A stretch of DNA of 64,000 bases from Rhodospirillaceae bacterium (lineage in GTDB: Bacteria > Pseudomonadota > Alphaproteobacteria > UBA6615). The stretch's first letter is position 1, and the number at the start of each line of letters is the position of its first letter. The stretch covers positions 1 to 64,000 of the forward strand of contig JABIVD010000035.1 of assembly GCA_018667335.1 (NCBI GenBank). The letters run 5' to 3'. This document shows positions 1 to 64,000 of the stretch, in pieces. The translations under genes were made by a program, and so were the position numbers. The notes under the pieces are model-generated. The model did not search any database and was not told where the DNA came from. It saw only the letters and a program-made list of their open reading frames with translations.

Positions 1-512
1 CAAAACAAGCGCCGCAAATAGGCGAGCACACGATTAGCTTGGACCGGCGAGCCACTGTCGACGATCCTGTCAATCAGGCGCAGCACGTGCTGCTTACGGA
101 CCGCATCAATCGGCCTTCCACCAAAGGCCGGCAGAGCATGCCTGGTCATGGCGTTGCTAACGTCTTTAACGCTCCGGTTTTTGCCTTGATCGCGGGTGAG
201 CCACTCCTCCAAGACCGTCTCAAACAGAGCAGCTTTGTCCGCGCGTGGGTGCTCCCCCTCGGTCATCTGTTTGAGCGCTGCACCCGCGGCAATACGCGCT
301 TCGGCGAGCGAGTATTCCGGATATCGACCCAGCGAGTAGCGAACCATGCGGCCGTTCACGCGTCGCATGACAAACCATGTCTTTGCTCCGGACGTAGAAA
401 CACGCAGACCAAAGCCCCTCAGAGCCGCGTCATAGAGGTCATAGCGCTTCTCGGCCGGACGAGCCTTGCGCACAGCTAGGTCAGTGAGTGCTTTGGATAC
501 CAGTTTGGGCAT
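1..512 (-). CDS. Tyrosine recombinase / phage-type integrase, N-terminal part (cut by window edge)
   Basis: This open frame reads off the left edge without a stop, so only about the first 170 residues are present. It starts at the ATG complementary to 510-512 (MPKLVSKALTDLAVRKARP). The first ~90 residues match the arm-type DNA-binding domain of P4-like integrases (DUF4102): a GFGLRVSTSGAKTWF strand and a YSLGRYPEYSLAEAR segment. After that comes the start of the SAM-like core-binding domain (VLEEWLTRDQGK, later VRKQHVLRLIDRI). The catalytic R-H-R-Y domain would lie outside the window. It reads away from a tRNA-Lys 3' fragment about 150 nt upstream, the classic arrangement for an integrase of a genomic island or prophage. 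Family assignment is firm; whether the enzyme is intact cannot be judged. Confidence 0.93.
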   Translation of the reverse strand, partial: MPKLVSKALTDLAVRKARPAEKRYDLYDAALRGFGLRVSTSGAKTWFVMRRVNGRMVRYSLGRYPEYSLAEARIAAGAALKQMTEGEHPRADKAALFETVLEEWLTRDQGKNRSVKDVSNAMTRHALPAFGGRPIDAVRKQHVLRLIDRIVDSGSPVQANRVLAYLRRLF

Positions 513-520
513 TAGTCTTT

Positions 521-540
521 TGGGTTACATGTGGGTTACA
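521..540. repeat. 9-bp direct repeat upstream of the integrase
   Basis: TGGGTTACA occurs at 521-529 and again at 532-540, so the copies are 11 bp apart, about one helical turn. They sit just upstream of the integrase start at 512. Possible roles are arm-type integrase or excisionase sites, or an operator for the integrase promoter. The repeat is seen directly; the role is inference. Confidence 0.5.
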
Positions 541-658
541 AACACCATGCGTTTTAGCGCAACCCCATGCAAGCGCAGGTAAGGAAATATGCCTGGAAAG
601 CCATGAATTCCGTCGAATTATGATGCGGCAGGCAATGAGAGGAAATATAGGGACAGGC

Positions 659-705
<47 letters not shown>

Positions 706-740
706 TTTTCTCTCAGATATCGACGGCGGGAACCGCGAGC

Positions 741-1343
741 TCAGCTCAGCGGGATGTCGTTGTCCGACTTCGTCGCCTGATAGGTCGCGGACATCTCGTC
801 ATAGGCCGCGCGAATATTGGCGATCTGCGCCGCGCGATCTCCTGCGGCGTCGCCGCCGACTTCGTCCGACAGCGCGATCAGGTCCCGGCATTCCCAGAAG
901 GCATTCTGCCGGGCGTAGTTGCCGTCCTCGATCTTGAACACTTCCTGCAGGATCTTCAGATCATGGGGGATGTTGAAGGCGTCGCGCGTATCTTCGTAGC
1001 CGAAGAAATAATAGAAATTGTCGAATCCGGCCCAGGTGATCGCCGACAGGCACAGCGAACAGGGCTCATGGGTCGAGATGAACACGCAATCCTTTGTGCT
1101 CGGGCGCGCGCCCGCCGGCAGCTTGTAGAAGGCGTTCAGGGTCGAGATTTCCCCATGGTTCAGCGGGTTCTCGGTCTCCGCGTTGGTCGCGGCGATGACC
1201 AGGGACAGGTCGGACTTGCGCACGATCGCGGCCCCGAACAGCTTGTTTCCCGAAGCCACGCCGGCTCGGGTGAGAGGCACGATATCGCCCTCGATCACGT
1301 CGAGCAGGCGGGCGCAGAACTCCGGTGAGGCATCGGTTGGCAT
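741..1343 (-). CDS. Cytidine/deoxycytidylate-deaminase family nucleoside deaminase
   Basis: This 200-residue protein has the zinc-dependent deaminase signature: HGE (zinc His plus proton-shuttle Glu) followed by a PCSLC motif supplying two zinc cysteines (HEPCSLCLSAITWAG). The family hydrolytically deaminates nucleobases or nucleosides such as guanine, cytosine or tRNA adenosine. The sequence does not decide the substrate, and the TadA-specific context is missing. A C-terminal extension of about 60 residues beyond the core is predicted helical. The gene follows a secreted NTF2-like gene on the same strand with only 3 nt between them, so the two are probably co-transcribed. It is the first ordinary chromosomal gene right of the island boundary. 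Confidence 0.88.
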   Translation of the reverse strand: MPTDASPEFCARLLDVIEGDIVPLTRAGVASGNKLFGAAIVRKSDLSLVIAATNAETENPLNHGEISTLNAFYKLPAGARPSTKDCVFISTHEPCSLCLSAITWAGFDNFYYFFGYEDTRDAFNIPHDLKILQEVFKIEDGNYARQNAFWECRDLIALSDEVGGDAAGDRAAQIANIRAAYDEMSATYQATKSDNDIPLS

Positions 1344-1346
1344 TGC

Positions 1347-1805
1347 TTACTCCGTACGCGCGAAGTTGCCGTGGGCCGAGATCTTCCAGTCGCCGCCGAT
1401 GTTGCGGAATACCGTCAAACGCGGCGCACGGCGGGTGATCGTATTGCCGTCGATGGTCTCGTCGATTTGCAGAATGTAGCGCACCACCATGACATCGCCA
1501 CCGGTCGTGACGACAAGATCGGCAAGGGAATAGTTCGGCCGTGCCCGCACCGTGCCTGCACCGCGGTTGATATAGCCATCCCGGTCGTAGCCTACGCCGT
1601 TCGAGCGCATGATCTGATATTCCGGCGCGAGCAGGGGGGCGACAGCATCGGGGCCGGCGATCACGCCGTCGACAAACGCGGTCAGCAGCGCGCGCGCGGT
1701 GTCTGTTTTGTCGTCAGCGGCGGCGGGTGTCGCGAGAAGCCCGAAAGCGAACACGGCCGCGAGGATGAAACGGGGCCAGTAGATACGGGGCAGGGAGAAG
1801 GTCAT
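1347..1805 (-). CDS. Secreted SnoaL/NTF2-like (DUF4440-type) protein
   Basis: Start taken at 1805 (MTFSLPRIYW), preceded by a GAGGTGAT ribosome site; an upstream ATG at 1871 would add 22 residues with no better signal. The N terminus is a signal peptide (hydrophobic FILAAVFAFGLLATPAAA, cleavage near AAA-DD). The mature ~120 residues resemble the cone-shaped NTF2/SnoaL fold: helical start TARALLTAFVDGVIAG, then LLAPEYQIMRSNG, and closing strands VTTGGDVMVVRY, PRLTVFRNIGGDWKISAHGNF. Members are often isomerase-like or ligand-binding proteins of unknown role. It probably shares a transcript with the deaminase downstream. Specific function unknown. Confidence 0.8.
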   Translation of the reverse strand: MTFSLPRIYWPRFILAAVFAFGLLATPAAADDKTDTARALLTAFVDGVIAGPDAVAPLLAPEYQIMRSNGVGYDRDGYINRGAGTVRARPNYSLADLVVTTGGDVMVVRYILQIDETIDGNTITRRAPRLTVFRNIGGDWKISAHGNFARTE

Positions 1806-1964
1806 GGCAATCACCTCGGTGGCAGGTTGATCATTGGTGCGCGCGACCTGATGTTCTTGCGTGCCGGGCAATATGTATCAAGCGCGGTCCACGCCGTCGC
1901 GGTACGCGCGCAATAATTTCGCCTGACGCGAAGCTTAGCCCGACCCGGCTTAAACAAGCTCCCC

Positions 1965-2756
1965 CTAGAACAGGCCCTTCGTCATGCCACCGTCGACCGC
2001 CAACACTGTGCCGTTGACGTTGCCAGAGGCGTCGGAGGCCAGGAACGTCACGACGCGTGCGACTTCGTCCAGCTCGCCCAGGCGGCCGATCGGGATTTGC
2101 TGGCGAAACCCGTTCTCCAGCTCTTTCGGTGTTGTGTTGTTAACCTTCGCCATGTCGGCGAAGAGATCGAGGATCCGCTGGCTGCGCGTCGGGCCGGGAT
2201 CGACCGCATTCACGAAGATGCCGTCGCCGCCATAGATCTGCGACAGCCCCTTGTTGACCGCCATGAAGGCGGCGTTGACGGCGGAGGCAGGCAAGGCCTG
2301 TTTCGCGGGCTCGCGGCCGAACATGCCGATCAGATTGACGATGCGCCCATATTTGCGGGCCTGCATATGCGGGACAAGCGCGCGCGTGAGTTTCACGGCA
2401 CCCAGGAACTTCAGTTCGAACGCATCGCGCCAGACCTGGTCCTCGATGTCGTGGAACACGCCGCCGCGCGCTGCGCCGGCGGCATTCACCAGGATGTCGA
2501 TGTTCTCGAACTGACCCAAAGCCGCCTCGACGATTTTTTCGCCCGCGCCGTCGTCGGTGATGTCGAGCGCCAGCTGCCCGACCTCGACTCCGTATGCGGC
2601 TGAAATCTCATCCGCCGTGCTCTGCAGATCGTCGGCGTTGCGGGCGGTCAGGAAGACATTTGCACCCTCCGCGGCGAGCGCCATGGCCGAGGCCGCGCCC
2701 AGCCCCTTGTTGCCGCCCGAAATGATTGCCGTCTTGCCTTTGAGATTGAGATCCAT
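1965..2756 (-). CDS. SDR-family oxidoreductase with a degenerate catalytic motif
   Basis: A classical-size short-chain dehydrogenase (~263 residues). The cofactor motif is GGNKGLGAA, the central strand motif NAAG, and the C terminus VNGTVLAVDGGMTKGLF is typical of 3-oxoacyl-ACP-reductase-like SDRs. The usual catalytic Ser...Tyr-x-x-x-Lys is altered: the strand that normally carries Ser reads NLIGMFG, and the position four before the Lys is Met (MAVNK) instead of Tyr. It could be a non-canonical SDR, use another acid, or be a binding protein. Start chosen at 2756 (MDLNLKGKTAI) because GGGGCG lies at ribosome-site distance; 2771 is the alternative. Its 5' end faces the isomerase-like gene at 2918, so a divergent promoter lies between them. 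Confidence 0.87.
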   Translation of the reverse strand: MDLNLKGKTAIISGGNKGLGAASAMALAAEGANVFLTARNADDLQSTADEISAAYGVEVGQLALDITDDGAGEKIVEAALGQFENIDILVNAAGAARGGVFHDIEDQVWRDAFELKFLGAVKLTRALVPHMQARKYGRIVNLIGMFGREPAKQALPASAVNAAFMAVNKGLSQIYGGDGIFVNAVDPGPTRSQRILDLFADMAKVNNTTPKELENGFRQQIPIGRLGELDEVARVVTFLASDASGNVNGTVLAVDGGMTKGLF

Positions 2757-2917
2757 CGTCGCCCCGTTCATCCGATTGTTGTTCGATTATTGCGCGAGGG
2801 TCATAGCACCGCGGGCTGTCGGGCCGTGAGCAGTACGGCAGAACAAGCGTTTTGACCTCGGTCGGTGAAATCACGGACTTTATCTGCGGGGCGTGTCCAG
2901 CTTACGATCGGCGGGAC

Positions 2918-3721
2918 ATGATCAGCTTTGCCCCCAATTTCTATCATCTGTTCCTGGAGCTGCCGATCCGCGAGCGGTTTGCCGCCGCCGCCAAGATCGG
3001 CTGCACCGCCATCGAGTGGCATTTCCCCTATGAGCTGCCCAAGGACGAGCTGAAGGCGCTGCTCGACGATCACGGCCTGGAGTTCATGTATTGCGTGGTC
3101 CCGGCCGACTGGGACGCCGGCGTGCGGGGGCTGGGTGCGCAGCCCGGCAAGCAGGACGAGTTTCGCCGCGCGGCCGATCAGGCGCTCGAATACATCCAGC
3201 ATTGTGATTTCTACTCGATCAATGTGGGGGCAGGACCGGTCCCGGCCGGGGAGTCACGTGAGCGCTGCGTCGAGACCTATATCGAGAATCTCGACTACAT
3301 CGCCGCCGCGTCCGGCGACCATCGTTGCAAGTTTCTGCTGGAGCCGGTGACGGCGCGACGCATCCCGGATTGGGCGATGCAGACGATGGCTCAGGCGCGC
3401 GACATCGTGTCGGCGGTCGGCCGCGACAATGTGGGCCTCGTCTACGACACCTATCATATGCGTTACGAGGAGACCGGCACCCTGTCGGACATCATGGACG
3501 AGTACTGGCCGCTGATTGGTTACGTCCAGATCGGCAATCCGCCCGACCGGCACGAGCCGGGGGTGGGCGAACTCGATCTGCTGTGGCTGGCCCGCCGCGC
3601 CATCGAGAAGGGCTATCAGGCGGCCATCGGGATGGAGCTCGACCCCTCGATGGACACGTGGTCGAGCCTTCTCTGGATGAACGCGCTGGGCTATACCGTT
3701 GACCCTGACAACCGCCTCTAG
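2918..3721 (+). CDS. Hydroxypyruvate-isomerase-like TIM-barrel protein
   Basis: A xylose-isomerase-like TIM barrel (PF01261 type) of about 267 residues. Start at 2918 (MISFAPNFYHLF), since the open frame before it does not resemble the family. Features of the Hyi/sugar-epimerase group include the opening strand, RFAAAAKIGCTAIEWHFPY, FLLEPVTARRIPDW with the metal Glu of strand 5, VGLVYDTYHMRYEETG, and GYVQIGNPPDRHEPGVGELD in which His and Glu would complete the metal site. The likely reaction class is ketose/aldose or hydroxypyruvate/tartronate-semialdehyde isomerisation; the true substrate is unknown. It ends directly against the next ATG (TAG|ATG), so the two genes are likely co-transcribed. 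Confidence 0.85.
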   Translation: MISFAPNFYHLFLELPIRERFAAAAKIGCTAIEWHFPYELPKDELKALLDDHGLEFMYCVVPADWDAGVRGLGAQPGKQDEFRRAADQALEYIQHCDFYSINVGAGPVPAGESRERCVETYIENLDYIAAASGDHRCKFLLEPVTARRIPDWAMQTMAQARDIVSAVGRDNVGLVYDTYHMRYEETGTLSDIMDEYWPLIGYVQIGNPPDRHEPGVGELDLLWLARRAIEKGYQAAIGMELDPSMDTWSSLLWMNALGYTVDPDNRL

Positions 3722-4306
3722 ATGAACAGGAAAGACCGGCTCATGAAGACCCTCAAACTCGTGAAGGCCGTAGCACTGGCCGTCGGCATCTCGGCACTGA
3801 TCAGCGGCGGTGCCGCGGCCGAGCTGGCGAAGCCGACCGGGGCTGTGATCCTGACCATCGGCGGGGCGGTGAAATACAACAACCAGCCACCCTTCAATAA
3901 GTTCAACGACGCCTTCCTGCACACGCAAGAGTACAGTTTCGAGAAGGCAGCGGCCTTCGACAGGGCCATGCTCGAGAAGCTCGGCACCGTGACGACGACG
4001 ATCAAGGCCGAGCCCTGGCCGCGCGCGGTGACCCTGGAAGGCCCGCGCCTGATCGATGTGCTGATGGCGGCAGGCTGGACCGGCAGCAAGATCACGACGG
4101 TGTCGATGGACGGCTTCGCAGTCGAGATCACGGCGGCCGATCTGGCGGCCCGCGACTGGATTCTGGCCATCAAGTCCGATGGCGTACCTCTCGGCATCGG
4201 TGGACATGGCCCGGTCTGGATCGCCTATTCGGTGCCGGGCGGTACGGGAAGCGCCGAAGATGAATCCCGCTGGCCGTGGGCCGTATTCTACATCTCTGCC
4301 GAATAA
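3722..4306 (+). CDS. Secreted oxidoreductase molybdopterin-binding-fold protein
   Basis: A 194-residue protein with a signal peptide (LVKAVALAVGISALISGGAAAE). The mature part looks like the short stand-alone version of the sulfite-oxidase/YedY molybdopterin-binding domain: PTGAVILTIGGAV, FDRAMLEKLG, WPRAVTLEGPRLIDVLMAAGW, VSMDGFAVEITAADL, DWILAIKSDGVPL, GPVWIAYSV. No conserved cofactor Cys is visible, so it may not bind Moco. It begins immediately after the stop of the isomerase-like gene; an in-frame ATG at 3743 is an alternative start. It is the last gene before the hydrolase array. Role unknown, probably periplasmic. Confidence 0.75.
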   Translation: MNRKDRLMKTLKLVKAVALAVGISALISGGAAAELAKPTGAVILTIGGAVKYNNQPPFNKFNDAFLHTQEYSFEKAAAFDRAMLEKLGTVTTTIKAEPWPRAVTLEGPRLIDVLMAAGWTGSKITTVSMDGFAVEITAADLAARDWILAIKSDGVPLGIGGHGPVWIAYSVPGGTGSAEDESRWPWAVFYISAE

Positions 4307-4454
4307 GCGCCCTGTGCCGCACGCAATGTGCATATTCGTTGGAAACGGCCCCTTTCACTAAAAGACCGAATTCCACTATTGTGTAATCAACGATAATCGG
4401 ACCCGGCGGGTGCAATGCTCCCGGGTGCATAAATTTGCATTTTGGAGAGCGTCG
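4307..4454 (+). promoter_or_regulatory. Leader/promoter region of the five-hydrolase array
   Basis: About 150 nt without a gene, more AT-rich than its surroundings. It holds an inverted repeat ACCCGG (4401-4406) / CCGGGT (4421-4426), a TGCAT direct repeat (4426-4430 and 4436-4440), and the ribosome site TTGGAGAG before the ATG at 4455. I see no convincing -35/-10 pair. It is the only sizeable gap before the array and so the most likely site of its promoter. Confidence 0.4.
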
Positions 4455-6260
4455 ATGGCGAAGAAGAAAACACCGTATATGGATGATCAGTCACGGACCG
4501 ATGTGCGCGATGGCATGCGCATCGATTGGGATGTGCCCATCGAGATGGATGACGGCATCGTTCTGCGCTGCGACGTCTACCGGCCGATCAAGAGTGGCAA
4601 GTACGGCGTCATCATGACCTACGGGCCGTACGGCAAGCTTCTCCACTTCGAGGATGCCTATCACGACCAGTATGAACGGATGATCGAGGATTTCCCGGAA
4701 ATCGCGGCTGGCACCAGCGAGAAGTATCAGAACTGGGAGGTCGTCGACCCCGAACGCTGGGTCCCCGATAACTACGTGATCATTCGCGTGGATGGTCGCG
4801 GCACCGGCCGGTCCCCCGGCGTCATCGACATCTGGTCCCTGCGCGAAGCGCAGGATCTGGCCCTCTGCATCGACTGGGCTGGCGTCCAGTCCTGGTCCAA
4901 CGGGAAGGTCGGCCTGAACGGCATATCCTACTATGCCGAGAACCAGTGGCAGGCTGCAGCACTGCAGCCCAAGCATCTCGCGGCGATCTGCCCGTGGGAG
5001 GGTGCGGCTGATTTCTACCGCGACATGGCCCATCACGGCGGCATCATGTGCAACGGCTTCGTCAAGGATTGGTCGGAAGCCCAGGTCTACTCGGTCCAGC
5101 ACGGCAAGGGCTCGAACGGCCACCGCTCGCGCATGAACGCTGAATGGGTGGCCGGTCCGCCCACGATGACCGAGGAAGAGCTCGGCGCGAACCGGAACAA
5201 TTTCTACGAAGATTGCCTCGCCCGGAAACTCGATACCGATGAATATTGGCAGTCGCGCATGCCCGACTGGAACAAGGTCAAGGTGCCGATGCTGTCCACT
5301 GCCAACTGGGGCGGCCAGGGGCTGCATCCGCGCGGCAACTTCGAGGGATTTGTTCAGTCCGCCTCGAAGGAGAAGTATCTCGAGGTACACGGGATCGAGC
5401 ATTGGACCCATTTCTATACCGACTACGGCATGGACCTGCAGAAGCGCTTCTTCGGCTATTATCTGAAGGGCGAAAAGAACGGCTGGAACAAGCGGCCGAA
5501 GGTCCAGCTCCAGGTGCGTCACCCGGGCGAGAAGTTCGTTGAGCGTCACGAGAGTGAGTGGCCCCTCAAGCGGACCCAGTGGACGAAGTTCTACATCGAG
5601 CCTTCGGATATGAGCCTCTCGACCACGCCTCAGAAGAAAAAGGGTGCGGCGACCTATGGCGGCTTCTCCGATGGCCTGACTTTCATGACCGCGCCGCTGG
5701 AAGAGGATATGGAGATTACGGGGCCGATCGCCTCGAAGCTCTTCGTGTCGTCCGCGACGACGGATGCCGACATGTTCCTGGTCGTCCGTGTGTTCGGTCC
5801 CGACATGAAGGAAGTCACCTTCCAGGGTGCGCTCGATCCGCATACGCCGATCGCCCAGGGCTGGCTGCGTGCGTCTCATCGCAAACTCGACGCGAAGAAG
5901 AGCCTGCCGTATCGCCCGTATCACACCCATGACGAGGAACAGCCCCTCAATCCGGGCAAGGCCTACGAGCTCGATGTCGAGGTCTGGCCGACTTGCATTG
6001 TGGTGCCGAAGGGCCATCGCCTCGCGCTTTCTGTGCGGGGCCGGGATTATGTCTATCCGGGTGATTCCAACGTGCAGCTCGGCGAGTATGCCAACTGGAC
6101 AGGTTGCGCGATCTTCCGGCACGACGATCCGCGCGATCGGCCGGCCGAGATCTTCGGCGGCGATGTGACGCTGCACACCGGGCCAAAGGAACAGGCCCAC
6201 GTGATGCTGCCGATCATCCCGGCGAAGAAGCCGGTGCGAAAAGCTGCGAAGAAGAAATAG
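4455..6260 (+). CDS. CocE/NonD family (X-Pro dipeptidyl-peptidase S15-like) hydrolase, array copy 1
   Basis: A 601-residue serine hydrolase. Residues ~20-330 form the alpha/beta-hydrolase domain: WDVPIEMDDGIVLRCDVYRP at the start, oxyanion-strand RVDGRGTGRSPG near 111-122, the nucleophile elbow GISYY with Ser158, and the His region HGIEHW (His316). Residues ~350-595 form the C-terminal jelly-roll (LEEDMEITGPIASKLFVSS, EVTFQGALDPHTPIAQGWLRASHRK, VPKGHRLALSVRGRDYVYPG). In cocaine esterase the acid Asp sits in a WYD segment; the aligned segment here reads NWGG. Start 4455 has GGAG seven bases upstream. The Lys/Ala-rich tail (AKKPVRKAAKKK) is unusual. No signal peptide, so probably cytosolic. Substrate (ester, amide or peptide) unknown. 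Confidence 0.92.
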   Translation: MAKKKTPYMDDQSRTDVRDGMRIDWDVPIEMDDGIVLRCDVYRPIKSGKYGVIMTYGPYGKLLHFEDAYHDQYERMIEDFPEIAAGTSEKYQNWEVVDPERWVPDNYVIIRVDGRGTGRSPGVIDIWSLREAQDLALCIDWAGVQSWSNGKVGLNGISYYAENQWQAAALQPKHLAAICPWEGAADFYRDMAHHGGIMCNGFVKDWSEAQVYSVQHGKGSNGHRSRMNAEWVAGPPTMTEEELGANRNNFYEDCLARKLDTDEYWQSRMPDWNKVKVPMLSTANWGGQGLHPRGNFEGFVQSASKEKYLEVHGIEHWTHFYTDYGMDLQKRFFGYYLKGEKNGWNKRPKVQLQVRHPGEKFVERHESEWPLKRTQWTKFYIEPSDMSLSTTPQKKKGAATYGGFSDGLTFMTAPLEEDMEITGPIASKLFVSSATTDADMFLVVRVFGPDMKEVTFQGALDPHTPIAQGWLRASHRKLDAKKSLPYRPYHTHDEEQPLNPGKAYELDVEVWPTCIVVPKGHRLALSVRGRDYVYPGDSNVQLGEYANWTGCAIFRHDDPRDRPAEIFGGDVTLHTGPKEQAHVMLPIIPAKKPVRKAAKKK

Positions 6261-6270
6261 CAAACAATAA

Positions 6271-6298
6271 CGGGCGGTCCGGAGATACGGGCCGCCCG
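6271..6298 (+). other. Hairpin between hydrolase copies 1 and 2
   Basis: CGGGCGGTCC (6271-6280) pairs with GGGCCGCCCG (6289-6298), 10 bp with one G-U pair and an 8-nt loop. No T-run follows (GAAACGTTT), so it is more likely an mRNA processing or stability element, or an attenuating stem, than a standard terminator. Confidence 0.5.
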
Positions 6299-6310
6299 AA
6301 ACGTTTCCGA

Positions 6311-6380
6311 AGGGCGTATCAACGAAGAATGCCTGCATGGGCCCGCACAGAACGGGCCCGGCATAGGGGAGGAAATAACC
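6311..6380 (+). promoter_or_regulatory. 70-nt leader of copy 2 with conserved hairpin (first of two copies)
   Basis: This stretch is nearly the same as 8212-8281, which precedes array copy 3. It contains the stem GGGCCCG (6339-6345) / CGGGCCC (6353-6359) around the loop CACAGAA, ending shortly before the ribosome site GGGGAGGAA. In the second copy the loop is unchanged while the closing G-C pair has become T-A, which supports a real RNA structure. Confidence 0.6.
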
Positions 6381-8150
6381 GTGGACGACATCAAATATTC
6401 CGGTGATCCGTTGTTCAAAAGCGAGGTCCGCGAGGGCATGCGCGTCGACTGGGATGTGCCGATCGAGATGGATGACGGTCTCGTCCTGCGCGCCAATATC
6501 TATCGCCCGGACGATGATGGAACCTATCCTGTCGTCATGTCCCACGGCCCGTATGGCAAGGATCTCCACTTCGAGGAGATCTACCAAACCTGCTGGGATT
6601 TGATGTGCGAAAACCACCCGGACGTGCCGGCAGGGTCGACGAATATCCATCAAAGCTGGGAAGTCGCGGACCCCGAAAAATGGGTGCCGAAGGGCTTCGT
6701 CATCATTCGCGTGGATTCGCGGGGTGCGGGGCGCTCACCGGGTTATCTTGAACATTGGAGCCCGCGCGAGACGCAGGATTTTGCCGTGTGTATCGATTGG
6801 GCCGGCGTTCAGCCCTGGTCGAACGGCAAGGTCGGCCTGTCGGGTATTTCCTATTATGCGGTGAACCAGTGGCAGGTCGCGGCTTTGCAGCCCAAGCATC
6901 TGGCCGCAATCTGCCCCTGGGAAGGCTTCAACGATTTCTATCGTGAACTGGCCTACCAGGGCGGCATCTATAACTCCTTCGCGCGGCACTGGTACGACAT
7001 GCAAATCCTGAAGATTCAGCATGGATATGGCGATCGTGGCTGGGCGTCGCGCGCCAATGGAGAGCTCGCTGCCGGGCCGGTGACCCTTTCAAACGAGGAG
7101 CTCGCCGCCAACCGCTACGATCTCTACCAGGCGTATATTTCTCATCCGCTAGATAGCGACTGGTACCAGGCGCTGACGCCGGATCTGTCAAAGGTCGAGG
7201 TGCCGGTCCTCAGCTGCGCCAACTGGGGTGGCGCGCCACTGCATCCGCGCGGCAACTTCAATGGTTTCACGCAGGTGTCGTCGAAGCACAAATGGCTGGA
7301 GGTCCACGGCCTGGAACATTGGTCGCTCTACTACACCGACTATGGCAACGACCTGCAGATGCGGTTCTTCGAGCGCTTCCTGCGCGGTGATGAATCGGCA
7401 TGGCCCGACGATCCGCGCGTGCAGCTTCTCGTGCGCCACCCCGGTGAGAAATTCGTGCCGCGCAGCGAATCGGATTGGCCGATCCCGCGCACCGAATTGA
7501 CGAAATTCCATTTCGAGCCGGCCGGACAGGTCCTGTCTGAAAACCCGGCCAGCACGGCCGCCGAGGTGAGCTATGCGGCGATGGGTGACGGTGTAACCTT
7601 CCTGTCCAGCCCGGTGGAAGACGACCTCGAGATCTGCGGCCCGATGGCGGTAAAGCTCAATATCTCTTCCGACACGAAGGATGCCGACCTGTTCGTGATC
7701 CTGCGGGTATTCCAGTCGGACATGAAAGAGGTCACGTTCCGCGGCGCGCTCGATCCGCACACGCCGGTCGCGTCAGGCTGGCTGCGTGCGTCACACCGCA
7801 AGCTTGATCCGGAGCGCTCGACCGAGGCAGCGCCGTTTCACACCAATGACGAGGTGCAGGAACTCACGCCCGGCGAGGTCTACGAGGTCGATGTCGAGAT
7901 TCACGCGTCGGGCATCGTGGTGCCGAAGGGCTACCGTTTCGGCTTGTCGATCAAGGGTTGCGACTATGTCTACCCGGGCGAGACCAACGCGGGCCTGTCG
8001 AACATGAAGAATGTCTTCACGGGTGTCGGCCCGTTCCTGCACGATGACCCGGACAACCGTCCGGCGGAGGTCTTCGACAACAATGTTACGGTGCATCTCG
8101 GCGGCGAAAATGCCGGCTATGTGCTGTTGCCCGTCATTCCGGCCGAGTAG
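6381..8150 (+). CDS. CocE/NonD family hydrolase, array copy 2
   Basis: A 589-residue paralogue starting at GTG 6381 (VDDIKYSGDPLFKSEV), with GGGGAGGAA ideally placed upstream. It keeps the family landmarks: WDVPIEMDDGLVLRANIYRP, RVDSRGAGRSPG, the elbow GLSGISYYAVNQWQ, NWGGAPLHPRGN in place of the cocaine-esterase acid segment, HGLEHW, and the jelly-roll with EVTFRGALDPHTPVASGWLRASHRK and VPKGYRFGLSIKGCDYVYPG. By eye it is closest to copy 3: the shared KSEVREGMRVDWDVPIEMDDG, shared LEICGPMAVKLN-type segment, and shared leader. The pair therefore arose by a late duplication that included the intergenic leader. Unlike copies 1 and 4 it has no Lys-rich tail. Confidence 0.92.
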   Translation: MDDIKYSGDPLFKSEVREGMRVDWDVPIEMDDGLVLRANIYRPDDDGTYPVVMSHGPYGKDLHFEEIYQTCWDLMCENHPDVPAGSTNIHQSWEVADPEKWVPKGFVIIRVDSRGAGRSPGYLEHWSPRETQDFAVCIDWAGVQPWSNGKVGLSGISYYAVNQWQVAALQPKHLAAICPWEGFNDFYRELAYQGGIYNSFARHWYDMQILKIQHGYGDRGWASRANGELAAGPVTLSNEELAANRYDLYQAYISHPLDSDWYQALTPDLSKVEVPVLSCANWGGAPLHPRGNFNGFTQVSSKHKWLEVHGLEHWSLYYTDYGNDLQMRFFERFLRGDESAWPDDPRVQLLVRHPGEKFVPRSESDWPIPRTELTKFHFEPAGQVLSENPASTAAEVSYAAMGDGVTFLSSPVEDDLEICGPMAVKLNISSDTKDADLFVILRVFQSDMKEVTFRGALDPHTPVASGWLRASHRKLDPERSTEAAPFHTNDEVQELTPGEVYEVDVEIHASGIVVPKGYRFGLSIKGCDYVYPGETNAGLSNMKNVFTGVGPFLHDDPDNRPAEVFDNNVTVHLGGENAGYVLLPVIPAE

Positions 8151-8211
8151 GACGGCAAAAAAGTAGCCGAACGAGACGAACCGATGGCTCGAAGATAGGG
8201 GCCGTTCGAAA

Positions 8212-8281
8212 AGGGCGTATCAACGAATAAATGCCTGCATGGGCCCTCACAGAAAGGGTCCTGCAGAGGGGAGGAATGATC
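8212..8281 (+). promoter_or_regulatory. 70-nt leader of copy 3 with conserved hairpin (second copy)
   Basis: Homologous to 6311-6380. The stem is GGGCCCT (8241-8247) / AGGGTCC (8255-8261) with the same CACAGAA loop; it can be extended by CTGCA (8235-8239) with TGCAG (8262-8266). Compared with the first copy, the closing pair is T-A instead of G-C and an internal G-C is G-U. It ends just before GGGGAGGAATGATC and the start codon. Confidence 0.6.
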
Positions 8282-10051
8282 ATGGACGACATCAAACATA
8301 TCGACGATCCGCTGTTCAAAAGCGAGGTCCGCGAGGGCATGCGCGTCGATTGGGATGTGCCCATCGAGATGGACGACGGGGTCGTTCTACGCGCCAATGT
8401 GTATCGGCCCGACGATGACGGCCAGTACCCGGTGATCATGGCCCATGGACCCTATGGCAAGGATCTCCACTTCGAGGAAATCTACAAAACCTGCTGGGAT
8501 CTGATGTGCGAGAACCACCCGGACGTACCGGCGGGTTCGACCAACATTCATCAGGCCTGGGAAGTTGCGGACCCGGAGAAATGGGTGCCCCATGGCTATG
8601 TGCTTGTGCGGGTCGATTCCCGCGGTGCGGGCCGCTCGCCGGGCTATCTCGAGCATTTCAACGCGCGCGAGACCAAGGATTTCTACGATTGCATCGAATG
8701 GGGCGGCGTCCAGCCCTGGTCGAACGGCAAGGTGGGCCTGAGCGGCATCTCCTACTACGCGATCAACCAGTGGCAGGTGGCCGCGCTGCGCCCGCCGCAT
8801 CTGGCGGCGATCTGCCCGTGGGAAGGCTCGACGGACTATTACCGCGAAGGCAGCTACCACGGCGGCATCTACTCGACGTTCGCCAAGCACTGGTACGACA
8901 TGCAGATCAAGCAGCTGCAGCATGGCTACGGCGACCGAGGCTACCGTTCGCGCGCCAACGGCGAGTGGTCTGCCGGTCCGGACACACTGTCCGACGAGGA
9001 ATTGGAGGCAAACAAGTTCGACCTGCATGCCACCATGCGCGCCCACCCGCTCGACGACGAGTGGTTCGCGGACCGTGCCGTCGACTATTCCCAGATTGAA
9101 GTGCCGATCCTGAGTTGCGGCAACTGGGGCGGTGCACCGCTGCATCCGCGGGGTAACTTCCACGGCTATATGTTGTCGGGATCGAAGGATAAGTATCTCG
9201 AGGTCCATGGCCTCGAGCATTGGTCACTCTACTACACCGACTATGGCAACGACCTGCAGATGCGGTTCTTCGATTGCTATCTGAAGGGTGATGATTCCGG
9301 CTGGAAGGATCAGCCGCGTGTGTCCTTGAATGTGCGCCATCCGGGCGAGAAGTTCGTTCCGCGCGCCGAGGAGGACTGGCCGTTGCCGCGCACCCAGTGG
9401 ACGAAATTCCATTTCGAGCCAGTGGGGCAGATCCTGTCGGACGCTTCCGCCAGCGAGAGCGCCGCAATCACCTATCAGGCGATGGGCGACGGGCTCACTT
9501 TTCTGTCGAACCCGGCGGCCGAGGACACGGAAATCTGCGGGCCCATGGCGGTCAAGCTCAACGTGTCGTCGGACACGAAGGACGCGGACATGTTCGTCGT
9601 CCTGCGTGTGTTCCAGCCGGACATGAAGGAGGTCACGTTCCGCGGGGCGCTCGATCCGCACACGCCTGTCGCGTCGGGCTGGCTGCGGGCTTCGCACCGC
9701 AAGCTCGACCCGGCACGGTCGGAGGAGTGGGCGCCGTTCCACGCCCATGACGAGGTGCAGGAATTGACCCCGGGAGAAATCTACGAGCTCGACATCGAGA
9801 TTCACGGTTCGGGCATCGTGGTGCCGAAGGGTTATCGCTTCGGCCTGTCGATCCGGGGTTGCGACTATGTCTATCCCGGCGAGCCGAATGCCGGCCTGTC
9901 GAACATGAAGAACGTCTTTACGGGTGTCGGGCCGTTCCTGCATGACGACGAGACGGACCGGCCGCCCGAGGTGTTCGACAACAATGTGACGGTGCATCTG
10001 GGCGGCGATCACGCCGGCTACGTGCTGCTGCCGATCATCCCGGCAAAGTAG
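8282..10051 (+). CDS. CocE/NonD family hydrolase, array copy 3
   Basis: A 589-residue paralogue. Start 8282 (MDDIKHIDDPLFKSEV) follows GGGGAGGAATGATC; an in-frame ATG at 8231 lies inside the leader hairpin region and gives a non-conserved extension. Landmarks are WDVPIEMDDGVVLRANVYRP, RVDSRGAGRSPG, nucleophile elbow GLSGISYYAINQWQ, NWGGAPLHPRGN, HGLEHWSLYY, and C-terminal VPKGYRFGLSIRGCDYVYPG and FDNNVTVHLGGDHAGYVLLP. It is the near twin of copy 2, while the differences spread along the gene show the duplication is not recent. Its stop is followed after 8 nt by copy 4, so these two are certainly on one transcript. Confidence 0.92.
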   Translation: MDDIKHIDDPLFKSEVREGMRVDWDVPIEMDDGVVLRANVYRPDDDGQYPVIMAHGPYGKDLHFEEIYKTCWDLMCENHPDVPAGSTNIHQAWEVADPEKWVPHGYVLVRVDSRGAGRSPGYLEHFNARETKDFYDCIEWGGVQPWSNGKVGLSGISYYAINQWQVAALRPPHLAAICPWEGSTDYYREGSYHGGIYSTFAKHWYDMQIKQLQHGYGDRGYRSRANGEWSAGPDTLSDEELEANKFDLHATMRAHPLDDEWFADRAVDYSQIEVPILSCGNWGGAPLHPRGNFHGYMLSGSKDKYLEVHGLEHWSLYYTDYGNDLQMRFFDCYLKGDDSGWKDQPRVSLNVRHPGEKFVPRAEEDWPLPRTQWTKFHFEPVGQILSDASASESAAITYQAMGDGLTFLSNPAAEDTEICGPMAVKLNVSSDTKDADMFVVLRVFQPDMKEVTFRGALDPHTPVASGWLRASHRKLDPARSEEWAPFHAHDEVQELTPGEIYELDIEIHGSGIVVPKGYRFGLSIRGCDYVYPGEPNAGLSNMKNVFTGVGPFLHDDETDRPPEVFDNNVTVHLGGDHAGYVLLPIIPAK

Positions 10052-10059
10052 GGCGACAC

Positions 10060-11841
10060 ATGGCGGAGAACCTCTACGCCGATGATCCGCAGTTTCGCAC
10101 GGAAGTGCGGGACGGGATGCGGATCGATTGGGACGTGCCGATCGAAATGGACGACGGCAACGTCCTGCGGGCGGATATCTTCCGCCCGAACAAGCGTGGC
10201 CGGTTCCCCGTCATCATGAGCCACGGCCCCTATGCCAAGGGGTTGGCATTCCAGGAGGGCTACGAGACCGCCTGGAACATCATGGTCGAGACATTTCCCG
10301 AGGTGGCCCAGGGGACGACCAACAAATACGCCAACTGGGAGGTCGTGGACCCTGAGAAATGGGTGCCCGATGGCTATGTGGTCATCCGGGTCGATTCCCG
10401 GGGTTCCGGCCGCTCGCCCGGCGTCGTCGACGTGCGCTCGCCGCGCGAGACCCGCGACTTCGCGGCCTGCATCGACTGGGCCGGGGTGCAGCCCTGGTCG
10501 AACGGCAAGGTCGGGCTCAACGGCATTTCCTACTACGCGATCAATCAGTGGCATGTGGCGGCGCTGAAGCCCAAGCATCTGGCCGCGCTATGCGTCTGGG
10601 AGGGCGCGGGGGACTATTACCGGGACTCCAACTATCACGGCGGCATCCTGTCGACCTTCGTGACCAACTGGTACGACAAGCAGGTTGAATCCGTGCAGTA
10701 CGGGCTTGGCAAGAATGGCCCGCGTTCGGCGGTCCATGGCGACCTGGTCTGCGGCCCGGAGACATTCACGCGCGCCACCCTCAAGAAGAACCGCACCGAT
10801 CTGCCCCATGAGTTGCGCACGCGTAAGCTCGACGACGCATGGTATCGGGGTCGCTCGGCTGACTGGTCGAAGGTCGACGTGCCGGTCCTGTCGGCCGGCA
10901 ACTGGGGCGGGCAGGGGCTGCATCCACGCGGCAATATCGATGGCTTCGTCCATGCGGCATCCAAGCAAAAGTGGCTGGAGATGCATGGCCGTGAGCACTG
11001 GACCGAGTTTTACACGGACTACGGGCTCGACCTGCAGAAACGCTTCTTCGGGCATTTCCTGAAGGGCAAGGACACGGGCTGGAAGAAGCAGCCGAAAGTG
11101 TTGCTCAATGTCCGCCATCCCGATGAGGTCTTCGTGCCGCGGGCCGAGGGCGAGTGGCCGATCAAGAGCACGAAGTGGACCAAGGCCTATCTCGATCCGG
11201 CCAGTGGCGCGCTTGGTGCGCGCAAGCTCGACCGCAAACGCGCGATCACATATGCCGGCCTGGGCGACGGGCTGACCTTCCTGACCCCCGCGGCGGACAC
11301 GGCGATGGAAGTCACGGGGCCCCTGGCGGCCAAGCTGTTCGTGTCGTCCGAGACGAAAGACGCGGATCTGTTCCTGGTGGTGCGGTTGTTCTCGCCCGAC
11401 CTGAAAGAAGTCACCTTCAAGGGAGCCCTCGATCCGCACACGCCGATCGCGCAAGGCTGGCTGCGGGCGTCGCACCGCAAGCTCGATCGGAAGAAATCAC
11501 GCAAACATCAGCCCTATCACAGCCACGACGAGAAGCAGCCGCTCAAGCCGGGCCAGGTCTATGAGCTCGACGTTGAAGTCTGGCCGACATCGATCGTCGT
11601 GCCGGCCGGGTATCGGCTGGGGCTGACGGTCCGGGGGCGGGACTATGTCTATCCCGGCGGATCGGGCGGGCGATTGTCGAACATGAAGAACGAATTCACC
11701 GGTGTTGGACCCTTCGTCCATGACGGCCGGGACGCGCGGGTCTATGGCGGCAACGTTACGATCCATTGTGGACCGAACCATCCGTCGCATCTGTTGTTGC
11801 CGGTCATCCCGCCGAAGCGCGCGGGCAAGAAACGCAAATAG
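10060..11841 (+). CDS. CocE/NonD family hydrolase, array copy 4
   Basis: A 593-residue paralogue starting at ATG 10060, only 8 nt after copy 3, with a weak AGGGCG ribosome site. This suggests translation partly coupled to copy 3. It carries WDVPIEMDDGNVLRADIFRP, RVDSRGSGRSPG, nucleophile elbow GLNGISYYAINQWH, NWGGQGLHPRGN, HGREHWTEFY, and the jelly-roll ending VPAGYRLGLTVRGRDYVYPG and NVTIHCGPNHPSHLLLP. The GLNGISYY and NWGGQGLHPRGN wording and the basic tail (KRAGKKRK) place it nearer to copy 1 than to the copy 2/3 pair. The array thus contains at least two subgroups. Substrate unknown. Confidence 0.92.
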   Translation: MAENLYADDPQFRTEVRDGMRIDWDVPIEMDDGNVLRADIFRPNKRGRFPVIMSHGPYAKGLAFQEGYETAWNIMVETFPEVAQGTTNKYANWEVVDPEKWVPDGYVVIRVDSRGSGRSPGVVDVRSPRETRDFAACIDWAGVQPWSNGKVGLNGISYYAINQWHVAALKPKHLAALCVWEGAGDYYRDSNYHGGILSTFVTNWYDKQVESVQYGLGKNGPRSAVHGDLVCGPETFTRATLKKNRTDLPHELRTRKLDDAWYRGRSADWSKVDVPVLSAGNWGGQGLHPRGNIDGFVHAASKQKWLEMHGREHWTEFYTDYGLDLQKRFFGHFLKGKDTGWKKQPKVLLNVRHPDEVFVPRAEGEWPIKSTKWTKAYLDPASGALGARKLDRKRAITYAGLGDGLTFLTPAADTAMEVTGPLAAKLFVSSETKDADLFLVVRLFSPDLKEVTFKGALDPHTPIAQGWLRASHRKLDRKKSRKHQPYHSHDEKQPLKPGQVYELDVEVWPTSIVVPAGYRLGLTVRGRDYVYPGGSGGRLSNMKNEFTGVGPFVHDGRDARVYGGNVTIHCGPNHPSHLLLPVIPPKRAGKKRK

Positions 11842-11863
11842 TTCAAAATTGGGGGACGCAGTG

Positions 11864-13633
11864 ATGAGCAGTATCCAGACACCCGGCGATAGCCAGATGA
11901 CGTCGAAGGTCAATGACGGGATGCGCATCGATTGGGATGTGCCGCTTGAGATGGACGACGGGATCGTCCTGCGCGCCGATATCTACCGACCCGACGATGA
12001 CGGCCAGTATCCGGTGATCATCAGCTACGGCCCCTATGCCAAGTGGCTCGCCTGGGAAGACGGCTATCCCTACCAGTGGAAGCAGATGGTTGAGGATTAC
12101 CCCGACTGTCTCGTCGGCTCATCGAACCGGTATCAAAACTGGGAGCTCGTGGATCCCGAGAAATGGGTGCCGGACGGCTACATCTGCATGCGGGTGGATT
12201 CGCGCGGTGCGGGCCGGTCCCAGGGCTTTCTCGACGTCTGGTCGGCGCGCGAAGCCCAGGACTTCCACGACTGCATCAACTGGGCGGGCACCCAGGCCTG
12301 GTCGAACGGCAAGGTCGGGACCTCGGGGATTTCCTATTACGGCATGAACCAGTGGCAGGTCGCCTCCCTCCAGCCCAAGCATCTGGCCGCGATGTGCGTC
12401 TGGGAAGGCGCTGCGGATTACTATCGCGACATGGGACATCACGGCGGCATCGCCTGTCGGTTCCCGTCGATCTGGTTCAACTCCGCCGTCGTCCCGCGCC
12501 AGCATGGCAAGGGTGCCTATGGCAAGAAGAGCCGCCTCAATGGCGAGTGGATTTCGGGGCCCGAGACGCTGTCGGAGGAAGAGCTGGCGGACAATCGCAC
12601 CGACTATGGCCGCGATATTCTGGCTCATCCCCTGGTCGATGATTACTGGAAGGCCCGGATGCCGGACTATTCCAAGATCAACGTGCCGTTGCTGTCATCG
12701 GGTAACTGGGGCGGTGTGGGCCTGCATCCACGCGGCAACACCGAGGGCTATGTGAATGCCGCGAGCGATCAGAAGTGGCTCGAGATCCATGGCCTTGAGC
12801 ATTTTACCCACTACTACACCGACTACGGCATCGACTTGCAGCGCCGCTTCCTCGGCCACTTCCTGAAGGGCGAGGATACAGGCTGGGGTGAGCAGCCGAA
12901 GGTGCAGCTGTTGATCCGGCATCCCGACGAGGTGTTCGTCGAGCGGGCCGAGGATGCATGGCCGATCCCGCGTACCGAATGGACCGAGATGTATCTCGAT
13001 CCCGCGGGTAAGACGCTCTCTGATGCGCCGATGGCTGATGCCCAGAGCTTCACCTATGAGGCGATGGGGGACGGAGCGACGTTCCTGGCGCCGCCCGTGG
13101 CGCAGGAGACCGAGATTACCGGGCCTGTTGCTGCCAAGCTGTTCATCTCTTCGGAGACCGAGGACGCCGATCTGTTCCTGGTGCTGCGGGTGTTCAAGCC
13201 GGACATGAAGGAGGTCGTCTACAAGGGTGCCAACGACCCCCACACGCCCGTCGGGCTCGGCTGGCTGCGCGCCTCGCACCGCAAGCTCGACCCCGACCAG
13301 ACCTTGCCTTACCGGCCGTATCACGCCCATGACGAAGTGCAGCCACTCACGCCGGGTGAGATCTACGAGCTCGATATCGAGATCTGGCCGACGTCGATCG
13401 TGTTGCCGGAGGGCTATCGACTGGGCCTCAGCGTGCGCGGCCGCGACTATGTCTATCCGGGCTGGACGCCGGGCGACCCGATGATCGCCAACCGCGTCCA
13501 GTATGGCGTCGGGCCGTTCAAGCACGAGATGCCGTCCAACCGGCCGCTCGACGTCTACGGCAAGAAGGTCACCCTGCACACCGGGCCTGACCACCCGTCC
13601 CATGTGCTGCTGCCGGTCATCCCGGAGAAGTAG
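11864..13633 (+). CDS. CocE/NonD family hydrolase, array copy 5
   Basis: A 589-residue paralogue starting at ATG 11864 (MSSIQTPGDSQMTSKV), or possibly GTG 11861, with GGGGGACG upstream. The longer open frame from 11702 overlaps copy 4 and is not needed. Landmarks are WDVPLEMDDGIVLRADIYRP, RVDSRGAGRSQG, elbow GTSGISYYGMNQWQ, NWGGVGLHPRGN, HGLEHFTHYY, and C-terminal LPEGYRLGLSVRGRDYVYPG. It is the most divergent copy: IEM becomes LEM, and EVTF[R/K]GALDPHTP becomes EVVYKGANDPHTP. It ends 6 nt from the convergent hmgA stop, leaving no room for a separate terminator. Confidence 0.92.
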   Translation: MSSIQTPGDSQMTSKVNDGMRIDWDVPLEMDDGIVLRADIYRPDDDGQYPVIISYGPYAKWLAWEDGYPYQWKQMVEDYPDCLVGSSNRYQNWELVDPEKWVPDGYICMRVDSRGAGRSQGFLDVWSAREAQDFHDCINWAGTQAWSNGKVGTSGISYYGMNQWQVASLQPKHLAAMCVWEGAADYYRDMGHHGGIACRFPSIWFNSAVVPRQHGKGAYGKKSRLNGEWISGPETLSEEELADNRTDYGRDILAHPLVDDYWKARMPDYSKINVPLLSSGNWGGVGLHPRGNTEGYVNAASDQKWLEIHGLEHFTHYYTDYGIDLQRRFLGHFLKGEDTGWGEQPKVQLLIRHPDEVFVERAEDAWPIPRTEWTEMYLDPAGKTLSDAPMADAQSFTYEAMGDGATFLAPPVAQETEITGPVAAKLFISSETEDADLFLVLRVFKPDMKEVVYKGANDPHTPVGLGWLRASHRKLDPDQTLPYRPYHAHDEVQPLTPGEIYELDIEIWPTSIVLPEGYRLGLSVRGRDYVYPGWTPGDPMIANRVQYGVGPFKHEMPSNRPLDVYGKKVTLHTGPDHPSHVLLPVIPEK

Positions 13634-13639
13634 GCGGGT

Positions 13640-14956
13640 TTAGCGCCGGGCGGGGTCGAAACGGTCTTCGAGGCCGGCCCAGCAATCCTGGTAGTCGGCC
13701 TGGCGCAGCGGCGTCTCCAGCGCGAACGGCGTGGGGCGCAGCACGTAGCGGGTCTCGAGCATGAAGGCGAGGGTCCCGTCGATCTTCTCGGGCACGAGTT
13801 TGGCGTTGCTGGCCGCCTCGAAGGTGGCGGCGTCGGGGCCGTGTCCGGCCATACAGTTGTGCAGGCTCGCACCGCCCGGCGTGAAGCCTTCGGCCTTGGC
13901 GTCGTAAGCGCCCTCGACGAGGCCCATGAACTCGTTCATCACGTTGCGGTGGAACCAGGGCGGCCGGAACGTGTGTTCGGCGACCATCCAGCGCGGCGGG
14001 AAGATCGCGAAGTCCACATTCGCGGTGCCTGGGTCGGGCGAGGGCGAGGTCAGCACGGTAAAGATCGACGGGTCGGGGTGGTCGACGCTCACCGTGCCGA
14101 TCGTCATGAAGTTTGCCATGTCATATTTGTAGGGCACATGGGTGCCGTGCCATGCCACCACATCGAGCGGGGAGCGGTCGACCCCCGTGGTCCACAATCC
14201 GCCGTCGAACTTGAACACGAGCTCGAATGCGCCCGTGCGATCCTCGAATCCGGCGTTGGGTGTCAGGAAATCACGCGGGCTGGCCAGGCCGTTGGTGCCG
14301 ATCGGGCCCAGTTCGGGCAGGCGCAGCGGGAGCCCGTAATTCTCGCAGACGTAACCGCGCGACGCGCCGTCCGGGAGTTCGGCCCGGAACTTGATGCCCC
14401 GCGGTACGACCGCGATCTCACCAGGTGCGGCGTCGAGTATGCCGAGCTCCGTGTGCAGGACGAGCCGACCTTGTTGCGGCACGAACAGCATCTCGCCATC
14501 GGCGTTGTGGAAAAACCGCTCGGTCATCGACCGGTTGGCCGCATACAGGTGAATGCCGATGCCCGTTTGGTGATGCGCGTCGCCGCACATGGCATAGGTG
14601 GTCATGCCGTCGATCAGGTCTGTCGGGGCGTCGGGAAAATTTAACGGGTTCCAGCGCATCTGGTTGGGCGGCGCGGATGTGTCTCCTGCCGATGGCGTGC
14701 GCCAGCCGCTGTTCGCGAGGCGCGCGTAGGGCGGCGCCTTGGCCGTCGGGCGGATGCGATAGCACCAGGTCTGCCGCGATTCTTCGCGTGGCACCGTGAA
14801 CGCCGACCCGCTCATTCCCTCGGCATAGAGCCCGTAGGGCGCTTTCTGAGGGGAATTCTGCCCCTGAGGTAGGGCGCCCGGCAGGGCCTCGCTCGAGAAA
14901 TGGTTCCCGAGGCCGCTCTGGTAGCCCGCGTCCGTCTTCGTCGTCGCACCGTCCAT
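13640..14956 (-). CDS. hmgA: Homogentisate 1,2-dioxygenase
   Basis: A 438-residue non-haem iron dioxygenase that opens the ring of homogentisate to maleylacetoacetate in tyrosine/phenylalanine breakdown. The N terminus [20 protein letters not shown] and [18 protein letters not shown] are hallmark family sequences. The iron ligands lie in the [18 protein letters not shown] segment (His and Glu), with a third His in [14 protein letters not shown]. Start 14956 has AAAAGGACAT at the right distance; an ATG at 14983 lacks one. The usual partners (fumarylacetoacetase, maleylacetoacetate isomerase, 4-hydroxyphenylpyruvate dioxygenase) are not in the window. A palindrome lies 31 bp upstream of the start. 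High confidence. Confidence 0.98.
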
Positions 14957-14986
14957 GGAAATGTCCTTTTGATGGTGCGTCAATAA

Positions 14987-15004
14987 TAGTTACAAATGTA
15001 ACTA
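14987..15004. promoter_or_regulatory. Palindromic operator upstream of hmgA
   Basis: TAGTTACAAATGTAACTA: 8-bp arms TAGTTACA and TGTAACTA separated by AA, centred 39-40 bp upstream of the hmgA start and between it and the upstream SDR. Size and AT-rich symmetry fit a MarR- or GntR-type dimeric regulator. No regulator gene lies nearby. The palindrome is seen; the regulator type is inferred. Confidence 0.65.
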
Positions 15005-15025
15005 AATCAAGTTCTCACACCGATG

Positions 15026-15778
15026 TCAGACGGCCGTATATCCACCGTCGATCAGGAGGTCCGAGCCGGTCATGAACGAGGACTCCGCGCTCGCCAGGAA
15101 CACCGCACCCGCGGCGATCTCCTCGGGCTTTCCGAGCCGGTCGAACATGGTGCCATTTGCAGCTTGGGCTGCGTCACGGCCGTCGAAATTGGTGACGAAG
15201 CGGTCGGTCTCGACGGGCCCGGGAGACAGGCTGTTGACCCGGATGTTCTGATGCGCGTGATCGAGCGCCATCGCGCGCGCCATGTTGATGAGCGCGCCCT
15301 TCTGGGCGCAGTACCACGGGCGCCCGGGCTTGGCCGTGCGGCCAAGCTGGGACGCGATCAGGATGATGCTGCCCCCGCCGCACGTATCGATGGCCGGAAT
15401 CGCGTGTTTGGAAAACAGGAACGCGCTGTTGAGATTGACGTCCATGGTGCGTCGCCAATCGTCATAGGAAATCTCGGTGACGGGAGCCAGCGGCAGATCA
15501 TAAATCGCGTTGCTGACCAGGACATGCAGCCCCCCGAAATCGGAGACCGCAGCAGCGACGGCAGCCTCGGCATTGGCTTCGACCGCGACGTCGGCCGGGA
15601 GGGCGATGCCCCGCCCGCCGTTCTGAGTAATTTCGTCGACCGTTGCGTTGACGCGTTCTTCGTTGATATCGACGCAGACGACCGCAGCACCCTCGGCGGC
15701 AAATCGTGTGGACATGGCCCGGCCGATGCCGCCGCCAGCCCCGGTGACGATGGCAACCTTGTTGTCGAGTGCGCCCAT
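15026..15778 (-). CDS. SDR-family NAD(P)-dependent oxidoreductase
   Basis: A 250-residue classical SDR: cofactor motif TGAGGGIGRA, acidic Asp after the second strand (VVCVDINEER, favouring NAD), catalytic Ser in ILIASQLG, and YCAQK as the Tyr-x-x-x-Lys pair. Its C terminus MTGSDLLIDGGYTAV is standard. The usual NNAG is replaced by SNAIYD, which is mildly unusual. Start 15778 has AGGAG upstream. It lies upstream of hmgA on the same strand, but the palindrome between them suggests hmgA has its own promoter. Substrate unknown. Confidence 0.93.
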   Translation of the reverse strand: MGALDNKVAIVTGAGGGIGRAMSTRFAAEGAAVVCVDINEERVNATVDEITQNGGRGIALPADVAVEANAEAAVAAAVSDFGGLHVLVSNAIYDLPLAPVTEISYDDWRRTMDVNLNSAFLFSKHAIPAIDTCGGGSIILIASQLGRTAKPGRPWYCAQKGALINMARAMALDHAHQNIRVNSLSPGPVETDRFVTNFDGRDAAQAANGTMFDRLGKPEEIAAGAVFLASAESSFMTGSDLLIDGGYTAV

Positions 15779-16232
15779 GAACTTCGCTCCTGTGTTGTGT
15801 GTGATCGTAAGAGATAGATCACATTTCAGATGAATTCGATTAGAAGTTTAACTGATTGAAATTGCCGATACTTTTGATTCGAACTAGGGTGGTTTTTGAA
15901 ATTACGGACCAAGTGACACCAAACCTCCAAGACTCCAAGACACCAAAACAAACGGGCGGAAAAACCCAAAAGAGACACAAACCGGTCGACGCGACGCTCC
16001 CAAACTCTTTGGCATCGCAACCAACCTCCCCTTGGGGGTGACGCCGCCACCGGATTGACATCACAGTATCTTGGGGCCGGATCGCGTTGATCCGCTCCTT
16101 TTTTATGCGGCCTCCTTTGAGGGCCCCGTTCCTGTTCTGCGTTGTCGGGCGCGAATCGTCTGCTGCTGTAGATCATGTGGATAGACCGTTTGCGAATGCG
16201 GCATACGGGATGGGGGCTTCCGGGGGGAACCT
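15779..16232. other. 454-nt intergenic region, low-complexity, no gene seen
   Basis: This gap separates two divergently read genes. The stretch 15890-15985 is rich in CCAAGAC/CACCAAA-like C/A motifs, without the regular unit length of a repeat array. The short open frames here lack ribosome sites and family features. It presumably contains the promoters of both flanking genes; 16196-16232 includes the GGGGGGAA ribosome site of the transporter. Confidence 0.6.
16078..16104 (+). terminator. Weak terminator-like hairpin
   Basis: CGGATC (16078-16083) and GATCCG (16089-16094) form a 6-bp stem with loop GCGTT, followed by CTCC and six T (16099-16104). No rightward gene ends nearby, so it could instead act as an attenuator in the leader of the transporter gene at 16233. 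Confidence 0.3.
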
Positions 16233-17507
16233 ATGATTGAAACTATCCAACCGATACTGGGCCTGACTGCGCTGATCGGGCTGGCCTGGTTGCTGAGTGA
16301 AAATCGCCGGGGTTGGTCCTGGCGATTGGTGATCGCAGGCGTGGCCGTCCAGATCGCACTGGCGGCGATCGCGCTTTCGGTGCCGGTGGTCCGCGAGGCG
16401 ATTGGTGCCGTCAATGGATTGGTTCTCGCCCTCGACACGGCGTCAAAGGCGGGCACGAGCCTGGTCTTCGGTTTCCTCGGCGGCGGTCCACTACCCTTTA
16501 CGGAGAGCTACCCCGGGGCCGCGTTCGTCCTGGCGTTCCAGGCGCTGCCGATTGTTTTGTTGTTGTCTGCCCTGTCGGCGGTCCTCTGGCATTGGCGGGT
16601 CATGCCGCTGATCATCAGGGGGCTGGCCGCCGGCCTGAAGCTCACATTGCGGATCGACGGCCCGGTGGCACTCGGTGCGGCGGCCAATATCTTCGTCGGG
16701 ATGGTCGAGGCGGCCATTCTGATTCGGCCCCATCTCGCGCGCATGAACCGCAGCGATCTGTTCGTCACCATGACGTGCGGCCTGACGACGATCGCCGGGA
16801 CGGTTCTCGTGCTCTACGCGACGTTCCTCAATGGGGTGATCGAAAATGCGGCAGGCCATTTTCTGGTCGCGTCTCTGATCAGCGCCCCCGCCGCAATCGT
16901 CATTGCGCGCCTGATGGTGCCTGCACCCGCGCCGGGGACGGATACGCCCGATGTGGCCGCTGCCTCGGCGGATGACCTCGAGACGGGGCGCGGCATGTAT
17001 GACAGCACCATGGACGCCATGGTGCAGGGGACTCAGGATGGGTTGCGCCTGCTTTTGAACATCATCGCGATGCTCATCGTGTTCGTGGCCGTGGTCGCAT
17101 TGGTCAATCAACTGTTGGGCCTGTTTCCCGATCTCTGGGGAGGCCCTGTCAGTCTTCAACGTTTGCTGGGCTGGTTGTTGGCGCCCGTCGCCTGGTTGAT
17201 CGGGATACCCTGGGCGGAGGCCACGGCCGCAGGCGCCCTGATCGGGACCAAGATCGTCCTGAACGAGCTGATCGCCTTTCTCGATCTCGCGGCCGCTGGC
17301 GATAGCCTGTCGGAGCGGACCCGAATTATCCTGCTCTATGCGATGGCCAGTTTCGCCAATTTCGGCAGTGTCGGCATCATGCTTGCGGGCATGATCGCGA
17401 TGGCTCCTGAGCGCAAATCCGACCTGATCGGGCTGGGTCTCAAGTCACTCGTTGCCGGGACCATCGCGACCTGCATGACCGGTGCGGTGGTCGCACTGGT
17501 GATTTGA
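16233..17507 (+). CDS. Concentrative nucleoside transporter (NupC/CNT family)
   Basis: A 424-residue inner-membrane protein with 9-10 hydrophobic segments. The Nucleos_tra2/Gate layout is visible: the N-terminal helix LGLTALIGLAWLLSENRRGWSWR, FLGGGPLPF...FVLAFQALPIVLLLSALSAVLWHW, VGMVEAAILIRPHLARMNRSDLFVTMTCGLTTIAGTVLVLY, and the C-terminal half with LIGTKIVLNELIAFLDLA and YAMASFANFGSVGIMLAGM. CNTs import nucleosides by H+ or Na+ symport. The start at 16233 follows GGGGGGAACC. The zinc deaminase at 741 might act on the same kinds of compounds but is far away. Family firm; the particular nucleoside is not readable. Confidence 0.93.
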   Translation: MIETIQPILGLTALIGLAWLLSENRRGWSWRLVIAGVAVQIALAAIALSVPVVREAIGAVNGLVLALDTASKAGTSLVFGFLGGGPLPFTESYPGAAFVLAFQALPIVLLLSALSAVLWHWRVMPLIIRGLAAGLKLTLRIDGPVALGAAANIFVGMVEAAILIRPHLARMNRSDLFVTMTCGLTTIAGTVLVLYATFLNGVIENAAGHFLVASLISAPAAIVIARLMVPAPAPGTDTPDVAAASADDLETGRGMYDSTMDAMVQGTQDGLRLLLNIIAMLIVFVAVVALVNQLLGLFPDLWGGPVSLQRLLGWLLAPVAWLIGIPWAEATAAGALIGTKIVLNELIAFLDLAAAGDSLSERTRIILLYAMASFANFGSVGIMLAGMIAMAPERKSDLIGLGLKSLVAGTIATCMTGAVVALVI

Positions 17508-17595
17508 ACTGCGGAAACTAGTGATCTGATCTGCGGAATCTGCCAAATAGGCTATACTCCGTCCCTATCCATGAACCCTATCAACAGGTGACGTC

Positions 17596-18123
17596 ATCGT
17601 TGACGCACGCGCTTTCAATGAAGCGGAACAAACCCGCTTCCACAATCTTCTGAACCTCGCCAAGGAAAGCCCTTACGAGGGCGAACGGGATGCCGCGCTG
17701 GCCGCGGCGGAACGCATGGTGAAAAGCCATGGCATGACGCTGGAGGAAGCTGCCGGCGGCGGGCCTGCTCCTGAACGCCCCGAGGAAAGATTTCCGCAAT
17801 TCTCGCGAAGAGCCAGCGAGGACGCGCAAGGTCTCGCCAAGGCGGCGCGGATGTCCGACGCCTGGATCGACGCCGACAAGGCGCGACGGGATGCGGCCCT
17901 GGAAGAGGCACAGCAGCGCGGGCTCGACGAGGCCGAACGGCGCAAGGCCGCAGCGGCGGCCAACAGGGTGCCCCGGCGCAACAATCGCAAGCGCGACCCC
18001 GATAGCCACGCGCGCGTACTGCTCAACGAGACGTCGTTACCGCTCGAGGAGATCAGCGTTCTGACCGGCCTCGACGTTTATGAGGTGGTCGCGCTGAAAC
18101 TGAAGATGCGCCAGGAAGCCTGA
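17596..18123 (+). CDS. DUF2786-domain protein, probably starting at a rare ATC codon
   Basis: The frame encodes LLNLAKESPYEGERDAALAAAERMVKSHGMTLEEA, the DUF2786 helical pattern. A charged linker and the C-terminal block PRRNNRKRDPDSHARVLLNETSLPLEEISVLTGLDVYEVVALKLKMRQ follow. The first in-frame ATG (17716) would cut this domain in half. Upstream, the open frame begins only after a TGA at 17572-17574, and no ATG, GTG or TTG occurs in frame. An ATC at 17596 sits 5 nt after AGGTGA (17586-17591) and gives VDARAFNEAEQ as residues 2 onward. A short out-of-frame ORF MNPINR (17571-17591) ends on that ribosome site. TATACT at 17553 may be a -10 box. Function unknown; possibly regulatory or nucleic-acid related. 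Confidence 0.7.
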   Translation: MVDARAFNEAEQTRFHNLLNLAKESPYEGERDAALAAAERMVKSHGMTLEEAAGGGPAPERPEERFPQFSRRASEDAQGLAKAARMSDAWIDADKARRDAALEEAQQRGLDEAERRKAAAAANRVPRRNNRKRDPDSHARVLLNETSLPLEEISVLTGLDVYEVVALKLKMRQEA

Positions 18124-18204
18124 CCCCCGTCGGCGGCTGACCGCTGTTGACGCGACGGGCACTGATTCACGAACATGCACGAAGAGGCATGACTGGGGGA
18201 CGAG

Positions 18205-18999
18205 ATGAACTATGACAGCTACACGGCGATTACGGCCGAGCGCGAAGGTCGAATTCTGCGCCTGACTCTGTCCCGCCCCGAATCACTCAACGCGATCGAT
18301 GCGGTACTGCACGAAGAACTTTCGCGCATATTCTTCGACGTGGATGCGGATGATGAAGCCGATGTCGTCATCCTCACTGGTGCGGGGAAAGCCTTCTGCG
18401 CCGGCGGCGATCTGCAGTGGCTGAATGCCATGCATGGTGACCCCGCCGCCTTTGCCAGGACGGTCTGGGAGGGCAAGCGGCTGGTGAACAGCCTGCTCGA
18501 CCTGCAAAAGCCGATCATTGCCCGGCTGCCCGGCCATGCGATCGGCCTCGGCTGCACGATTGCCCTGTTCTGCGACATCATCTATGCGGCCGAAAATGCC
18601 AAGCTGGGTGATCCCCATGTCGCGGTCGGCCTTGTTGCCGGAGACGGGGGAGCTGTGATCTGGCCGCAGCTGATCGGCTATGCCCGGGCCAAGGAATATC
18701 TCATGACGGGCGATCTGCTGACGGCCCGGGACGCCGCGACGATCGGCCTGATCAATCATGCGCTGCCCGCCGACGAACTCGACGCGGCGGTCGATGCGAT
18801 GGCGGCACGGCTCGCGGGTGGCGCGATCAACGCCATCAAATGGACCAAGGCCGCGGTGAATGGCGGGCTCAAGCAGGCCGCGAACGCGGTCCTCGACACG
18901 GCGTTTAACTTCGAGGCGATGTCCCAGATGACCGACGATCATCGCATCGCCACCGAGGCGTTCCTGAACAAGGAAGAGCCGAAATTCACCGGGAAGTAG
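18205..18999 (+). CDS. Enoyl-CoA hydratase/isomerase family protein
   Basis: A 264-residue crotonase: LTLSRPESLNAIDAVL at the first strand, oxyanion-hole segments GAGKAFCAGGDLQWL and GHAIGLGCTIALFCDIIYAAENAKLGDPHVAVGLVAGDGGAVIWPQLIG, and C-terminal NKEEPKFTGK. The hydratase Glu positions appear replaced (the second segment has VAGDGG), so it may be an isomerase or another crotonase reaction. Start 18205 has GGGGGACGAG. It is the first gene of a tight operon with an acyl-CoA dehydrogenase 8 nt later and an acyl-CoA synthetase, giving activation, oxidation and hydration steps for one acid. Confidence 0.93.
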   Translation: MNYDSYTAITAEREGRILRLTLSRPESLNAIDAVLHEELSRIFFDVDADDEADVVILTGAGKAFCAGGDLQWLNAMHGDPAAFARTVWEGKRLVNSLLDLQKPIIARLPGHAIGLGCTIALFCDIIYAAENAKLGDPHVAVGLVAGDGGAVIWPQLIGYARAKEYLMTGDLLTARDAATIGLINHALPADELDAAVDAMAARLAGGAINAIKWTKAAVNGGLKQAANAVLDTAFNFEAMSQMTDDHRIATEAFLNKEEPKFTGK

Positions 19000-19007
19000 G
19001 CGGCGCG

Positions 19008-20180
19008 ATGGAACATTTCCAGGAGGCAGAGCATGTCACCATGCTCCGGGACACGCTGCGGCGCTTCGTCGAGAACGAGATGCCGCGCGCCCTGGCCCAG
19101 GAGTGGGACCGGGAGAATCACTATCCCCGCGAGATTTTCGAGAAGCTCTCGGCCCTCGGGGTGAACGCGCTGACGGTGCCGGAAGAATATGGCGGCGCCG
19201 GGCGGGATATCACCGCGACAATGGTGGTGATCGAGGAGCTGGCCCGCCGGTCGATGGCCGTCGCCGTGCCGTTCATCATGTGCGCCTGCTATGGCGCCAT
19301 GAATATCGAGGAGGTGGGCAGCCCCGAGCAGAAGCAGAAACTCCTGCCGAAGCTCGCCGCGGGAGAGCTCCTGTTCGCCTATGGAATATCGGAGCCGGAT
19401 GTCGGCGCCGACGTTGCCAGCGTCCGGACCACCGCGGTCCGTAAAGGCAACGGCGCGACGGTCACGATCAACGGGACCAAGCGTTTCTGTTCCGGCGCCA
19501 ACATCGCCGACTACATTTATGCGGTCGTGAGGAGCGACCCCGATGCCGAGCGTTATCAAAATCTGTCGATCGTCCTGATCCCGCCGGACGCACCTGGTGT
19601 GACGATCGAGCTGCAGGACGCGATGGGCATGAAGGGCGCGTCCACTTGCGATGTGACGTTCGAGGATGTGGAAATCCCGGCGGAGAATATCGTCGGTGGC
19701 GAAGAGGGCTGGAACGACGGGTGGCGCCGGATCGTCGGCCCCGGGCTTGATGTTGAGAAGATCGAAGTCGCGGCGCTGGCGCTGGGCAATGCCGCCGCTG
19801 CCGTCGATGACGCGTGGGAATATGCCCAGGAGCGCAAGCAATTCGGCAAGCCGATCTCCGCCTATCAATCGGTGCGGCACATGCTGGTCGATTGCAAGAC
19901 CAAGCTCCACGCCTGCCGTCTGATGACCTATCACGCGGCCTGGTTGCTCGATGAGAAGAAGCCGGCCTCTGTCGAGACGTCGATGGCTAAACTTTATGTC
20001 AGCGACGTCACCAAGGAGATCGTGCTGACTTGCCAGCAGGTGATGGGCGCCTACGGCTACATCAAGGAATTCGACATGGAACGTTACGTACGTGAGGCGC
20101 TTCTGATGCCGATCATCGGCGGGTCGTCGGCGATCCAGAAAAACAACATCGCCAACCGCCTCCGGCTCGCGCGCGAGTAG
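19008..20180 (+). CDS. Acyl-CoA dehydrogenase
   Basis: A 390-residue FAD enzyme that introduces an alpha,beta double bond into an acyl-CoA, passing electrons to ETF. The domain order is N-terminal helices (HVTMLRDTLRRFVENEMPRALAQEWD), the beta domain with FAYGISEPDVGADVASVRT (FAD/substrate motif) and TINGTKRFCSGANIADY, and the C-terminal helical bundle with YAQERKQFGKPISAYQSVRHMLVD and QQVMGAYGYIKEFDMERYVREALLMPIIGGSSAIQKNNIANRL. It lies 8 nt after the enoyl-CoA hydratase and 19 nt before the synthetase. Chain-length preference cannot be read. Confidence 0.95.
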   Translation: MEHFQEAEHVTMLRDTLRRFVENEMPRALAQEWDRENHYPREIFEKLSALGVNALTVPEEYGGAGRDITATMVVIEELARRSMAVAVPFIMCACYGAMNIEEVGSPEQKQKLLPKLAAGELLFAYGISEPDVGADVASVRTTAVRKGNGATVTINGTKRFCSGANIADYIYAVVRSDPDAERYQNLSIVLIPPDAPGVTIELQDAMGMKGASTCDVTFEDVEIPAENIVGGEEGWNDGWRRIVGPGLDVEKIEVAALALGNAAAAVDDAWEYAQERKQFGKPISAYQSVRHMLVDCKTKLHACRLMTYHAAWLLDEKKPASVETSMAKLYVSDVTKEIVLTCQQVMGAYGYIKEFDMERYVREALLMPIIGGSSAIQKNNIANRLRLARE

Positions 20181-20199
20181 GCGGCGGCGGGAGTCAACG

Positions 20200-21849
20200 A
20201 TGCGCACCGATGTCAGTGGCTGGAAGACCCGCCTGAGCGACGAGCTGATCGCCGAGAATACGGCGAGCGGCATCTGGCGCAACAAGACCCTGGCGGATCA
20301 GCTCGACGCGGTGCTCGCACAGAACCCCGATAAGGTGATGGTCATTGAAGGGGCCCGGCGACTGACGGCCGCGCAACTCGACCGGCAGGCGCGGGCGCTG
20401 GCCAGTGCGTTGCAAGGGCGTGGCCTCGTCGCGGGCGATGTCGTGAGTTTCGAATTGCCGAACTGGCCCGAGACAATGGTGATCGATCTTGCCTGCGCCA
20501 TGCTCGGGCTGGTGTGCAACCCGATTATCCCGATCTATCGCGACGCCGAGGTGTCCTATATCCTGCGCGATGCGGGCACCCGGGCGATCTTTGTCCCGAC
20601 CGAGTTCCGCAATTTCGATTATGCCGACATGATCGCGCGCCACCGCGCCGAGCTTCCCGATCTCGATCTGGTGGTGACGGTTCGCGGCGACGCCGAGGGT
20701 GCGACCGGCTTCGACGCGCTTCTGGCCGAGGGCGATGCGGATGCGTTCGCGCCAACGACGGTCGATCCCAATGCGGTCAAGCTGATCATGTACACCTCGG
20801 GCACGACGGGCCGGCCCAAAGGCGTGCTGCACAGTCACAACACGATCGATACCGAAATCCAGGCGATCTCGAACTTTCTCGGGCTCGGCGAAGACGATGT
20901 CGTTCTGATGCCGTCCCCTGTCACCCATATCACCGGATATCTGTACGGCATTCAGATGCCGTTCACGTTGAACGCCCCGGTGGTGTTCATGGAGATTTGG
21001 AATGCCGATGCGGCCGCCGACCTGATCGATGCGCATGGTGTGACCTTCACAATTGCGGCGACGGTCTTTCTGCAGGAGCTCATGGACGTTGCCGGGAAAA
21101 GCGGGCGTGCGTTGCCGAGCTTGCGCTATTTCCCGTGCGGTGGCGCGCCCGTTCCACCAGAGGTTATCTACACTGCGCACAGCGTGTTCGAGCGTTGCGT
21201 CTGTTCGCGCTGTTACGGCTCGACAGAAGCACCGACCGTGACACTGGGAGTGAACAGCCGCGACGAGGAGGAACTGGGTGCGACGACCGAAGGCCATATC
21301 GTCGGCCATCAGGTCAAGATCGTTGATCCGGCCGACGGGCGGGTGCTCGGGCCAGGCGAAGAGGGGGAAATCCTTTCGCGCGGGCCGGAAATGTGTCTCG
21401 GCTACGCCGCCGATGAACACAATTTCGAAGCGTTCGAGGCGGATGGATATTTTCACACCGGCGATCTGGCAGTGATGACCGAAGCCGGCGATCTCGTGAT
21501 CACCGGCCGGTTGAAGGATTTGATCATCCGTGGCGGCGAGAACCTCAGCCCGCGCGAGGTTGAGGATGCCTTGCACGAACATCCGTCGGTCCAGGAGGCC
21601 GCCGTGGTTGCGATGCCGCATCCGCGCATGGGCGAGACCGGGTGCGCCTATGTGACGCTGAAGCCGGGGGCGATGCTGGATTTCGACACCATGGTTGCGT
21701 TCTTTAAAACCACCGGCATGGCGACGCGGAAGTATCCAGAGCGGCTGGAGATCATCGACGAGTTTCCGCGTACGGCTGCGGGCAAGATCCGCAAAAATGT
21801 TCTGCGCGAACGGGTCGCGGAAGCATTGGCGAACGAGGGCGATGCGTAA
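20200..21849 (+). CDS. AMP-dependent acyl-CoA synthetase/ligase
   Basis: A 549-residue ANL-superfamily enzyme. The P-loop-like motif YTSGTTGRPKG, the substrate-side YGSTEAPTVTLG, the hinge DGYFHTGDLAVMTEAGDLVITGRLKDLIIRGGENLSPREVED and the C-terminal lysine region RTAAGKIRKNVLRER are all present, so it should be active. It converts a carboxylic acid plus ATP and CoA to acyl-CoA. It resembles the medium-chain/cyclohexanecarboxylate-type ligases (FadK/AliA-like), consistent with a catabolic operon together with the upstream dehydrogenase and crotonase. Substrate unknown. Confidence 0.95.
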   Translation: MRTDVSGWKTRLSDELIAENTASGIWRNKTLADQLDAVLAQNPDKVMVIEGARRLTAAQLDRQARALASALQGRGLVAGDVVSFELPNWPETMVIDLACAMLGLVCNPIIPIYRDAEVSYILRDAGTRAIFVPTEFRNFDYADMIARHRAELPDLDLVVTVRGDAEGATGFDALLAEGDADAFAPTTVDPNAVKLIMYTSGTTGRPKGVLHSHNTIDTEIQAISNFLGLGEDDVVLMPSPVTHITGYLYGIQMPFTLNAPVVFMEIWNADAAADLIDAHGVTFTIAATVFLQELMDVAGKSGRALPSLRYFPCGGAPVPPEVIYTAHSVFERCVCSRCYGSTEAPTVTLGVNSRDEEELGATTEGHIVGHQVKIVDPADGRVLGPGEEGEILSRGPEMCLGYAADEHNFEAFEADGYFHTGDLAVMTEAGDLVITGRLKDLIIRGGENLSPREVEDALHEHPSVQEAAVVAMPHPRMGETGCAYVTLKPGAMLDFDTMVAFFKTTGMATRKYPERLEIIDEFPRTAAGKIRKNVLRERVAEALANEGDA

Positions 21850-21889
21850 GCTTTGACCTGGGCTCCGGAGAGTGGCGGGGAGTTGACAG

Positions 21890-21906
21890 GTCCCGGGATG
21901 CGGGAC
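21890..21906 (+). other. Short hairpin downstream of the CoA operon
   Basis: GTCCCG / CGGGAC, 6 bp with a 5-nt loop, in the 122-nt gap before the hydrolase gene. There is no T-run, so it is probably not a terminator. A TTGACA stands just upstream (21883-21888) but I see no good -10 box. Confidence 0.3.
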
Positions 21907-21971
21907 AACCTGATTGATAGACAAAACCCAGTTCACAAGGGTGAAAACGGCTCTTTAGGGGAGAGAAGAAA

Positions 21972-22913
21972 ATGCAAACTCGTGACATTGAATTCAACAG
22001 CTGCGGCGACACCATACGCGGCACGCTCTACATGCCCGACGGCGTCAAGAACCCGCCGCTGGTGGTTATGGCGGGCGGCTGGTGCTACGTGAAGGAAATC
22101 GTCATGCCGTACTATGCGGACGATTTCGTTGAAATCGGCTGTGCTTGCCTGATCTTCGATTATCGTTGCTTCGGCGATAGCGACGGGTTGCCGCGCCAGC
22201 ATATCGATCCCTGGGGTCAAATCGAGGATTACCGCAACGCGGTGAGCTTCGCCAAGACATTGGATGAAATCGATGCCGACCGGATTGGCGTTTGGGGCAT
22301 TTCATATTCCGGCGGCCATGCGATTTGTGTCGCGGCGTTGGACACGCGCGTAAAGTTTGCGCTGTCGGTGGTCCCCGTGGTCGACGGTTTCCCGACCATG
22401 CGTCGCTGTCATGGCGAGCGTAAGTTCGCGGCGATCCAGAAACTCATTCTTGACGACCGCGAGGCGCGTCAGCGCGGTGAGCCGAGTCAGATGATCGCGA
22501 TGGCGACCACTGATCCGGACAACGAGATCAGTTCATGGCCGTTCCCCCATGTCTGTACGATCTTCCAGGATATCAAGGAACGTGAAGCACCGAACCACAT
22601 CCATGAGAACACGCTCGAATCCGTTGAGCTGCTTATGCAGTACGATGTGATGCCCTATGCCAAGCGTCTCTATGAGACGCCCTACATGATGGCGATTGCG
22701 AAGGGCGATAACATCACTTCATCCGATTTGGAGATCGATGTGTTCAACGCGGTTCCGTGCCCGAACAAGAAACTGGCGATCGTCGAGGGTGTCGATCACA
22801 TGAGCCTGTACTCGAATAACGAGCATCTCGAGAAAGTCTCGAGCGCGCAGGCCATCTGGTTGCGTGATCTGTTGTTTGGTCCCGATGCGCTTCTCGCGCA
22901 GGCGGCCGAATAG
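21972..22913 (+). CDS. Alpha/beta hydrolase (dienelactone-hydrolase/YcjY-like)
   Basis: A 313-residue alpha/beta hydrolase. The nucleophile elbow is GISYSGGH (Ser), preceded by LIFDYRCFGDSDGLPRQ, which is typical of YcjY/polyketide-hydrolase relatives. The C-terminal His is in VEGVDHMSLY and a likely acid lies in the KGDNITSSDLE region. No signal peptide. Start 21972 has GGGGAGAG at good distance. It follows the CoA operon by 122 nt and is closed by a strong terminator at 22937, so it may be the last gene of that transcript. It might cleave a lactone or ester made in the pathway; substrate unknown. Confidence 0.9.
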   Translation: MQTRDIEFNSCGDTIRGTLYMPDGVKNPPLVVMAGGWCYVKEIVMPYYADDFVEIGCACLIFDYRCFGDSDGLPRQHIDPWGQIEDYRNAVSFAKTLDEIDADRIGVWGISYSGGHAICVAALDTRVKFALSVVPVVDGFPTMRRCHGERKFAAIQKLILDDREARQRGEPSQMIAMATTDPDNEISSWPFPHVCTIFQDIKEREAPNHIHENTLESVELLMQYDVMPYAKRLYETPYMMAIAKGDNITSSDLEIDVFNAVPCPNKKLAIVEGVDHMSLYSNNEHLEKVSSAQAIWLRDLLFGPDALLAQAAE

Positions 22914-22936
22914 GCACCGAATTTTTATGACTTACG

Positions 22937-22972
22937 AAACCGGGCTGGCGGAGACGCTGGCCCGGTTTTTTT
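22937..22972 (+). terminator. Rho-independent terminator
   Basis: AAACCGGGC (22937-22945) pairs perfectly with GCCCGGTTT (22960-22968), and the T-run continues to 22972. It lies 24 nt after the hydrolase stop and cleanly separates the CoA operon from the TRAP operon. Confidence 0.92.
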
Positions 22973-22975
22973 CGG

Positions 22976-23264
22976 ATATGCAGTGAATTCACCCGAGTCC
23001 GGGATGGACAGTGCGAATTACGAAAACGTGAGGAAGGCCGGTGTTTCGTCGGTTCGTATATGTGAATACGGACTCCGAGATCACTGACCACAATACTCGC
23101 CAAACAGTAGTGTTTTTCTACCTTAAGAGAAAAAACCGGACTGATTTGTTCGTATTGGAAACATTCACGAATTCTCGATGGACATGGGGTCGTCGTTGTT
23201 GGAAGGTTTCGTCTGGACTATAAAAGTCCGACGGGGAAATGAAAAAACAAACAGGGAGGACTTT
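22976..23264 (+). promoter_or_regulatory. 289-nt control region of the TRAP operon
   Basis: No gene seen. Several inverted repeats occur: CGTAT/ATACG (23055-23070), AAACA/TGTTT (23102-23115), TTCGT/ACGAA (23149-23171) and GGACT/AGTCC around ATAAA (23215-23229). The region is AT-rich from 23040 to 23240 and ends in the ribosome site AGGGAGGA. Such a layout suggests regulated expression, but no specific operator can be named. Confidence 0.45.
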
Positions 23265-24353
23265 ATGTCCAAAATTTCAAAAACGACTGCGCTGCTCATC
23301 GCCGCAGCCGCCACGGCAACAGTTGCCGTCTCGGCACCGGCAACTGCGCAGGAAACCATTAACCTCACGGCGATCTCCGGCTATCCGCCGCCCGCGACCT
23401 GGATCGGTTCGCTGGTTGACGCCTACATGCCTGCTGTTGATGCCGCGCTCGCGAAGAACGGCAACTACAAGATCAACTGGAACAAGGGCATCAGCGGCCA
23501 GATCGTCAAGCCGCGTGGCGAGCTCGAAGGTGTCGAGACCGGCATTGGTGACCTCGGCGTCATCGTGACTGCGTTCCATGCCGATAAGGTTCCGCTCTAT
23601 GACGTGTCCTTCAAGACACCGTTCACGAGCAACGACATCGCGCTGATCAGTGTTGTGACTCAGAAGATGGTCGACACCTTCCCGCAGTACAAAGAGACTT
23701 GGGTGAAGGAATTCAACCAGGTCGCGTTGGCCCCGACGGGTGCCGTTGACAACTACATGCTCTGGTCGGCCAAGCCGATCTCCAGCATCAACCAGGTCAA
23801 GGGCCTGAAGGTCGGCGCTGCCGGCCCGAACCTTCCCTGGGTTCTCGCGATTGGCGCTGCCGGCGTGCAGACCAACCTTGCGGATGCCTACAACAGCCTG
23901 AGCACGGGTATTTACGAGGCCATGATCGTCTGGCGCCAGGGCGCCGGTGCGTTCAAGCTCTGTGAGCCGGCTCCGTTCGCATACGATGCGACCCTCGGTG
24001 GGGTGAACGGCTTCTCCCTGAACTTCAATAGCGACGTTTGGGCCGGCCTGCCTGGAGAAGTTAAGAAAGCCATGCAGGATTCGACCAAGGCTTGGGTAAC
24101 CGAAAACGTCAAGCGGGTGAACGACGGTGCGAAATCCGGACTGGCACGTTGCGAGGCGGAATTCGGCACGAAGGTCACTGTGGCAAGCGATGCCGAGCGT
24201 CTTGCTTGGGCCAAGGCACTGCCGCCGTTGGGCAAGCAGTGGGCTGAGGCACGCAATGCCGCTGGTCAGCCGGGGACCGAGATCCTCAAGGCCTGGATGG
24301 GCGAGATGCGGGCGGCCAATCAGCCGATCGCACGCCAGTGGGACAAGGAATAG
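23265..24353 (+). CDS. dctP: TRAP transporter solute-binding protein (DctP type)
   Basis: A 362-residue periplasmic binding protein starting at 23265 after AGGGAGGA. The signal peptide runs TTALLIAAAATATVAVSAPATAQ|E. The mature part begins TINLTAISGYPPPATWIGSLVDAYMPAVD and has the conserved DctP carboxylate region (YMLWSAKPISSINQVKGLKVGAAGP) followed by LPWVLAIGAAGVQTNLADAYNSLSTGIYEAMIVW. Substrate-binding proteins of this type usually capture organic acids, using an Arg; the ligand cannot be read. It heads a full P-Q-M operon placed between two CoA-pathway clusters, so a carboxylic acid fed into those pathways is the obvious candidate. Confidence 0.93.
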   Translation: MSKISKTTALLIAAAATATVAVSAPATAQETINLTAISGYPPPATWIGSLVDAYMPAVDAALAKNGNYKINWNKGISGQIVKPRGELEGVETGIGDLGVIVTAFHADKVPLYDVSFKTPFTSNDIALISVVTQKMVDTFPQYKETWVKEFNQVALAPTGAVDNYMLWSAKPISSINQVKGLKVGAAGPNLPWVLAIGAAGVQTNLADAYNSLSTGIYEAMIVWRQGAGAFKLCEPAPFAYDATLGGVNGFSLNFNSDVWAGLPGEVKKAMQDSTKAWVTENVKRVNDGAKSGLARCEAEFGTKVTVASDAERLAWAKALPPLGKQWAEARNAAGQPGTEILKAWMGEMRAANQPIARQWDKE

Positions 24354-24414
24354 AACCGTCCCGTTCATCTGTACGTGAACTCAATCTCGAAATAGGGAGG
24401 GGAGCTGCCGCAAG

Positions 24415-25023
24415 GTGGCTCCCCGACTTCCATTGAACGCAATACTTGGATTTTTGGATGTTCTGCGTCGAATTTTCGACCGGATCGTCCTGGTGAGCAA
24501 CGGGGTGGCTTCGGGCTGGATTTTCGTCCTGATGCTGCTAATCACCCTCGATATCACCCTTCGATTTGTCTTCAACTCGCCCTTGAGCGGCGTGACCGAG
24601 ATCGTCGAGATTTCGATCGTCACGATCCTCTATCTGCAGTTGGCGCATACGTTGAAGGTTGGCCGCGTCACACGATCCGATGCGCTCTACGGAAGTATCC
24701 TCAGGAAATGGCCGGCGGTCGGCAATATCATGGGGATTCTGTTCCATCTGGCCGGGGTTGGGTTGATGGTTGCCATCGTTATCGGCGGCTGGCCGAAGTG
24801 GCTGCAGGCCTATCACGGCGGTCATTTCGTCGGGAATACCGGGGTGTTCACATTCCCGGAATGGCCCCAGCGCCTCGCGCTCGTGGTCGGCTGTACGCTT
24901 CTCGGCATCCAGTTTTTCCTGTTGGTGGTTGATAACCTCCGCGGCTTGTTTGGCAAGCCGCCGCTCGAGCATGAGGAAGCCGTAGATGTGCAAGCGGCTG
25001 CCGCTGAGGAGTCGACCAAATGA
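24415..25023 (+). CDS. dctQ: TRAP transporter small permease (DctQ type)
   Basis: A 202-residue integral membrane protein with four hydrophobic segments: SGWIFVLMLLITLDITLRFVF, ISIVTILYLQLAHTLKVG, IMGILFHLAGVGLMVAIVIGGW and RLALVVGCTLLGIQFFLLVVDNLRG. The motif DITLRFVFNSPLSGVTEIVE is characteristic of DctQ. Start at GTG 24415, with AGGGAGGGGAG about 12 nt upstream, slightly far. The C-terminal tail is acidic and cytoplasmic. Its stop overlaps the start of the large permease (ATGA). Confidence 0.92.
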   Translation: MAPRLPLNAILGFLDVLRRIFDRIVLVSNGVASGWIFVLMLLITLDITLRFVFNSPLSGVTEIVEISIVTILYLQLAHTLKVGRVTRSDALYGSILRKWPAVGNIMGILFHLAGVGLMVAIVIGGWPKWLQAYHGGHFVGNTGVFTFPEWPQRLALVVGCTLLGIQFFLLVVDNLRGLFGKPPLEHEEAVDVQAAAAEESTK

Positions 25024-26357
25024 GCGGTTTTGAAATTGGCATCGTCTCCATCATCGCGATGCTGCTGCTGATCTATATCGGCATGCATGTTCCTGTCGTG
25101 CTCGCCCTGATCTCTTTCGTGGGGGTCTGGGTCATCAAGGGCAACGTCAATATCGCGATTAGCCTGCTCTGGATATCGGCGGCAAAAACCGTCCAGGATT
25201 TCCTGTTCGGCGTCATTCCGTTGTTCGTTTTGATGGGCTTGCTCGTCAGTACGGCGGGGATGGGGCGCGACACCTACGACATCGCCCAGAATGCCCTGCG
25301 CCGGGTGCGTGGCGGCCTCGGGATGGCGACGGTCATCGCGAATGCTATCTTCGCCGCTATCACCGGCGTCTCCATCGCATCGGCGACCGTATTCACCCGT
25401 ATCTCCGTGCCGGAGATGTTGCGTTACGGCTACAAGGGCCGCTTCGCGGTCGGCACCGTCGCGGGCTCATCGGTCCTGGGCATGCTCATTCCGCCCTCGA
25501 TCCTGCTGATTATCTTCGCGCTGATTGCTGAAGAATCCGTCGGTGATTTGTTCATCGCGGGCATTGGCCCGGGCATCCTGCTGACCTTCTCCTTCTGCGT
25601 CCTGATTGCGATCATGGCGTACGGGTTCCCCAATTGGGTTGCCGAGCCAGGGGCTCTCGATCAGCAGATGGACCAGGAGAAAATGCCTGGCAAGGAACTG
25701 TTCGCGAAAACCTATCCGATCGTCATCCTGGTGATGGTCGTTCTCGGCGGCATCTATGCCGGGCTTTACACGCCAACCGAAGCAGGTGCCGCAGGTGCCT
25801 TCGTCGCATTCCTGTTTGCGCTGGTGCGCAGGCAGATCACGGTCCGCAAATTGTGGGACGTATTGGTCGAGACGGGGCATATCACGGCGACGCTGCTGTT
25901 CCTGATTATTGCGGCCAGTATGTACAGCCGGATGCTCGGGATTTCGGGGCTGCCGACAGAGTTGGGACGCGTGATTGGCGATATGAACGCCAGCTTCGTC
26001 CAGCTGATGATCATGTATGTGGTCATCCTGATCATCCTCGGGACGATCATCGATTCGGTATCGATCATGCTAATCACCGTGCCGCTGTTCCTCGTGGTGC
26101 TGAAGCCGTTTGATGTTGACCTGGTCTGGTTTGGCGTCGTGACCGTGATAGCCACGGAAATCGGCCTCCTGACCCCGCCGTTGGGCCTCGCGGTCTACGT
26201 GATCAAATCGACGCTGGTACAGAAGGACATCTCGCTCGCGGATATCTTCATCGGTGCGGCACCGTTCGCGCTGGTGATGCTGGTTGTCCTGATCCTGGTG
26301 ATGATTTTCCCGGAGATCCCGCTGTTCCTGGTCGAACTCAAGCGATCGCTCAGGTGA
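25020..26357 (+). CDS. dctM: TRAP transporter large permease (DctM type)
   Basis: A 445-residue membrane protein with about 12 hydrophobic segments and DctM landmarks: IPLFVLMGLLVSTAGMGRDTYDIAQNALRRVRGGLGMATVIANAIFAAITGVSIASATVFTRI, AGSSVLGMLIPPSILLIIFA, GLYTPTEAGAAGAFVAF and EIGLLTPPLGLAVYVIKS. It forms the transport channel with DctQ and is coupled to it through a 4-nt ATGA overlap. A strong hairpin terminator follows at 26390. Together with the binding protein, the system is complete. Confidence 0.95.
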   Translation: MSGFEIGIVSIIAMLLLIYIGMHVPVVLALISFVGVWVIKGNVNIAISLLWISAAKTVQDFLFGVIPLFVLMGLLVSTAGMGRDTYDIAQNALRRVRGGLGMATVIANAIFAAITGVSIASATVFTRISVPEMLRYGYKGRFAVGTVAGSSVLGMLIPPSILLIIFALIAEESVGDLFIAGIGPGILLTFSFCVLIAIMAYGFPNWVAEPGALDQQMDQEKMPGKELFAKTYPIVILVMVVLGGIYAGLYTPTEAGAAGAFVAFLFALVRRQITVRKLWDVLVETGHITATLLFLIIAASMYSRMLGISGLPTELGRVIGDMNASFVQLMIMYVVILIILGTIIDSVSIMLITVPLFLVVLKPFDVDLVWFGVVTVIATEIGLLTPPLGLAVYVIKSTLVQKDISLADIFIGAAPFALVMLVVLILVMIFPEIPLFLVELKRSLR

Positions 26358-26389
26358 CGAGCCACGCGGCTCCATCTATGTGAATTAGA

Positions 26390-26417
26390 GGGCGGTGGAA
26401 TTTTCCACCGCCCTTTC
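26390..26417 (+). terminator. Rho-independent terminator of the TRAP operon
   Basis: GGGCGGTGGAA (26390-26400) and TTCCACCGCCC (26403-26413) form a very stable stem followed by TTTCTCT. It lies 32 nt after the dctM stop. Confidence 0.88.
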
Positions 26418-26486
26418 TCTATCTGCCAGCAGTGTTAAGCTTTGCCGCAACCGACCAGTAGGTTGAACAAACTTGGAGGGGGACTC

Positions 26487-27512
26487 ATGGCCGCAAACGG
26501 AACAATCGCCATCGACATGCATTGCCACGTCTTTTCGCCGTCGGCGAAGGCGTTGATGGACAAGCATTATCAGCCCACGGAAATTCTGACACCGGACCGC
26601 GATCCGTACATGTTCTACGCCCATCCGACTTCCATGGCGGTCGACAACGAGAACATCCCGAGCCTCGTGCCGAAGATGATCGACCTCAAGCCGCGCGAAG
26701 CGGATATGGACGCCACGCGCGTCGATATCCAGATCGTCAGCCCGGTGCCAATCCAGTTCTACTACTGGACCGATCCCGAACTCGGGAATGAGCTCGCCCG
26801 TGTACAGAATGATGACGTGTCGAAGCTGGTGGCCGGCAACCCGGACCGTTTTGCCGCCATGGGCACGCTGCCCATGCAGGATGCCGCCGCATCGGTTACG
26901 GAGATGCGCCGCGCGGTGAAGGAACTTGATATCCGGGCCTTTATTCTGTCCACCAATATTGATGGCGTGGAACTCTCGGACGAGCGCTTCGATCCGATCT
27001 ATGCCGAGGCCGTGGCCCTTGATGTGCCGCTGTTCCTGCATCCGTTTGGTTTCACGGATGGCGCGCGGCTGCGCCCGTTCTTCATGCACAATTGCGTCGG
27101 CCAGCCCCTCGAGGAACAGATTGCGATCACCCATCTGATTTTCGGCGGCGTGCTGGACCGTCATCCGGGGATCAAGATCTGCATCGCTCATGGCGGCGGG
27201 TATTTCCCCTACTATGCGGGCCGGATGGACCATAGCTGGGAGTATCGACCGGAGTTGCGCGACAAGATCAGCCGGCCGCCGAGCGAATATCTAAGCGAGC
27301 TGTACTACGACACCATCGTGTTCCGGCCCGACCAGCTTGAATATCTGGTCAACCTCGTCGGGGTCGATCAGGTGATGATGGGGACCGACTATCCCTTCGA
27401 CATGCAGGAGTTCGAACCGGTGTCATTCGTCGAGAGCGCGACCAAGCTAACCGCGCCCGAACGCAAGAAGATCCTCGGCGGCACCGCCGCGGCGATCATG
27501 GGGATAGGGTAA
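26487..27512 (+). CDS. Amidohydrolase family protein (ACMSD-like decarboxylase group)
   Basis: A 341-residue TIM-barrel metallohydrolase of the amidohydrolase-2 family (PF04909). The metal motif HCH is in AIDMHCHVFSPSAK; later come FLHPFGFTDG, ICIAHGGGYFPYYAGRMDHSWEYRPE and the metal Asp in QVMMGTDYPFDMQEFEP. These match the ACMSD/gamma-resorcylate-decarboxylase branch, which removes CO2 from aromatic or muconate-type acids without redox cofactors. Start 26487 has TTGGAGGGGG; the upstream in-frame ATG at 26442 overlaps no family sequence. It follows the TRAP terminator, so it has its own promoter, and precedes a rhodanese gene by 44 nt. Exact substrate unknown. Confidence 0.92.
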   Translation: MAANGTIAIDMHCHVFSPSAKALMDKHYQPTEILTPDRDPYMFYAHPTSMAVDNENIPSLVPKMIDLKPREADMDATRVDIQIVSPVPIQFYYWTDPELGNELARVQNDDVSKLVAGNPDRFAAMGTLPMQDAAASVTEMRRAVKELDIRAFILSTNIDGVELSDERFDPIYAEAVALDVPLFLHPFGFTDGARLRPFFMHNCVGQPLEEQIAITHLIFGGVLDRHPGIKICIAHGGGYFPYYAGRMDHSWEYRPELRDKISRPPSEYLSELYYDTIVFRPDQLEYLVNLVGVDQVMMGTDYPFDMQEFEPVSFVESATKLTAPERKKILGGTAAAIMGIG

Positions 27513-27556
27513 CGGGCTGAACTGAATTCCGGTCACGGACGGACTAGGAGGTATCA

Positions 27557-27937
27557 ATGTCACTGAAGCACGGATTCAAGCAGATGCTCGCGGAAGCGAA
27601 CGCCTCAATCGAGACCGTCGCGGTCAAGGACGCGATCGCGGTGGTTGGCGAGGCGGGCTATGCCTTCATCGACATTCGTGAGGGCGTCGAACGGGAGCAG
27701 GGCACGATCGCGGGATCGGCGCATGTGCCGCGCGGGTTCCTGGAGTTTCATGCCGACCCGGACAGCCCGGCGCACAATCCGGTGTTCTCGAGTGGGGACA
27801 GGTTGATTTTATTCTGCGCCACCGGGGGGCGTTCTGCGCTTGCGACCAAGACATTGCTCGATATGGGCTTCGAAGACGTGTGCCATGTGGCCGGAGGGAT
27901 GGCGGCGTGGCGCGAAGCGGACGGCCCGCTCGACTAA
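27557..27937 (+). CDS. Rhodanese-like domain protein
   Basis: A 126-residue single-domain rhodanese with an active-site Cys87 in the loop CATGGRSA, FIDIREGVEREQGTIAGSAHVPRG at the first conserved block, and VCHVAGGMAAWREADGPL at the end. Rhodaneses carry persulfide sulfur on this Cys. It follows the amidohydrolase by 44 nt, with an AGGAGG ribosome site; no sulfur genes are adjacent here, so its role in this cluster is unclear. It ends 3 nt from the convergent thioesterase gene. Confidence 0.93.
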   Translation: MSLKHGFKQMLAEANASIETVAVKDAIAVVGEAGYAFIDIREGVEREQGTIAGSAHVPRGFLEFHADPDSPAHNPVFSSGDRLILFCATGGRSALATKTLLDMGFEDVCHVAGGMAAWREADGPLD

Positions 27938-27940
27938 CCG

Positions 27941-28363
27941 TCAGCGGTCGCCGAGCAGGGTCCAGGTCGTCTGAATGAGGGCGATATGGTCACCCGTGTC
28001 TGCCGTTTCCAGGTCTATCCGGCCATAGATCATACGTTTGCCGCGGCGCAGGACTTGGCCGCGCGCGATGATGTCGGTGTTGTAGGCCGCTGCGAGGAAA
28101 GACGTTGTCATGTCGATGGTGGCCATTTTCTGAAAGCCACCGATCGCAGACGAGATCACCACCACCATTGCGGCATCGGCGAAGGACAGTAGTGCCTGAC
28201 CCGTCACCAGCCCGCCGTCGCGGGAAATGCGTTCGTGCCACGGCAGGCGGACGACGGCGCCATTCTCGGTGAGTTCCTCGACGGTCATGCCAAGCTCGTC
28301 AAGCCAGGGCGTCATCACCGTGTCGAGGATATTTTGGGCTTCGTCGCGTGAGAAATCACTCAT
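27941..28363 (-). CDS. PaaI-family (hotdog) acyl-CoA thioesterase
   Basis: A 140-residue hotdog protein. Start at 28363 (MSDFSRDEAQNIL); the longer frame upstream overlaps the neighbouring gene's end and lacks family similarity. The PaaI pattern is visible: VRLPWHERISRDGGLVTGQALLSFADAAMVVVISSAIGG, MATIDMTTSFLAAAYNTDIIARGQVLRRGKRMIYGRIDLE. The His/Asn/Asp catalytic residues of PaaI are not confidently placed. It follows the enoyl-CoA hydratase gene on the same strand by 16 nt and probably releases or edits its CoA intermediates. Confidence 0.88.
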   Translation of the reverse strand: MSDFSRDEAQNILDTVMTPWLDELGMTVEELTENGAVVRLPWHERISRDGGLVTGQALLSFADAAMVVVISSAIGGFQKMATIDMTTSFLAAAYNTDIIARGQVLRRGKRMIYGRIDLETADTGDHIALIQTTWTLLGDR

Positions 28364-28379
28364 CGTGTCGATGTCCGGA

Positions 28380-29165
28380 CTAATCGCCCTTGAATTCCGG
28401 CCGTCGTTTCTCGACGAACGCCGCCACACCCTCGGCGAAGTCATCTTTGACCGCACAGCGCAGAAACGCGGCGTGTTCGGCCGACAGATGCGCGGCCATG
28501 TTCTCGGATTCGAAGCTGTGGTTGATCAGCGCCTTGGTGTTCGCATAGGCCGTCGTGGGCCCTTTGGCGAAGCGCTCGGCCATCTTCATTACTTCGGCCT
28601 CGAGTTCCTCGGCGGGGACAACCCGGTTGACGAGGCCCAAGTCGAGCGCAGTCGCGGCGTCGATCGGCTCGCTGAGCATGGCCAGTTCCAGCGCCTTTCG
28701 GCGGCCGACGACGCGGGGCAGCAGGTATGTGGAGCCGCCGTCGGGGATCGTGGCGATGCCGATATAGGCCATGGTGAAGACCGTGTTGTCCGCGGCGACG
28801 CCGATATCTGCATTCAGCGCCATGCCGACGCCCGCGCCTGCGACGGGGCCGTGCAGCGCGGCCACCACCGGCTTGGGCAGGCTCGACAGTCCCAGGACCG
28901 CCTTGTGATAGAGCCCGATGAGGTCGTCGATTGTGTCAGCGATCGTGTCGATGTTCTCGTGAAACGTCGCGACGTCGCCGCCCGCCATGAAGCCGCGGCC
29001 GGCCCCCTTCAGGATCACGGCGCGAACCGAAGCGTCACCGGCCAGCTCTTCGACGGCGGCGTTGAGTTCAAGCGCCATGTCGCGATTGAGCGCGTTCAGC
29101 ACATCGGGGCGATTCAGGGTCAGGGTGGCGACGGCGCCCTGCTTGTCCAGTAGAATGGTTGGCAT
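28380..29165 (-). CDS. Enoyl-CoA hydratase/isomerase family protein
   Basis: A 261-residue crotonase: ATLTLNRPDVLNALNRDMALELNAAVEELAGD, first oxyanion-hole segment GAGRGFMAGGDVATFHE, second LHGPVAGAGVGMALNADIGVAADNTVFTMAYIGIATIPDGGSTYLLPRVVG, where IPDGG carries a candidate catalytic acid, and C-terminal FVEKRRPEFKGD. It is followed on the same strand by the PaaI-like thioesterase. Its 5' end faces the SDR gene at 29255, so the 89-nt gap is a divergent promoter region. Confidence 0.94.
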   Translation of the reverse strand: MPTILLDKQGAVATLTLNRPDVLNALNRDMALELNAAVEELAGDASVRAVILKGAGRGFMAGGDVATFHENIDTIADTIDDLIGLYHKAVLGLSSLPKPVVAALHGPVAGAGVGMALNADIGVAADNTVFTMAYIGIATIPDGGSTYLLPRVVGRRKALELAMLSEPIDAATALDLGLVNRVVPAEELEAEVMKMAERFAKGPTTAYANTKALINHSFESENMAAHLSAEHAAFLRCAVKDDFAEGVAAFVEKRRPEFKGD

Positions 29166-29254
29166 TGGATTGGTGTTCCGGGTGGCGTGAATGGTGTCTC
29201 AAACTTACCGGCGCCGCGTGGGTTCAGCAATCTTTCGGAGTTTGGAGAAATTGT

Positions 29255-30025
29255 ATGAGCGATCGGTTTGATCTGACGGGGCAGGTGGCCTTCGTGACGG
29301 GCGCGTCGAGCGGCTTGGGGGCTCATTTCGCCCAGACCTTGGCCGGGGCGGGTGCGCAGGTGGTCATCGCGGCGCGGCGCACCGATCGTCTGGCCGATCT
29401 CGCCGCGAAAATCGAGGCTGACGGCGGTCGCGCACTTGCTGTCGAACTCGATGTGACCGACGCGGATTCCGTCGCGCAGGCCGTGCGCCACGCCGAGGAA
29501 GAACTCGGCGCAATGACCATCCTCGTGAACAATGCGGGCGTGCCGCCCCGCGCGCTGACCCTCGAGATGGACGAAGAGGAGTGGGACCAGGTGGTCGGAA
29601 CCAACCTCAAGGGCGCCTGGCTCGTCGCGCGTGAGGTCGGTCGGCACATGGTCGCCCACGGCAAGGGCGGACGGATCATCAACATAGCCTCCGTGCTCGG
29701 CTGGAAGACAGTCGCCAAGGGAATTCAGTCCTACGGCGTGTCAAAAGCGGGCTTGGTCAGCATGACGGAGACGATGGCGCTGGAGGTCGCGAGACACGGT
29801 ATCCTGGTGAATGCAATCGCGCCCGGCTACATCCGAACGGAACTAAACGACACCTTCCTCGACAGCGATCCGGGACAGCGCATTCAAAGCCGTGTGGCAG
29901 TCCGCAGATTTGGTGAGCCCGATGATCTGGATGGCGCATTGCTGCTTTTGGCCGGACCCGCCGGTGCCTACATCACCGGATCGGTGATCGCCGTCGATGG
30001 CGGCCTGACCCTCTCGACGCTCTAG
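29255..30025 (+). CDS. SDR-family oxidoreductase
   Basis: A 256-residue classical SDR with an intact set of motifs: TGASSGLGAHFA for the cofactor, NNAGVPPRALTLE, catalytic Ser in IINIASVLGWK, Tyr-x-x-x-Lys as YGVSK, and the C terminus ITGSVIAVDGGLTLSTL. The dinucleotide pocket has AARRTDR, suggesting NADP preference. Start 29255 follows TTTGGAGAAA. It is the first gene of an operon with an acyl-CoA dehydrogenase and an APH-like kinase, a combination also seen in the levulinate (lva) pathway, where an SDR reduces or oxidises a hydroxyacyl intermediate. Confidence 0.94.
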   Translation: MSDRFDLTGQVAFVTGASSGLGAHFAQTLAGAGAQVVIAARRTDRLADLAAKIEADGGRALAVELDVTDADSVAQAVRHAEEELGAMTILVNNAGVPPRALTLEMDEEEWDQVVGTNLKGAWLVAREVGRHMVAHGKGGRIINIASVLGWKTVAKGIQSYGVSKAGLVSMTETMALEVARHGILVNAIAPGYIRTELNDTFLDSDPGQRIQSRVAVRRFGEPDDLDGALLLLAGPAGAYITGSVIAVDGGLTLSTL

Positions 30026-30048
30026 GCGCCTACACAGGAGATAGAATT

Positions 30049-31248
30049 TTGGATTTTTCACTCCCCAAAGAACTGGAAGAACTGCGCGGGCGCGTCAACG
30101 CGTTCGTTGGCGACGTGATCATGCCCGTCGAGGCCGATCAGGTGAATTTCGACGAACATGAGAATATTGGCGAAGCGCCCCTGCAGGCGCTGCGCACGAA
30201 GGCCAAGGCCGCCGGCCTGTGGGCCCCGCAGATGCCCCAATCGCGTGGTGGGCTGGGCCTCAACACCGTCGGCATGGCCACGTTCTATGAGGAGGCGGCC
30301 CGCTCGCGCTTCGGGCCGGTGGTGTTCAACTGTGCGGCACCTGACGATGGCAATATGATCCTGCTCGATCGTGTGGCGCGCGAGGACCAGAAGGACCGCT
30401 GGCTCCAGCCGATCATCGACGGCGATATCCGCTCGTCGATCGTCATGACCGAGCCTGCCCCGGGGTCGGGCTCCGATCCGACGATGATGCTGACCCGGGC
30501 CGAGCGGAGCGGCAACGACAAGTGGGTGATCAGTGGCCGTAAGTGGTTCATCACCGGCGCAGAGGGTGCTGAGCATTTCATTCTGCTGGCCCGCACATCC
30601 GACGACAAGCGCGGCGCGTTGACGACCTTCCTGTTCCACAAGGACCAGCCGGGCTGGCACATCGTGCGCCGCATCCCGATCATGGGGCCGGAGGAGCATG
30701 GCGGGCATTGCGAGGTGGTGTTCGACGGGCTGGAGATCGATGACGAGAACCGGCTGATGGAGGTCGGCGAGGGTATGAAGTCTGTGCAGATCCGCTTGGG
30801 GACCGCCCGTCTCACCCATTGCATGCGCTGGCTGGGCATGTCGAAGCGTGCGGTCGAGGAGTGCCTCGACTACGTCAAGACGCGCGAGAATTTCGGTGCA
30901 ACCCTGGCCGATCATGAGGGCGTCCAGTGGATGCTTGCGGATGCGGCGATGGACATCGAGATCGGCCGCCTGCTGACCATGCGTGCGGCCGCCAAGCTCG
31001 ATACCGGCGACCAGGCCCGAAAGGAAGTCTCGATGGCCAAGATCTGGGTGTCAGAGATTCTGCACAAGACGATCGCCACGGCCATCCAGCTGAATGGCGC
31101 GCGGGGCTACTCCAAGGATCTGCCGCTTGAGTGGATGTACCGTTACGCGCCCCAGGCCAAACTGGTCGATGGCGCATCGGAGGTGCACAAGATGGTGGTC
31201 GCGCGGCATTTGCTCAATGACGGCATGGATTTCTGGAGCTGGGATTAG
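30049..31248 (+). CDS. Acyl-CoA dehydrogenase (ACAD10/11-like)
   Basis: A 399-residue acyl-CoA dehydrogenase-family protein with a TTG start at 30049, read from CAGGAGATAG. Features: MDFSLPKELEELRGRVNAFVGDVIMPVE, IVMTEPAPGSGSDPTMMLTRAER (flavin/substrate segment), WVISGRKWFITGAEGAEHFILLART, and C-terminal INGARGYSKDLPLEWMYRYAPQAKLVDGASEVHKMVVARHLL (here AIQLNGARGYSK). The long arm and ending resemble the ACAD10/11 group, whose members handle phosphorylated 4-hydroxyacyl-CoA. The following kinase-like gene starts inside its stop (TAGTG), which strongly supports a joint function. Confidence 0.93.
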   Translation: MDFSLPKELEELRGRVNAFVGDVIMPVEADQVNFDEHENIGEAPLQALRTKAKAAGLWAPQMPQSRGGLGLNTVGMATFYEEAARSRFGPVVFNCAAPDDGNMILLDRVAREDQKDRWLQPIIDGDIRSSIVMTEPAPGSGSDPTMMLTRAERSGNDKWVISGRKWFITGAEGAEHFILLARTSDDKRGALTTFLFHKDQPGWHIVRRIPIMGPEEHGGHCEVVFDGLEIDDENRLMEVGEGMKSVQIRLGTARLTHCMRWLGMSKRAVEECLDYVKTRENFGATLADHEGVQWMLADAAMDIEIGRLLTMRAAAKLDTGDQARKEVSMAKIWVSEILHKTIATAIQLNGARGYSKDLPLEWMYRYAPQAKLVDGASEVHKMVVARHLLNDGMDFWSWD

Positions 31249-32243
31249 TGCCTGACGGCCTGAACCCCAGGTCCACACCGGCATTGCCGATGCCGGTTGC
31301 TCTGCTGGCACGCTGGTTTCAAGAGTGTCTCGGCGTTGCTGATGCCTCGATCGTCAGGACAGATCTGCTGCCAGGTGGTGCGGTTCAGCACAATTGGCTG
31401 GTTGGCCTGAATGTCGAAGGCGCGCCGCACAGCTATGTGTTGCGAACCGGCCCCGCGGTTTCGTTGCCTGAGAGCCTTCCAAAGGCAAAGGAGTTCGACA
31501 TTCTTCGCTGCGTCTTTGCGCAGGGTATACCCGCACCCGAGCCGCTTTGGTTTCGGGATGGTGCCGCGCCGTTCTTTGTCTCGCGTCTGTGTCGCGGGGA
31601 TGCGCGGCGTGAAGGCCTGATTGGTCAGCCCGACAGTGCATCGCTGTTGGGTGATCTGGGCTCCGCTCTGGCCCGAATTCATCAAGTGGAAACTGCGGGT
31701 CCCGCAGACCCGGATACGCCGTCTGCGCGCGTCGAGATGCTGACGGAATGGATGGACGGCCTCGCTGGAACTCCCCTGCGGCTGGCCGGCGGCATTTCTT
31801 CCGGGCTCGTCTGGCTGCGCACCAACGTGCCCGATAACGCGCCCACAACCCTCGTGCATCGCGATTTCCGGACCGGAAATTTTCTCGTCGAAGACGGGCG
31901 GTTGGTCGCGGTCGTTGATTGGGAATTCGCGGGCTGGGGCGACCCTCACGAGGATATTGGCTGGTTCTGCGCGCAATGCTGGCGCGGCGATTCGCCGGAT
32001 CGCGAGGCCGGTGGTCTCGGGGATCGCGCCGCGTTCTACGAAGCCTATAGGGCCGCCGGTGGGCAAGAACCTGACCCCGACCGGGTCCGGTTCTGGGAAG
32101 TCTTCGCCCATGTGCGCTGGGCGATCATCGCCCTGCAGCAGGGTGCGCGCGCGCGCGCCGGGGCCTACCCGGCGTGGGAACTCGAAGAGGCCGAAGCCCG
32201 GGTGCCCGGGCTGTTGCGCACGATCGTGGAGATGACCCGCTAG
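31248..32243 (+). CDS. Aminoglycoside-phosphotransferase-like kinase (APH/choline-kinase fold, LvaA-like)
   Basis: A 331-residue APH-fold kinase starting at GTG 31248, overlapping the dehydrogenase stop by one base. The nucleotide loop and Brenner motif are intact: HNWLVGLNVEGAPHSYVLRTGP near the N terminus, VHRDFRTGNFLVEDGRLVAVVDWEFAGWGDPHEDIGWF with catalytic Asp and metal-binding Asn/Asp. Such kinases next to or fused with acyl-CoA dehydrogenases (ACAD10/11, Pseudomonas LvaA with LvaC) phosphorylate the hydroxyl of 4-hydroxyacyl-CoA so that phosphate can be eliminated. The small helper LvaB is not seen here. An antibiotic-resistance role is unlikely given the context. Confidence 0.9.
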   Translation: MPDGLNPRSTPALPMPVALLARWFQECLGVADASIVRTDLLPGGAVQHNWLVGLNVEGAPHSYVLRTGPAVSLPESLPKAKEFDILRCVFAQGIPAPEPLWFRDGAAPFFVSRLCRGDARREGLIGQPDSASLLGDLGSALARIHQVETAGPADPDTPSARVEMLTEWMDGLAGTPLRLAGGISSGLVWLRTNVPDNAPTTLVHRDFRTGNFLVEDGRLVAVVDWEFAGWGDPHEDIGWFCAQCWRGDSPDREAGGLGDRAAFYEAYRAAGGQEPDPDRVRFWEVFAHVRWAIIALQQGARARAGAYPAWELEEAEARVPGLLRTIVEMTR

Positions 32244-32263
32244 GCAGTGATGTCCGGGCGGCG

Positions 32264-33328
32264 TCAAGCGCCCTCGGGCACCACCACCACGCGGCCGATG
32301 ATGCGCCCGGCCTCCAGATCCTGGAGCGTCTCCGTGACCTCGGACATCGGGCGTGCGGCGACTGGTATTGGATCGACCTTGCCGTCTTTCACCAGCGCCA
32401 TCAGCTCATGCATCTCGGTGAGTGTCCCGACATAAGAGCCGCGCAGGGCGATGTCCCGGGTCGGCAGGGATAGTGAGGGAATGTCGATTCGCCCCCCATA
32501 CAGGCCGACGGCGATGTAGCTGCCGCCCCGGCGGATGCAGTCGATGCCCAGGCTGGCGGTTTCGGTGTTCGCCACAAAGTCGACGACGGCACCCGCACCG
32601 GCGGTGGTCAGCTTCGCGATCTCCGCCCGAGCGTCCTCGCGCAACGGGTTGATCGTGTGGTCGGCGCCCGCCTCGCGCGCTGCGGCGAGTTTTTCCTCAT
32701 CCACATCGACGACGATCATCTCGTTGGCGATATAGTCCGCGGCAATGCCCACGCCCGTCAGGCCGACGCCGCCGGCACCGATGATCACCAGCTTGTCGTC
32801 CGGCGATATGCCTTTCGCCTTGCGGATGGCGCTGTAGGAGGTGATCCCGGCGCAGGCCAGGGTGCAGGCGTAATGGGGGTCGACCCCCTCGATATCCACC
32901 AGGTAGCGTGAATGGGGGATCACCACATGGTCGGCATAGCCACCGGGCCGGCGCACGCCCAAGGGAGCCGTGTTGGCGCAATCATTCTCGCGGCCTTCGT
33001 TGCACCGCGCGCAGTCGCCGCAGCCGAGCCACGGGAAAATCAGATAGGTCTGGCCGACCTGCACGTCGTCGCCGGCGTCGGGGCCGAGCGCCACGACCTC
33101 GCCGACGGGCTCGTGTCCCATGGTGAAGGGCAACTCGATGTTGCGGTCCTCCAGGGTCATTTTCTGGCCGTCGCCCAGATCGTAATAGCCGTGCCAGAAA
33201 TGCAGATCCGAATGGCACACGCCGCAGGCGGTAACCCTGAGCAGGACTTCGCTGCCCTGGGGCTCGGGTGTGTCGCTCTCGACCAGTTCGAGGGGTTCGT
33301 TGGCGGCGACGAGCTGATAGCTTTTCAT
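32264..33328 (-). CDS. Zinc-dependent alcohol dehydrogenase (MDR family, NAD type)
   Basis: A 354-residue medium-chain dehydrogenase. The catalytic zinc region is TACGVCHSDLHFWHG with GHEPVGEVVALG; the structural-zinc cluster is intact, GCGDCARCNEGRENDCAN. The Rossmann motif is IGAGGVGLTGVGIA, and MIVVDVDEEK has the Asp that favours NAD. The C terminus GRIIGRVVVVPEG is standard. It probably interconverts an alcohol and aldehyde or ketone. It lies convergent to the kinase gene and downstream of a 2-keto-4-pentenoate-hydratase-like gene on the same strand with a gap of 29 nt, so these two may be co-transcribed. Confidence 0.94.
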   Translation of the reverse strand: MKSYQLVAANEPLELVESDTPEPQGSEVLLRVTACGVCHSDLHFWHGYYDLGDGQKMTLEDRNIELPFTMGHEPVGEVVALGPDAGDDVQVGQTYLIFPWLGCGDCARCNEGRENDCANTAPLGVRRPGGYADHVVIPHSRYLVDIEGVDPHYACTLACAGITSYSAIRKAKGISPDDKLVIIGAGGVGLTGVGIAADYIANEMIVVDVDEEKLAAAREAGADHTINPLREDARAEIAKLTTAGAGAVVDFVANTETASLGIDCIRRGGSYIAVGLYGGRIDIPSLSLPTRDIALRGSYVGTLTEMHELMALVKDGKVDPIPVAARPMSEVTETLQDLEAGRIIGRVVVVPEGA

Positions 33329-33357
33329 GGAACGTATCTTTCTGTGTTCTGTGCGGC

Positions 33358-34152
33358 TTACGCGAATGAAATGGACACCGAGGCCAGGCCCGGAATGGAA
33401 TGATCGATGCGGTCACCCTGCGCGACCCAATGGGTCGCAATGACCGAACCGAGGGTGACGAACTCCCCGGCCTTCAGGTGCCGGCCGCGTTCGGCGAGGC
33501 GGTTGGCCAACCAGGCGAGCGCCTCGAGCGGGTGCCCCATGATCAGTGATCCCAGCCCGGTGCCGAGAAGTTCACCATTCAGCAGGATGGTTCCCTCGGC
33601 TTCGGCGAGGTCGATGCCCTGCCAGTCCGTTACCGGATCGCCGAGGACGACAGCTGCGTTGAAGAAATTGTCGGCGGCCATGGTGGGCGTGTCGAGTTCG
33701 CGATAGTCGCGGTAGCGCGCCTCGACGAGCTCGATGGAGATCATCGCCGCGCCCACTGCGTCGCGAACGCTGTCGCGGGTATAGGGGCCGCCGTCTGCGG
33801 GCATGTCCGTGGCGAGGCTTACGGCGATCTCGGTCTCCACACCGGGGTTCACAAAATCCGCGAAGACGAGGTCCGCGTGATTGTGGTGCACCGTAGAATC
33901 GAAGACTTCGCCGTAGGACGGCTCGTGGATGTTCATATAGGCCTGCATCACAGGGGTAGTGCAGCCGATTTTGTAGCCGACCAGATTGCCGAGGCCGCGT
34001 TCACCCAGAATCTCGTTGTGGCGTTCCTGCACCGCATAGGCATCGTTCAGATCCTGCGGCCGGAACTCGGCCGGGAGCGTGTCGAGCTTGGTCCGGGCCA
34101 GCCGGTTGTCGGCGATGGCGGTGGCGGCCTGGGTGATCGCAGCGGCGTCCAT
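33358..34152 (-). CDS. 2-keto-4-pentenoate hydratase / fumarylacetoacetase-family (MhpD-like)
   Basis: A 264-residue member of the FAH superfamily, MhpD/BphH branch. Visible: YAVQERHNEILGERGLGNLVGYKIGCTTPVMQAYMNIHEPSYG, FVNPGVETEIAVSLATDMP (metal Glu-x-Glu region), AAMISIELVEARYRDYRELDTPTMAADNFFNAAVVLGDP, and LAWLANRLAERGRHLKAGEFVTLGSVIATHWVAQGDRI. The family hydrates 2-keto-4-enoates or decarboxylates oxalocrotonate in meta-cleavage pathways. Neighbours (HSL esterase on one side, alcohol dehydrogenase on the other, same strand) suggest a small catabolic operon. The substrate cannot be told. Confidence 0.92.
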   Translation of the reverse strand: MDAAAITQAATAIADNRLARTKLDTLPAEFRPQDLNDAYAVQERHNEILGERGLGNLVGYKIGCTTPVMQAYMNIHEPSYGEVFDSTVHHNHADLVFADFVNPGVETEIAVSLATDMPADGGPYTRDSVRDAVGAAMISIELVEARYRDYRELDTPTMAADNFFNAAVVLGDPVTDWQGIDLAEAEGTILLNGELLGTGLGSLIMGHPLEALAWLANRLAERGRHLKAGEFVTLGSVIATHWVAQGDRIDHSIPGLASVSISFA

Positions 34153-34158
34153 GATTGT

Positions 34159-35106
34159 CTAGTTCCCGTCTGTAAATGCGCGTTGCAGGGCGTCGATGGA
34201 GAGGCGCAACGCCTCGCCGGAGGCATCGATCAGCTTACCGTAATGCCAATAGCCATGGATCATACCGGCCATGCAGCTGTACTCGACGCGAACGCCCGCA
34301 TCCGCGAGCCGCTCGCCGTAGCGTTTCCCGTCGTCGCGCAGGGGGTCGAATTCCGCCGTGACGATCTGCGCGAACGGCAATCCGCTCAAATCCTCGGCTT
34401 TGCAAGGCGACAGCATGATGTCGTCGGTCGCCGTCACGCCGGGTGCATAGCAATCGTAATACCAGGCCATCTGGTCGCGAGTCAGGAAGTAGTCCTCGTC
34501 GAGGAACGCATAGGACGGCAGGTCCTGCTCGAAGAACATGTCGGTCACGGGGTAGACAAGAATTTGCGCAGCCAATGCGGGGCCACCGGCCGCGCGTGCC
34601 CGTAAGGTCAGGCCGGCCGCCAGGTTCCCACCGGCACTCTCGCCGCCAACAGCAATCCGCGAGGGATCTCCGCCCAGGATCGCGGCGTTTTCATGCACCC
34701 ATTGCAGCGCCGCCCAGCAGTCATCGGGCGCGGCCGGGAACCGATGCTCGGGGGCGAGACGATAATCCACGGACACGACGATGCATGGGGTATCCCGGCA
34801 GATCAGGCGGCACTGCGGATCACGGCTTTCGATACTGCCGATGACGAAGCCGCCGCCATGGATGAACAGGAAGACGGGCAGGGGGTCAGAGCTCGCTTCG
34901 GGTGAGTATATCCGCACCCGGATATCGCCGTCTGCGCCGGGTATCTGGCGATCCTCGACGTTGCCAACGGGCGCAGGATCGAAGTTGCGGGGGACGATGA
35001 AACGATCATAGGCAGCCCGTGCTTCGGCGGGTGGCAGATCCTTGAGCGGTGTCGGTGCCTGGTTGAGCAGGTCGAGGACCGCCTGCGCTTGCGGGTGCAG
35101 CGTCAT
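34159..35106 (-). CDS. HSL-family alpha/beta hydrolase (lipase/esterase)
   Basis: A 315-residue esterase of the hormone-sensitive-lipase group. The oxyanion-hole motif HGGGFVIGS and the nucleophile elbow GESAGG are both intact; the acid lies in AEFDPLRDDGKRYGERL and the His in MIHGYWHY. Start at 35106 (MTLHPQAQAVLDLL) after AGGGAC; the earlier start at 35235 adds an unconserved stretch. Cytosolic, no signal peptide. It ends 6 nt before the MhpD-like gene, so probably one operon. Such enzymes cleave short acyl esters. Confidence 0.93.
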   Translation of the reverse strand: MTLHPQAQAVLDLLNQAPTPLKDLPPAEARAAYDRFIVPRNFDPAPVGNVEDRQIPGADGDIRVRIYSPEASSDPLPVFLFIHGGGFVIGSIESRDPQCRLICRDTPCIVVSVDYRLAPEHRFPAAPDDCWAALQWVHENAAILGGDPSRIAVGGESAGGNLAAGLTLRARAAGGPALAAQILVYPVTDMFFEQDLPSYAFLDEDYFLTRDQMAWYYDCYAPGVTATDDIMLSPCKAEDLSGLPFAQIVTAEFDPLRDDGKRYGERLADAGVRVEYSCMAGMIHGYWHYGKLIDASGEALRLSIDALQRAFTDGN

Positions 35107-35282
35107 TTTTTGTCCCTGTTGTACCGGGCTTGAGGGCCAGCTTCGTTGACCCGAAGCATCCGACGCCGACCCGGGGCCGTCAACCGTAATCGAGGCGTTT
35201 TCCTGACCTTTTGGCGAGAGAATCCCTTTGATCATGAGCGCTGGGATGCTTCAATCCCTGCCTGTTCGGAAAGGAAGAGTTG

Positions 35283-37343
35283 ATGCGGTTTGCTTGTGAC
35301 ACCGGGGGTACGTTCACCGACCTGATCGTCGAGGACGATGACGGCACGTTGTCCATGTACAAGGCGTCGACCACACCGTCTGACCCGGTACAGGGCGTGC
35401 TCGACGCGTTGACGCTCGCTGCGGCCGACCGGGATATGCCACTCGGTGATTTGCTTGCCCGTGGCGAAATGCTGATCCATGGCACCACCCACGCCATCAA
35501 CGCCATCATCACCGGGAACACCGCCCGGACGGCTTTCCTGACGACGTCGGGCCACCCGGACATTCTGGTCCTGCGCGAAGGCGGGCGTATCGAGCCCTTC
35601 AATTTTGTGGCGGCATATCCTGAACCCTATATCCCGCGCGCCCTGACATTCGAGGTGCCTGAGCGTGTGAACAGTGCAGGTGCGGCCCACACACCGCTCG
35701 AAGAAGCCGCGACGGTGGAAATAATAGGCAAGCTGAAGCAGAACGGTGTTGAGGCCGTGGCCGTGTGTTTCCTGTGGTCGATCTCCAACCCGGCGCACGA
35801 ACTGCGCGTGGGTGAATTGCTGGAAGAGCATCTGCCGGGCGTGCCTTACACGCTGTCCCATCAGATCAACCCGGCCCTGCGCGAGTATCGCCGCGCGTCG
35901 GCAACGGCGATCGACGCTTCGCTCAAGCCGCTCATGGGCAAGTATCTCGGCGGGCTGACCGAACGGCTCACGGCAGCCGGATTTGCGGGGCGCACCTTGG
36001 TGCTGACCTCGCAGGGCGGCATGCTGGATGCGACCGACCTGGCTCAAAAACCCATCCACGCGATCAATTCCGGCCCCTCCATGGCGCCGATCGCGGGCCG
36101 GAACTACGCGGACATCGATGCCGCTTCGTCGAACGTCATCATCGCCGACACGGGCGGGACGACCTACGACGTCAGCCTGGTGCGTGATGGGCGTATCCCG
36201 CTGACCAAGGAAACCTGGATCGGACAGCCGTTTCGGGGCCACATGACCGGGTTTCCATCGATCGATATCAAGAGTGTCGGTGCGGGTGGCGGCTCCATCG
36301 CCTGGGTCGACGCGGGCGGGTTGCTGCACGTCGGGCCGCAAAGCGCGGGCGCGGTGCCCGGGCCGGTCTGTTATGGCGCGGGCGGCATGGAGCCCACGGT
36401 GACCGATGCCTGCGTCACGCTGGGCTATCTCGATCCGGGCTATTTCCTCGGCGGGACCATGGATCTGGATGCGGCCGGCGCACGCAAGGCGGTCGAAGAC
36501 CATGTGGCCACGCCGCTCGGTCTGTCGGTCGAGGAAGCGGCGGCATCCATCCTCAGCGTCGCGACGGAGAATATGGTCCAGGCGATCTCGGACATCACCG
36601 TTGATCAGGGGATCGATCCGGCGGACGCGGTCCTGATTGGCGGCGGCGGCGCGGCCGGGCTGAATTCCATCTACATCGCGCGGCGGCTGGGTTGCCCCAC
36701 GCTGCTCATTCCGGAAACCGGCGCGGGATTGAGTGCCGCCGGGGCGTTGATGACCGATCTGACCAACGAGTATCGCGCGACCTTCTTCACCACCTCGGAT
36801 GCGTTCGACCGGGACGGGGTCAATCGCACCCTCGATGGATTGCGCGCAGAGGCACAGGCCTTCATCGACGGCCCGGGATCGAACGCGGTGTCGTCTCAAA
36901 TCGAATTCGTGGTCGAGGCCCGCTATGCCTCCCAGGTCTGGGAGATCGAGGTGCCGCTTCCGATTGACCAGTTCAGCACCGACGACGAGCTCGGGGCGCT
37001 GAACGAGGCGTTCCACGCGATGCATGAGCGGATCTTCGCGATCCGCGACCCGGGCTCGGTCATTGAGTATGTCGGTTGGACCGTGACCGCACGCTGCGGC
37101 TTGCGCGATGGCGGTCCCGGCAGGCTCGGCGTTGGCAAGGGGCATGAGGTCTCGGGCACCCGCAGGGTGTATTTCGCTGGCGACGGGGCGGTCGATGCAG
37201 TGGTGCATGATTTCGAGACGATGGCGGCGGGCCAGCAGTTTCAGGGCCCTGCGATTATCGAATCACCGTTTACGACGGTCATCGCCGATGGTGCGACCAG
37301 TTTCGAACGGACAGCGTCCGGCAGCCTCTTGATGCGGCCCTAG
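35283..37343 (+). CDS. hyuA: Hydantoinase/oxoprolinase A-type subunit (HyuA)
   Basis: A 686-residue ATP-dependent amidohydrolase subunit. The ASKHA-like ATP fold starts with MRFACDTGGTFTDLIVEDDDGTLSMYKASTTPSDP; further motifs are HGTTHAINAIITGNTARTAFLTTSGHPDIL, SNVIIADTGGTTYDVSLVRDG, VGAGGGSIAWVDAGGLLHVGPQSAGAVPGPVCYGAGG and LIGGGGAAGLNSIYIARRLG. The family (hydantoinase, oxoprolinase, acetone or acetophenone carboxylase) cleaves or carboxylates cyclic amides or ketones at ATP cost. A TTG immediately precedes the ATG at 35283; the AAGGAAGAG ribosome site suits the ATG. HyuB follows after 11 nt. Confidence 0.95.
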   Translation: MRFACDTGGTFTDLIVEDDDGTLSMYKASTTPSDPVQGVLDALTLAAADRDMPLGDLLARGEMLIHGTTHAINAIITGNTARTAFLTTSGHPDILVLREGGRIEPFNFVAAYPEPYIPRALTFEVPERVNSAGAAHTPLEEAATVEIIGKLKQNGVEAVAVCFLWSISNPAHELRVGELLEEHLPGVPYTLSHQINPALREYRRASATAIDASLKPLMGKYLGGLTERLTAAGFAGRTLVLTSQGGMLDATDLAQKPIHAINSGPSMAPIAGRNYADIDAASSNVIIADTGGTTYDVSLVRDGRIPLTKETWIGQPFRGHMTGFPSIDIKSVGAGGGSIAWVDAGGLLHVGPQSAGAVPGPVCYGAGGMEPTVTDACVTLGYLDPGYFLGGTMDLDAAGARKAVEDHVATPLGLSVEEAAASILSVATENMVQAISDITVDQGIDPADAVLIGGGGAAGLNSIYIARRLGCPTLLIPETGAGLSAAGALMTDLTNEYRATFFTTSDAFDRDGVNRTLDGLRAEAQAFIDGPGSNAVSSQIEFVVEARYASQVWEIEVPLPIDQFSTDDELGALNEAFHAMHERIFAIRDPGSVIEYVGWTVTARCGLRDGGPGRLGVGKGHEVSGTRRVYFAGDGAVDAVVHDFETMAAGQQFQGPAIIESPFTTVIADGATSFERTASGSLLMRP

Positions 37344-37354
37344 GGAAGAGCGCA

Positions 37355-39112
37355 ATGACAGACAAACAACTCGACGGCGCGCAACTCGCCATTCTGGCCA
37401 ACCGGTTCGAGGGGATATCCTCGAAGATGGGCAACACCCTGCTGCGCACCGGGAGATCCGGCGTGCTCAACCGGGCCAAGGACTTCTCCTGCTGCATTTT
37501 GACGGCGGATTGCGATCTGCTGGCGGTGGCCGAGAGCCTCCCGATCCATGTTCTCTCGGGCCCGGATATCATGGCGCAGTCCATGAAGGAGTTTCATCCG
37601 GAGCTGAAGAAGGGCGACGCTTTCCTGCACAACTCGCCCTATCACGGCTGCTCGCACCCGGCCGACCACACGATCATCATGCCGGTGATCGACGATGACG
37701 GGGTCCACCATTTCACGGTGCTGGCCAAGGCGCATCAGGCCGATATCGGCAATTCGATCCCCACCACCTACCACGGCACCGCCCGCGACGTTTACGAGGA
37801 GGGCGCGCTGATCTTCCCGGCCGTCCAGGTGCTCAGGAACTATGAGACCATCGAGGACATCGTGCGAATGTGCCAGCTGCGCATTCGCGTGCCGGAACAG
37901 TGGCATGGTGATTTCCTGGCGATGCTCGGCTCTGCGTTGATCGGCGAGCGCGAGCTGCTGGCGCTGGGCAAGGAAATGGGCTGGGACACGCTGCACGCCT
38001 TCACTGGCCAGTGGTTTGAATACTCCGAGAAACGCATGGCCGACGCCATCGGTGATGTCCCGAAGGGACAGGCCTCGGCCCAGTCGACCCATGACGCGAT
38101 ACCCGGGACACCGGACGAAGGCATCACCGTCACATCGAATGTCACCGTCGATCCCGACGCGGGGCGGATCACGGTTGATCTGCGTGACAACGCGGACCAG
38201 ATGAACTGCGGCCTCAATGTCTCGGAATCCTGCACCCGGACGGCGGCCTATATCGGCGTGTTCAACTCGATCGACCATACAGTGCCGAAAAATGCCGGAT
38301 CTCTGCGCCGGATCGAGCTCCATCTGAAGGACGCGGGGGTGGTTGGCATCCCGCAACATCCCATCAGCTGCTCGGCCTCGACGACCAACCTGGCGGACCG
38401 CATCGTGTCGGCGACCCAGCGCGCGATGGCTGAAATGGGTGACGGGTTCGGCATGGGCGAGGTGGGCTGTTTCTGTCCCCCCTCGACGGCAGTGGTTTCG
38501 GGAACGGACCCGCGCAATGGCAAACCCTATGTGAACCAGTTGTTCCTCGGGCACACTGCGGGTGCCGGCGCACCCCATCAGGACGCCTGGCTCACCATGC
38601 TGCATGTCGGCAATGGCGGCATGTGCTTCATTGATTCTGTTGAGCTCGACGAGGTCTATACGCCGATCCATGTCCACACCCGTCGCCTGATCCCCGACAG
38701 CGAGGGGGCCGGCCGTCATCGCGGTGCACCCGGGATCGAGGTCGAGTACGGCCCCGTCGATTGCCGTATGGAGGCGGGTTTCGTGCATGATGGGAATATT
38801 CATGTGCCTCAGGGCGCACGTGCCGGATTGCCCGCCGCACGGTCCAACCAGTTCAGGGCGACCCGCAACAGGGAACGCGAAACCCTCGAACAATGCTCGA
38901 TCGTCTGGATCGAGGACGGAGAGACCCTGATCTCGATCGCACAGGGCGGCGGCGGGTATGGTGATCCCCGGACCCGCGATCCCGATCGGGTGCTGCATGA
39001 TGTGCGCGAGGGAATTGTCAGCCAGGTGCGGGCGGAAGAGGTTTATGGCGTGGCCATCGCGGACGACATGTCCGTCGATTCCGCGCGAACAACGGAACTA
39101 CGATCGGCATAG
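37355..39112 (+). CDS. hyuB: Hydantoinase/oxoprolinase B-type subunit (HyuB)
   Basis: A 585-residue partner of HyuA. Family sequences are LANRFEGISSKMGNTLLRTGRSGVLNRAKDFSCCILTADCDLLAVAESLPIHVLSG, FLHNSPYHGCSHPADHTIIMPVID, and the C-terminal GGMCFIDSVELDEVYTPIHVHTRRLIPDSEGAGRHRGAPG with QGGGGYGDPRTRDPDRVLHDVREGIVS. It normally supplies metal sites for the reaction. Start 37355 is preceded by AGGGAAGAG. The neighbours downstream (SDR, MFS carrier) read the same way within about 40 nt and likely belong to the same operon. The substrate may be a hydantoin, oxoproline-like lactam or aromatic ketone. Confidence 0.95.
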   Translation: MTDKQLDGAQLAILANRFEGISSKMGNTLLRTGRSGVLNRAKDFSCCILTADCDLLAVAESLPIHVLSGPDIMAQSMKEFHPELKKGDAFLHNSPYHGCSHPADHTIIMPVIDDDGVHHFTVLAKAHQADIGNSIPTTYHGTARDVYEEGALIFPAVQVLRNYETIEDIVRMCQLRIRVPEQWHGDFLAMLGSALIGERELLALGKEMGWDTLHAFTGQWFEYSEKRMADAIGDVPKGQASAQSTHDAIPGTPDEGITVTSNVTVDPDAGRITVDLRDNADQMNCGLNVSESCTRTAAYIGVFNSIDHTVPKNAGSLRRIELHLKDAGVVGIPQHPISCSASTTNLADRIVSATQRAMAEMGDGFGMGEVGCFCPPSTAVVSGTDPRNGKPYVNQLFLGHTAGAGAPHQDAWLTMLHVGNGGMCFIDSVELDEVYTPIHVHTRRLIPDSEGAGRHRGAPGIEVEYGPVDCRMEAGFVHDGNIHVPQGARAGLPAARSNQFRATRNRERETLEQCSIVWIEDGETLISIAQGGGGYGDPRTRDPDRVLHDVREGIVSQVRAEEVYGVAIADDMSVDSARTTELRSA

Positions 39113-39149
39113 CGGCCGATCGCGATATCTGGAAAAAAGGAGAGTATTC

Positions 39150-39911
39150 ATGAGGTTAAAAGACAAGGTGGCAATCGTCACGGGCGGTTCGGTCGGCATC
39201 GGCGCGGCAATCGCCAAGCGTTACGCGTCAGAAGGTGCGACCGTTGCGACGGTCTACAAGAGCAATGATGACGGTGCGAATGCCATCATCAAGGAGATCA
39301 CGGACGCCGGCGGCAAGGGCAAGGCGTTCAAGTCCGACGTGTCCGACGTCGTGAGAATTGAGCAGCTCGTCAAGGACGTGATTGCCGAATTCGGCCGGGT
39401 CGACATCCTCGTCAACAACGCGGGTGTATTCCGCACCGTACCGGTGATGGAAACGACCGAGGAAATCTGGGACGAGCAGCTCGACCTCAACCTCAAGGGC
39501 TACTTCTTCATGGTGAAGAACCTCGTGCCGCATTTCCGCGAAAATGGTGGCGGCAAGGTGGTCAACATCTCGTCGATCGCGGGCACCGGCGCGTTCCCGA
39601 ACTGCCCGGGCTACTGCGCCTCCAAGGGCGGGGTCGTGAACATGACCCGCGCGCTCGCCGCCGAACTCGGCAAGGAGAAGATCAACGTCAACTCGATCGC
39701 GCCCGGGAACGTCGCGACGCCGCTGAATGCGCATCTGCGCGGACCCGGCAACGAGGAATATATGGAGTTGATGAAGACCTTCACGCCGACGGGTATTGAT
39801 TTCATCGATCCCGACGACATGACGGGGACGGCCGTGTTCCTTGCGACTGAGGATTCACGGATGATCCATGGCGAGACAATCATCGTCGATGCGGGCTGGT
39901 CGGTCTGGTAG
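39150..39911 (+). CDS. SDR-family oxidoreductase
   Basis: A 253-residue classical SDR: TGGSVGIGAAIAKRYASEGATVATVYKSND, NNAGVFRTVPVME, catalytic Ser in VVNISSIAGTG, Tyr-x-x-x-Lys as YCASK, and C-terminal IHGETIIVDAGWSVW. The start at 39150 is preceded by GGAGAG. It sits 37 nt after hyuB and 10 nt before the MFS gene's likely start. Its job beside HyuAB may be to oxidise or reduce a ketone or alcohol that the hydantoinase-type complex uses; this is inference. Confidence 0.94.
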   Translation: MRLKDKVAIVTGGSVGIGAAIAKRYASEGATVATVYKSNDDGANAIIKEITDAGGKGKAFKSDVSDVVRIEQLVKDVIAEFGRVDILVNNAGVFRTVPVMETTEEIWDEQLDLNLKGYFFMVKNLVPHFRENGGGKVVNISSIAGTGAFPNCPGYCASKGGVVNMTRALAAELGKEKINVNSIAPGNVATPLNAHLRGPGNEEYMELMKTFTPTGIDFIDPDDMTGTAVFLATEDSRMIHGETIIVDAGWSVW

Positions 39912-39921
39912 GGAAACCACA

Positions 39922-41124
39922 TTGGTCGACCGCGAGAATGTCCATTTTCTGCTTTTGAATATCGGGCATTTTCTGACCCACCTGTTCATGCTGATTTTCG
40001 CGACCGCGGCGGCGCTGACGCTGTCGCGTGACTGGGGCATGAGCTATGGCGAGCTGATCGCGTTCGCGACCCCGGGCTTCGTCGCCTATGCAGTGTTTAC
40101 CCTGCCGGCGGGCTGGCTCGCGGATCGCTGGAGCCGGGAAGGGATGATGGCGGTCTTCTTTGTGGGTATCGGTGCCGCGTCGGCCGTCACGGCGCTCGCC
40201 GAGACGCCGGTGCAGATGGCCGTCGGCCTGTTCGCCATCGGCATGTTCGCGGCGATCTACCACCCCGTCGGGATCGCGCTCGTGATTCACGGCCGGCAGC
40301 GTACGGGTGTACCGATTGCGATCAATGGCATCTTCGGAAACCTGGGCGTAGCGGCGGCGGCCCTGATCACCGCACTCTTCATCGACCATGCGGGCTGGCG
40401 GTCAGCCTTTGTCTGGCCCGGCCTGTTTTCGATGGTGATCGGTGGTGTGTATCTGTTCGTGGTCGCCGGGCGCAGCCACGAAGGACACCAGAAGGCAAGA
40501 CCGGCTTCGGCGGGTGGGGCCGGGCAGATGTTATTCGACCGCGCGACGATGATCCGCGTGCTCGTGATCGTCTTCCTGACCTCGTCGATGGGTGGCCTGG
40601 TCTTCCAGAGCACGACCTTCACCCTGCCCAAGGTCTTCGACGAACAACTCGGCGACATCGCGGTGACGGCGTCGGACGTCGGCTGGTTCGCGTTCCTGGT
40701 GTTGGCGATCGCCGCCGTGGGGCAGCTCATCGTGGGTTATCTGGTCGACCGGGTTCCGGTCCGACGGGTGTTCATGATCGTCGCCGCGTTGCAGGCGTCC
40801 CTGTTCGCGATTATGCCCGGCCTTACGGGCTGGCAGGCGCTCATCGTGGCGATTGCGTTCATGTTCGCGGTGTTCGGCCAAATTCCGATCAACGACGTGT
40901 TGATCGGGCGGGTGACCCACACCGAATGGCGCTCGCGGGTCTTCGCGCTGCGCTACATGATCAATTTTTCGATCATCGCGTCGTCGGTGCCGCTGATAGC
41001 CTGGATCCACAGCAGCTGGGGGTTTGACACGCTGTTTGTGCTGCTCGCGGTCACCGCAGCTTGTATCTTTGCCGCCGTTTCCCTGCTGCCCGTGCTGCGT
41101 TTTGCAGCCACACCGGCGGAATAA
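39922..41124 (+). CDS. MFS transporter
   Basis: About 400 residues with 12 hydrophobic segments, for example FLLLNIGHFLTHLFMLIFATAAALTL, FVAYAVFTLPAGWLADRWSREGMMAVFFVGIGAA (with the GWLADRWSR loop-2 motif), LVFLTSSMGGLVF-like segment and LFVLLAVTAACIFAAVSLLPVLRF. The start is taken as TTG 39922 (VDRENVHFLLLNIG) after TAGGGAAAC, because an ATG at 39868 would overlap the SDR by 44 nt. It is the last gene of the hyuA-hyuB-SDR group and ends 6 nt from the convergent nitroreductase. Probable importer or exporter of the substrate of that operon. Confidence 0.9.
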   Translation: MVDRENVHFLLLNIGHFLTHLFMLIFATAAALTLSRDWGMSYGELIAFATPGFVAYAVFTLPAGWLADRWSREGMMAVFFVGIGAASAVTALAETPVQMAVGLFAIGMFAAIYHPVGIALVIHGRQRTGVPIAINGIFGNLGVAAAALITALFIDHAGWRSAFVWPGLFSMVIGGVYLFVVAGRSHEGHQKARPASAGGAGQMLFDRATMIRVLVIVFLTSSMGGLVFQSTTFTLPKVFDEQLGDIAVTASDVGWFAFLVLAIAAVGQLIVGYLVDRVPVRRVFMIVAALQASLFAIMPGLTGWQALIVAIAFMFAVFGQIPINDVLIGRVTHTEWRSRVFALRYMINFSIIASSVPLIAWIHSSWGFDTLFVLLAVTAACIFAAVSLLPVLRFAATPAE

Positions 41125-41130
41125 GGACAC

Positions 41131-41967
41131 TCAGCTCAGGTTGAAACCCTTTCTGCGCGCATAGGCGCCGAAATCGGTGCGCTGGGGCTCGGCATACTGG
41201 CGCGCCTTGTCTTCCGACCAGGTGTAGGGATCACGTGTGCCGAACCGCTCTGGATCGCGCTGTGACCCGTAGGGGCGAAGCTCGGCACGCCGGGCGTCAT
41301 AGGCCTCGATGGCGCCCTGCTGGGCATCCTCGTTGTAGCTGTCGGTGTGGACGGTCGCTGCGAGCGGCAGACGCAGGTTGACCCGCGGCTCCCGCCCCGG
41401 CCAGCCCAGGGTCATCCCGGCGACGGGAAACACCCAGTCCGGCAATCCCAGCAGTTCGTTCATCGTCTCCAGATGATCGCGAACGGTGCTGATCGGGCAG
41501 GTGCCGAGACCCGCCGCGTCGGCCGCCAGCACAAACGCGGACAAAGCGATCCCAGCGTCGACGGCGGCATTGAAGAACGCGTCCAGGTGATCATTCTCGA
41601 ACGGGTGGCCGTGGCGCGCGTGAATTTGGCGCAGGCGGCGGTTGTTCCCGCAGAAGACGAGGAAGACCGGCGCGTCCGCGATCCATTTGCTGTCGGGAAA
41701 CAGCGCGTTGATCGTGGCGCGTTTGTCTGGATCGTCCACGATGATGATGTCGCGCTGCTGCAGATCGCTTTTGGTCGGCGAACAGAGCGCGAGCGCGCAG
41801 AGATGCCGGACCAGATCGGGATCGAGCGGCGCGTCGGTGTAACTCCGACAGGATTGATGGTTTGCGATTGTTTGCCAGAGCCCGGCATCGGGCGCGTCGG
41901 GAACATTCTGCGGCGCATCGTCAAAGCGAAGTTGCAGCAGGTCGTCGATGACGGGGGCGTTGGCCAT
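41131..41967 (-). CDS. Nitroreductase-family FMN-dependent oxidoreductase
   Basis: A 278-residue protein resembling the NfsA/FRP branch. FMN-binding patterns: NHQSCRSYTDAPLDPDLVRHLCALALCSPTKSDLQQRDIIIV, the mid-helix DAFFNAAVDAGIALSAFVLAADAAGLGTCPISTVR, and FPVAGMTLGWPGREPRVNLRLPL. The C-terminal ~60 residues (YNEDAQQGAIEAYDARRAE...YARRKGFNLS) wrap the dimer in this family. It reduces quinones or nitro compounds using NAD(P)H. It follows the acyl-CoA ligase gene on the same strand by 47 nt. Physiological substrate unknown. Confidence 0.93.
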   Translation of the reverse strand: MANAPVIDDLLQLRFDDAPQNVPDAPDAGLWQTIANHQSCRSYTDAPLDPDLVRHLCALALCSPTKSDLQQRDIIIVDDPDKRATINALFPDSKWIADAPVFLVFCGNNRRLRQIHARHGHPFENDHLDAFFNAAVDAGIALSAFVLAADAAGLGTCPISTVRDHLETMNELLGLPDWVFPVAGMTLGWPGREPRVNLRLPLAATVHTDSYNEDAQQGAIEAYDARRAELRPYGSQRDPERFGTRDPYTWSEDKARQYAEPQRTDFGAYARRKGFNLS

Positions 41968-42014
41968 GGTCGTTCGTCTTTCCGTGATGTGTCGTACTGC
42001 CTGTGTTTCAGGCG

Positions 42015-43637
42015 CTACGCGGTCGGCAGCTTGTGGTCACCAAACTGCTCGCGGAGCTTGGTCTTGAGGACCTTACCCGTGGCGCCCAAGGGCAACTCGT
42101 CGATGTAGACCGTGTCGTCGGGCAGGCACCACTTGGCCAGCTTGTCGCTCAGAAATGCCGTGAGTTCGGCGTGGCTTGGAGACTTGCCGTCTGCCGGGAC
42201 CACGACCAATAACGGGCGCTCGTCCCATTTCGGGTGCGGAACGCCGATGACGGCCGCCTGGGTCACGTCGGGATGGCTCACGGCGAGGTTCTCGATCTCG
42301 ATCGAGCTGATCCACTCGCCACCCGACTTGATGACGTCTTTCGACCGGTCGGTGATTTCCATGTAGCCGTCGGGATCGATGGTGGCGACGTCTCCGGTGG
42401 CAAACCAACCGTCCGGGCTGTGGGCATCGGACTGGTCCATCTTGAAATAATTGTCGATGATCCAGGGGCCGCGGACCTGCAAATCGCCGAAGGCTTTCCC
42501 GTCATGAGGAAGCGCCTTACCGGCATCGTCGGTGATGCGCATCTCGACCCCAAACACGGGTCGGCCCTGCTTGGTCTGCTTGCGCAGGCGTGTGGCGTCG
42601 TCGGTCATCGATGGTTTTGGGATCGAGACGCTGCCGAGCGGGCTCGTTTCGGTCATGCCCCACGCATGCCGCACCTCGACGCCATAATCGTCCTGGAACT
42701 CGCGTATCATCGATTCCGGGCACGCAGACCCGCCGATCACCGTGCGTTTGAGCGCCGGTGCGCTGGAGGATGTCTCACGCCAGTGGGCGAGCAGCATGAG
42801 CCAGATCGTCGGCACGCCCGCGGCGAAGGTCACGTCTTCTTGGACCAGGAGCTCATGGATGCTCGCGCCGTCGAGTTTCGGCCCCGGAAATACCAGCTTC
42901 GCGCCGACCATGGTCGCGCCGTAGGGGATGCCCCAGGCGTTGACGTGGAACATCGGGACCACCGGCAGGATCACCTCGCTCTCGCCCATATGCAGGACAT
43001 CTGGCAACGCCGAGGCGTAGGCATGGATCATGGTCGAGCGGTGGCTGAACAACGCGCCTTTCGGATTGCCGGTCGTGCCCGACGTGTAGCAGAGCGACGA
43101 GGCGGTGTTTTCGTCGAACCGGGGCCACTCAAATTCATCGGAGTGGCTGTCGATCAGCTCCTCGTAGCAATACACATTCGCCAGGGTCGTCTCGGGCATA
43201 TGGTCGCGATCGGTCATCACGATCACGCCCTTCAGGCCGCGCAATTCATCGGCCACATTCTCGATCAAGGAAATCAGATTCAGATCAACGAAGACGAAGG
43301 CGTCTTCGGCATGGTTCATGATGTAGGCGAGTTGGCTCGCATGCAGGCGGGGGTTCAACGTGTGGGTGACCGCACCGATCCCCGAGACCGCGTAATACAC
43401 CTCGAAATGGCGGTACGTGTTCCAGGCCATGGTCGCGATCCGGTCGCCGAGCTGTACGCCCAGAGCCTGGAGCGCGTTGGCCATCTGGCGCGCCCGCTTA
43501 TGGGCGTCATGGTAGGTGTAGCGATGGATCGGGCCCTCGACCGTGCGGGTCACGATCTCGCGGTCGCCCGACGTAAAATCGGCATGCTGCAGCAGGCCGG
43601 AGATCAGCAGCTGATTGTCCATGATGCGTCCGAGCAT
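42015..43637 (-). CDS. AMP-dependent long-chain/aryl acyl-CoA ligase
   Basis: A 540-residue ANL enzyme with all main motifs: [33 protein letters not shown], the hinge [45 protein letters not shown] and the lysine region [18 protein letters not shown]. The pattern of [53 protein letters not shown] is typical of the FadD3/AlkK-type (medium to long-chain or substituted) group. Start 43637 has the strong ribosome site GGGAGGA. It lies between a nitroreductase and an alpha/beta hydrolase gene on the same strand. Confidence 0.95.
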
Positions 43638-43726
43638 GGACGGTCCTCCCTCATAGCCCGGTGTCGGCCACCGGTTTGAATGCGGAGTATCAACCGGCCC
43701 GCAGCGCGGCTCAAGGGCGTAGGCGT

Positions 43727-44527
43727 CTAGTGCGCCACCCGCCGCAGGAATTCGAGGCAGACCTCCGCGAAGCCGTCGGGATCTTCCATCAGCGCTACAT
43801 GGCCGGTCCCCTCCAGGATCTTGAGTTCTGATCCCGGAATCTTCGCGTGGATTTCGGCTGATAGATGCGGTGATGCGATCAAGTCGAGGTTGGAACAGGT
43901 GATGAGTGTCGGGACATTGATGGTCGGCAGGCGGTCATAGGTATCCCCGACGATGCAGGCCTCGAGCTGGCCGATCCAGCCCGCATTAACCGGCGATTTC
44001 TCGAGCAGAAACTGCCGGTGCGCGTCCATCTCCGCGACATGGGCGTCGTAGTAGGCGCTGGCGTGCAGGGCCAGCATGCTGATCTCGGCCAACGCCACGC
44101 GCTGGTCGTTCCGGGCCAGATAGAGCCGGGTTTCCTGGAATTTTTTGAGCCGCGCGCCGTTGCGCGTCCAACTGTGGTGGATACCGAGGCTGAGCACGCG
44201 CGCACGGTGATTGAGGGTCAGCTCCTGGGCGATATGCCCGCCCATGGAGAAGCCCATGACATGGGCCGCATCGATACGGAGGCTGTCGAGGAGGTGGGCT
44301 GCATCGTCGGCCATATCGGCCAGGCTGTAGCCCGGATTCGGCACGCTGGACGCCCCAACCCCGCGATTATCGAACACGATGGTGCGAAAAGACGTCGAAA
44401 AACGGGGGATTTGGCCCGCCCAGAAACCCAAATCATGCCCGGTACCGCTGACCAGCAGGAGGGGTGGTCCGTCCCCGTGGACTTCGTAGTTGATCGCGAC
44501 GCCGTCGCGCGGCGGGGTTACGGGCAT
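43727..44527 (-). CDS. Alpha/beta hydrolase
   Basis: A 266-residue hydrolase: RVGASSVPNPGYSLADMADDAAHLLDSLRIDAAHVMGFSMGGHIAQEL with the nucleophile elbow GFSMGG (Ser), acid in TCSNLDLIASPHL, and His in GTGHVALMEDPDGFAEVCLEFLRR. The N terminus MPVTPPRDGVAINYEVHGDGPPLLLVSG is a standard family opening, so the start is 44527. It resembles the 3-oxoadipate enol-lactonase/haloperoxidase (PcaD/BioH-like) group. It is followed on the same strand by the acyl-CoA ligase 89 nt downstream. Confidence 0.93.
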   Translation of the reverse strand: MPVTPPRDGVAINYEVHGDGPPLLLVSGTGHDLGFWAGQIPRFSTSFRTIVFDNRGVGASSVPNPGYSLADMADDAAHLLDSLRIDAAHVMGFSMGGHIAQELTLNHRARVLSLGIHHSWTRNGARLKKFQETRLYLARNDQRVALAEISMLALHASAYYDAHVAEMDAHRQFLLEKSPVNAGWIGQLEACIVGDTYDRLPTINVPTLITCSNLDLIASPHLSAEIHAKIPGSELKILEGTGHVALMEDPDGFAEVCLEFLRRVAH

Positions 44528-44600
44528 GGAACAAATCTCCGGCAGTATTGACCCCGGCAGAATGACCGTGCCCGGAAGACGTTTCAAGCCACCCGGTAAG

Positions 44601-44635
44601 GGAAACCGCCCCGGGCGGGGGCCCGGAGCGGTTCC
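44601..44635. other. Strong intergenic hairpin
   Basis: GGAAACCGCCCCGGGC and GCCCGGAGCGGTTCC face each other around a few G residues (44601-44635), with one bulged base and one G-U pair. Read rightwards it is followed by AAAAATCTTT, and read leftwards by GGGAAACC without a T-run. It stands between a small membrane-protein gene and the hydrolase gene, both leftward. Possible processing or termination element. Confidence 0.45.
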
Positions 44636-44695
44636 AAAAATCTTTAATCAGCCCCTTCAGTCCGGCGTGATCGCAGGACCGAAGGGGAAAGCCCT

Positions 44696-44935
44696 CTAAC
44701 CTGGATTTCTTTTGGCAAACAGCCAGAGAATAATCGCAACTGCGATCAGGCCGACGATGCCATTGTCACCAAGTGTGTCGATCAGTCCGATCAACTCGTT
44801 GACGACACCGCCGAAGAACGGCAACTCGCCAACGACGAGGACATCCAGCACGATCGCGAGCGCGATGAGCAGGAGTCCAAGTTCGGTAACCTGGCCGATC
44901 CACTTCTTAGCTTTGTCCATTATACCTTCGGGCAT
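44696..44935 (-). CDS. Small two-helix membrane protein of unknown function
   Basis: A 79-residue protein with a good ribosome site (GGGGGAAAAT, 3-4 nt spacing). It has an amphipathic N terminus (MDKAKKWIGQVTELG), one hydrophobic segment LLLIALAIVLDVLVVGELPFF, a loop GGVVNELIGLIDTLGDNGI and a second segment VGLIAVAIILWLF ending in KRNPG. No catalytic motif is visible, and I do not recognise a named family. Similar short proteins without assigned function are common in Alphaproteobacteria. The gene has a long AT-rich upstream region, unlike its neighbours, suggesting dedicated control. Confidence 0.75.
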   Translation of the reverse strand: MPEGIMDKAKKWIGQVTELGLLLIALAIVLDVLVVGELPFFGGVVNELIGLIDTLGDNGIVGLIAVAIILWLFAKRNPG

Positions 44936-44942
44936 ATTTTCC

Positions 44943-45475
44943 CCCTTCTGGGCTATTTCAGACTTATAGGTCTCCGGACCACGACATTTTGTGGGCCGCG
45001 GGAAGTATCACACAACATGTTCGAAATCTGTCAAGGCACGCAATACAGTACATACCGAAAGAATGATGTATAGAAACAAGAACAATGGACATAAAAATGC
45101 ATAAATATTTGATAAAAATATCATTTATGTCCTCAAATATTCACTATTATCTAATTCTCAGGAAAAAATGTCGGAATAAATATTTGAAAGTGGTATTTAT
45201 TGAAGAATATGTACTCTAATTCGTCACGCAGAGTGGGTGGGGTGGATTTTGGGCATATTTGCGGATGAAACAGGCAGACCATGTCGGTCCGATATATCGA
45301 GGTTGATTTCGGCACGAGCGGGCGCGGATTTTCGGATGAGCGACGATCAACTGTCCACAAAGTGAGCCTAGAGGCGACAGGCTGTTGCATTCCCGGGCGC
45401 GTCGACGCTAAATCTCGATCCTATTGTTTTCCCGGCCCTCGGTGCGTGGAAGACCCGGAAAAAGAGGTAGAGCGC
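44943..45475. promoter_or_regulatory. 533-nt AT-rich divergent control region
   Basis: No convincing gene. Between 45040 and 45215 the sequence is strongly AT-rich in an otherwise GC-rich window. It contains an inverted repeat GGACATAAA (45087-45095) / TTTATGTCC (45124-45132), another AATAAATA (45175-45182) / TATTTATT (45194-45201), and the 9-mer AATATTTGA three times: 45104-45112, 45133-45141 (inverted) and 45179-45187. The flanking genes diverge from here, so it presumably holds both promoters. Confidence 0.55.
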
Positions 45476-45976
45476 ATGCCGAAAGAATTCTTCGACAGCC
45501 GTGAGTTTCGCAATGCATTGGGTAATTTCGCGACCGGCGTCACGATCATTACAGCCAAGGGCGACAACGGGGAGATGGTCGGTGTCACCGCCAGTTCCTT
45601 CAATTCGGTATCGCTCGATCCGCCGCTGGTTCTCTGGAGTCTCGATCGAAGCTCGCTGAGCCTTCAGGTCATAGAGGCGGCCAGCCACTTTTGTGTCCAT
45701 ATCCTGAGCGATTCCCAGGGCGATGAATGCATGGCATTCGCTAAATCCGGCGGCGACAAATTCGCCGACCTCGAATGCGGTGAGGGGTTGGGCGGCGCGC
45801 CGCTCATCGACGGATGCCTGGCACGGTTTGAGTGTCGAAACGTGGTGCACCATGACGGCGGAGATCACGTGATCATTGTCGGCGAGGTCGAGCGTTTCGA
45901 GGTCCAGGACGGCGAGCCGCTGGTTTTCTTTCGCGGCAAACTGAGCAATCTGGCTCCGCAGACCGGTGACGCCTGA
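45476..45976 (+). CDS. Flavin reductase domain protein
   Basis: A 166-residue flavin reductase-like protein of the HpaC type. Visible: MPKEFFDSREFRNALGNFATGVTIITAKGDNGEMVGVTASSFNSVSLDPPLVLWSLDRSSLSLQVIEAASHFCVHILSDSQ, with the FATGVTIIT and VTASSF(N)SVSLDPPLV patterns binding FMN. These enzymes supply reduced flavin to a two-component monooxygenase, or reduce flavins directly. The start 45476 is preceded by AGAGGTAGAG; a longer frame begins upstream without support. It is alone in its transcription unit: no monooxygenase lies nearby, which leaves its partner unknown. Confidence 0.93.
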   Translation: MPKEFFDSREFRNALGNFATGVTIITAKGDNGEMVGVTASSFNSVSLDPPLVLWSLDRSSLSLQVIEAASHFCVHILSDSQGDECMAFAKSGGDKFADLECGEGLGGAPLIDGCLARFECRNVVHHDGGDHVIIVGEVERFEVQDGEPLVFFRGKLSNLAPQTGDA

Positions 45977-46101
45977 GGCGCGGCATTCTGCGCCTTGCTT
46001 GGGGTCCCCCTGTTTCCTATACCCGGCTATAGTCACGAGGCACATCCGCGCAGTCGGATGTCCGAATAGAGGCGCGTGCGCCCATAGAGGAGAATTTGGT
46101 C

Positions 46102-47601
46102 ATGAAAACCCTGGACCACTGGATTAACGGTGCGCCCTCTGCGGGCACATCCGATCGTATGGGCCCCGTGTTCAATCCGGCGACGGGCGAGCAGGTGGCG
46201 CAGGTTCACCTGGCGAGCGGCGCGGATGTGAATACAGCTGTCGCCGCGGCGAAGGCGGCGTTGCCCGCCTGGTCGTCGTTGCCGCCTCTGCGGCGCGCCC
46301 GGGTTATGTTCCGTTTCAATGAACTGATCCTTGCGCATACCGACGAACTTGCCGAGTTGATTACCCACGAACATGGCAAGACGATCGAAGACGCCAAGGG
46401 TGACATTTTGCGTGGTCGCGAAGTTGTCGAGTTCGCCTGCGGTATTCCGCACCTTATGCGTGGTGACTTTACCGAGGACGTCGGGTCCGGCGTGGACGCC
46501 TATTCAATTCGCCAGTCGGTTGGCGTCTGCACTGGCATCACGCCGTTCAATTTCCCGGCGATGATTCCGCTGTGGATGTTTCCGCTGGCGATCGCCTGCG
46601 GCAACACCTTCATCCTCAAGCCGTCGGAGCGTGATCCGTCATGTCCCTTCCGACTGGTCGAGCTGGCGCATGAGGCCGGCGTGCCCGAAGGGGTGATCAA
46701 CATGGTCAACGGCGACAAGGAAGCCGTCGACGCGCTCCTGACCCATCCCGATGTCGATGCGGTTTCCTTTGTTGGCTCCACGCCGGTCGCCTCCTACATC
46801 TATGCGACGGCGGCGGAACACGGAAAGCGGGTGCAGGCACTCGGTGGCGCGAAGAACCATATGGTCGTGATGCCCGATGCGGATCTCGATCAGGCCAGCG
46901 ATGCCCTGATCAGCGCCGGATATGGCTCTGCCGGTCAGCGTTGCATGGCTGTCTCGGTCGCAGTTGCGGTCGGGGACGACACCGGCGATGCCCTGGTCGA
47001 GAAGCTGACTCCGAAGATCCAGGAGCTCAAGATTGGGCCCGGTACGGCCGATGATATCGAGATGGGCCCGGTTATCACCAAGCAGGCGCAGGATCGAATC
47101 CTGAACCTCATCGACCAAGGCGTGGCCGACGGGGCGACTCTCGCGGTCGATGGCCGCGGCCTCAAGCTTCAGGGCTACGAGGATGGCTACTTCATGGGCG
47201 GCACCCTGTTCGACCATGTGACAGAGGACATGAGCATTTACACGGAAGAGGTCTTTGGTCCCGTCCTGGTGATTGTCCGCGCGAACGACTACGAGACCGC
47301 GCTCGACATGGTGAACCGGAACGAATACGGCAACGGCACCGCGATCTTCACCAAGGACGGGGACGCCGCGCGCGACTTCGCCGAACGGGTGCAGATCGGC
47401 ATGGTCGGCGTAAACGTTCCGATCCCGGTGCCTGTCGCCTATCACAGCTTCGGTGGCTGGAAACGGTCCCTGTTCGGTGACACCCACATGCATGGCATGG
47501 AAGGTGTGCGTTTCTACACCCGGCTCAAGGCGGTGACATCGCGTTGGCCCAAGTCCGGTGTGCGTGAAGGCCACAGCCTGAACATGCCAACAATGCAGTG
47601 A
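46102..47601 (+). CDS. mmsA: CoA-acylating methylmalonate-semialdehyde dehydrogenase
   Basis: A 499-residue aldehyde dehydrogenase of the MmsA branch, which converts methylmalonate semialdehyde to propionyl-CoA in valine and thymine breakdown, or malonate semialdehyde to acetyl-CoA. Features: the opening HWINGAPSAGTSDRMGPVFNPATGEQVAQV, the active-site Cys in SAGYGSAGQRCMAVSVAV, GITPFNFPAMIPLWMFPLAIACGNTFILKPSERDPS, and C-terminal NVPIPVPVAYHSFGGWKRSLFGDTHMHGMEGVRFYTRLKAVTSRW. Start 46102 has GAGGAGA at the right distance; a TTG at 46096 is closer than ideal. It overlaps the following ABC ATPase start by GTGA. Confidence 0.97.
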   Translation: MKTLDHWINGAPSAGTSDRMGPVFNPATGEQVAQVHLASGADVNTAVAAAKAALPAWSSLPPLRRARVMFRFNELILAHTDELAELITHEHGKTIEDAKGDILRGREVVEFACGIPHLMRGDFTEDVGSGVDAYSIRQSVGVCTGITPFNFPAMIPLWMFPLAIACGNTFILKPSERDPSCPFRLVELAHEAGVPEGVINMVNGDKEAVDALLTHPDVDAVSFVGSTPVASYIYATAAEHGKRVQALGGAKNHMVVMPDADLDQASDALISAGYGSAGQRCMAVSVAVAVGDDTGDALVEKLTPKIQELKIGPGTADDIEMGPVITKQAQDRILNLIDQGVADGATLAVDGRGLKLQGYEDGYFMGGTLFDHVTEDMSIYTEEVFGPVLVIVRANDYETALDMVNRNEYGNGTAIFTKDGDAARDFAERVQIGMVGVNVPIPVPVAYHSFGGWKRSLFGDTHMHGMEGVRFYTRLKAVTSRWPKSGVREGHSLNMPTMQ

Positions 47602-48398
47602 CCACGAGCGCAGTGACCGGGGGCGGCGACACGCCAAAAATACGCCTCACCGGGGTGACGCGCAGCTTTGACGGGCTGCGCGCACTCGATGCGGTCGATC
47701 TACAGCTTGAGCCGCGGCAATCACTTGTGCTGATCGGCGGTTCGGGCAGTGGTAAATCACTGCTTCTCAAATGCATCCTCGGGCTGGTTGCACCGGACGC
47801 CGGTTCGATCGAAGTCGATGGGCTCGAGACGATCGGCATGCCGGAAAGCCAGCGCATGGCGTGGATGCGCCGCTTCGGGGTCCTGTTCCAGCGTCAGGGC
47901 CTGTTCGACAGTCTGACCGTCTGGGAGAACGTATCTTTCCGATTGCTGCAAGAACATGACATGTCGAGACATGACGCACGCGAGATTGCGATAGCAAAAC
48001 TGCGGCAGGTCGGATTGTCGGCGGATACGGCGGATCTCTCGCCGTCGGAACTCTCAGGCGGGATGCAAAAACGCACCGGCCTGGCACGCGCGATCGCGAC
48101 GGATCCGGAGATTTTGTTTCTCGACGAGCCGACCGCCGGTCTCGATCCGATCATGAGCAATGTCATCAGCGACCTGATCAACGACCGGGTCGAAGAATTG
48201 GGCGCGAGTTCGATCTCGATCGTCAGCGACCTGGCGGTCGTCCGGCGGATCGCCGATCGCGTCGCGATGCTTCATGAAGGCCGGGTGGTGTGGCAAGGAC
48301 CCGTCGCGGAACTCGATGAGACGGACAATGCCTATGTGCGCCAGTTTGTAAGCCAGTCGATCGAAGGTCCGATCCGGATGCCGACGCTCGCCAGCTAG
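47598..48398 (+). CDS. ABC transporter ATP-binding protein (MlaF-like), orphan
   Basis: A 266-residue ATPase with Walker A GGSGSGKSLLLKC, Q-loop LFQRQGLFDSLTVWENVSF, signature LSGGMQKRTGLARAIA, and Walker B LFLDEPTAGLDPI with a His/Asp-loop region SISIVSDLAVVRRIADRVAMLHEGRVVWQGP. The LFQ-x-GLFDSLTVWENVSF and GGM-x-KR sequences are characteristic of MlaF/Ttg2A (lipid-transport) ATPases. Where MlaF usually has THD, the H-loop here reads VSDL, so the switch His is absent. The start is GTG 47598, overlapping mmsA by 4 nt. No MlaE permease or MCE protein is nearby, so its membrane partner lies elsewhere, or the gene is decaying. Confidence 0.9.
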   Translation: MTTSAVTGGGDTPKIRLTGVTRSFDGLRALDAVDLQLEPRQSLVLIGGSGSGKSLLLKCILGLVAPDAGSIEVDGLETIGMPESQRMAWMRRFGVLFQRQGLFDSLTVWENVSFRLLQEHDMSRHDAREIAIAKLRQVGLSADTADLSPSELSGGMQKRTGLARAIATDPEILFLDEPTAGLDPIMSNVISDLINDRVEELGASSISIVSDLAVVRRIADRVAMLHEGRVVWQGPVAELDETDNAYVRQFVSQSIEGPIRMPTLAS

Positions 48399-48404
48399 GG
48401 TTAC

Positions 48405-49313
48405 CTAGTCGGCGTCGGGATTGTCCAGGCATTCCCAGATTTCGGCACGGCACGGGATGGCGCCGCGGCCTCCCGGTTTCGAACTTTTCAATCCTGCGGC
48501 GGCGTTGGCAAACTGCGCCGACAGTTGCAGATTCTTTTCCTCGCCGATGGCCAACGCGAACGCCCCGAGAAATACGTCCCGGGCGCCGAGTTTGTCTATC
48601 ACTGGCGATTCGAGTGCGGCGACCCGTTGCAGGGAACCGTCCTCGTCGAGCCATTCAAAACCGTCCCATCCGGCGGTGACTCCGATCCGGGCATCGGTCG
48701 TCGCGGCCACGGCCTCGAGGCTGGCCGGCAGGTCTGCCGCGGCGGCATATTGCAGCAGCCCGGCGCGCGAGAAGACCACATGGCTCGCCATCTCGATTAA
48801 CTCCCGGGCCACCGGGTCTGGGCCCGCTTCTCCGTTCAGGATCGCGGGAATTCGGTGATCGTAGGCGCTCTGGAGTGCGGGCATCGCCGCTTCGGGCCAG
48901 CGCGGGTCTACGAGTATGGCGCTCGTGTCCTCGATCCGGCCGAATGGCAGCCAACTGGCATCAGCGTCGAGGTCCCGTCCCGCAAACACGGTTTCGTGCC
49001 GTTCGCCGTTTGCGTTGACGAGAATGGAAGAGACCGGTGACTGAGCGCCGGGGACGAGACGCACTTGCTCTGTCTGGACCCCGTGCCGTTTCAGGCCGTC
49101 TAGAACCTGCAGACCCGTTTCGTCGTCGCCAAGCCGTCCCCAGAAGGCCGAGAAACCACCCAGACGTACAACCGCAACACTCGCGGTTGCGGCCGTTCCT
49201 CCGCCGTACTGATTGAAGTCTTGCGCGAATGCGAGGTCGCCGCCGGCCAGTTTGAAATCACCCTCGAATACATGATCGAGGAATGCGATGCCGACACAGA
49301 TGACCTCAGCCAT
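48405..49313 (-). CDS. PfkB-family sugar kinase with a modified catalytic motif
   Basis: A 302-residue ribokinase-like protein. The first family block, AEVICVGIAFLDHVFEGDFKLAGG...FNQYGGGTAATASVAVVRLGG, is present. The second, normally DTxGAGDxFxG, here reads DKLGARDVFLGAFALA: the catalytic Asp is kept but the small residue before it is Arg, which should disturb the anion hole. It is the last gene of a leftward run behind soeABC, 9 nt after soeC. Sulfofructose kinases belong to this family, so a link to organosulfonate metabolism is possible, but other sugars are equally possible. Confidence 0.88.
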   Translation of the reverse strand: MAEVICVGIAFLDHVFEGDFKLAGGDLAFAQDFNQYGGGTAATASVAVVRLGGFSAFWGRLGDDETGLQVLDGLKRHGVQTEQVRLVPGAQSPVSSILVNANGERHETVFAGRDLDADASWLPFGRIEDTSAILVDPRWPEAAMPALQSAYDHRIPAILNGEAGPDPVARELIEMASHVVFSRAGLLQYAAAADLPASLEAVAATTDARIGVTAGWDGFEWLDEDGSLQRVAALESPVIDKLGARDVFLGAFALAIGEEKNLQLSAQFANAAAGLKSSKPGGRGAIPCRAEIWECLDNPDAD

Positions 49314-49322
49314 GCCGCGCCT

Positions 49323-50270
49323 CTAGACCTCTGATGCGCCGTAATATAGCGAGGCGGCGTGCCGTGCTTCGGCGAAGAACAGCCAGCGCTCGATTAGAAT
49401 TCCTGTGGCCGCACCAAACAGCGCGACGATCGAGGCGATCGTGGCGTAGGGCGCCGGCAGGACGCCTGCGACGACCAGGGCCAGGGCGGTTGCGATGCCG
49501 CCGAGAATGAGGGCGATCTTGCGCAGGCGCGCGGCATGCTTGCGTGCGATTGTGTAGCCCATCTCGCGCATCACGTAGTTCTCGCTGCTGTGCGGTGATT
49601 CCAGCAGGCGAACCTTTCCGATGTCCCCGAGGCCCGTCGCCGATTCAGCCGTCGCGACCGGCTTTGCGTTATCAATCTGCCGCCAATAGACGATTTTGAG
49701 CATCCAGGCCGCGAGCGTGATCACCGCCGCACACCAGGCAAGAACGCCAGGCGTCACCCAGAACACCGATGCAATCGCGATCAGAAGGACAGCGCCCGTG
49801 GACAAGGCAAAGGCGATATAGAGCGGCACGACCAGCGGGGTCGACCAACGGGGGATGGCGCGCAGGCTGGCATATATCATTCCCGTGCAACCCACCGTCA
49901 CGAGGCATAGACCCGCGGCGATGAGCCCGAACCATATCCAGATGTTGTTATAGGCGCCGAAGAACAGGGATCCCACGGCGAAGACCATGATCGGTATGTA
50001 GGTCGCCAGCGCGGCGACACCTTCGCGCGAAAGCCAGGAAGAGCGCCATTGGCTCAACGCCCGCCAGGCCCGTTCCGGGTGGCCGAGATGGAAGGTCGAT
50101 GAGAGCAGGCCCGCGGTGATCAGGGCGAGGGACACGATAAACACCGACGCACCGAGTGCGGGGGTCAGCGGCACGATACCGAGCAATGCGAGCACCACGA
50201 GCCATACGACGGCGCCGTAACCCGCACCGGTGGCGGTTGTGAAGAAAATGACGGAATAGGCGGGGTTCAT
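49323..50270 (-). CDS. soeC: DmsC/NrfD-like membrane anchor subunit, probable SoeC
   Basis: A 315-residue integral membrane protein with about eight hydrophobic helices, beginning MNPAYSVIFFTTATGAGYGAVVWLVVLALL and carrying FHLGHPERAWRALSQWRSSWLSREGV, the DmsC hallmark loop. DmsC-type anchors bind quinone and pass electrons between the iron-sulfur subunit and the quinone pool. It stands after soeA and soeB in the order A-B-C, with a 29-nt gap from soeB. The cassette therefore forms a complete quinone-linked molybdoenzyme facing the cytoplasm. Confidence 0.9.
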   Translation of the reverse strand: MNPAYSVIFFTTATGAGYGAVVWLVVLALLGIVPLTPALGASVFIVSLALITAGLLSSTFHLGHPERAWRALSQWRSSWLSREGVAALATYIPIMVFAVGSLFFGAYNNIWIWFGLIAAGLCLVTVGCTGMIYASLRAIPRWSTPLVVPLYIAFALSTGAVLLIAIASVFWVTPGVLAWCAAVITLAAWMLKIVYWRQIDNAKPVATAESATGLGDIGKVRLLESPHSSENYVMREMGYTIARKHAARLRKIALILGGIATALALVVAGVLPAPYATIASIVALFGAATGILIERWLFFAEARHAASLYYGASEV

Positions 50271-50299
50271 TGAGCTCTGGGATTTCGGGGTTGATCAGT

Positions 50300-51049
50300 T
50301 CAGCGGGAGAGCATGCGGTCGACCCAATTGAGGAAGTCGCTGCCGGTGTCGGTTGACGCTGGGATGGTTTCAGGAGCTGGTGCCGGCGGGTCGAGATCGT
50401 GGCGGGTCGACGCGCGCGGCGGCAGGTATTTGTTCACCGGCTGCATGCCCATTTCGGGCATCAAATCATATCCGCCACGTTCCTCGACGAGCCGGCTGAC
50501 TTCAGAGTTGGGGTCGCCAAGATCGCCGAAATGGCGGGCGGAAGCCGGGCAAGTGGAAACACATGCGGGCAGTCGGTCTTCGGGCGGCAGGTTCTGGTTT
50601 TCGATCCGGTCGATGCACATGGTGCATTTCTTCATCACCCCGTCGGCATAGTCATATTCGCGCGCGCCATAGGGGCAGGCCCATGAACAGAGCTTGCAGC
50701 CGATGCAGGTGTCGGCGTTGACCAGGACGATGCCGTCGCTCTCGCGCTTGTAGGATGCGCCGGTGGGACACACGGTCACGCAGGCCGGTTCATCGCAATG
50801 CAGGCAGCTGCGCGGGAAGTGAACCGTTCGTCCGGTGGCCCCATCGCCGGCCTCGAAGCTGTGCACCCGGTTAAACCAGACACCATCCGGGTCGGCGCCG
50901 TAGGGATTTTCATCGGTCAGGGGCGCGGAGTGTCCGCCCGTGTTCCATTCCTTGCAGTTCACGGCACAGGCGTGGCAGCCGACGCAAATGTCGAGATCGA
51001 TCACCAGGCCGAGCTTGCGCCCGTCAGTGGACGTCGGAAGACTGGTCAT
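50300..51049 (-). CDS. soeB: Four-cluster ferredoxin subunit, probable SoeB
   Basis: A 249-residue iron-sulfur protein with four cysteine groups of the DmsB/NrfC type: CVGCHACAVNC, CLHCDEPACVTVC, CIGCKLCSWAC and CTMC with a downstream ACVSTCP. It carries electrons from the molybdopterin subunit to the membrane anchor. No Tat signal, consistent with a cytoplasmic complex. Its start overlaps the soeA stop (ATGA), so the two are translationally coupled. The C-terminal tail past LPPRASTRHDL is Pro-rich and probably unstructured. Confidence 0.92.
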   Translation of the reverse strand: MTSLPTSTDGRKLGLVIDLDICVGCHACAVNCKEWNTGGHSAPLTDENPYGADPDGVWFNRVHSFEAGDGATGRTVHFPRSCLHCDEPACVTVCPTGASYKRESDGIVLVNADTCIGCKLCSWACPYGAREYDYADGVMKKCTMCIDRIENQNLPPEDRLPACVSTCPASARHFGDLGDPNSEVSRLVEERGGYDLMPEMGMQPVNKYLPPRASTRHDLDPPAPAPETIPASTDTGSDFLNWVDRMLSR

Positions 51050-53994
51050 TCGCTCGCACCTCGGCGGTTTCGTCGCCAGCTCGATTGCGGCAGAAAACGT
51101 GCGCCAAATCGCGATCGCTTGGGGGCTTCGCCAACACCCGGCGCGCGTGGCACCGCATCCTCCAGGGGTGGGGCTTTGTCATCATCCTTGATGACCCGCA
51201 CCCGCAGATCGAACCATGCTGCCTGACCCGTGATCGGATCGGTGTTTGAGAAGCGGTACCCGTCCTTGGGGGGCAACAAGTCGGTAATGAGATGATTGAG
51301 CAGGAAGCCCTTGTTCGATTCCGGCGCATCGGCTGACAGGTTCCAGGCGCCACGTTTCTTGCCGATCGCGTTCCACGTCCACACCGTGTCGCCGTTGCAG
51401 CCCTCCATCAGCGCGATGACGGCCTTGATGCTGCCATAGGGGCTTTCGACCCTGACGGCGTCACCGTCGGCCAGTCCCTGACCCTCGGCCGCACTGCGGT
51501 TCATATAGAGCTTGTTCCAGCCGTGGATCTGGCGGAGCCAGGCATTCTGCGATCCCCATGAGTGGTACATGGCCATCGGGCGCTGGGTCAGCGCATGGAT
51601 GGGGTAGGCGAGGGGGTCGGTATGGGATTCCTCAAACGGGGCGTACCAGATCGGAAGCGGATCGAACGTTTCGGCGATGCGATCACGATATCGGACCGGC
51701 GGCACGACATTGCCAAACCCCTGGCCGGCGAGTTTGAAGCGCTGCAATGGCTCGCTGTAGAGCTGCAGCACAATCGGATCTGCAGACGCGATCCAGCCCA
51801 TCTTCGCAGCCTTGTCGAGATAGGCGCGGTTGCTGTGCTTGTAGTAGCGCTCGTCCGGCGCGAACTCGTCGCTCCAGAAACATCCATTCTCGACATACTT
51901 TGCGAGTTGGTTGTCGTTGGGTGCGCCGTTGCCATGTGACGTTCCGTCTTCACCGCGCCAGCCGGCCAGAGGCCCGACCCCCGGTGCACGTTCGTGATGG
52001 GCGAGATAGTCGGGATAGCCGCCCGGGTATTTGGCGGCGCCGGTTTCGGTTGTAAATGCCGGGAGGCCGAGCCGGGCACCCAGTTCGATCAACACGTCCT
52101 GGAAGGGGCGCACGTTGCGATCGGGAGCGATCACTGGTTGGCGGATGGCATCTGCGGGACCGTCGGCGCTGCTGATGGGCCTGTCGAGGAGGCTGATGCA
52201 GTCCCACCGTTCCAGATAAGTGGTATCGGGCAGGATCAAGTCGGCATAGGCGATCATCTCCGATTGAAAAGCGTCGGAATAGATGATCTTGGGAATCTTG
52301 TATTCACCGGTTTCCGGATCGGTATCGGTGAGCATCTCGATGGTTTCGGTCGTGTTCATCGACGAGTTCCAGCTCATGTTCGCCATGAACATAAACAGGA
52401 CATCGATCGGGTATGGATCGCCCGCCCAGGCGTTACGGATGACCATGTGCATCATGCCGTGGGCCGCCAGCGGCGCATCCCAGGAAAATGCCTTGTCGAT
52501 CCGGAGCGCCTCTCCCTGATCGTCGATCAGCAGGTCTTCCGGGCTGGTGATGAAGCCCAATGGCGGTCCGGCCATCGGTGAGCCTGGCGAGACCTGATGC
52601 GGTTTGCCGGCAGGCTTGGGTCCCGGCGGTGCCGGGCGCGGGAAGGGCGGCTTGTAGCGAAATCCACCGGGGCAATCGATGCTTCCCAGCAACATCTGCA
52701 GCAGATGGATCGCCCGGCAGGTCTGGAAGCCATTGGAGTGGGCGGAGATGCCACGCATGGCATGCATCGAGACCGGGCGTCCGATGATCTTGTCGTGCTT
52801 GCGCCCAGCCCAATCGGTCCATTCCACGTCGAGTGAGATTTCCTGCTCGAACGCGGCATGGGCCAACTCGGCAGCGATCCGGCGAATCCGGTCGGCATCG
52901 ATCCCGGTCTGTCCGGCAACCGCATCCGGGCTGTAGCGTTCGTCGAGATACCGGTCGAGGAGCAACTGAAACGCGGGAACCGCCTCTCCATCCGAACCGC
53001 CGTCGCCTGGCGCGGCCTCATGCAGGGGAAAACACCCGCGCATGGCCGGAGAAATATCCGTTCGCGCCGCATCGACGATTTGATCGGTGTTGCGGTCGTA
53101 GGCAAGCGGCTTGCCATCGCGACCGCGGACGAAGAGGCCGTCATCCGCTGTGCCCGGTGCGCGGCGCACGAGCCAGTGGGCGTTTGTGTAGCGGGCGAGG
53201 AATTCGAGATCGACGTTGCCGGTACGCAGGAGCTCGTGCATCAGGGCCATGACCAGCAGGCCGTCCGTGCCCGGGCGGATGCCGACCCATTCGTCGGCAA
53301 TCGCGGAATATCCGGTGCGGACCGGATTGACCGAGGTGAACTTCGCCTGGCCCTTGGTCTTGAGCTTCCCCAGCCCCATCTTGATGGGGTTCGAATCATG
53401 ATCCTCGGCCACGCCGAACATCATGAAGTAGCGGGTGTTCTCCCAATCCGGCTCACCGAACTCCCAGAACGATCCGCCGATCGTGTAGATGCCGGCCGCC
53501 GCCATATTGACGGAGCAGAACCCGCCATGGGCGGCGTGGTTGGGGGTGCCGAACTGGCTGGCCCAGAAACCGGTCAGCGACTGGCTCTGGTCGCGGCCGG
53601 TAAAGAAGGCCAGCTTGCGCGGGTCGCGGCGGCGTACATCGCCGAGCCATTCGGTCGCTGTGTCGAGGGCCTCGTCCCAGCTTATGGTCTCGAATTCACC
53701 CGAGCCACGCGGCCCGACCCGGCGCAGCGGCTGCGACAGGCGCGCCGGCGAGTAATGCTGCATGATGCCGGCCGAGCCCTTGGCACACAGAACACCCTTG
53801 TTGACCGGGTGATCGCGATTGCCCTCGATGTAGCGGATCGCGCCGTCTTTCAGGTGGACCTTAATGCCGCAACGGCAGGCGCACATGTAACAGGTGGTGG
53901 TTTTTACCTCGTCGGAAACGACGGGCGATTGATCGACCGTTTCGTAGCGGTCGTCCTCTTCATGTCGGTCGTTTGGGCGAATATCGTCGGGCAT
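51046..53994 (-). CDS. soeA: Molybdopterin oxidoreductase catalytic subunit, probable sulfite dehydrogenase SoeA
   Basis: A 982-residue DMSO-reductase-superfamily enzyme. The N-terminal 4Fe-4S site is C35-x2-C38-x3-C42-x27-C70. The Moco core follows: FWEFGEPDWENTRYFMMFGVAEDHDSNPIK, EWVGIRPGTDGLLVMALMHELL and MHAMRGISAHSNGFQTCRAIHLLQMLLGSIDCPGG. The C-terminal dihydropterin domain includes SPYGSIKAVIALMEGCNGDTVWTWNAIGKK. There is no twin-arginine signal: the N terminus is acidic (MPDDIRPNDRHEEDDRYE), unlike periplasmic DMSO reductases and as known for SoeABC. With TauE, rhodanese, TusA and a BigR-like regulator alongside, sulfite oxidation to sulfate with quinone as acceptor is the best reading. 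Polysulfide or another oxyanion remains possible. Confidence 0.85.
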   Translation of the reverse strand: MPDDIRPNDRHEEDDRYETVDQSPVVSDEVKTTTCYMCACRCGIKVHLKDGAIRYIEGNRDHPVNKGVLCAKGSAGIMQHYSPARLSQPLRRVGPRGSGEFETISWDEALDTATEWLGDVRRRDPRKLAFFTGRDQSQSLTGFWASQFGTPNHAAHGGFCSVNMAAAGIYTIGGSFWEFGEPDWENTRYFMMFGVAEDHDSNPIKMGLGKLKTKGQAKFTSVNPVRTGYSAIADEWVGIRPGTDGLLVMALMHELLRTGNVDLEFLARYTNAHWLVRRAPGTADDGLFVRGRDGKPLAYDRNTDQIVDAARTDISPAMRGCFPLHEAAPGDGGSDGEAVPAFQLLLDRYLDERYSPDAVAGQTGIDADRIRRIAAELAHAAFEQEISLDVEWTDWAGRKHDKIIGRPVSMHAMRGISAHSNGFQTCRAIHLLQMLLGSIDCPGGFRYKPPFPRPAPPGPKPAGKPHQVSPGSPMAGPPLGFITSPEDLLIDDQGEALRIDKAFSWDAPLAAHGMMHMVIRNAWAGDPYPIDVLFMFMANMSWNSSMNTTETIEMLTDTDPETGEYKIPKIIYSDAFQSEMIAYADLILPDTTYLERWDCISLLDRPISSADGPADAIRQPVIAPDRNVRPFQDVLIELGARLGLPAFTTETGAAKYPGGYPDYLAHHERAPGVGPLAGWRGEDGTSHGNGAPNDNQLAKYVENGCFWSDEFAPDERYYKHSNRAYLDKAAKMGWIASADPIVLQLYSEPLQRFKLAGQGFGNVVPPVRYRDRIAETFDPLPIWYAPFEESHTDPLAYPIHALTQRPMAMYHSWGSQNAWLRQIHGWNKLYMNRSAAEGQGLADGDAVRVESPYGSIKAVIALMEGCNGDTVWTWNAIGKKRGAWNLSADAPESNKGFLLNHLITDLLPPKDGYRFSNTDPITGQAAWFDLRVRVIKDDDKAPPLEDAVPRAPGVGEAPKRSRFGARFLPQSSWRRNRRGASE

Positions 53995-54005
53995 CAGCTA
54001 AATAC

Positions 54006-54530
54006 TCAGACCAGGGTGTCGATTTGCTCGTCGGTCAGCCCGCCGGGGATGATAGTGACGGGGATACGAAGCTGGCCAATCGCCTTCTTCGTGAGATGAT
54101 TGATCAAGGGACCAGGACCGCGCCGGCCAGTCGAGGCCGCGAGCACGAGAATGCGGATATCCTTGTCCTCCTGAACCAGTTCGACCACGGCGGATTTGGT
54201 TTCGCCCTCGCGCAGATACAGAATGGGCATGCCACCATACAAGCGGGTGACTTCCGCGGCATGTTCCTGCAGCAATTGCTCGGCTTCCTCGCGCGCTTCG
54301 AACTGCATCAAATTCCCGACCGCCGCCCAGTGCTGAAAATCCGATTCACGAATGACCCGGACGAGGCCTACACGTCCGCCGGTGCGCCGCGCGCGCAGAC
54401 TGGCCCAGCGCAGGGCGACCCGCATTTCCGGTGAATTGTCGACCACCACGAGAAAAATTGCAGCCCGCTCTCCGGTGGACCTGTCGCTTTCCTGCGGGCG
54501 GTTGATGGGGGTCGAATCGGACATGACCAT
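54006..54530 (-). CDS. Universal stress protein (UspA-like)
   Basis: A 174-residue USP-fold protein. Visible: AIFLVVVDNSPEMRVALRWASLRARRTGGRVGLVRVI at the first strand and helix, ILVLAASTGRRGPGPLINHLTKKAIGQLRIPVTIIPG at the nucleotide-loop region. The usual G-x2-G-x9-G-S ATP loop is altered here (STGRRGPGPLINHL), so ATP binding is uncertain. It starts at 54530, overlapping the Alph_Pro_TM stop by one base (TGATG), and lies 11 nt before soeA. It could be a regulatory or chaperone-like companion of the sulfur operon. Confidence 0.85.
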   Translation of the reverse strand: MVMSDSTPINRPQESDRSTGERAAIFLVVVDNSPEMRVALRWASLRARRTGGRVGLVRVIRESDFQHWAAVGNLMQFEAREEAEQLLQEHAAEVTRLYGGMPILYLREGETKSAVVELVQEDKDIRILVLAASTGRRGPGPLINHLTKKAIGQLRIPVTIIPGGLTDEQIDTLV

Positions 54531-55321
54531 CAGACCTTACGGAACACGAAGCCGGCGAACCAGCCGGCAATCAGTGCGATGATGACGGCGATCATGCCGT
54601 ACAGGGGCGCCTGTTCGAATGCGAACTCGGTCACCTTCGCCTCGAATCCGACCTTGCGGACTTGGAGCAGGGATTCCGATTTGCCCGAAATCTCTCCCCC
54701 CCGCACCTGATACACCGTCACTTGATAGTCCCCGGTGGGAACGTTCGCAGGCAGCGCGACCCGGCTGCGGAACAGTCGGTTGCCGCGAAATTCGACGTCC
54801 TGGAGGCCGTCGGTATAAAGGCGGCTGCGTTGTTTGTTGCGGATCAACGCCGAGCGGAACGCTTCTTCCTGGTCCAGTGATGTCAGGAAGTGCGGGTTGA
54901 ACGCGATATGCTCCGTGCCTATCTGGTTGGCGTTGAGGACCGGCAACGGCAGAAGGTCTTCGAGCGGCGCGGACGCGGCGACATGATAAAAGCCGGGTGC
55001 ATCGTCGAAGATCAAATCAGACGCATTCACCCAGATACCCGCCACGCGTTCCTTGCGCCGGACGATCACCTGGCTGCTCGGCGCGCGCACCACCACGATG
55101 ACATCGCCTTCGCCGTCCGTCGCGCCGAACAACAACACGTCTGCCCCCTTGAAGCCGGTGCTGATGCCGATCAGATCCTGGCTGAGATCGATCGCGAGCG
55201 CGTCGTCGTGTGCGGCGTCGGCCGGGATTTGCAACAACACCAAAGCAGCGGCCACGGCGAGCACCGCGCGCACGTTACCAAACAGACGCAGAGAGCCGAA
55301 CATGGGTTGCGGGTTGCTCAT
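54530..55321 (-). CDS. Alph_Pro_TM (TIGR02186-type) membrane protein
   Basis: A 263-residue protein with an N-terminal signal or anchor (AVLAVAAALVLLQIPADAA), a periplasmic beta-rich body (LSQDLIGISTGFKGADVLLFGATDGEGDVIVVVRAPSSQVIVRRKERVAGIWVN) and one C-terminal membrane helix (LYGMIAVIIALIAGWFAGFVFRK). The opening matches the Alph_Pro_TM family (PF09608/TIGR02186), restricted largely to Alphaproteobacteria and usually next to a TauE/SafE permease, as here. Its exact role is unknown; the co-location suggests an accessory of sulfite export. It overlaps tauE by 4 nt at the start and the stress-protein gene at the end. Confidence 0.9.
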   Translation of the reverse strand: MSNPQPMFGSLRLFGNVRAVLAVAAALVLLQIPADAAHDDALAIDLSQDLIGISTGFKGADVLLFGATDGEGDVIVVVRAPSSQVIVRRKERVAGIWVNASDLIFDDAPGFYHVAASAPLEDLLPLPVLNANQIGTEHIAFNPHFLTSLDQEEAFRSALIRNKQRSRLYTDGLQDVEFRGNRLFRSRVALPANVPTGDYQVTVYQVRGGEISGKSESLLQVRKVGFEAKVTEFAFEQAPLYGMIAVIIALIAGWFAGFVFRKV

Positions 55322-56244
55322 AGGCCGAACCCGGGCGTTTCACTGATCGAATAGAGATCTTCCGGCGTGGAGACCAAATCAAACCCGATCTTGGCGCAGA
55401 CCCCGAGCACCATGAGCGCCAGCAGGCCGCGCAATTCCTCGCCGCGCAGACGACCGCTTGCCTTGGTGCCCAGCTGCGCGCCGATCACGGCACCGGTGAG
55501 CAGCAGCAGTGCCAACACGATGTCGACGGTCTGATTGTTGATCGCCTGAAGAAAGGTGACGTTCGCAGTGACGAAGATAATCTGGAACAGCGATGTCCCG
55601 ACCACGACGGCGGTCGGCATGCCCAGGATGTAGATCATCGCCGGGACCATCAGGAAGCCACCGCCGACACCCATGATGGCGGCGAGGATACCGACGAAGA
55701 ACCCGATCCCGAGCGGCAATAGGGCACTGATGTACAGCCGCGAACGCCGGAACCGCATCTTGAACGGCAGGCCGTGGAGCCAGGTGTGCTGGTGCAGTTT
55801 GCCGCGTGTTGCGGTGCCGGTACGCATGCGGAAAATCGCCCGGGCGCTCTCGAAGAGCATCAGGGCGCCGACGATGCCGAGGAACAGGACGTAGCTCAGC
55901 TGGACCAGCAGATCGACCTGACCGATTTCCCGCAGAAAGGTGAAAATCATGACACCCAGACTGGATCCGGCGAAACCGCCGACGGTCAGGACGGCGCCCA
56001 TCTTGAAGTCGACGTTTCGTCGGCGCATATGGGCGAGCACGCCGGAGACGGAGGCCGCGACGATCTGGTTGGCCTCGGTCGCCACGGCGACGGCCGGCGT
56101 GATGCCGATGAAAATCAGCAATGGCGTCATCAGGAACCCGCCGCCGACACCGAACAAGCCCGACAGGAAGCCCACGCCGCCGCCCATCATGAGGATGAGG
56201 AAGACGTTGACCGACATTTCGGCGATGGGCAGGTAAATGGTCAT
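55318..56244 (-). CDS. tauE: TauE/SafE-family sulfite/sulfonate exporter
   Basis: A 308-residue permease with about eight hydrophobic segments in two halves. Each half carries the family repeat pattern: VGFLSGLFGVGGGFLMTPLLIFIGITPAVAVATEANQIVAASVSGVLAHMRRRNVDFKMG and VGILAAIMGVGGGFLMVPAMIYILGMPTAVVVGTSLFQIIF. The family exports sulfite, sulfoacetate or other small sulfonates. The gene lies in the bigR-rhodanese-tauE-soeABC run, giving the cell two outlets for sulfite: export and oxidation. It overlaps the Alph_Pro_TM gene (ATGA) and lies 59 nt after the rhodanese. Confidence 0.93.
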   Translation of the reverse strand: MTIYLPIAEMSVNVFLILMMGGGVGFLSGLFGVGGGFLMTPLLIFIGITPAVAVATEANQIVAASVSGVLAHMRRRNVDFKMGAVLTVGGFAGSSLGVMIFTFLREIGQVDLLVQLSYVLFLGIVGALMLFESARAIFRMRTGTATRGKLHQHTWLHGLPFKMRFRRSRLYISALLPLGIGFFVGILAAIMGVGGGFLMVPAMIYILGMPTAVVVGTSLFQIIFVTANVTFLQAINNQTVDIVLALLLLTGAVIGAQLGTKASGRLRGEELRGLLALMVLGVCAKIGFDLVSTPEDLYSISETPGFGL

Positions 56245-56303
56245 GTTGTCCGAACGTGATCGATAGGGCTCAAGACGGCCCGTCTAGTGTTCTTGGGTCT
56301 GGG

Positions 56304-56645
56304 TCAACCGGTTTCGACAGGAAAATCCGCCGACATCCAGTCGAGGATGCCGCCGGTCATACGATGGATTGTCCCCGAATACCCTTCGGCGACGAGGTGT
56401 TCCGCAGCGACGCCGCATCGCTGGCCGATCCGGCAATGCAGGATCAGGTCCTGACCGTCAGCCGGGTTGATCTGTGAGCTGTCGAAATTCGAAAGCGGGA
56501 CCAGATGTGCGCCGGCGATTCGCATCTGGGCATTCTCGTGGGGTTCGCGCACATCCACCACATACGCCGTGCCACCGGCGATGCGTTCGTGCACCTCATT
56601 CGCCGAGAGCATGACCACCTGGGGACCTGCTGGATTGTCTGACAT
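56304..56645 (-). CDS. Rhodanese-like sulfurtransferase
   Basis: A 113-residue rhodanese. Active-site loop C71-RIGQRC (CRxGxR pattern), VVDVREPHENAQMRIAGAHLVPLSNFD at the first conserved block, and GYSGTIHRMTGGILDWMSADFPVE at the C terminus. It carries or transfers persulfide sulfur. The ATG at 56645 is the first in frame; upstream AAAGGA is slightly far. It lies 29 nt after the BigR-like gene and 59 nt before tauE, so it is second in the sulfur operon. The C71/C77 pair could allow disulfide regulation. Confidence 0.92.
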   Translation of the reverse strand: MSDNPAGPQVVMLSANEVHERIAGGTAYVVDVREPHENAQMRIAGAHLVPLSNFDSSQINPADGQDLILHCRIGQRCGVAAEHLVAEGYSGTIHRMTGGILDWMSADFPVETG

Positions 56646-56674
56646 TAGATTTGCATCCTTTGGCCGCCCACCCG

Positions 56675-57040
56675 TCAATCCGGTTGCGCGCTGCCGGTGT
56701 CGGCACAGTAGATATTGTACAGGGTGCCGAGGACAGACTGCGCCTCTTGGCTGGAGATGGAGTAAAATATCGTCTGCGCGTCCCGGCGGGTTTTGACGAG
56801 ATGTTCACGGCGAAGGCGCGCGAGATGCTGAGAGAGCGCGGATTGACTCAACCCAACCAGCGGCTCGAGCTCACCGACGGACTTTTCGCCCTGGCTCAGA
56901 TGGCACATGATGAGCAGCCGGCGTTCGTTCGCCAGAGACTTGAGCAGGCGGCTCGCCTGACCCGCCTTCTCCTGAAGTGCCTCCGGATCCATTGGGGGAT
57001 CCATTGAGGAATCCATCGGCGAGTTCTTTGGGGAGTTCAT
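56675..57040 (-). CDS. bigR: BigR/SqrR-like ArsR-family persulfide-responsive regulator
   Basis: A 121-residue winged-helix repressor: SLANERRLLIMCHLSQGEKSVGELEPLVGLSQSALSQHLARLRREHLVKTRRDAQTIFYSISSQ. It has Cys at 46 and at 112 (LYNIYCA). Their spacing of 66 residues equals that of the sensing pair in BigR (C42/C108) and SqrR (C41/C107), which form a sulfur bridge with persulfides and release DNA. Metal-binding ArsR motifs are absent. The start at 57040 is followed by a tetrapeptide-repeat leader (NSPK-NSPM-DSSM-DPPM), so later Met residues are possible starts. It heads the sulfur operon and faces tusA across a 45-nt gap, so it likely represses both directions. Confidence 0.88.
   Translation of the reverse strand: MNSPKNSPMDSSMDPPMDPEALQEKAGQASRLLKSLANERRLLIMCHLSQGEKSVGELEPLVGLSQSALSQHLARLRREHLVKTRRDAQTIFYSISSQEAQSVLGTLYNIYCADTGSAQPD
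56981..57040 (-). repeat. Degenerate 12-bp tandem repeat at the start of the BigR-like gene
   Basis: About five 12-bp units, each reading like GGATCCATTGGG, GAATCCATCGGC, GAGTTCTTTGGG or GAGTTCATTGGA on the plus strand. In frame they encode the tetrapeptide pattern NSPK/NSPM/DSSM/DPPM ahead of the DNA-binding domain. Several units supply an ATG, so they may affect start choice. Confidence 0.6.
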
Positions 57041-57085
57041 TGGATTAGTGTATTCGTATATTAGAAAACCGGTCAATATGAAGTG
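57041..57085. promoter_or_regulatory. Divergent promoter/operator between bigR-like and tusA
   Basis: A 45-nt AT-rich gap between divergent starts, containing ATTAG at 57045 and again near 57060, and ATATT (57058-57062) / AATAT (57075-57079) around a central ACCGGT. A BigR/SqrR-type regulator is expected to bind here. No box matches a remembered consensus well enough to name. Confidence 0.5.
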
Positions 57086-57343
57086 ATGACAGAAATGCAA
57101 TCTGACGACGACATTATGCTCGACACCAGTGGCCTGAAATGTCCGCTCCCGGTCCTGAAAGCCAAGAAAATGCTCAAGACGATGGCGGCGGGGGCGACGC
57201 TGCGGATTATCGCGACCGATCCCGGGTCGGTCCGGGACTTTGCGCATTTCTGCGATGCCACGGGTGATGCGCTGCTGGAGTCCCACGAGGATACAGACGC
57301 AGGCCTCTATACGTTCCGGATTTGCAAGGCAGGTGGCGCGTGA
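57086..57343 (+). CDS. tusA: TusA-family sulfur carrier protein
   Basis: An 85-residue TusA/YeeD-fold protein. The sulfur-carrying Cys19 lies in the diagnostic [10 protein letters not shown] motif ([22 protein letters not shown]), followed by [23 protein letters not shown] and YTFRICK. It accepts persulfide sulfur from a rhodanese or cysteine desulfurase and passes it on. Start at ATG 57086, directly after a GTG (57083); the ribosome site is weak. Transcribed away from the bigR-like gene and overlapping mtnA by GTGA at its end. Confidence 0.93.
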
Positions 57344-58443
57344 AGGTCAACGGGAAGCCCTACCGTACGATCTGGCTGGCCGACGATGGCTGGTCGGTCG
57401 AAATCATCGACCAGACAAAGCTGCCGCACCGGTTCGAAATAGAATGTCTGCGGTCCCTGGATGATGCGGCACACGCCATTCGCGCGATGCTCGTGCGCGG
57501 CGCCCCGCTGATCGGCGCGACGGCGGCCTACGGGATGGCGCTGGCGATGCGTGGCGACAGTTCCGATGCGGGGCTCGATCACGCCCATGCGACGTTGATG
57601 GCCACACGCCCGACCGCGGTGAACCTGCGCTGGGCGCTCGATGATATGCGCGCGCGGCTACAGGACCAGCCGCAAGATAGCCGGGTGGGTATCGCCTACG
57701 AACGTGCAGCTGCCGTGTGTGACGAGGATGTGGCGATCTGCAGCGCGATCGGCGATCACGGGCTGGCGGTCATCCAGGCGGCCTTCGACGCGACGCCGGG
57801 TGATGGACCGGTCAACATCCTGACCCACTGCAATGCCGGGTGGCTCGCCACAGTGGACTGGGGCACGGCGCTGGCGCCGATCTACAAGGCGCATGAGCTG
57901 GGCATTCCCCTGCATGTCTGGGCCGACGAGACCCGGCCGCGAAACCAGGGCGCGGCGTTGACCGCGTGGGAACTGGGCCGCCACGGCGTGTCGCATGCGG
58001 TCGTTGCGGACAACGCCGGCGGCCATCTGATGCAACAGGGGCGCGTAGATCTGTGCATCACTGGCACGGACCGCACCGCCGCCTCGGGCGATGTGGCGAA
58101 CAAGATCGGCACCTATCTCAAGGCGCTGGCTGCTCACGATAACAACGTGCCGTTCTATGTCGGTCTGCCGTCGCCGACGATCGACTGGACACTCAGCGAT
58201 GGGGTGCGCGACATCCCGATCGAGGAGCGGGGTGCAGACGAGGTGACACACATCTCCGGCAAGACGGCAGGCGGCGATATCGTGGCGGTCCAGCTGACGC
58301 CCGACGGAACGCCGGCGGCCAACCCCGCCTTCGACGTGACGCCGGCCCGGCTGGTGACCGGACTGATCACCGAGCGCGGAGTATGTGCCGCCAGCACGGC
58401 GGGGCTCGCCGGGCTGTTCCCGGAGTTCGCTTCGTCCAACTAG
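57340..58443 (+). CDS. mtnA: S-methyl-5-thioribose-1-phosphate isomerase
   Basis: A 367-residue eIF2B-like isomerase of the methionine salvage pathway, converting methylthioribose-1-phosphate to methylthioribulose-1-phosphate. Diagnostic sequences: [45 protein letters not shown] with the catalytic Cys, [24 protein letters not shown], and [26 protein letters not shown] with the catalytic Asp. Start GTG 57340, in which the last codon base overlaps the tusA stop (GTGA), with AGGTGG ahead; hence tight translational coupling. Other salvage genes (mtnK, mtnB, mtnP) are absent from the window. Confidence 0.96.
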
Positions 58444-58450
58444 CCGAAAA

Positions 58451-58759
58451 TTAGCGCGGCGTGGCGTCGCCACCGTCGACGATAACGAGCTCGTTCTGGG
58501 CAATTCCTGGCACCCGGCGGAATTTTGCTGCTTCCACATATTCGGGCGAGTTGAAGCAGGCCTCGGCATCGGCCAGCGTGTCGAACTCGATGACCACGAA
58601 GCGCTCATATGGCGTCTCGCCCTCAAGGACCTTGTTCTCGCCGCCGCGCGCCATCACCCGGCCGTTGTATTTCTCCATGATGGACGGGATGTGGTCGGTG
58701 TACTTCTTGTACTCCACGGGATCTTTGATGGTCGAACGGGCAAGCCAGTAGGCGGGCAT
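58451..58759 (-). CDS. DUF1330-family protein
   Basis: A 102-residue dimeric alpha+beta-barrel (ferredoxin-like) protein. Visible: MPAYWLARSTIKDPVEYKKYTDHIPSIMEKYNGRVMARGGENKVLEGETPYERFVVIEFDTLADAEACFNSPEYVEAAKFR, the usual DUF1330 pattern. Function is unknown; family members are small, often in catabolic clusters. Start 58759 follows GGAGAG. It ends 7 nt from the convergent mtnA stop. Confidence 0.92.
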   Translation of the reverse strand: MPAYWLARSTIKDPVEYKKYTDHIPSIMEKYNGRVMARGGENKVLEGETPYERFVVIEFDTLADAEACFNSPEYVEAAKFRRVPGIAQNELVIVDGGDATPR

Positions 58760-58812
58760 GGTATCTCTCCGGTGTCTTTATGATTGTGACGGATGTTCGT
58801 GATGGTTTCGGT

Positions 58813-59688
58813 TTATCGCGCGTCGGCGATCGGCGGCAAGGAGGTCAGATAGGTTGCGATGGCTTTTAGGTCATCTGCCGTCAGCTTGCTCGTGCTTTCC
58901 TGGACGACATCGGTCATGGCACCGCCGACGAAATCGCTGTCGGGCGTGATGCCGATCTCCAGAAATGAAACGATGTCATCCGCACTCCAGTCACCGATGC
59001 CGCCGGGGCCGGGCGTGATGTTGGGCACGGCGTCCCCGTCGGGGCCGTTCGCATTGCCGGCGAGCGGGCGGTCGGAATCGACCACGCCGAGGAGGTTGCG
59101 CGGCGTATGACATTCGCCGCAATGGCCAGGCCCGTTGACGATATAGGCGCCGCGGTTCCATGCCGCGCTCTGGTTGGGGTCCGGCGCGAAGGGCGTGTCG
59201 TCGAAGAACAGCAGCTTCCAGCCGAACATGCTGGCGCGAATGCCGAAGGGGAAGGGCAGGTCGTGATCGGGCACGGGATTGCGCACCGCGGGTACGGTGT
59301 CGAGATAGGCCTTGAGGTCGAGCATGTCCTGCTCGGTCATGCGCGCGTAGGAGGTGTAGGGGAAGGTCGGATAATAGTGACCGCCGGTCGGTGACTTGCC
59401 CTCACGCAGTGCGCGCACGAAATCCTCGTCGTTCCAGTCACCGATTCCCGTCTCGCGATCGGGCGTGATGTTGGGGGTAAAGAACGAGCCGAAATCGGTC
59501 TTCAGTTCTCGGCCCCCGGCCAGAAATTCCCCGTCCTTCGCGACGGTGTGGCAGGCGACGCAGCCGGCCATGTTCAGCACGTATTCGCCGCGCGCGGCAT
59601 CCCCGGTCTGGGCAGCAGCCGGAACGATGGCCGAGACGGCGGCCAGGAGAGGAATGAGAAAGGTCAGTGTTTTGATCATCGTTTTCAT
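58813..59688 (-). CDS. Diheme cytochrome c
   Basis: A 291-residue exported protein: signal peptide TLTFLIPLLAAVSAIVPAAAQ and two heme sites, CVACH near residue 43 and CGECH in the second half. Candidate axial Met residues lie in a TSYARMTEQDM segment of the first domain and near VGGAMTDVVQ in the second. Each half is a cytochrome c fold ending with helices (DMLDLKAYLDTVPAV; DDLKAIATYLTSLPP). It resembles the diheme cytochromes that accompany alcohol/aldehyde or thiosulfate dehydrogenases. The neighbouring genes do not show its partner, but the sulfur module is close. Start 59688 has AGGATCG. Confidence 0.93.
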   Translation of the reverse strand: MKTMIKTLTFLIPLLAAVSAIVPAAAQTGDAARGEYVLNMAGCVACHTVAKDGEFLAGGRELKTDFGSFFTPNITPDRETGIGDWNDEDFVRALREGKSPTGGHYYPTFPYTSYARMTEQDMLDLKAYLDTVPAVRNPVPDHDLPFPFGIRASMFGWKLLFFDDTPFAPDPNQSAAWNRGAYIVNGPGHCGECHTPRNLLGVVDSDRPLAGNANGPDGDAVPNITPGPGGIGDWSADDIVSFLEIGITPDSDFVGGAMTDVVQESTSKLTADDLKAIATYLTSLPPIADAR

Positions 59689-59704
59689 GGATCGATCCTA
59701 GCAA

Positions 59705-59738
59705 AAAAAATCGCCCGGCAGAGCCGAGCGATTTCCCA
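59705..59738 (-). terminator. Rho-independent terminator (leftward)
   Basis: On the minus strand AAATCGC (59734-59728) pairs with GCGATTT (59714-59708), with inner CGGC/GCCG pairs, followed by a run of T continuing to 59703. It lies 22 nt beyond the cytochrome c' stop and shields the diheme cytochrome gene from it. Confidence 0.9.
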
Positions 59739-59759
59739 TTCAGGTCTGACTGAATAGTT

Positions 59760-60224
59760 TTAGACTTTGGGACCCCGGTACACCTTGTGGCATGCGCCAC
59801 AGGTCGCGCCGATCTTGCCGACGACGGCCTTCGGATCCGAACCGAGCTTGCCGGCCGCTGCGTCAGCAGCAACGCCGTCAGCGGCGATTTTGAGGTTATT
59901 CGCCTTGGCGTAGAAATCGCCGAAGTTCGTCCAGATTTCAGGCTTCGAGCGATGGGCTGCCTTGCCGTCCTTAAACATGCCCGGAATTTCGGCGGCAGTT
60001 TCGCTGATTTTTGCTGCGGCCGCTTGCGCTGCCGACGCGTTGCCGGCGGCAACGGCGCCGCCAAGCGCTTTCATTGCGCCGCCGAGCGACTTCATCGCGG
60101 CATTGCGGTCGCCGTGGTCGTCGGCCGAAACATTACTGCTGCCGACTGTCCCGAATGCAACGGCAAGGGCCAGGGCGGCGCCGGCGATCAGGCCGAGCTT
60201 GGTGTATTTGCGAATGGTGAACAT
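59760..60224 (-). CDS. Cytochrome c'/c556-type monoheme cytochrome
   Basis: A 154-residue exported protein: signal peptide (LGLIAGAALALAVAFGTVGSSNVSA), a four-helix-bundle body (RNAAMKSLGGAMKALGGAVAAGN, AAAAKISETAAEIPGMF, IWTNFGDFYAKANNLKIAADGVAADAA, VVGKIGATCGACHKVYRG) and the C-terminal heme site CGACH typical of c' and c556. The early Met in RNAAMK is the expected axial-ligand position for c556. Start 60224 has GGGAGATATAT. Function: electron carrier or NO/CO-binding cytochrome. Followed by a clear terminator. Confidence 0.93.
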   Translation of the reverse strand: MFTIRKYTKLGLIAGAALALAVAFGTVGSSNVSADDHGDRNAAMKSLGGAMKALGGAVAAGNASAAQAAAAKISETAAEIPGMFKDGKAAHRSKPEIWTNFGDFYAKANNLKIAADGVAADAAAGKLGSDPKAVVGKIGATCGACHKVYRGPKV

Positions 60225-60457
60225 ATATATCTCCCAATTCCCCATAAACGTGACGCCGTCACCCGGTCGTGGACCGTAACAGCAACGCCACGTGACCGCG
60301 TAAGCCACTGGATTACCATCGGAAATCGACACTCTTCACAGAAACGTGAACCAAAATGCACTAAGTGACTCAATCTTGTGTGAGTTGGGGAATAAACCCG
60401 CCCCGACACTGTTAACGTGGATGTGTGTTCGACATCCTCAACACGTGGAGAGACAAG
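60225..60457. other. 233-nt intergenic region between divergent genes
   Basis: No gene seen. It includes the promoter regions of the cytochrome c' gene (leftward) and the DUF1223 gene (rightward). Near 60389 the pattern GGGGAATAAACCC followed by GTTAACG resembles an extracytoplasmic-sigma type promoter (GGAAT...GTT), offered only as a possibility. Confidence 0.35.
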
Positions 60458-61222
60458 ATGAGAGCAGTTCGATTCGCCGTTGCAGGTCTGGCCCTGGCCG
60501 GAACCATGCACGCACATGGCAGCGCTTTTGCCGACAGTGAGCCGCTCACCGTGGTCGAGTTGTTCACGTCGCAGAGTTGCTACTCCTGCCCGCCGGCGGA
60601 GGCCTATCTGGGTGAGCTCTCGGGGGAGAAGAACATCCTCGCGCTGGAGTATCACGTCGATTACTGGGACACCCTGAACTATGGCCGTCACGGGCGCTGG
60701 AAGGACGCGTTCTCGACCCCGGAAATGACCGCGCGGCAGCGTGCCTACAACGCAGAAATTCGCGACACCCGCAGTGTCTACACGCCCCAGATGGTGATCG
60801 ATGGACGCACTGAGGCCGTCGGGTCGCGCCGCCGGGAAGTGCAAAACCTGATCTCCAAGGCCCGCAAGGACGATGCGCCGCGTGTCGCCGTTGAAGTGAC
60901 GGCCGCCGAAAACGGCGGTGTGACCGTTTCGGTGGGCGACGTCGCGGACGCAAAAGCAGATGTCTGGCTCGTGACATTCATCCGTGAGGTGACCACGCAG
61001 GTGGTGCGTGGCGAGAACCATGGCAAGACGCTGACCAGCCACAACATCGTCCGCAGTACACGCCATATCGGCAAATGGGACGGCAGGACAACCGCCATCG
61101 ATGTGTCGGATCTCACGCTGGAGGATGGCCAAAGCTGCGCGGTGCTGGTGCAGGACGGCAAGGTCGGCCCGGTCCTCGGCGCAGCATACTGCCCGACGGG
61201 TGTGGGCGGCGCGGCGTCCTGA
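60458..61222 (+). CDS. DUF1223-family thioredoxin-like secreted protein
   Basis: A 254-residue protein with a signal peptide (RFAVAGLALAGTMHAHGSAFA). The DUF1223 hallmark follows: PLTVVELFTSQSCYSCPPAEAYLGEL, a thioredoxin-like first strand with a C-x2-C pair, then ILALEYHVDYWD, KDAFSTPEMTARQRAYN and YTPQMVIDGRTEAVGS. The CYSC pair suggests a thiol or redox role in the periplasm; the function is not established. Start 60458 has GGAGAG seven nt upstream. It is a single-gene unit ending near the convergent fucose synthase. Confidence 0.92.
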   Translation: MRAVRFAVAGLALAGTMHAHGSAFADSEPLTVVELFTSQSCYSCPPAEAYLGELSGEKNILALEYHVDYWDTLNYGRHGRWKDAFSTPEMTARQRAYNAEIRDTRSVYTPQMVIDGRTEAVGSRRREVQNLISKARKDDAPRVAVEVTAAENGGVTVSVGDVADAKADVWLVTFIREVTTQVVRGENHGKTLTSHNIVRSTRHIGKWDGRTTAIDVSDLTLEDGQSCAVLVQDGKVGPVLGAAYCPTGVGGAAS

Positions 61223-61224
61223 CG

Positions 61225-61247
61225 AGACCCGTTTCGGGGTCTATTTT
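61225..61247 (+). terminator. Weak terminator after the DUF1223 gene
   Basis: AGACC (61225-61229) pairs with GGTCT (61238-61242) around CGTTTCGG, followed by ATTTTC. It overlaps the end of the convergent GDP-fucose synthase gene. Modest stem and short T-run. Confidence 0.4.
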
Positions 61248-62209
61248 CGGGCCAGATTCTCGGCGCTGAGGGTCCGGAGGCTCTCCTCGTTATCGAGGTA
61301 CCAGGCATAGGTGCGCTCGACCCCTTCGCGCAGGCTAATTTTCGACTGCCATCCAAGCTCGGTCAGCCGGGACACATCGACCAGCTTGCGTGGCGTGCCG
61401 TCCGGTCGCGAGCTGTCATAGGAGAATGACCCGCTGTATCCGACCACGTCTGCGACAAGGGTCGCGAAGTCGGCGATGGAAATATCCTCGCCGGTGCCGA
61501 TGTTGACGAACGGCTCGTCCGAATAATTGTTCATCAGATAAACGCACGCATCGGCCATGTCGTCGACGAACATGATCTCGCGCTTCGGTGTTCCGGTGCC
61601 CCAGATCACCACGTTGTCCGCGCCCGAGAGCTTTGCTTCGTGCATCCGGCGGATCATCGCCGGGGCCATATGGGATGTCTCATAGTCGAAATTGTCGCCG
61701 ATCCCGAAGAGATTGGTCGGCTGTACGCTGATCGCGTCGAACCCGTACTGTCGGCGATAGGCCTGGCACATCTTGATCCCCGCGATCTTGGCCACGGCGT
61801 ACCACTGGTTGGTTTCCTCCAGCGGCCCGGTCAGCATGTACTCTTCCTTCATCGGCTGGGGCGCGTCGTGGGGCATGATGCAGGTCGAACCGAGAAACAG
61901 CATCTTCTTGGCACCCGCGCGATAGGCGGTGTCGATCAGGTTCGTCTGGATCTTCAGATTGCCGGCGATGAAGTCGGCCGGATACAGGTCGTTCGCCATG
62001 ATCCCGCCGACGATCGCCGCCGCATCGAGCACATAGTCCGGTTTTTCCGCGTCGAAGAACTCGCGCACGGCGGCCTGTTCGGTCAGGTCGAGTTCCTGGC
62101 TCGTCCGGGTCACGATGTTCGTGTGGCCCCGGGCGTTGAGCTGTCGGACCAGCGCCTGGCCGACCAGCCCACGATGTCCCGCGATGTATATCTTTGCGTC
62201 CTGTTCCAT
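61241..62209 (-). CDS. fcl: GDP-L-fucose synthase
   Basis: A 322-residue extended SDR that epimerises and reduces GDP-4-keto-6-deoxy-mannose to GDP-L-fucose. Features: cofactor motif GHRGLVGQALVRQL, LDLTEQAAVREFFDAEKPDYVLDAAAIVGGI, FLGSTCIMPHDAPQPMKEEYMLTGPLEETNQWYAVAKIAG with the catalytic Ser/Tyr/Lys, and QPTNLFGIGDNFD. The partner GDP-mannose 4,6-dehydratase (gmd) and glycosyltransferases are not in the window, so it stands alone here. Start 62209 after ACGGGAAT. Confidence 0.95.
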   Translation of the reverse strand: MEQDAKIYIAGHRGLVGQALVRQLNARGHTNIVTRTSQELDLTEQAAVREFFDAEKPDYVLDAAAIVGGIMANDLYPADFIAGNLKIQTNLIDTAYRAGAKKMLFLGSTCIMPHDAPQPMKEEYMLTGPLEETNQWYAVAKIAGIKMCQAYRRQYGFDAISVQPTNLFGIGDNFDYETSHMAPAMIRRMHEAKLSGADNVVIWGTGTPKREIMFVDDMADACVYLMNNYSDEPFVNIGTGEDISIADFATLVADVVGYSGSFSYDSSRPDGTPRKLVDVSRLTELGWQSKISLREGVERTYAWYLDNEESLRTLSAENLARK

Positions 62210-62253
62210 ATTCCCGTTCGCTTGGCGTAGCCCACTCGTGGCCTACTTGTGAC

Positions 62254-63048
62254 CTACTTGACGTATTTGCGGAATTCCGGCTTGCGGCGTTCCTGAAACG
62301 CCCGGCCGCCTTCCTTGGATTCCTCGGTGGCGTAATACAACTTCAGCGCTTCGAATCCCATGGCGCCGATCCCCTTGATGTGGTCGGTGTCGGCGTTGAA
62401 TGAGCGTTTGGCGATGGACAGGGCGGTCGGGCTCTTATCCATCAGGTCGGCACACCAGCGCGCCACCTCCTCGTCCAGATCCTTGTCCGGGACGACCGCG
62501 TTCGCCAGCCCCATCTCCAGGGCTTCGCGCGCGGTGTATTGCCGGCACATGTACCAGATTTCGCGCGCCTTTTTTTCGCCCACGACCCGCGCCAGATAGG
62601 CGGTGCCGAAGCCGGGATCGACTGAGCCCATGCTCGGCCCGACCTGGCCGAATATGGCGCTTTCCCCGGCGATCGTCAGATCGCATACGGTGGCGATGAC
62701 GTTCCCGCCGCCGATGGCATACCCGCGAACCTTTGCGATCACGGGCTTCGGTACTTCGCGGATCAGGCCCTGGAACTCCTCGATCGGAATTCCGGTGGTG
62801 CCCCGGCGACTGCCGTAACCCTCGGTGTCCTTGTTCTCAATCGACTGGTCGCCGCCCGACGAGAAGGCGCGATCCCCCGCGCCCGTGATGACAATGACGC
62901 CGATCGACTTGTCCCAGCCTGCGTCCTGCAGGGCCTCGATCATTTCCTCGATCGTATGTCCGCTGAACGCGTTGAGCTTGTCGGGCCGATTGATGGTGAT
63001 GGTCGCGACGCCGTCAGTGGTTTCATACAGAATGTCGTCAAAGCTCAT
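62254..63048 (-). CDS. BadI/MenB-like crotonase (2-ketocyclohexanecarboxyl-CoA hydrolase type)
   Basis: A 264-residue crotonase of the MenB/BadI branch rather than a simple enoyl-CoA hydratase. Branch-specific sequences are RAFSSGGDQSIENKDTEGYGSRRG, VRGYAIGGGNVIATVCDLTIAGESAIFGQVGPSMGSVDPGFGTAYLARVVGEKKAREIWYMCRQYTAREALEMGLANAVVP, and YYATEESKEGGRAFQERRKPEFRKYVK. From memory, these agree better with BadI (hydrolytic ring opening to pimeloyl-CoA) than with MenB; no other men gene is present. Start 63048 has GGGAAG. It may belong to alicyclic acid breakdown along with the CoA ligases in the window. Confidence 0.88.
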   Translation of the reverse strand: MSFDDILYETTDGVATITINRPDKLNAFSGHTIEEMIEALQDAGWDKSIGVIVITGAGDRAFSSGGDQSIENKDTEGYGSRRGTTGIPIEEFQGLIREVPKPVIAKVRGYAIGGGNVIATVCDLTIAGESAIFGQVGPSMGSVDPGFGTAYLARVVGEKKAREIWYMCRQYTAREALEMGLANAVVPDKDLDEEVARWCADLMDKSPTALSIAKRSFNADTDHIKGIGAMGFEALKLYYATEESKEGGRAFQERRKPEFRKYVK

Positions 63049-63155
63049 GGTTTCGCTTCCCGTTGTTGTGCGCAATCATAGCCGCAACGGTTGATCTGCG
63101 CGCGATTGGATATATGTCACCTGCAACCGCGCCGCACATGTCTGGAGAGTATCGA

Positions 63156-63563
63156 ATGCCGCAGAAAGCAAAGACGAAAGCGAAAAAGAAATCAGATGAA
63201 CGTCCCCCGGTCGCGGTGGGGCATGTCTCGCTGCATGTGAAGGATGTGCCGCGCGCGAGCGAGTTCATGCAGGTGCTGGGCCTGCGGCCTGTCTTCGAGA
63301 CCCCGAAGTTCGCCGTTCTGGAATTGCGTGGGGGCACGCATTTGATCCTGAACAAGTCCCGGAAGAAGATCACGGAAGGGGAGGTCGCGCCCGTCGATTT
63401 GATGGTCGATGACGTCAAAATTATGCGTGAGTTCTGCAAGAAGCAGAAGCTCAAACCCTCGAAGATCACGACCGGTTCCGTGCACAGCTCGTTTTACGTG
63501 CCTGGTCCCGATGGTTGGTCGATCAAGATCACCTCATCGCACGCCACCGGTCTTCCCGTCTGA
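63156..63563 (+). CDS. VOC-family (glyoxalase/dioxygenase-like) protein
   Basis: A 135-residue protein with two beta-alpha-beta-beta-beta modules: VGHVSLHVKDVPRASEFMQVLGLRPVFETPKFAVLELRGGTHLILN and VDLMVDDVKIMREFCKKQKLKPSKITTGSVHSSFYVPGPDGWSIKITSSH. Metal-ligand positions (His in GHVSLHV, a later His and Glu-like site) suggest a possible metallo-active site. The N terminus is very Lys-rich (MPQKAKTKAKKKSDERPP). Start 63156 has GGAGAG eight nt upstream. Catalytic type unknown. Confidence 0.88.
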   Translation: MPQKAKTKAKKKSDERPPVAVGHVSLHVKDVPRASEFMQVLGLRPVFETPKFAVLELRGGTHLILNKSRKKITEGEVAPVDLMVDDVKIMREFCKKQKLKPSKITTGSVHSSFYVPGPDGWSIKITSSHATGLPV

Positions 63564-63571
63564 GCCGTAGT

Positions 63572-63594
63572 CGACGCTTGTGTCACAAGCGTCG
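63572..63594. promoter_or_regulatory. Perfect 23-bp palindrome
   Basis: CGACGCTTGTG at 63572-63582, a single T, then CACAAGCGTCG at 63584-63594. It lies between the VOC gene and the next rightward gene. There is no T-run, and the one-base centre is poor for an RNA loop, so an operator is more likely than a terminator. Confidence 0.55.
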
Positions 63595-63668
63595 TGAATG
63601 AAACTGACCTTCTGTAAGAATTTCGAAGCGGCTAGTTTCTCCGGCATTCAAGGTCGAGGAGAGCGTTT

Positions 63669-64000
63669 GTGCCTGATCGTTTCGGACCCCGCGGTGTCGT
63701 CGCCGTCCTGATTCCTGTGCAGAACGCCAATATGCAGCCCGAGTACGCGCTGATGCGCCCCGAGGGCATCAGCAACCAGATGTACCGGTTCGATATTTCG
63801 GCGCATGACAAAGCACCGGAGGCGGTTCTTCGCGTGGTTCCCGACACGTTGCTGTGCTGGCCGGATGTAATCATCGGCGGCAATTCACTTGAGATGGGGG
63901 CCTGGTCGAACGCGCAGCAGGCCGAATACCGGACTGCCTTCGAGGGGCGCGCCAACGGGGTGCCCGTGGTCCTGGCCACCGATGCCACGGCTGCGGCATT
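63669..64000 (+). CDS. Asp/Glu racemase superfamily protein (maleate isomerase/arylmalonate decarboxylase-like), 5' part
   Basis: A frame that runs off the right edge; about 110 residues are present. It starts at GTG 63669 after GAGGAGAG: PDRFGPRGVVAVLIPVQNANMQPEYALMRPEGISNQMYRFDI. The later part WPDVIIGGNSLEMGAWSNAQQAEYR...GVPVVLATDATA follows the layout of maleate isomerase and arylmalonate decarboxylase. The Cys usually found in the first half of such enzymes (the strand near PSTNTTME in maleate isomerase) is not visible here. The second catalytic Cys would be outside the window. Substrate unknown. Confidence 0.75.
   Translation, partial: MPDRFGPRGVVAVLIPVQNANMQPEYALMRPEGISNQMYRFDISAHDKAPEAVLRVVPDTLLCWPDVIIGGNSLEMGAWSNAQQAEYRTAFEGRANGVPVVLATDATAAA

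Follow-up and report, generated by a model that had tools for sequence, protein, structure and literature searches.

In Rhodococcus cocaine esterase (CocE; PDB 1ju3, 3i2k), Y44, S117 and H287 have been described as catalytic-site residues, and the acid Asp259 can be deduced from F261, which is listed as acid+2 (PMC7034887). SACOL2612, a CocE/NonD hydrolase of Staphylococcus aureus (PDB 3ib3, 3iii), had no described function in the literature searched, and a strongly expressed CocE/NonD hydrolase of Shinella was not the enzyme responsible for hydrolysing acesulfame (PMC11500405). The literature search found no activity for any member of the subfamily described below. Members of the family were annotated only as CocE/NonD hydrolase.

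The DNA analysed here (the window) was a stretch of 64,000 nucleotides from a Rhodospirillaceae bacterium, a marine alphaproteobacterium. Positions 4455-13633 of its + strand were occupied by five complete S15/CocE-type hydrolase genes of 589-601 codons each, arranged head-to-tail: c1 (4455..6260, 601 aa), c2 (6381..8150, 589 aa, with a GTG start), c3 (8282..10051, 589 aa, for which starts at 8279 or 8276 were also possible), c4 (10060..11841, 593 aa) and c5 (11864..13633, 589 aa), separated in the 5' to 3' direction by gaps of ~120, 125-131, 8 and 22 bp. The explanation we favour, with moderate rather than strong confidence, is that these genes make up an operon-like set: paralogues of a single subfamily of cytosolic serine hydrolases that are old, separate in function and active on related substrates.

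SACOL2612 was the closest solved structure to an AlphaFold2 model of c1 (pLDDT 90.7), with a Z of 44, 520 residues aligned, an rmsd of 1.8 and 34% identity (VIA). Like the five copies, it keeps the Ser, the Glu of a PWEG motif and a beta7 turn without Asp; unlike them, it has Glu at the position aligned with His316. Rhodococcus CocE showed the same three-domain architecture as the c1 model (Z about 31, 27% identity, both domains aligned), and the alpha-amino acid ester hydrolases (1mpx, 2b9v) the same fold (Z about 26, about 21% identity). The array copies do not carry the complete Ser117-Asp259-His287 triad plus Tyr44 of cocaine esterase proper: Tyr44, Ser117 and His287 correspond to their Tyr59, Ser158 and His316, but the Asp after beta7 is replaced by Gly287, and Glu182 after beta6 is new. 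Nor do they score as X-Pro dipeptidyl-peptidases (PepX, S15); Pfam Peptidase_S15 and PepX_C are common to both, but the best NCBIfam PepX model (NF003780), which has a cut-off of 642 bits, gave the copies 56-76.

The array and its genomic context

A sequence-only reading of the window had described five full-length, same-strand paralogues with a set of shared motifs, and both statements were borne out. The two Pfam domains matched all five copies over their full length, well above gathering scores, NCBIfam TIGR00976 (CocE/NonD) matched them at 228-251 bits against a curated cut-off of 66.3, and the named motifs were present in every copy. The same reading had grouped copies 2 and 3, which agreed with their identity of 78% (57-63% for all other pairs). 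Its pairing of copies 1 and 4 was not supported, as the maximum-likelihood (ML) tree placed c1 beside c5 (94/90) with c4 outside, and no special outlier status was seen for copy 5. The identity between c1 and c4 was slightly higher (63%), although the tree did not pair them. N-termini read by eye showed no evident signal peptide in any of the five copies, which are therefore probably cytosolic. Two additional family members were present in the same genome, on contigs C16 and C5.

Upstream of the array, a gene for a xylose-isomerase-like TIM-barrel protein (2918..3721, + strand; Pfam PF01261) is kept in both genera that carry the array and is the probable first gene of the array operon; its product was nearest to hydroxypyruvate/2-oxo-tetronate isomerases, at scores below their cut-offs (NCBIfam TIGR03234, 211 bits vs. 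353). Between this gene and c1 lies a gene (3722..4306, + strand) for a small, probably exported protein that appears to carry a signal sequence, which had no Pfam or NCBIfam match and has a homologue at the same position in genomes G003, G005, G006 and G011. A homogentisate 1,2-dioxygenase gene (13640..14983, - strand; Pfam HgmA_N and HgmA_C) converges on the array with a gap of 6 bp, and adjoins it in most relatives.

The c1-c2 junction contains a hairpin (6272..6297, + strand; GGGCGGTCCG-GAGATA-CGGGCCGCCC) that is not followed by a T run. It was kept in 9 genomes of both array genera, with 95.6% of pair cells paired and some two-sided changes, and its core had no other exact match in the genome. 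No Rfam family reached its gathering score between 2600 and 14000, this hairpin included; a scan for sigma-70-type promoters found none, and terminator-like sites were not more numerous than expected by chance. The leaders of c2 and c3 have in common a 15-base sequence and a hairpin 5' of the start codon, a trace of common origin or of later exchange.

In other genomes, the neighbours of family genes were importers and catabolic oxidoreductases, which speaks for a link with uptake and catabolism; genes in these loci were called with a simple codon-score script, by which some neighbours were possibly missed or mis-started. In Hyphomicrobiales, c1-c2/3 pairs are preceded by a MalK-type ABC importer. 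Inositol-dehydrogenase-like GFO/IDH/MocA genes were found at most 2 genes from c1 in 12 of 61 loci from several phyla, with such an oxidoreductase beside c1 in Betaproteobacteria, Rokubacteria and Actinomycetota. Aromatic hydroxylases/dioxygenases occurred in some loci (HpaB and an intradiol dioxygenase near c1), and the loci of sister genera had an Asp/Glu racemase, a cyclase, a luciferase-like protein and a class II aldolase as neighbours.

A pathway version of the favoured explanation is a weak lead, in which aromatic acids would be released from sugar or cyclitol conjugates, with one copy for each conjugate. The GFO/IDH/MocA genes, the importer, the isomerase-like gene at the probable head of the operon and the homogentisate dioxygenase beside the array, together with HpaB and the intradiol dioxygenase elsewhere, are all consistent with it. 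No single neighbour was common to all the loci examined, however, and the sister-genus contexts just listed are of other kinds; the links are purely positional, and matches to specific (equivalog) families stayed below curated cut-offs. We regard this version as unlikely. Since the neighbouring genes differ between lineages, one common substrate is not supported. The breakdown of one repeated substrate, inferred in the sequence-only reading, is not supported either; what stood of that reading was a kept set of different enzymes.

Age, subgroups and divergence of the copies

Family members were found in all 7 genomes of the genus and in 14 of 17 genomes from the rest of its taxonomic family, but outside that family in only 4 of the 380 sampled genomes of the class (E <= 1e-150). 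Aureimonas and Geodermatophilus are among the culturable bacteria with members. The array order c1-(c2)-c3-c4-c5 was present in 7/7 genomes of the genus, cut in some by contig ends. In a second genus the array was whole or partial in 4 of 6 genomes (c1-c3-c4-c5 in G011, c1-c2-c5 in G022, partial arrays in G017 and G020), and two further genomes, both incomplete, had no array. Gene order was thus kept in genera g1 and g6, and c2 was missing from several arrays of both, including those of G003 and G006. The other genera of the family carried lone orthologues at separate loci, with identities of 74-76% for c1, 75-88% for c3 and 73-81% for c5; for c4, only more distant relatives were found there (~65%).

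Loci from a genome-wide scan and from relatives sorted the copies into four subgroups: c1, c2/c3, c4 and c5. A 57-protein ML tree, in which most branches were strongly supported, recovered c1, c2/c3 and c5 again and left the wider c4 group unresolved. The c2/c3 and c5 subgroups were 100/100 clades that took in genes scattered over other genera or phyla, the c1 clade (91/82 or better at each step) included genes of several phyla, and c4 formed its own 100/100 clade within the two array genera. As c3 and the lone genes of genera g2 and g7 formed a group that left out c2 (100/99), the c2/c3 duplication predates those splits and is older than the genus.

The array copies were not one another's nearest relatives as a group. 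An approximately unbiased (AU) test rejected a single clade for the array genes of both genera (p 2e-61); tree and test together reject a recent tandem amplification. Very recent identical duplicates, which the sequence-only reading had raised against its own view, are excluded. Its other misgiving, that relatives might carry scattered single copies and the array be an isolated amplification, was right in its first half: sister genera do have scattered singles, which are orthologues of individual array members, but the array is common to two genera. The array is an assembly of old paralogues and not an amplification within the genus; the subgroups existed before it, and their members were brought together or kept together. 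Either the gathering of lone genes or the break-up of an older array may underlie the present pattern.

All five reading frames are intact, as had been noted from the sequence, and comparison with orthologues showed strong purifying selection on every copy (dN/dS 0.02-0.13, with silent sites partly saturated), as would fit a separate role for each.

Neighbouring same-strand genes of different subgroups recurred in a fixed order outside the array genera. Counted from best matches to the array alignment with c1 as the confirming sequence, and thus describing c1 neighbourhoods and not an unbiased survey, there were 13 loci with ordered c1-c2/3 pairs (Hyphomicrobiales, MarineAlpha3, TMED23-type Rhodospirillaceae and less well named MAGs) and 5 with ordered c1-c4 pairs (Nitrospinota and other MAGs); c5-c5 pairs occurred in Nitrospinota. 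The literature search found no papers on CocE/NonD arrays. The earlier remark that no described system of this form was known has to be softened, as Hyphomicrobiales, marine Alphaproteobacteria and Nitrospinota also have ordered pairs from these subgroups.

The five copies differed more in the cap than in the core, with mean identities among them of 44% and 68%. When positions were ranked by how well they distinguished the subgroups (on the same sequences that define those subgroups), the cap (residues 187-270) held 17 of the top 40 (p 1e-4 to 5e-6) and loop 536-562 held 10 (p about 3e-6 to 3e-5, the loop having been picked after ranking). Only 1 of the top 40 lay in the catalytic loops, where subgroup-specific residues had been expected. 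The enrichment in cap and loop would fit different substrates or different partners; as these are the fastest-evolving parts of the protein, it may partly reflect relaxed constraint.

If partners are meant, members of different subgroups might form mixed dimers or higher complexes as unlike subunits, hence their adjacency in a fixed order. Adjacent pairs do mostly join different subgroups in the same order (c1-c2/3, c1-c4) in several lineages, a solved cocaine esterase structure (3puh) is titled as the biologically active dimer, and loop 536-562 is rich in subgroup-distinguishing positions. We nevertheless consider such complexes improbable, because intact subgroup members stand alone at distant loci in sister genera, the c5-c5 pairs of Nitrospinota belong to one broad subgroup, and every copy retains the full set of catalytic residues.

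Catalytic residues and fold

In the c1 model, with the alignment read by eye, Ser158 lies at the nucleophile elbow, His316 shortly past the end of beta8, and Tyr59 aligns with the oxyanion Tyr44 of CocE; Ser158, His316 and Tyr59 are kept in all five copies. The model strands run at 175-181, just before Glu182, at 279-284, before a Gly-Gly that stands after beta7 in place of the cocaine-esterase Asp, and at 307-312, before His316. Across 148 sequences Ser158 was conserved in 148, His316 and Glu182 in 147 each and Gly287 in 146, and these four residues were invariant in a 44-sequence alignment (A2); His291 was nearly invariant too. In a classical relative (L050, minus strand) that was aligned alongside these sequences the beta7 turn read WxDG, and a 30% relative (L135 in G019) had neither His312 nor His316.

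In LinB-type haloalkane dehalogenases the catalytic acid is a Glu, E132 in 1MJ5. This residue stands where beta6 ends (PMC7034887), the place proposed for Glu182, although these enzymes belong to another family, use an Asp nucleophile and have no jelly-roll domain, making the likeness a parallel and not kinship. Within the alpha/beta-hydrolase fold, active enzymes are known in which the acid sits after beta6 instead of beta7 (group B of PMC7034887), and the array copies show this arrangement, with an acid at the beta6 end (Glu182) and none at the beta7 turn (Gly-Gly). The missing beta7 Asp, taken with an invariant Glu182 directly after beta6, points to Glu182 as the predicted catalytic acid, probably moved there from beta7. 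The Glu that SACOL2612 has at the His316 position, and the lack of His312 and His316 in L135, make the catalytic machinery of the subfamily less than certain.

The loss of the beta7 Asp could instead mark some or all copies as proteins that are no longer hydrolases, such as binding proteins or acyltransferases. No member of the subfamily has the canonical Asp, and in the solved relative 3ib3 the aligned His is missing as well; acyl transfer in place of hydrolysis may be compatible with the sequences. Against this, Ser158, His316, Tyr59 and Glu182 hardly vary from phylum to phylum, and the fold is known to work with its acid after beta6 (PMC7034887); a loss of hydrolysis appears no more probable to us than the mixed complexes considered above.

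Proposed function of the array

That the copies all do the same job and are kept for more enzyme, as their single orientation, short gaps and identical catalytic core might suggest, is very unlikely, since the subgroup split predates the family, each copy is under strong purifying selection, and an array kept for dosage would be expected to hold young copies that resemble each other.

Under the favoured explanation, a set of old and functionally separate paralogues, the enzymes have the S15/CocE fold, made of an alpha/beta-hydrolase core, a helical cap and a jelly-roll domain. Ser158 would attack an ester or amide bond, held by His316 and with Tyr59 in the oxyanion hole, and Glu182 at the end of beta6 would act as the acid in place of the cocaine-esterase Asp after beta7. 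With identical chemistry in all copies and different caps, different but related acyl compounds would be accepted; these would be imported and hydrolysed, and the products fed to oxidative catabolism. The genes, which we infer to be co-transcribed, would have come from pre-existing members of the c1, c2/c3, c4 and c5 subgroups that were brought or kept together.

More broadly, and only tentatively, a widespread branch of the S15/CocE enzymes may have moved its acid from beta7 to beta6 and split by cap, and marine and soil bacteria may use its ordered set to degrade a family of natural acyl conjugates, which would be a catabolic system new to description. The acid shift, if true, would give a clear example of how a triad can be relocated inside a single family, and several old, separately kept lines, standing in a fixed order beside importers and catabolic genes, offer a concrete route to the substrates.

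Divergent, split and repeated relatives

In the contig from G003, a genome of the same genus as the window, the array is followed, after about 1.6 kb, by a classical CocE relative with the WxDG motif (L050:11586-13085, minus strand). A further relative, at 30% (L135:3114-4727, in genome G019), showed the predicted catalytic acid, Glu182, replaced by Asp and was devoid of His312 and His316, the latter the predicted catalytic histidine; judged from these residues, it is possibly inactive or catalytically different.

At locus L064 (7722-9447, from a MAG), the c2/3-type partner of c1 was found in two pieces (334 and 226 aa), a split corresponding to a frameshift or an assembly error. A c1-type gene was present twice in G019, as near-identical copies on two contigs with identical sets of neighbours (L137 on G019:C10 and L138 on G019:C3): a recent segment duplication or an assembly artefact. 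Contigs L055 and L056, binned as Nitrospinae or as a MAG without a name, harboured a c1 83% identical to that of the window, reflecting misbinning or recent transfer.

Surroundings of the array

A partial phage-type integrase (domains Arm-DNA-bind_3 and Phage_int_M) was located near the array (window 3-473), and therefore an island edge is possible there. Farther along, window 49326-56244 looks, only from the starts of its translated ORFs, as if it encoded a molybdenum oxidoreductase, including iron-sulfur subunits and membrane subunits, and then proteins resembling rhodanese and TusA.

Leaders and hairpins within the array

The leaders of c2 (window 6313-6384) and c3 (window 8214-8285) have GGGCGTATCAACGAA in common, and both contain a GGGCCC hairpin immediately 5' of the Shine-Dalgarno region. 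Another hairpin, at the c1-c2 junction (window 6272-6297), was unique, lacked a T run and was kept in nine genomes; it may be an element of mRNA stability or processing.
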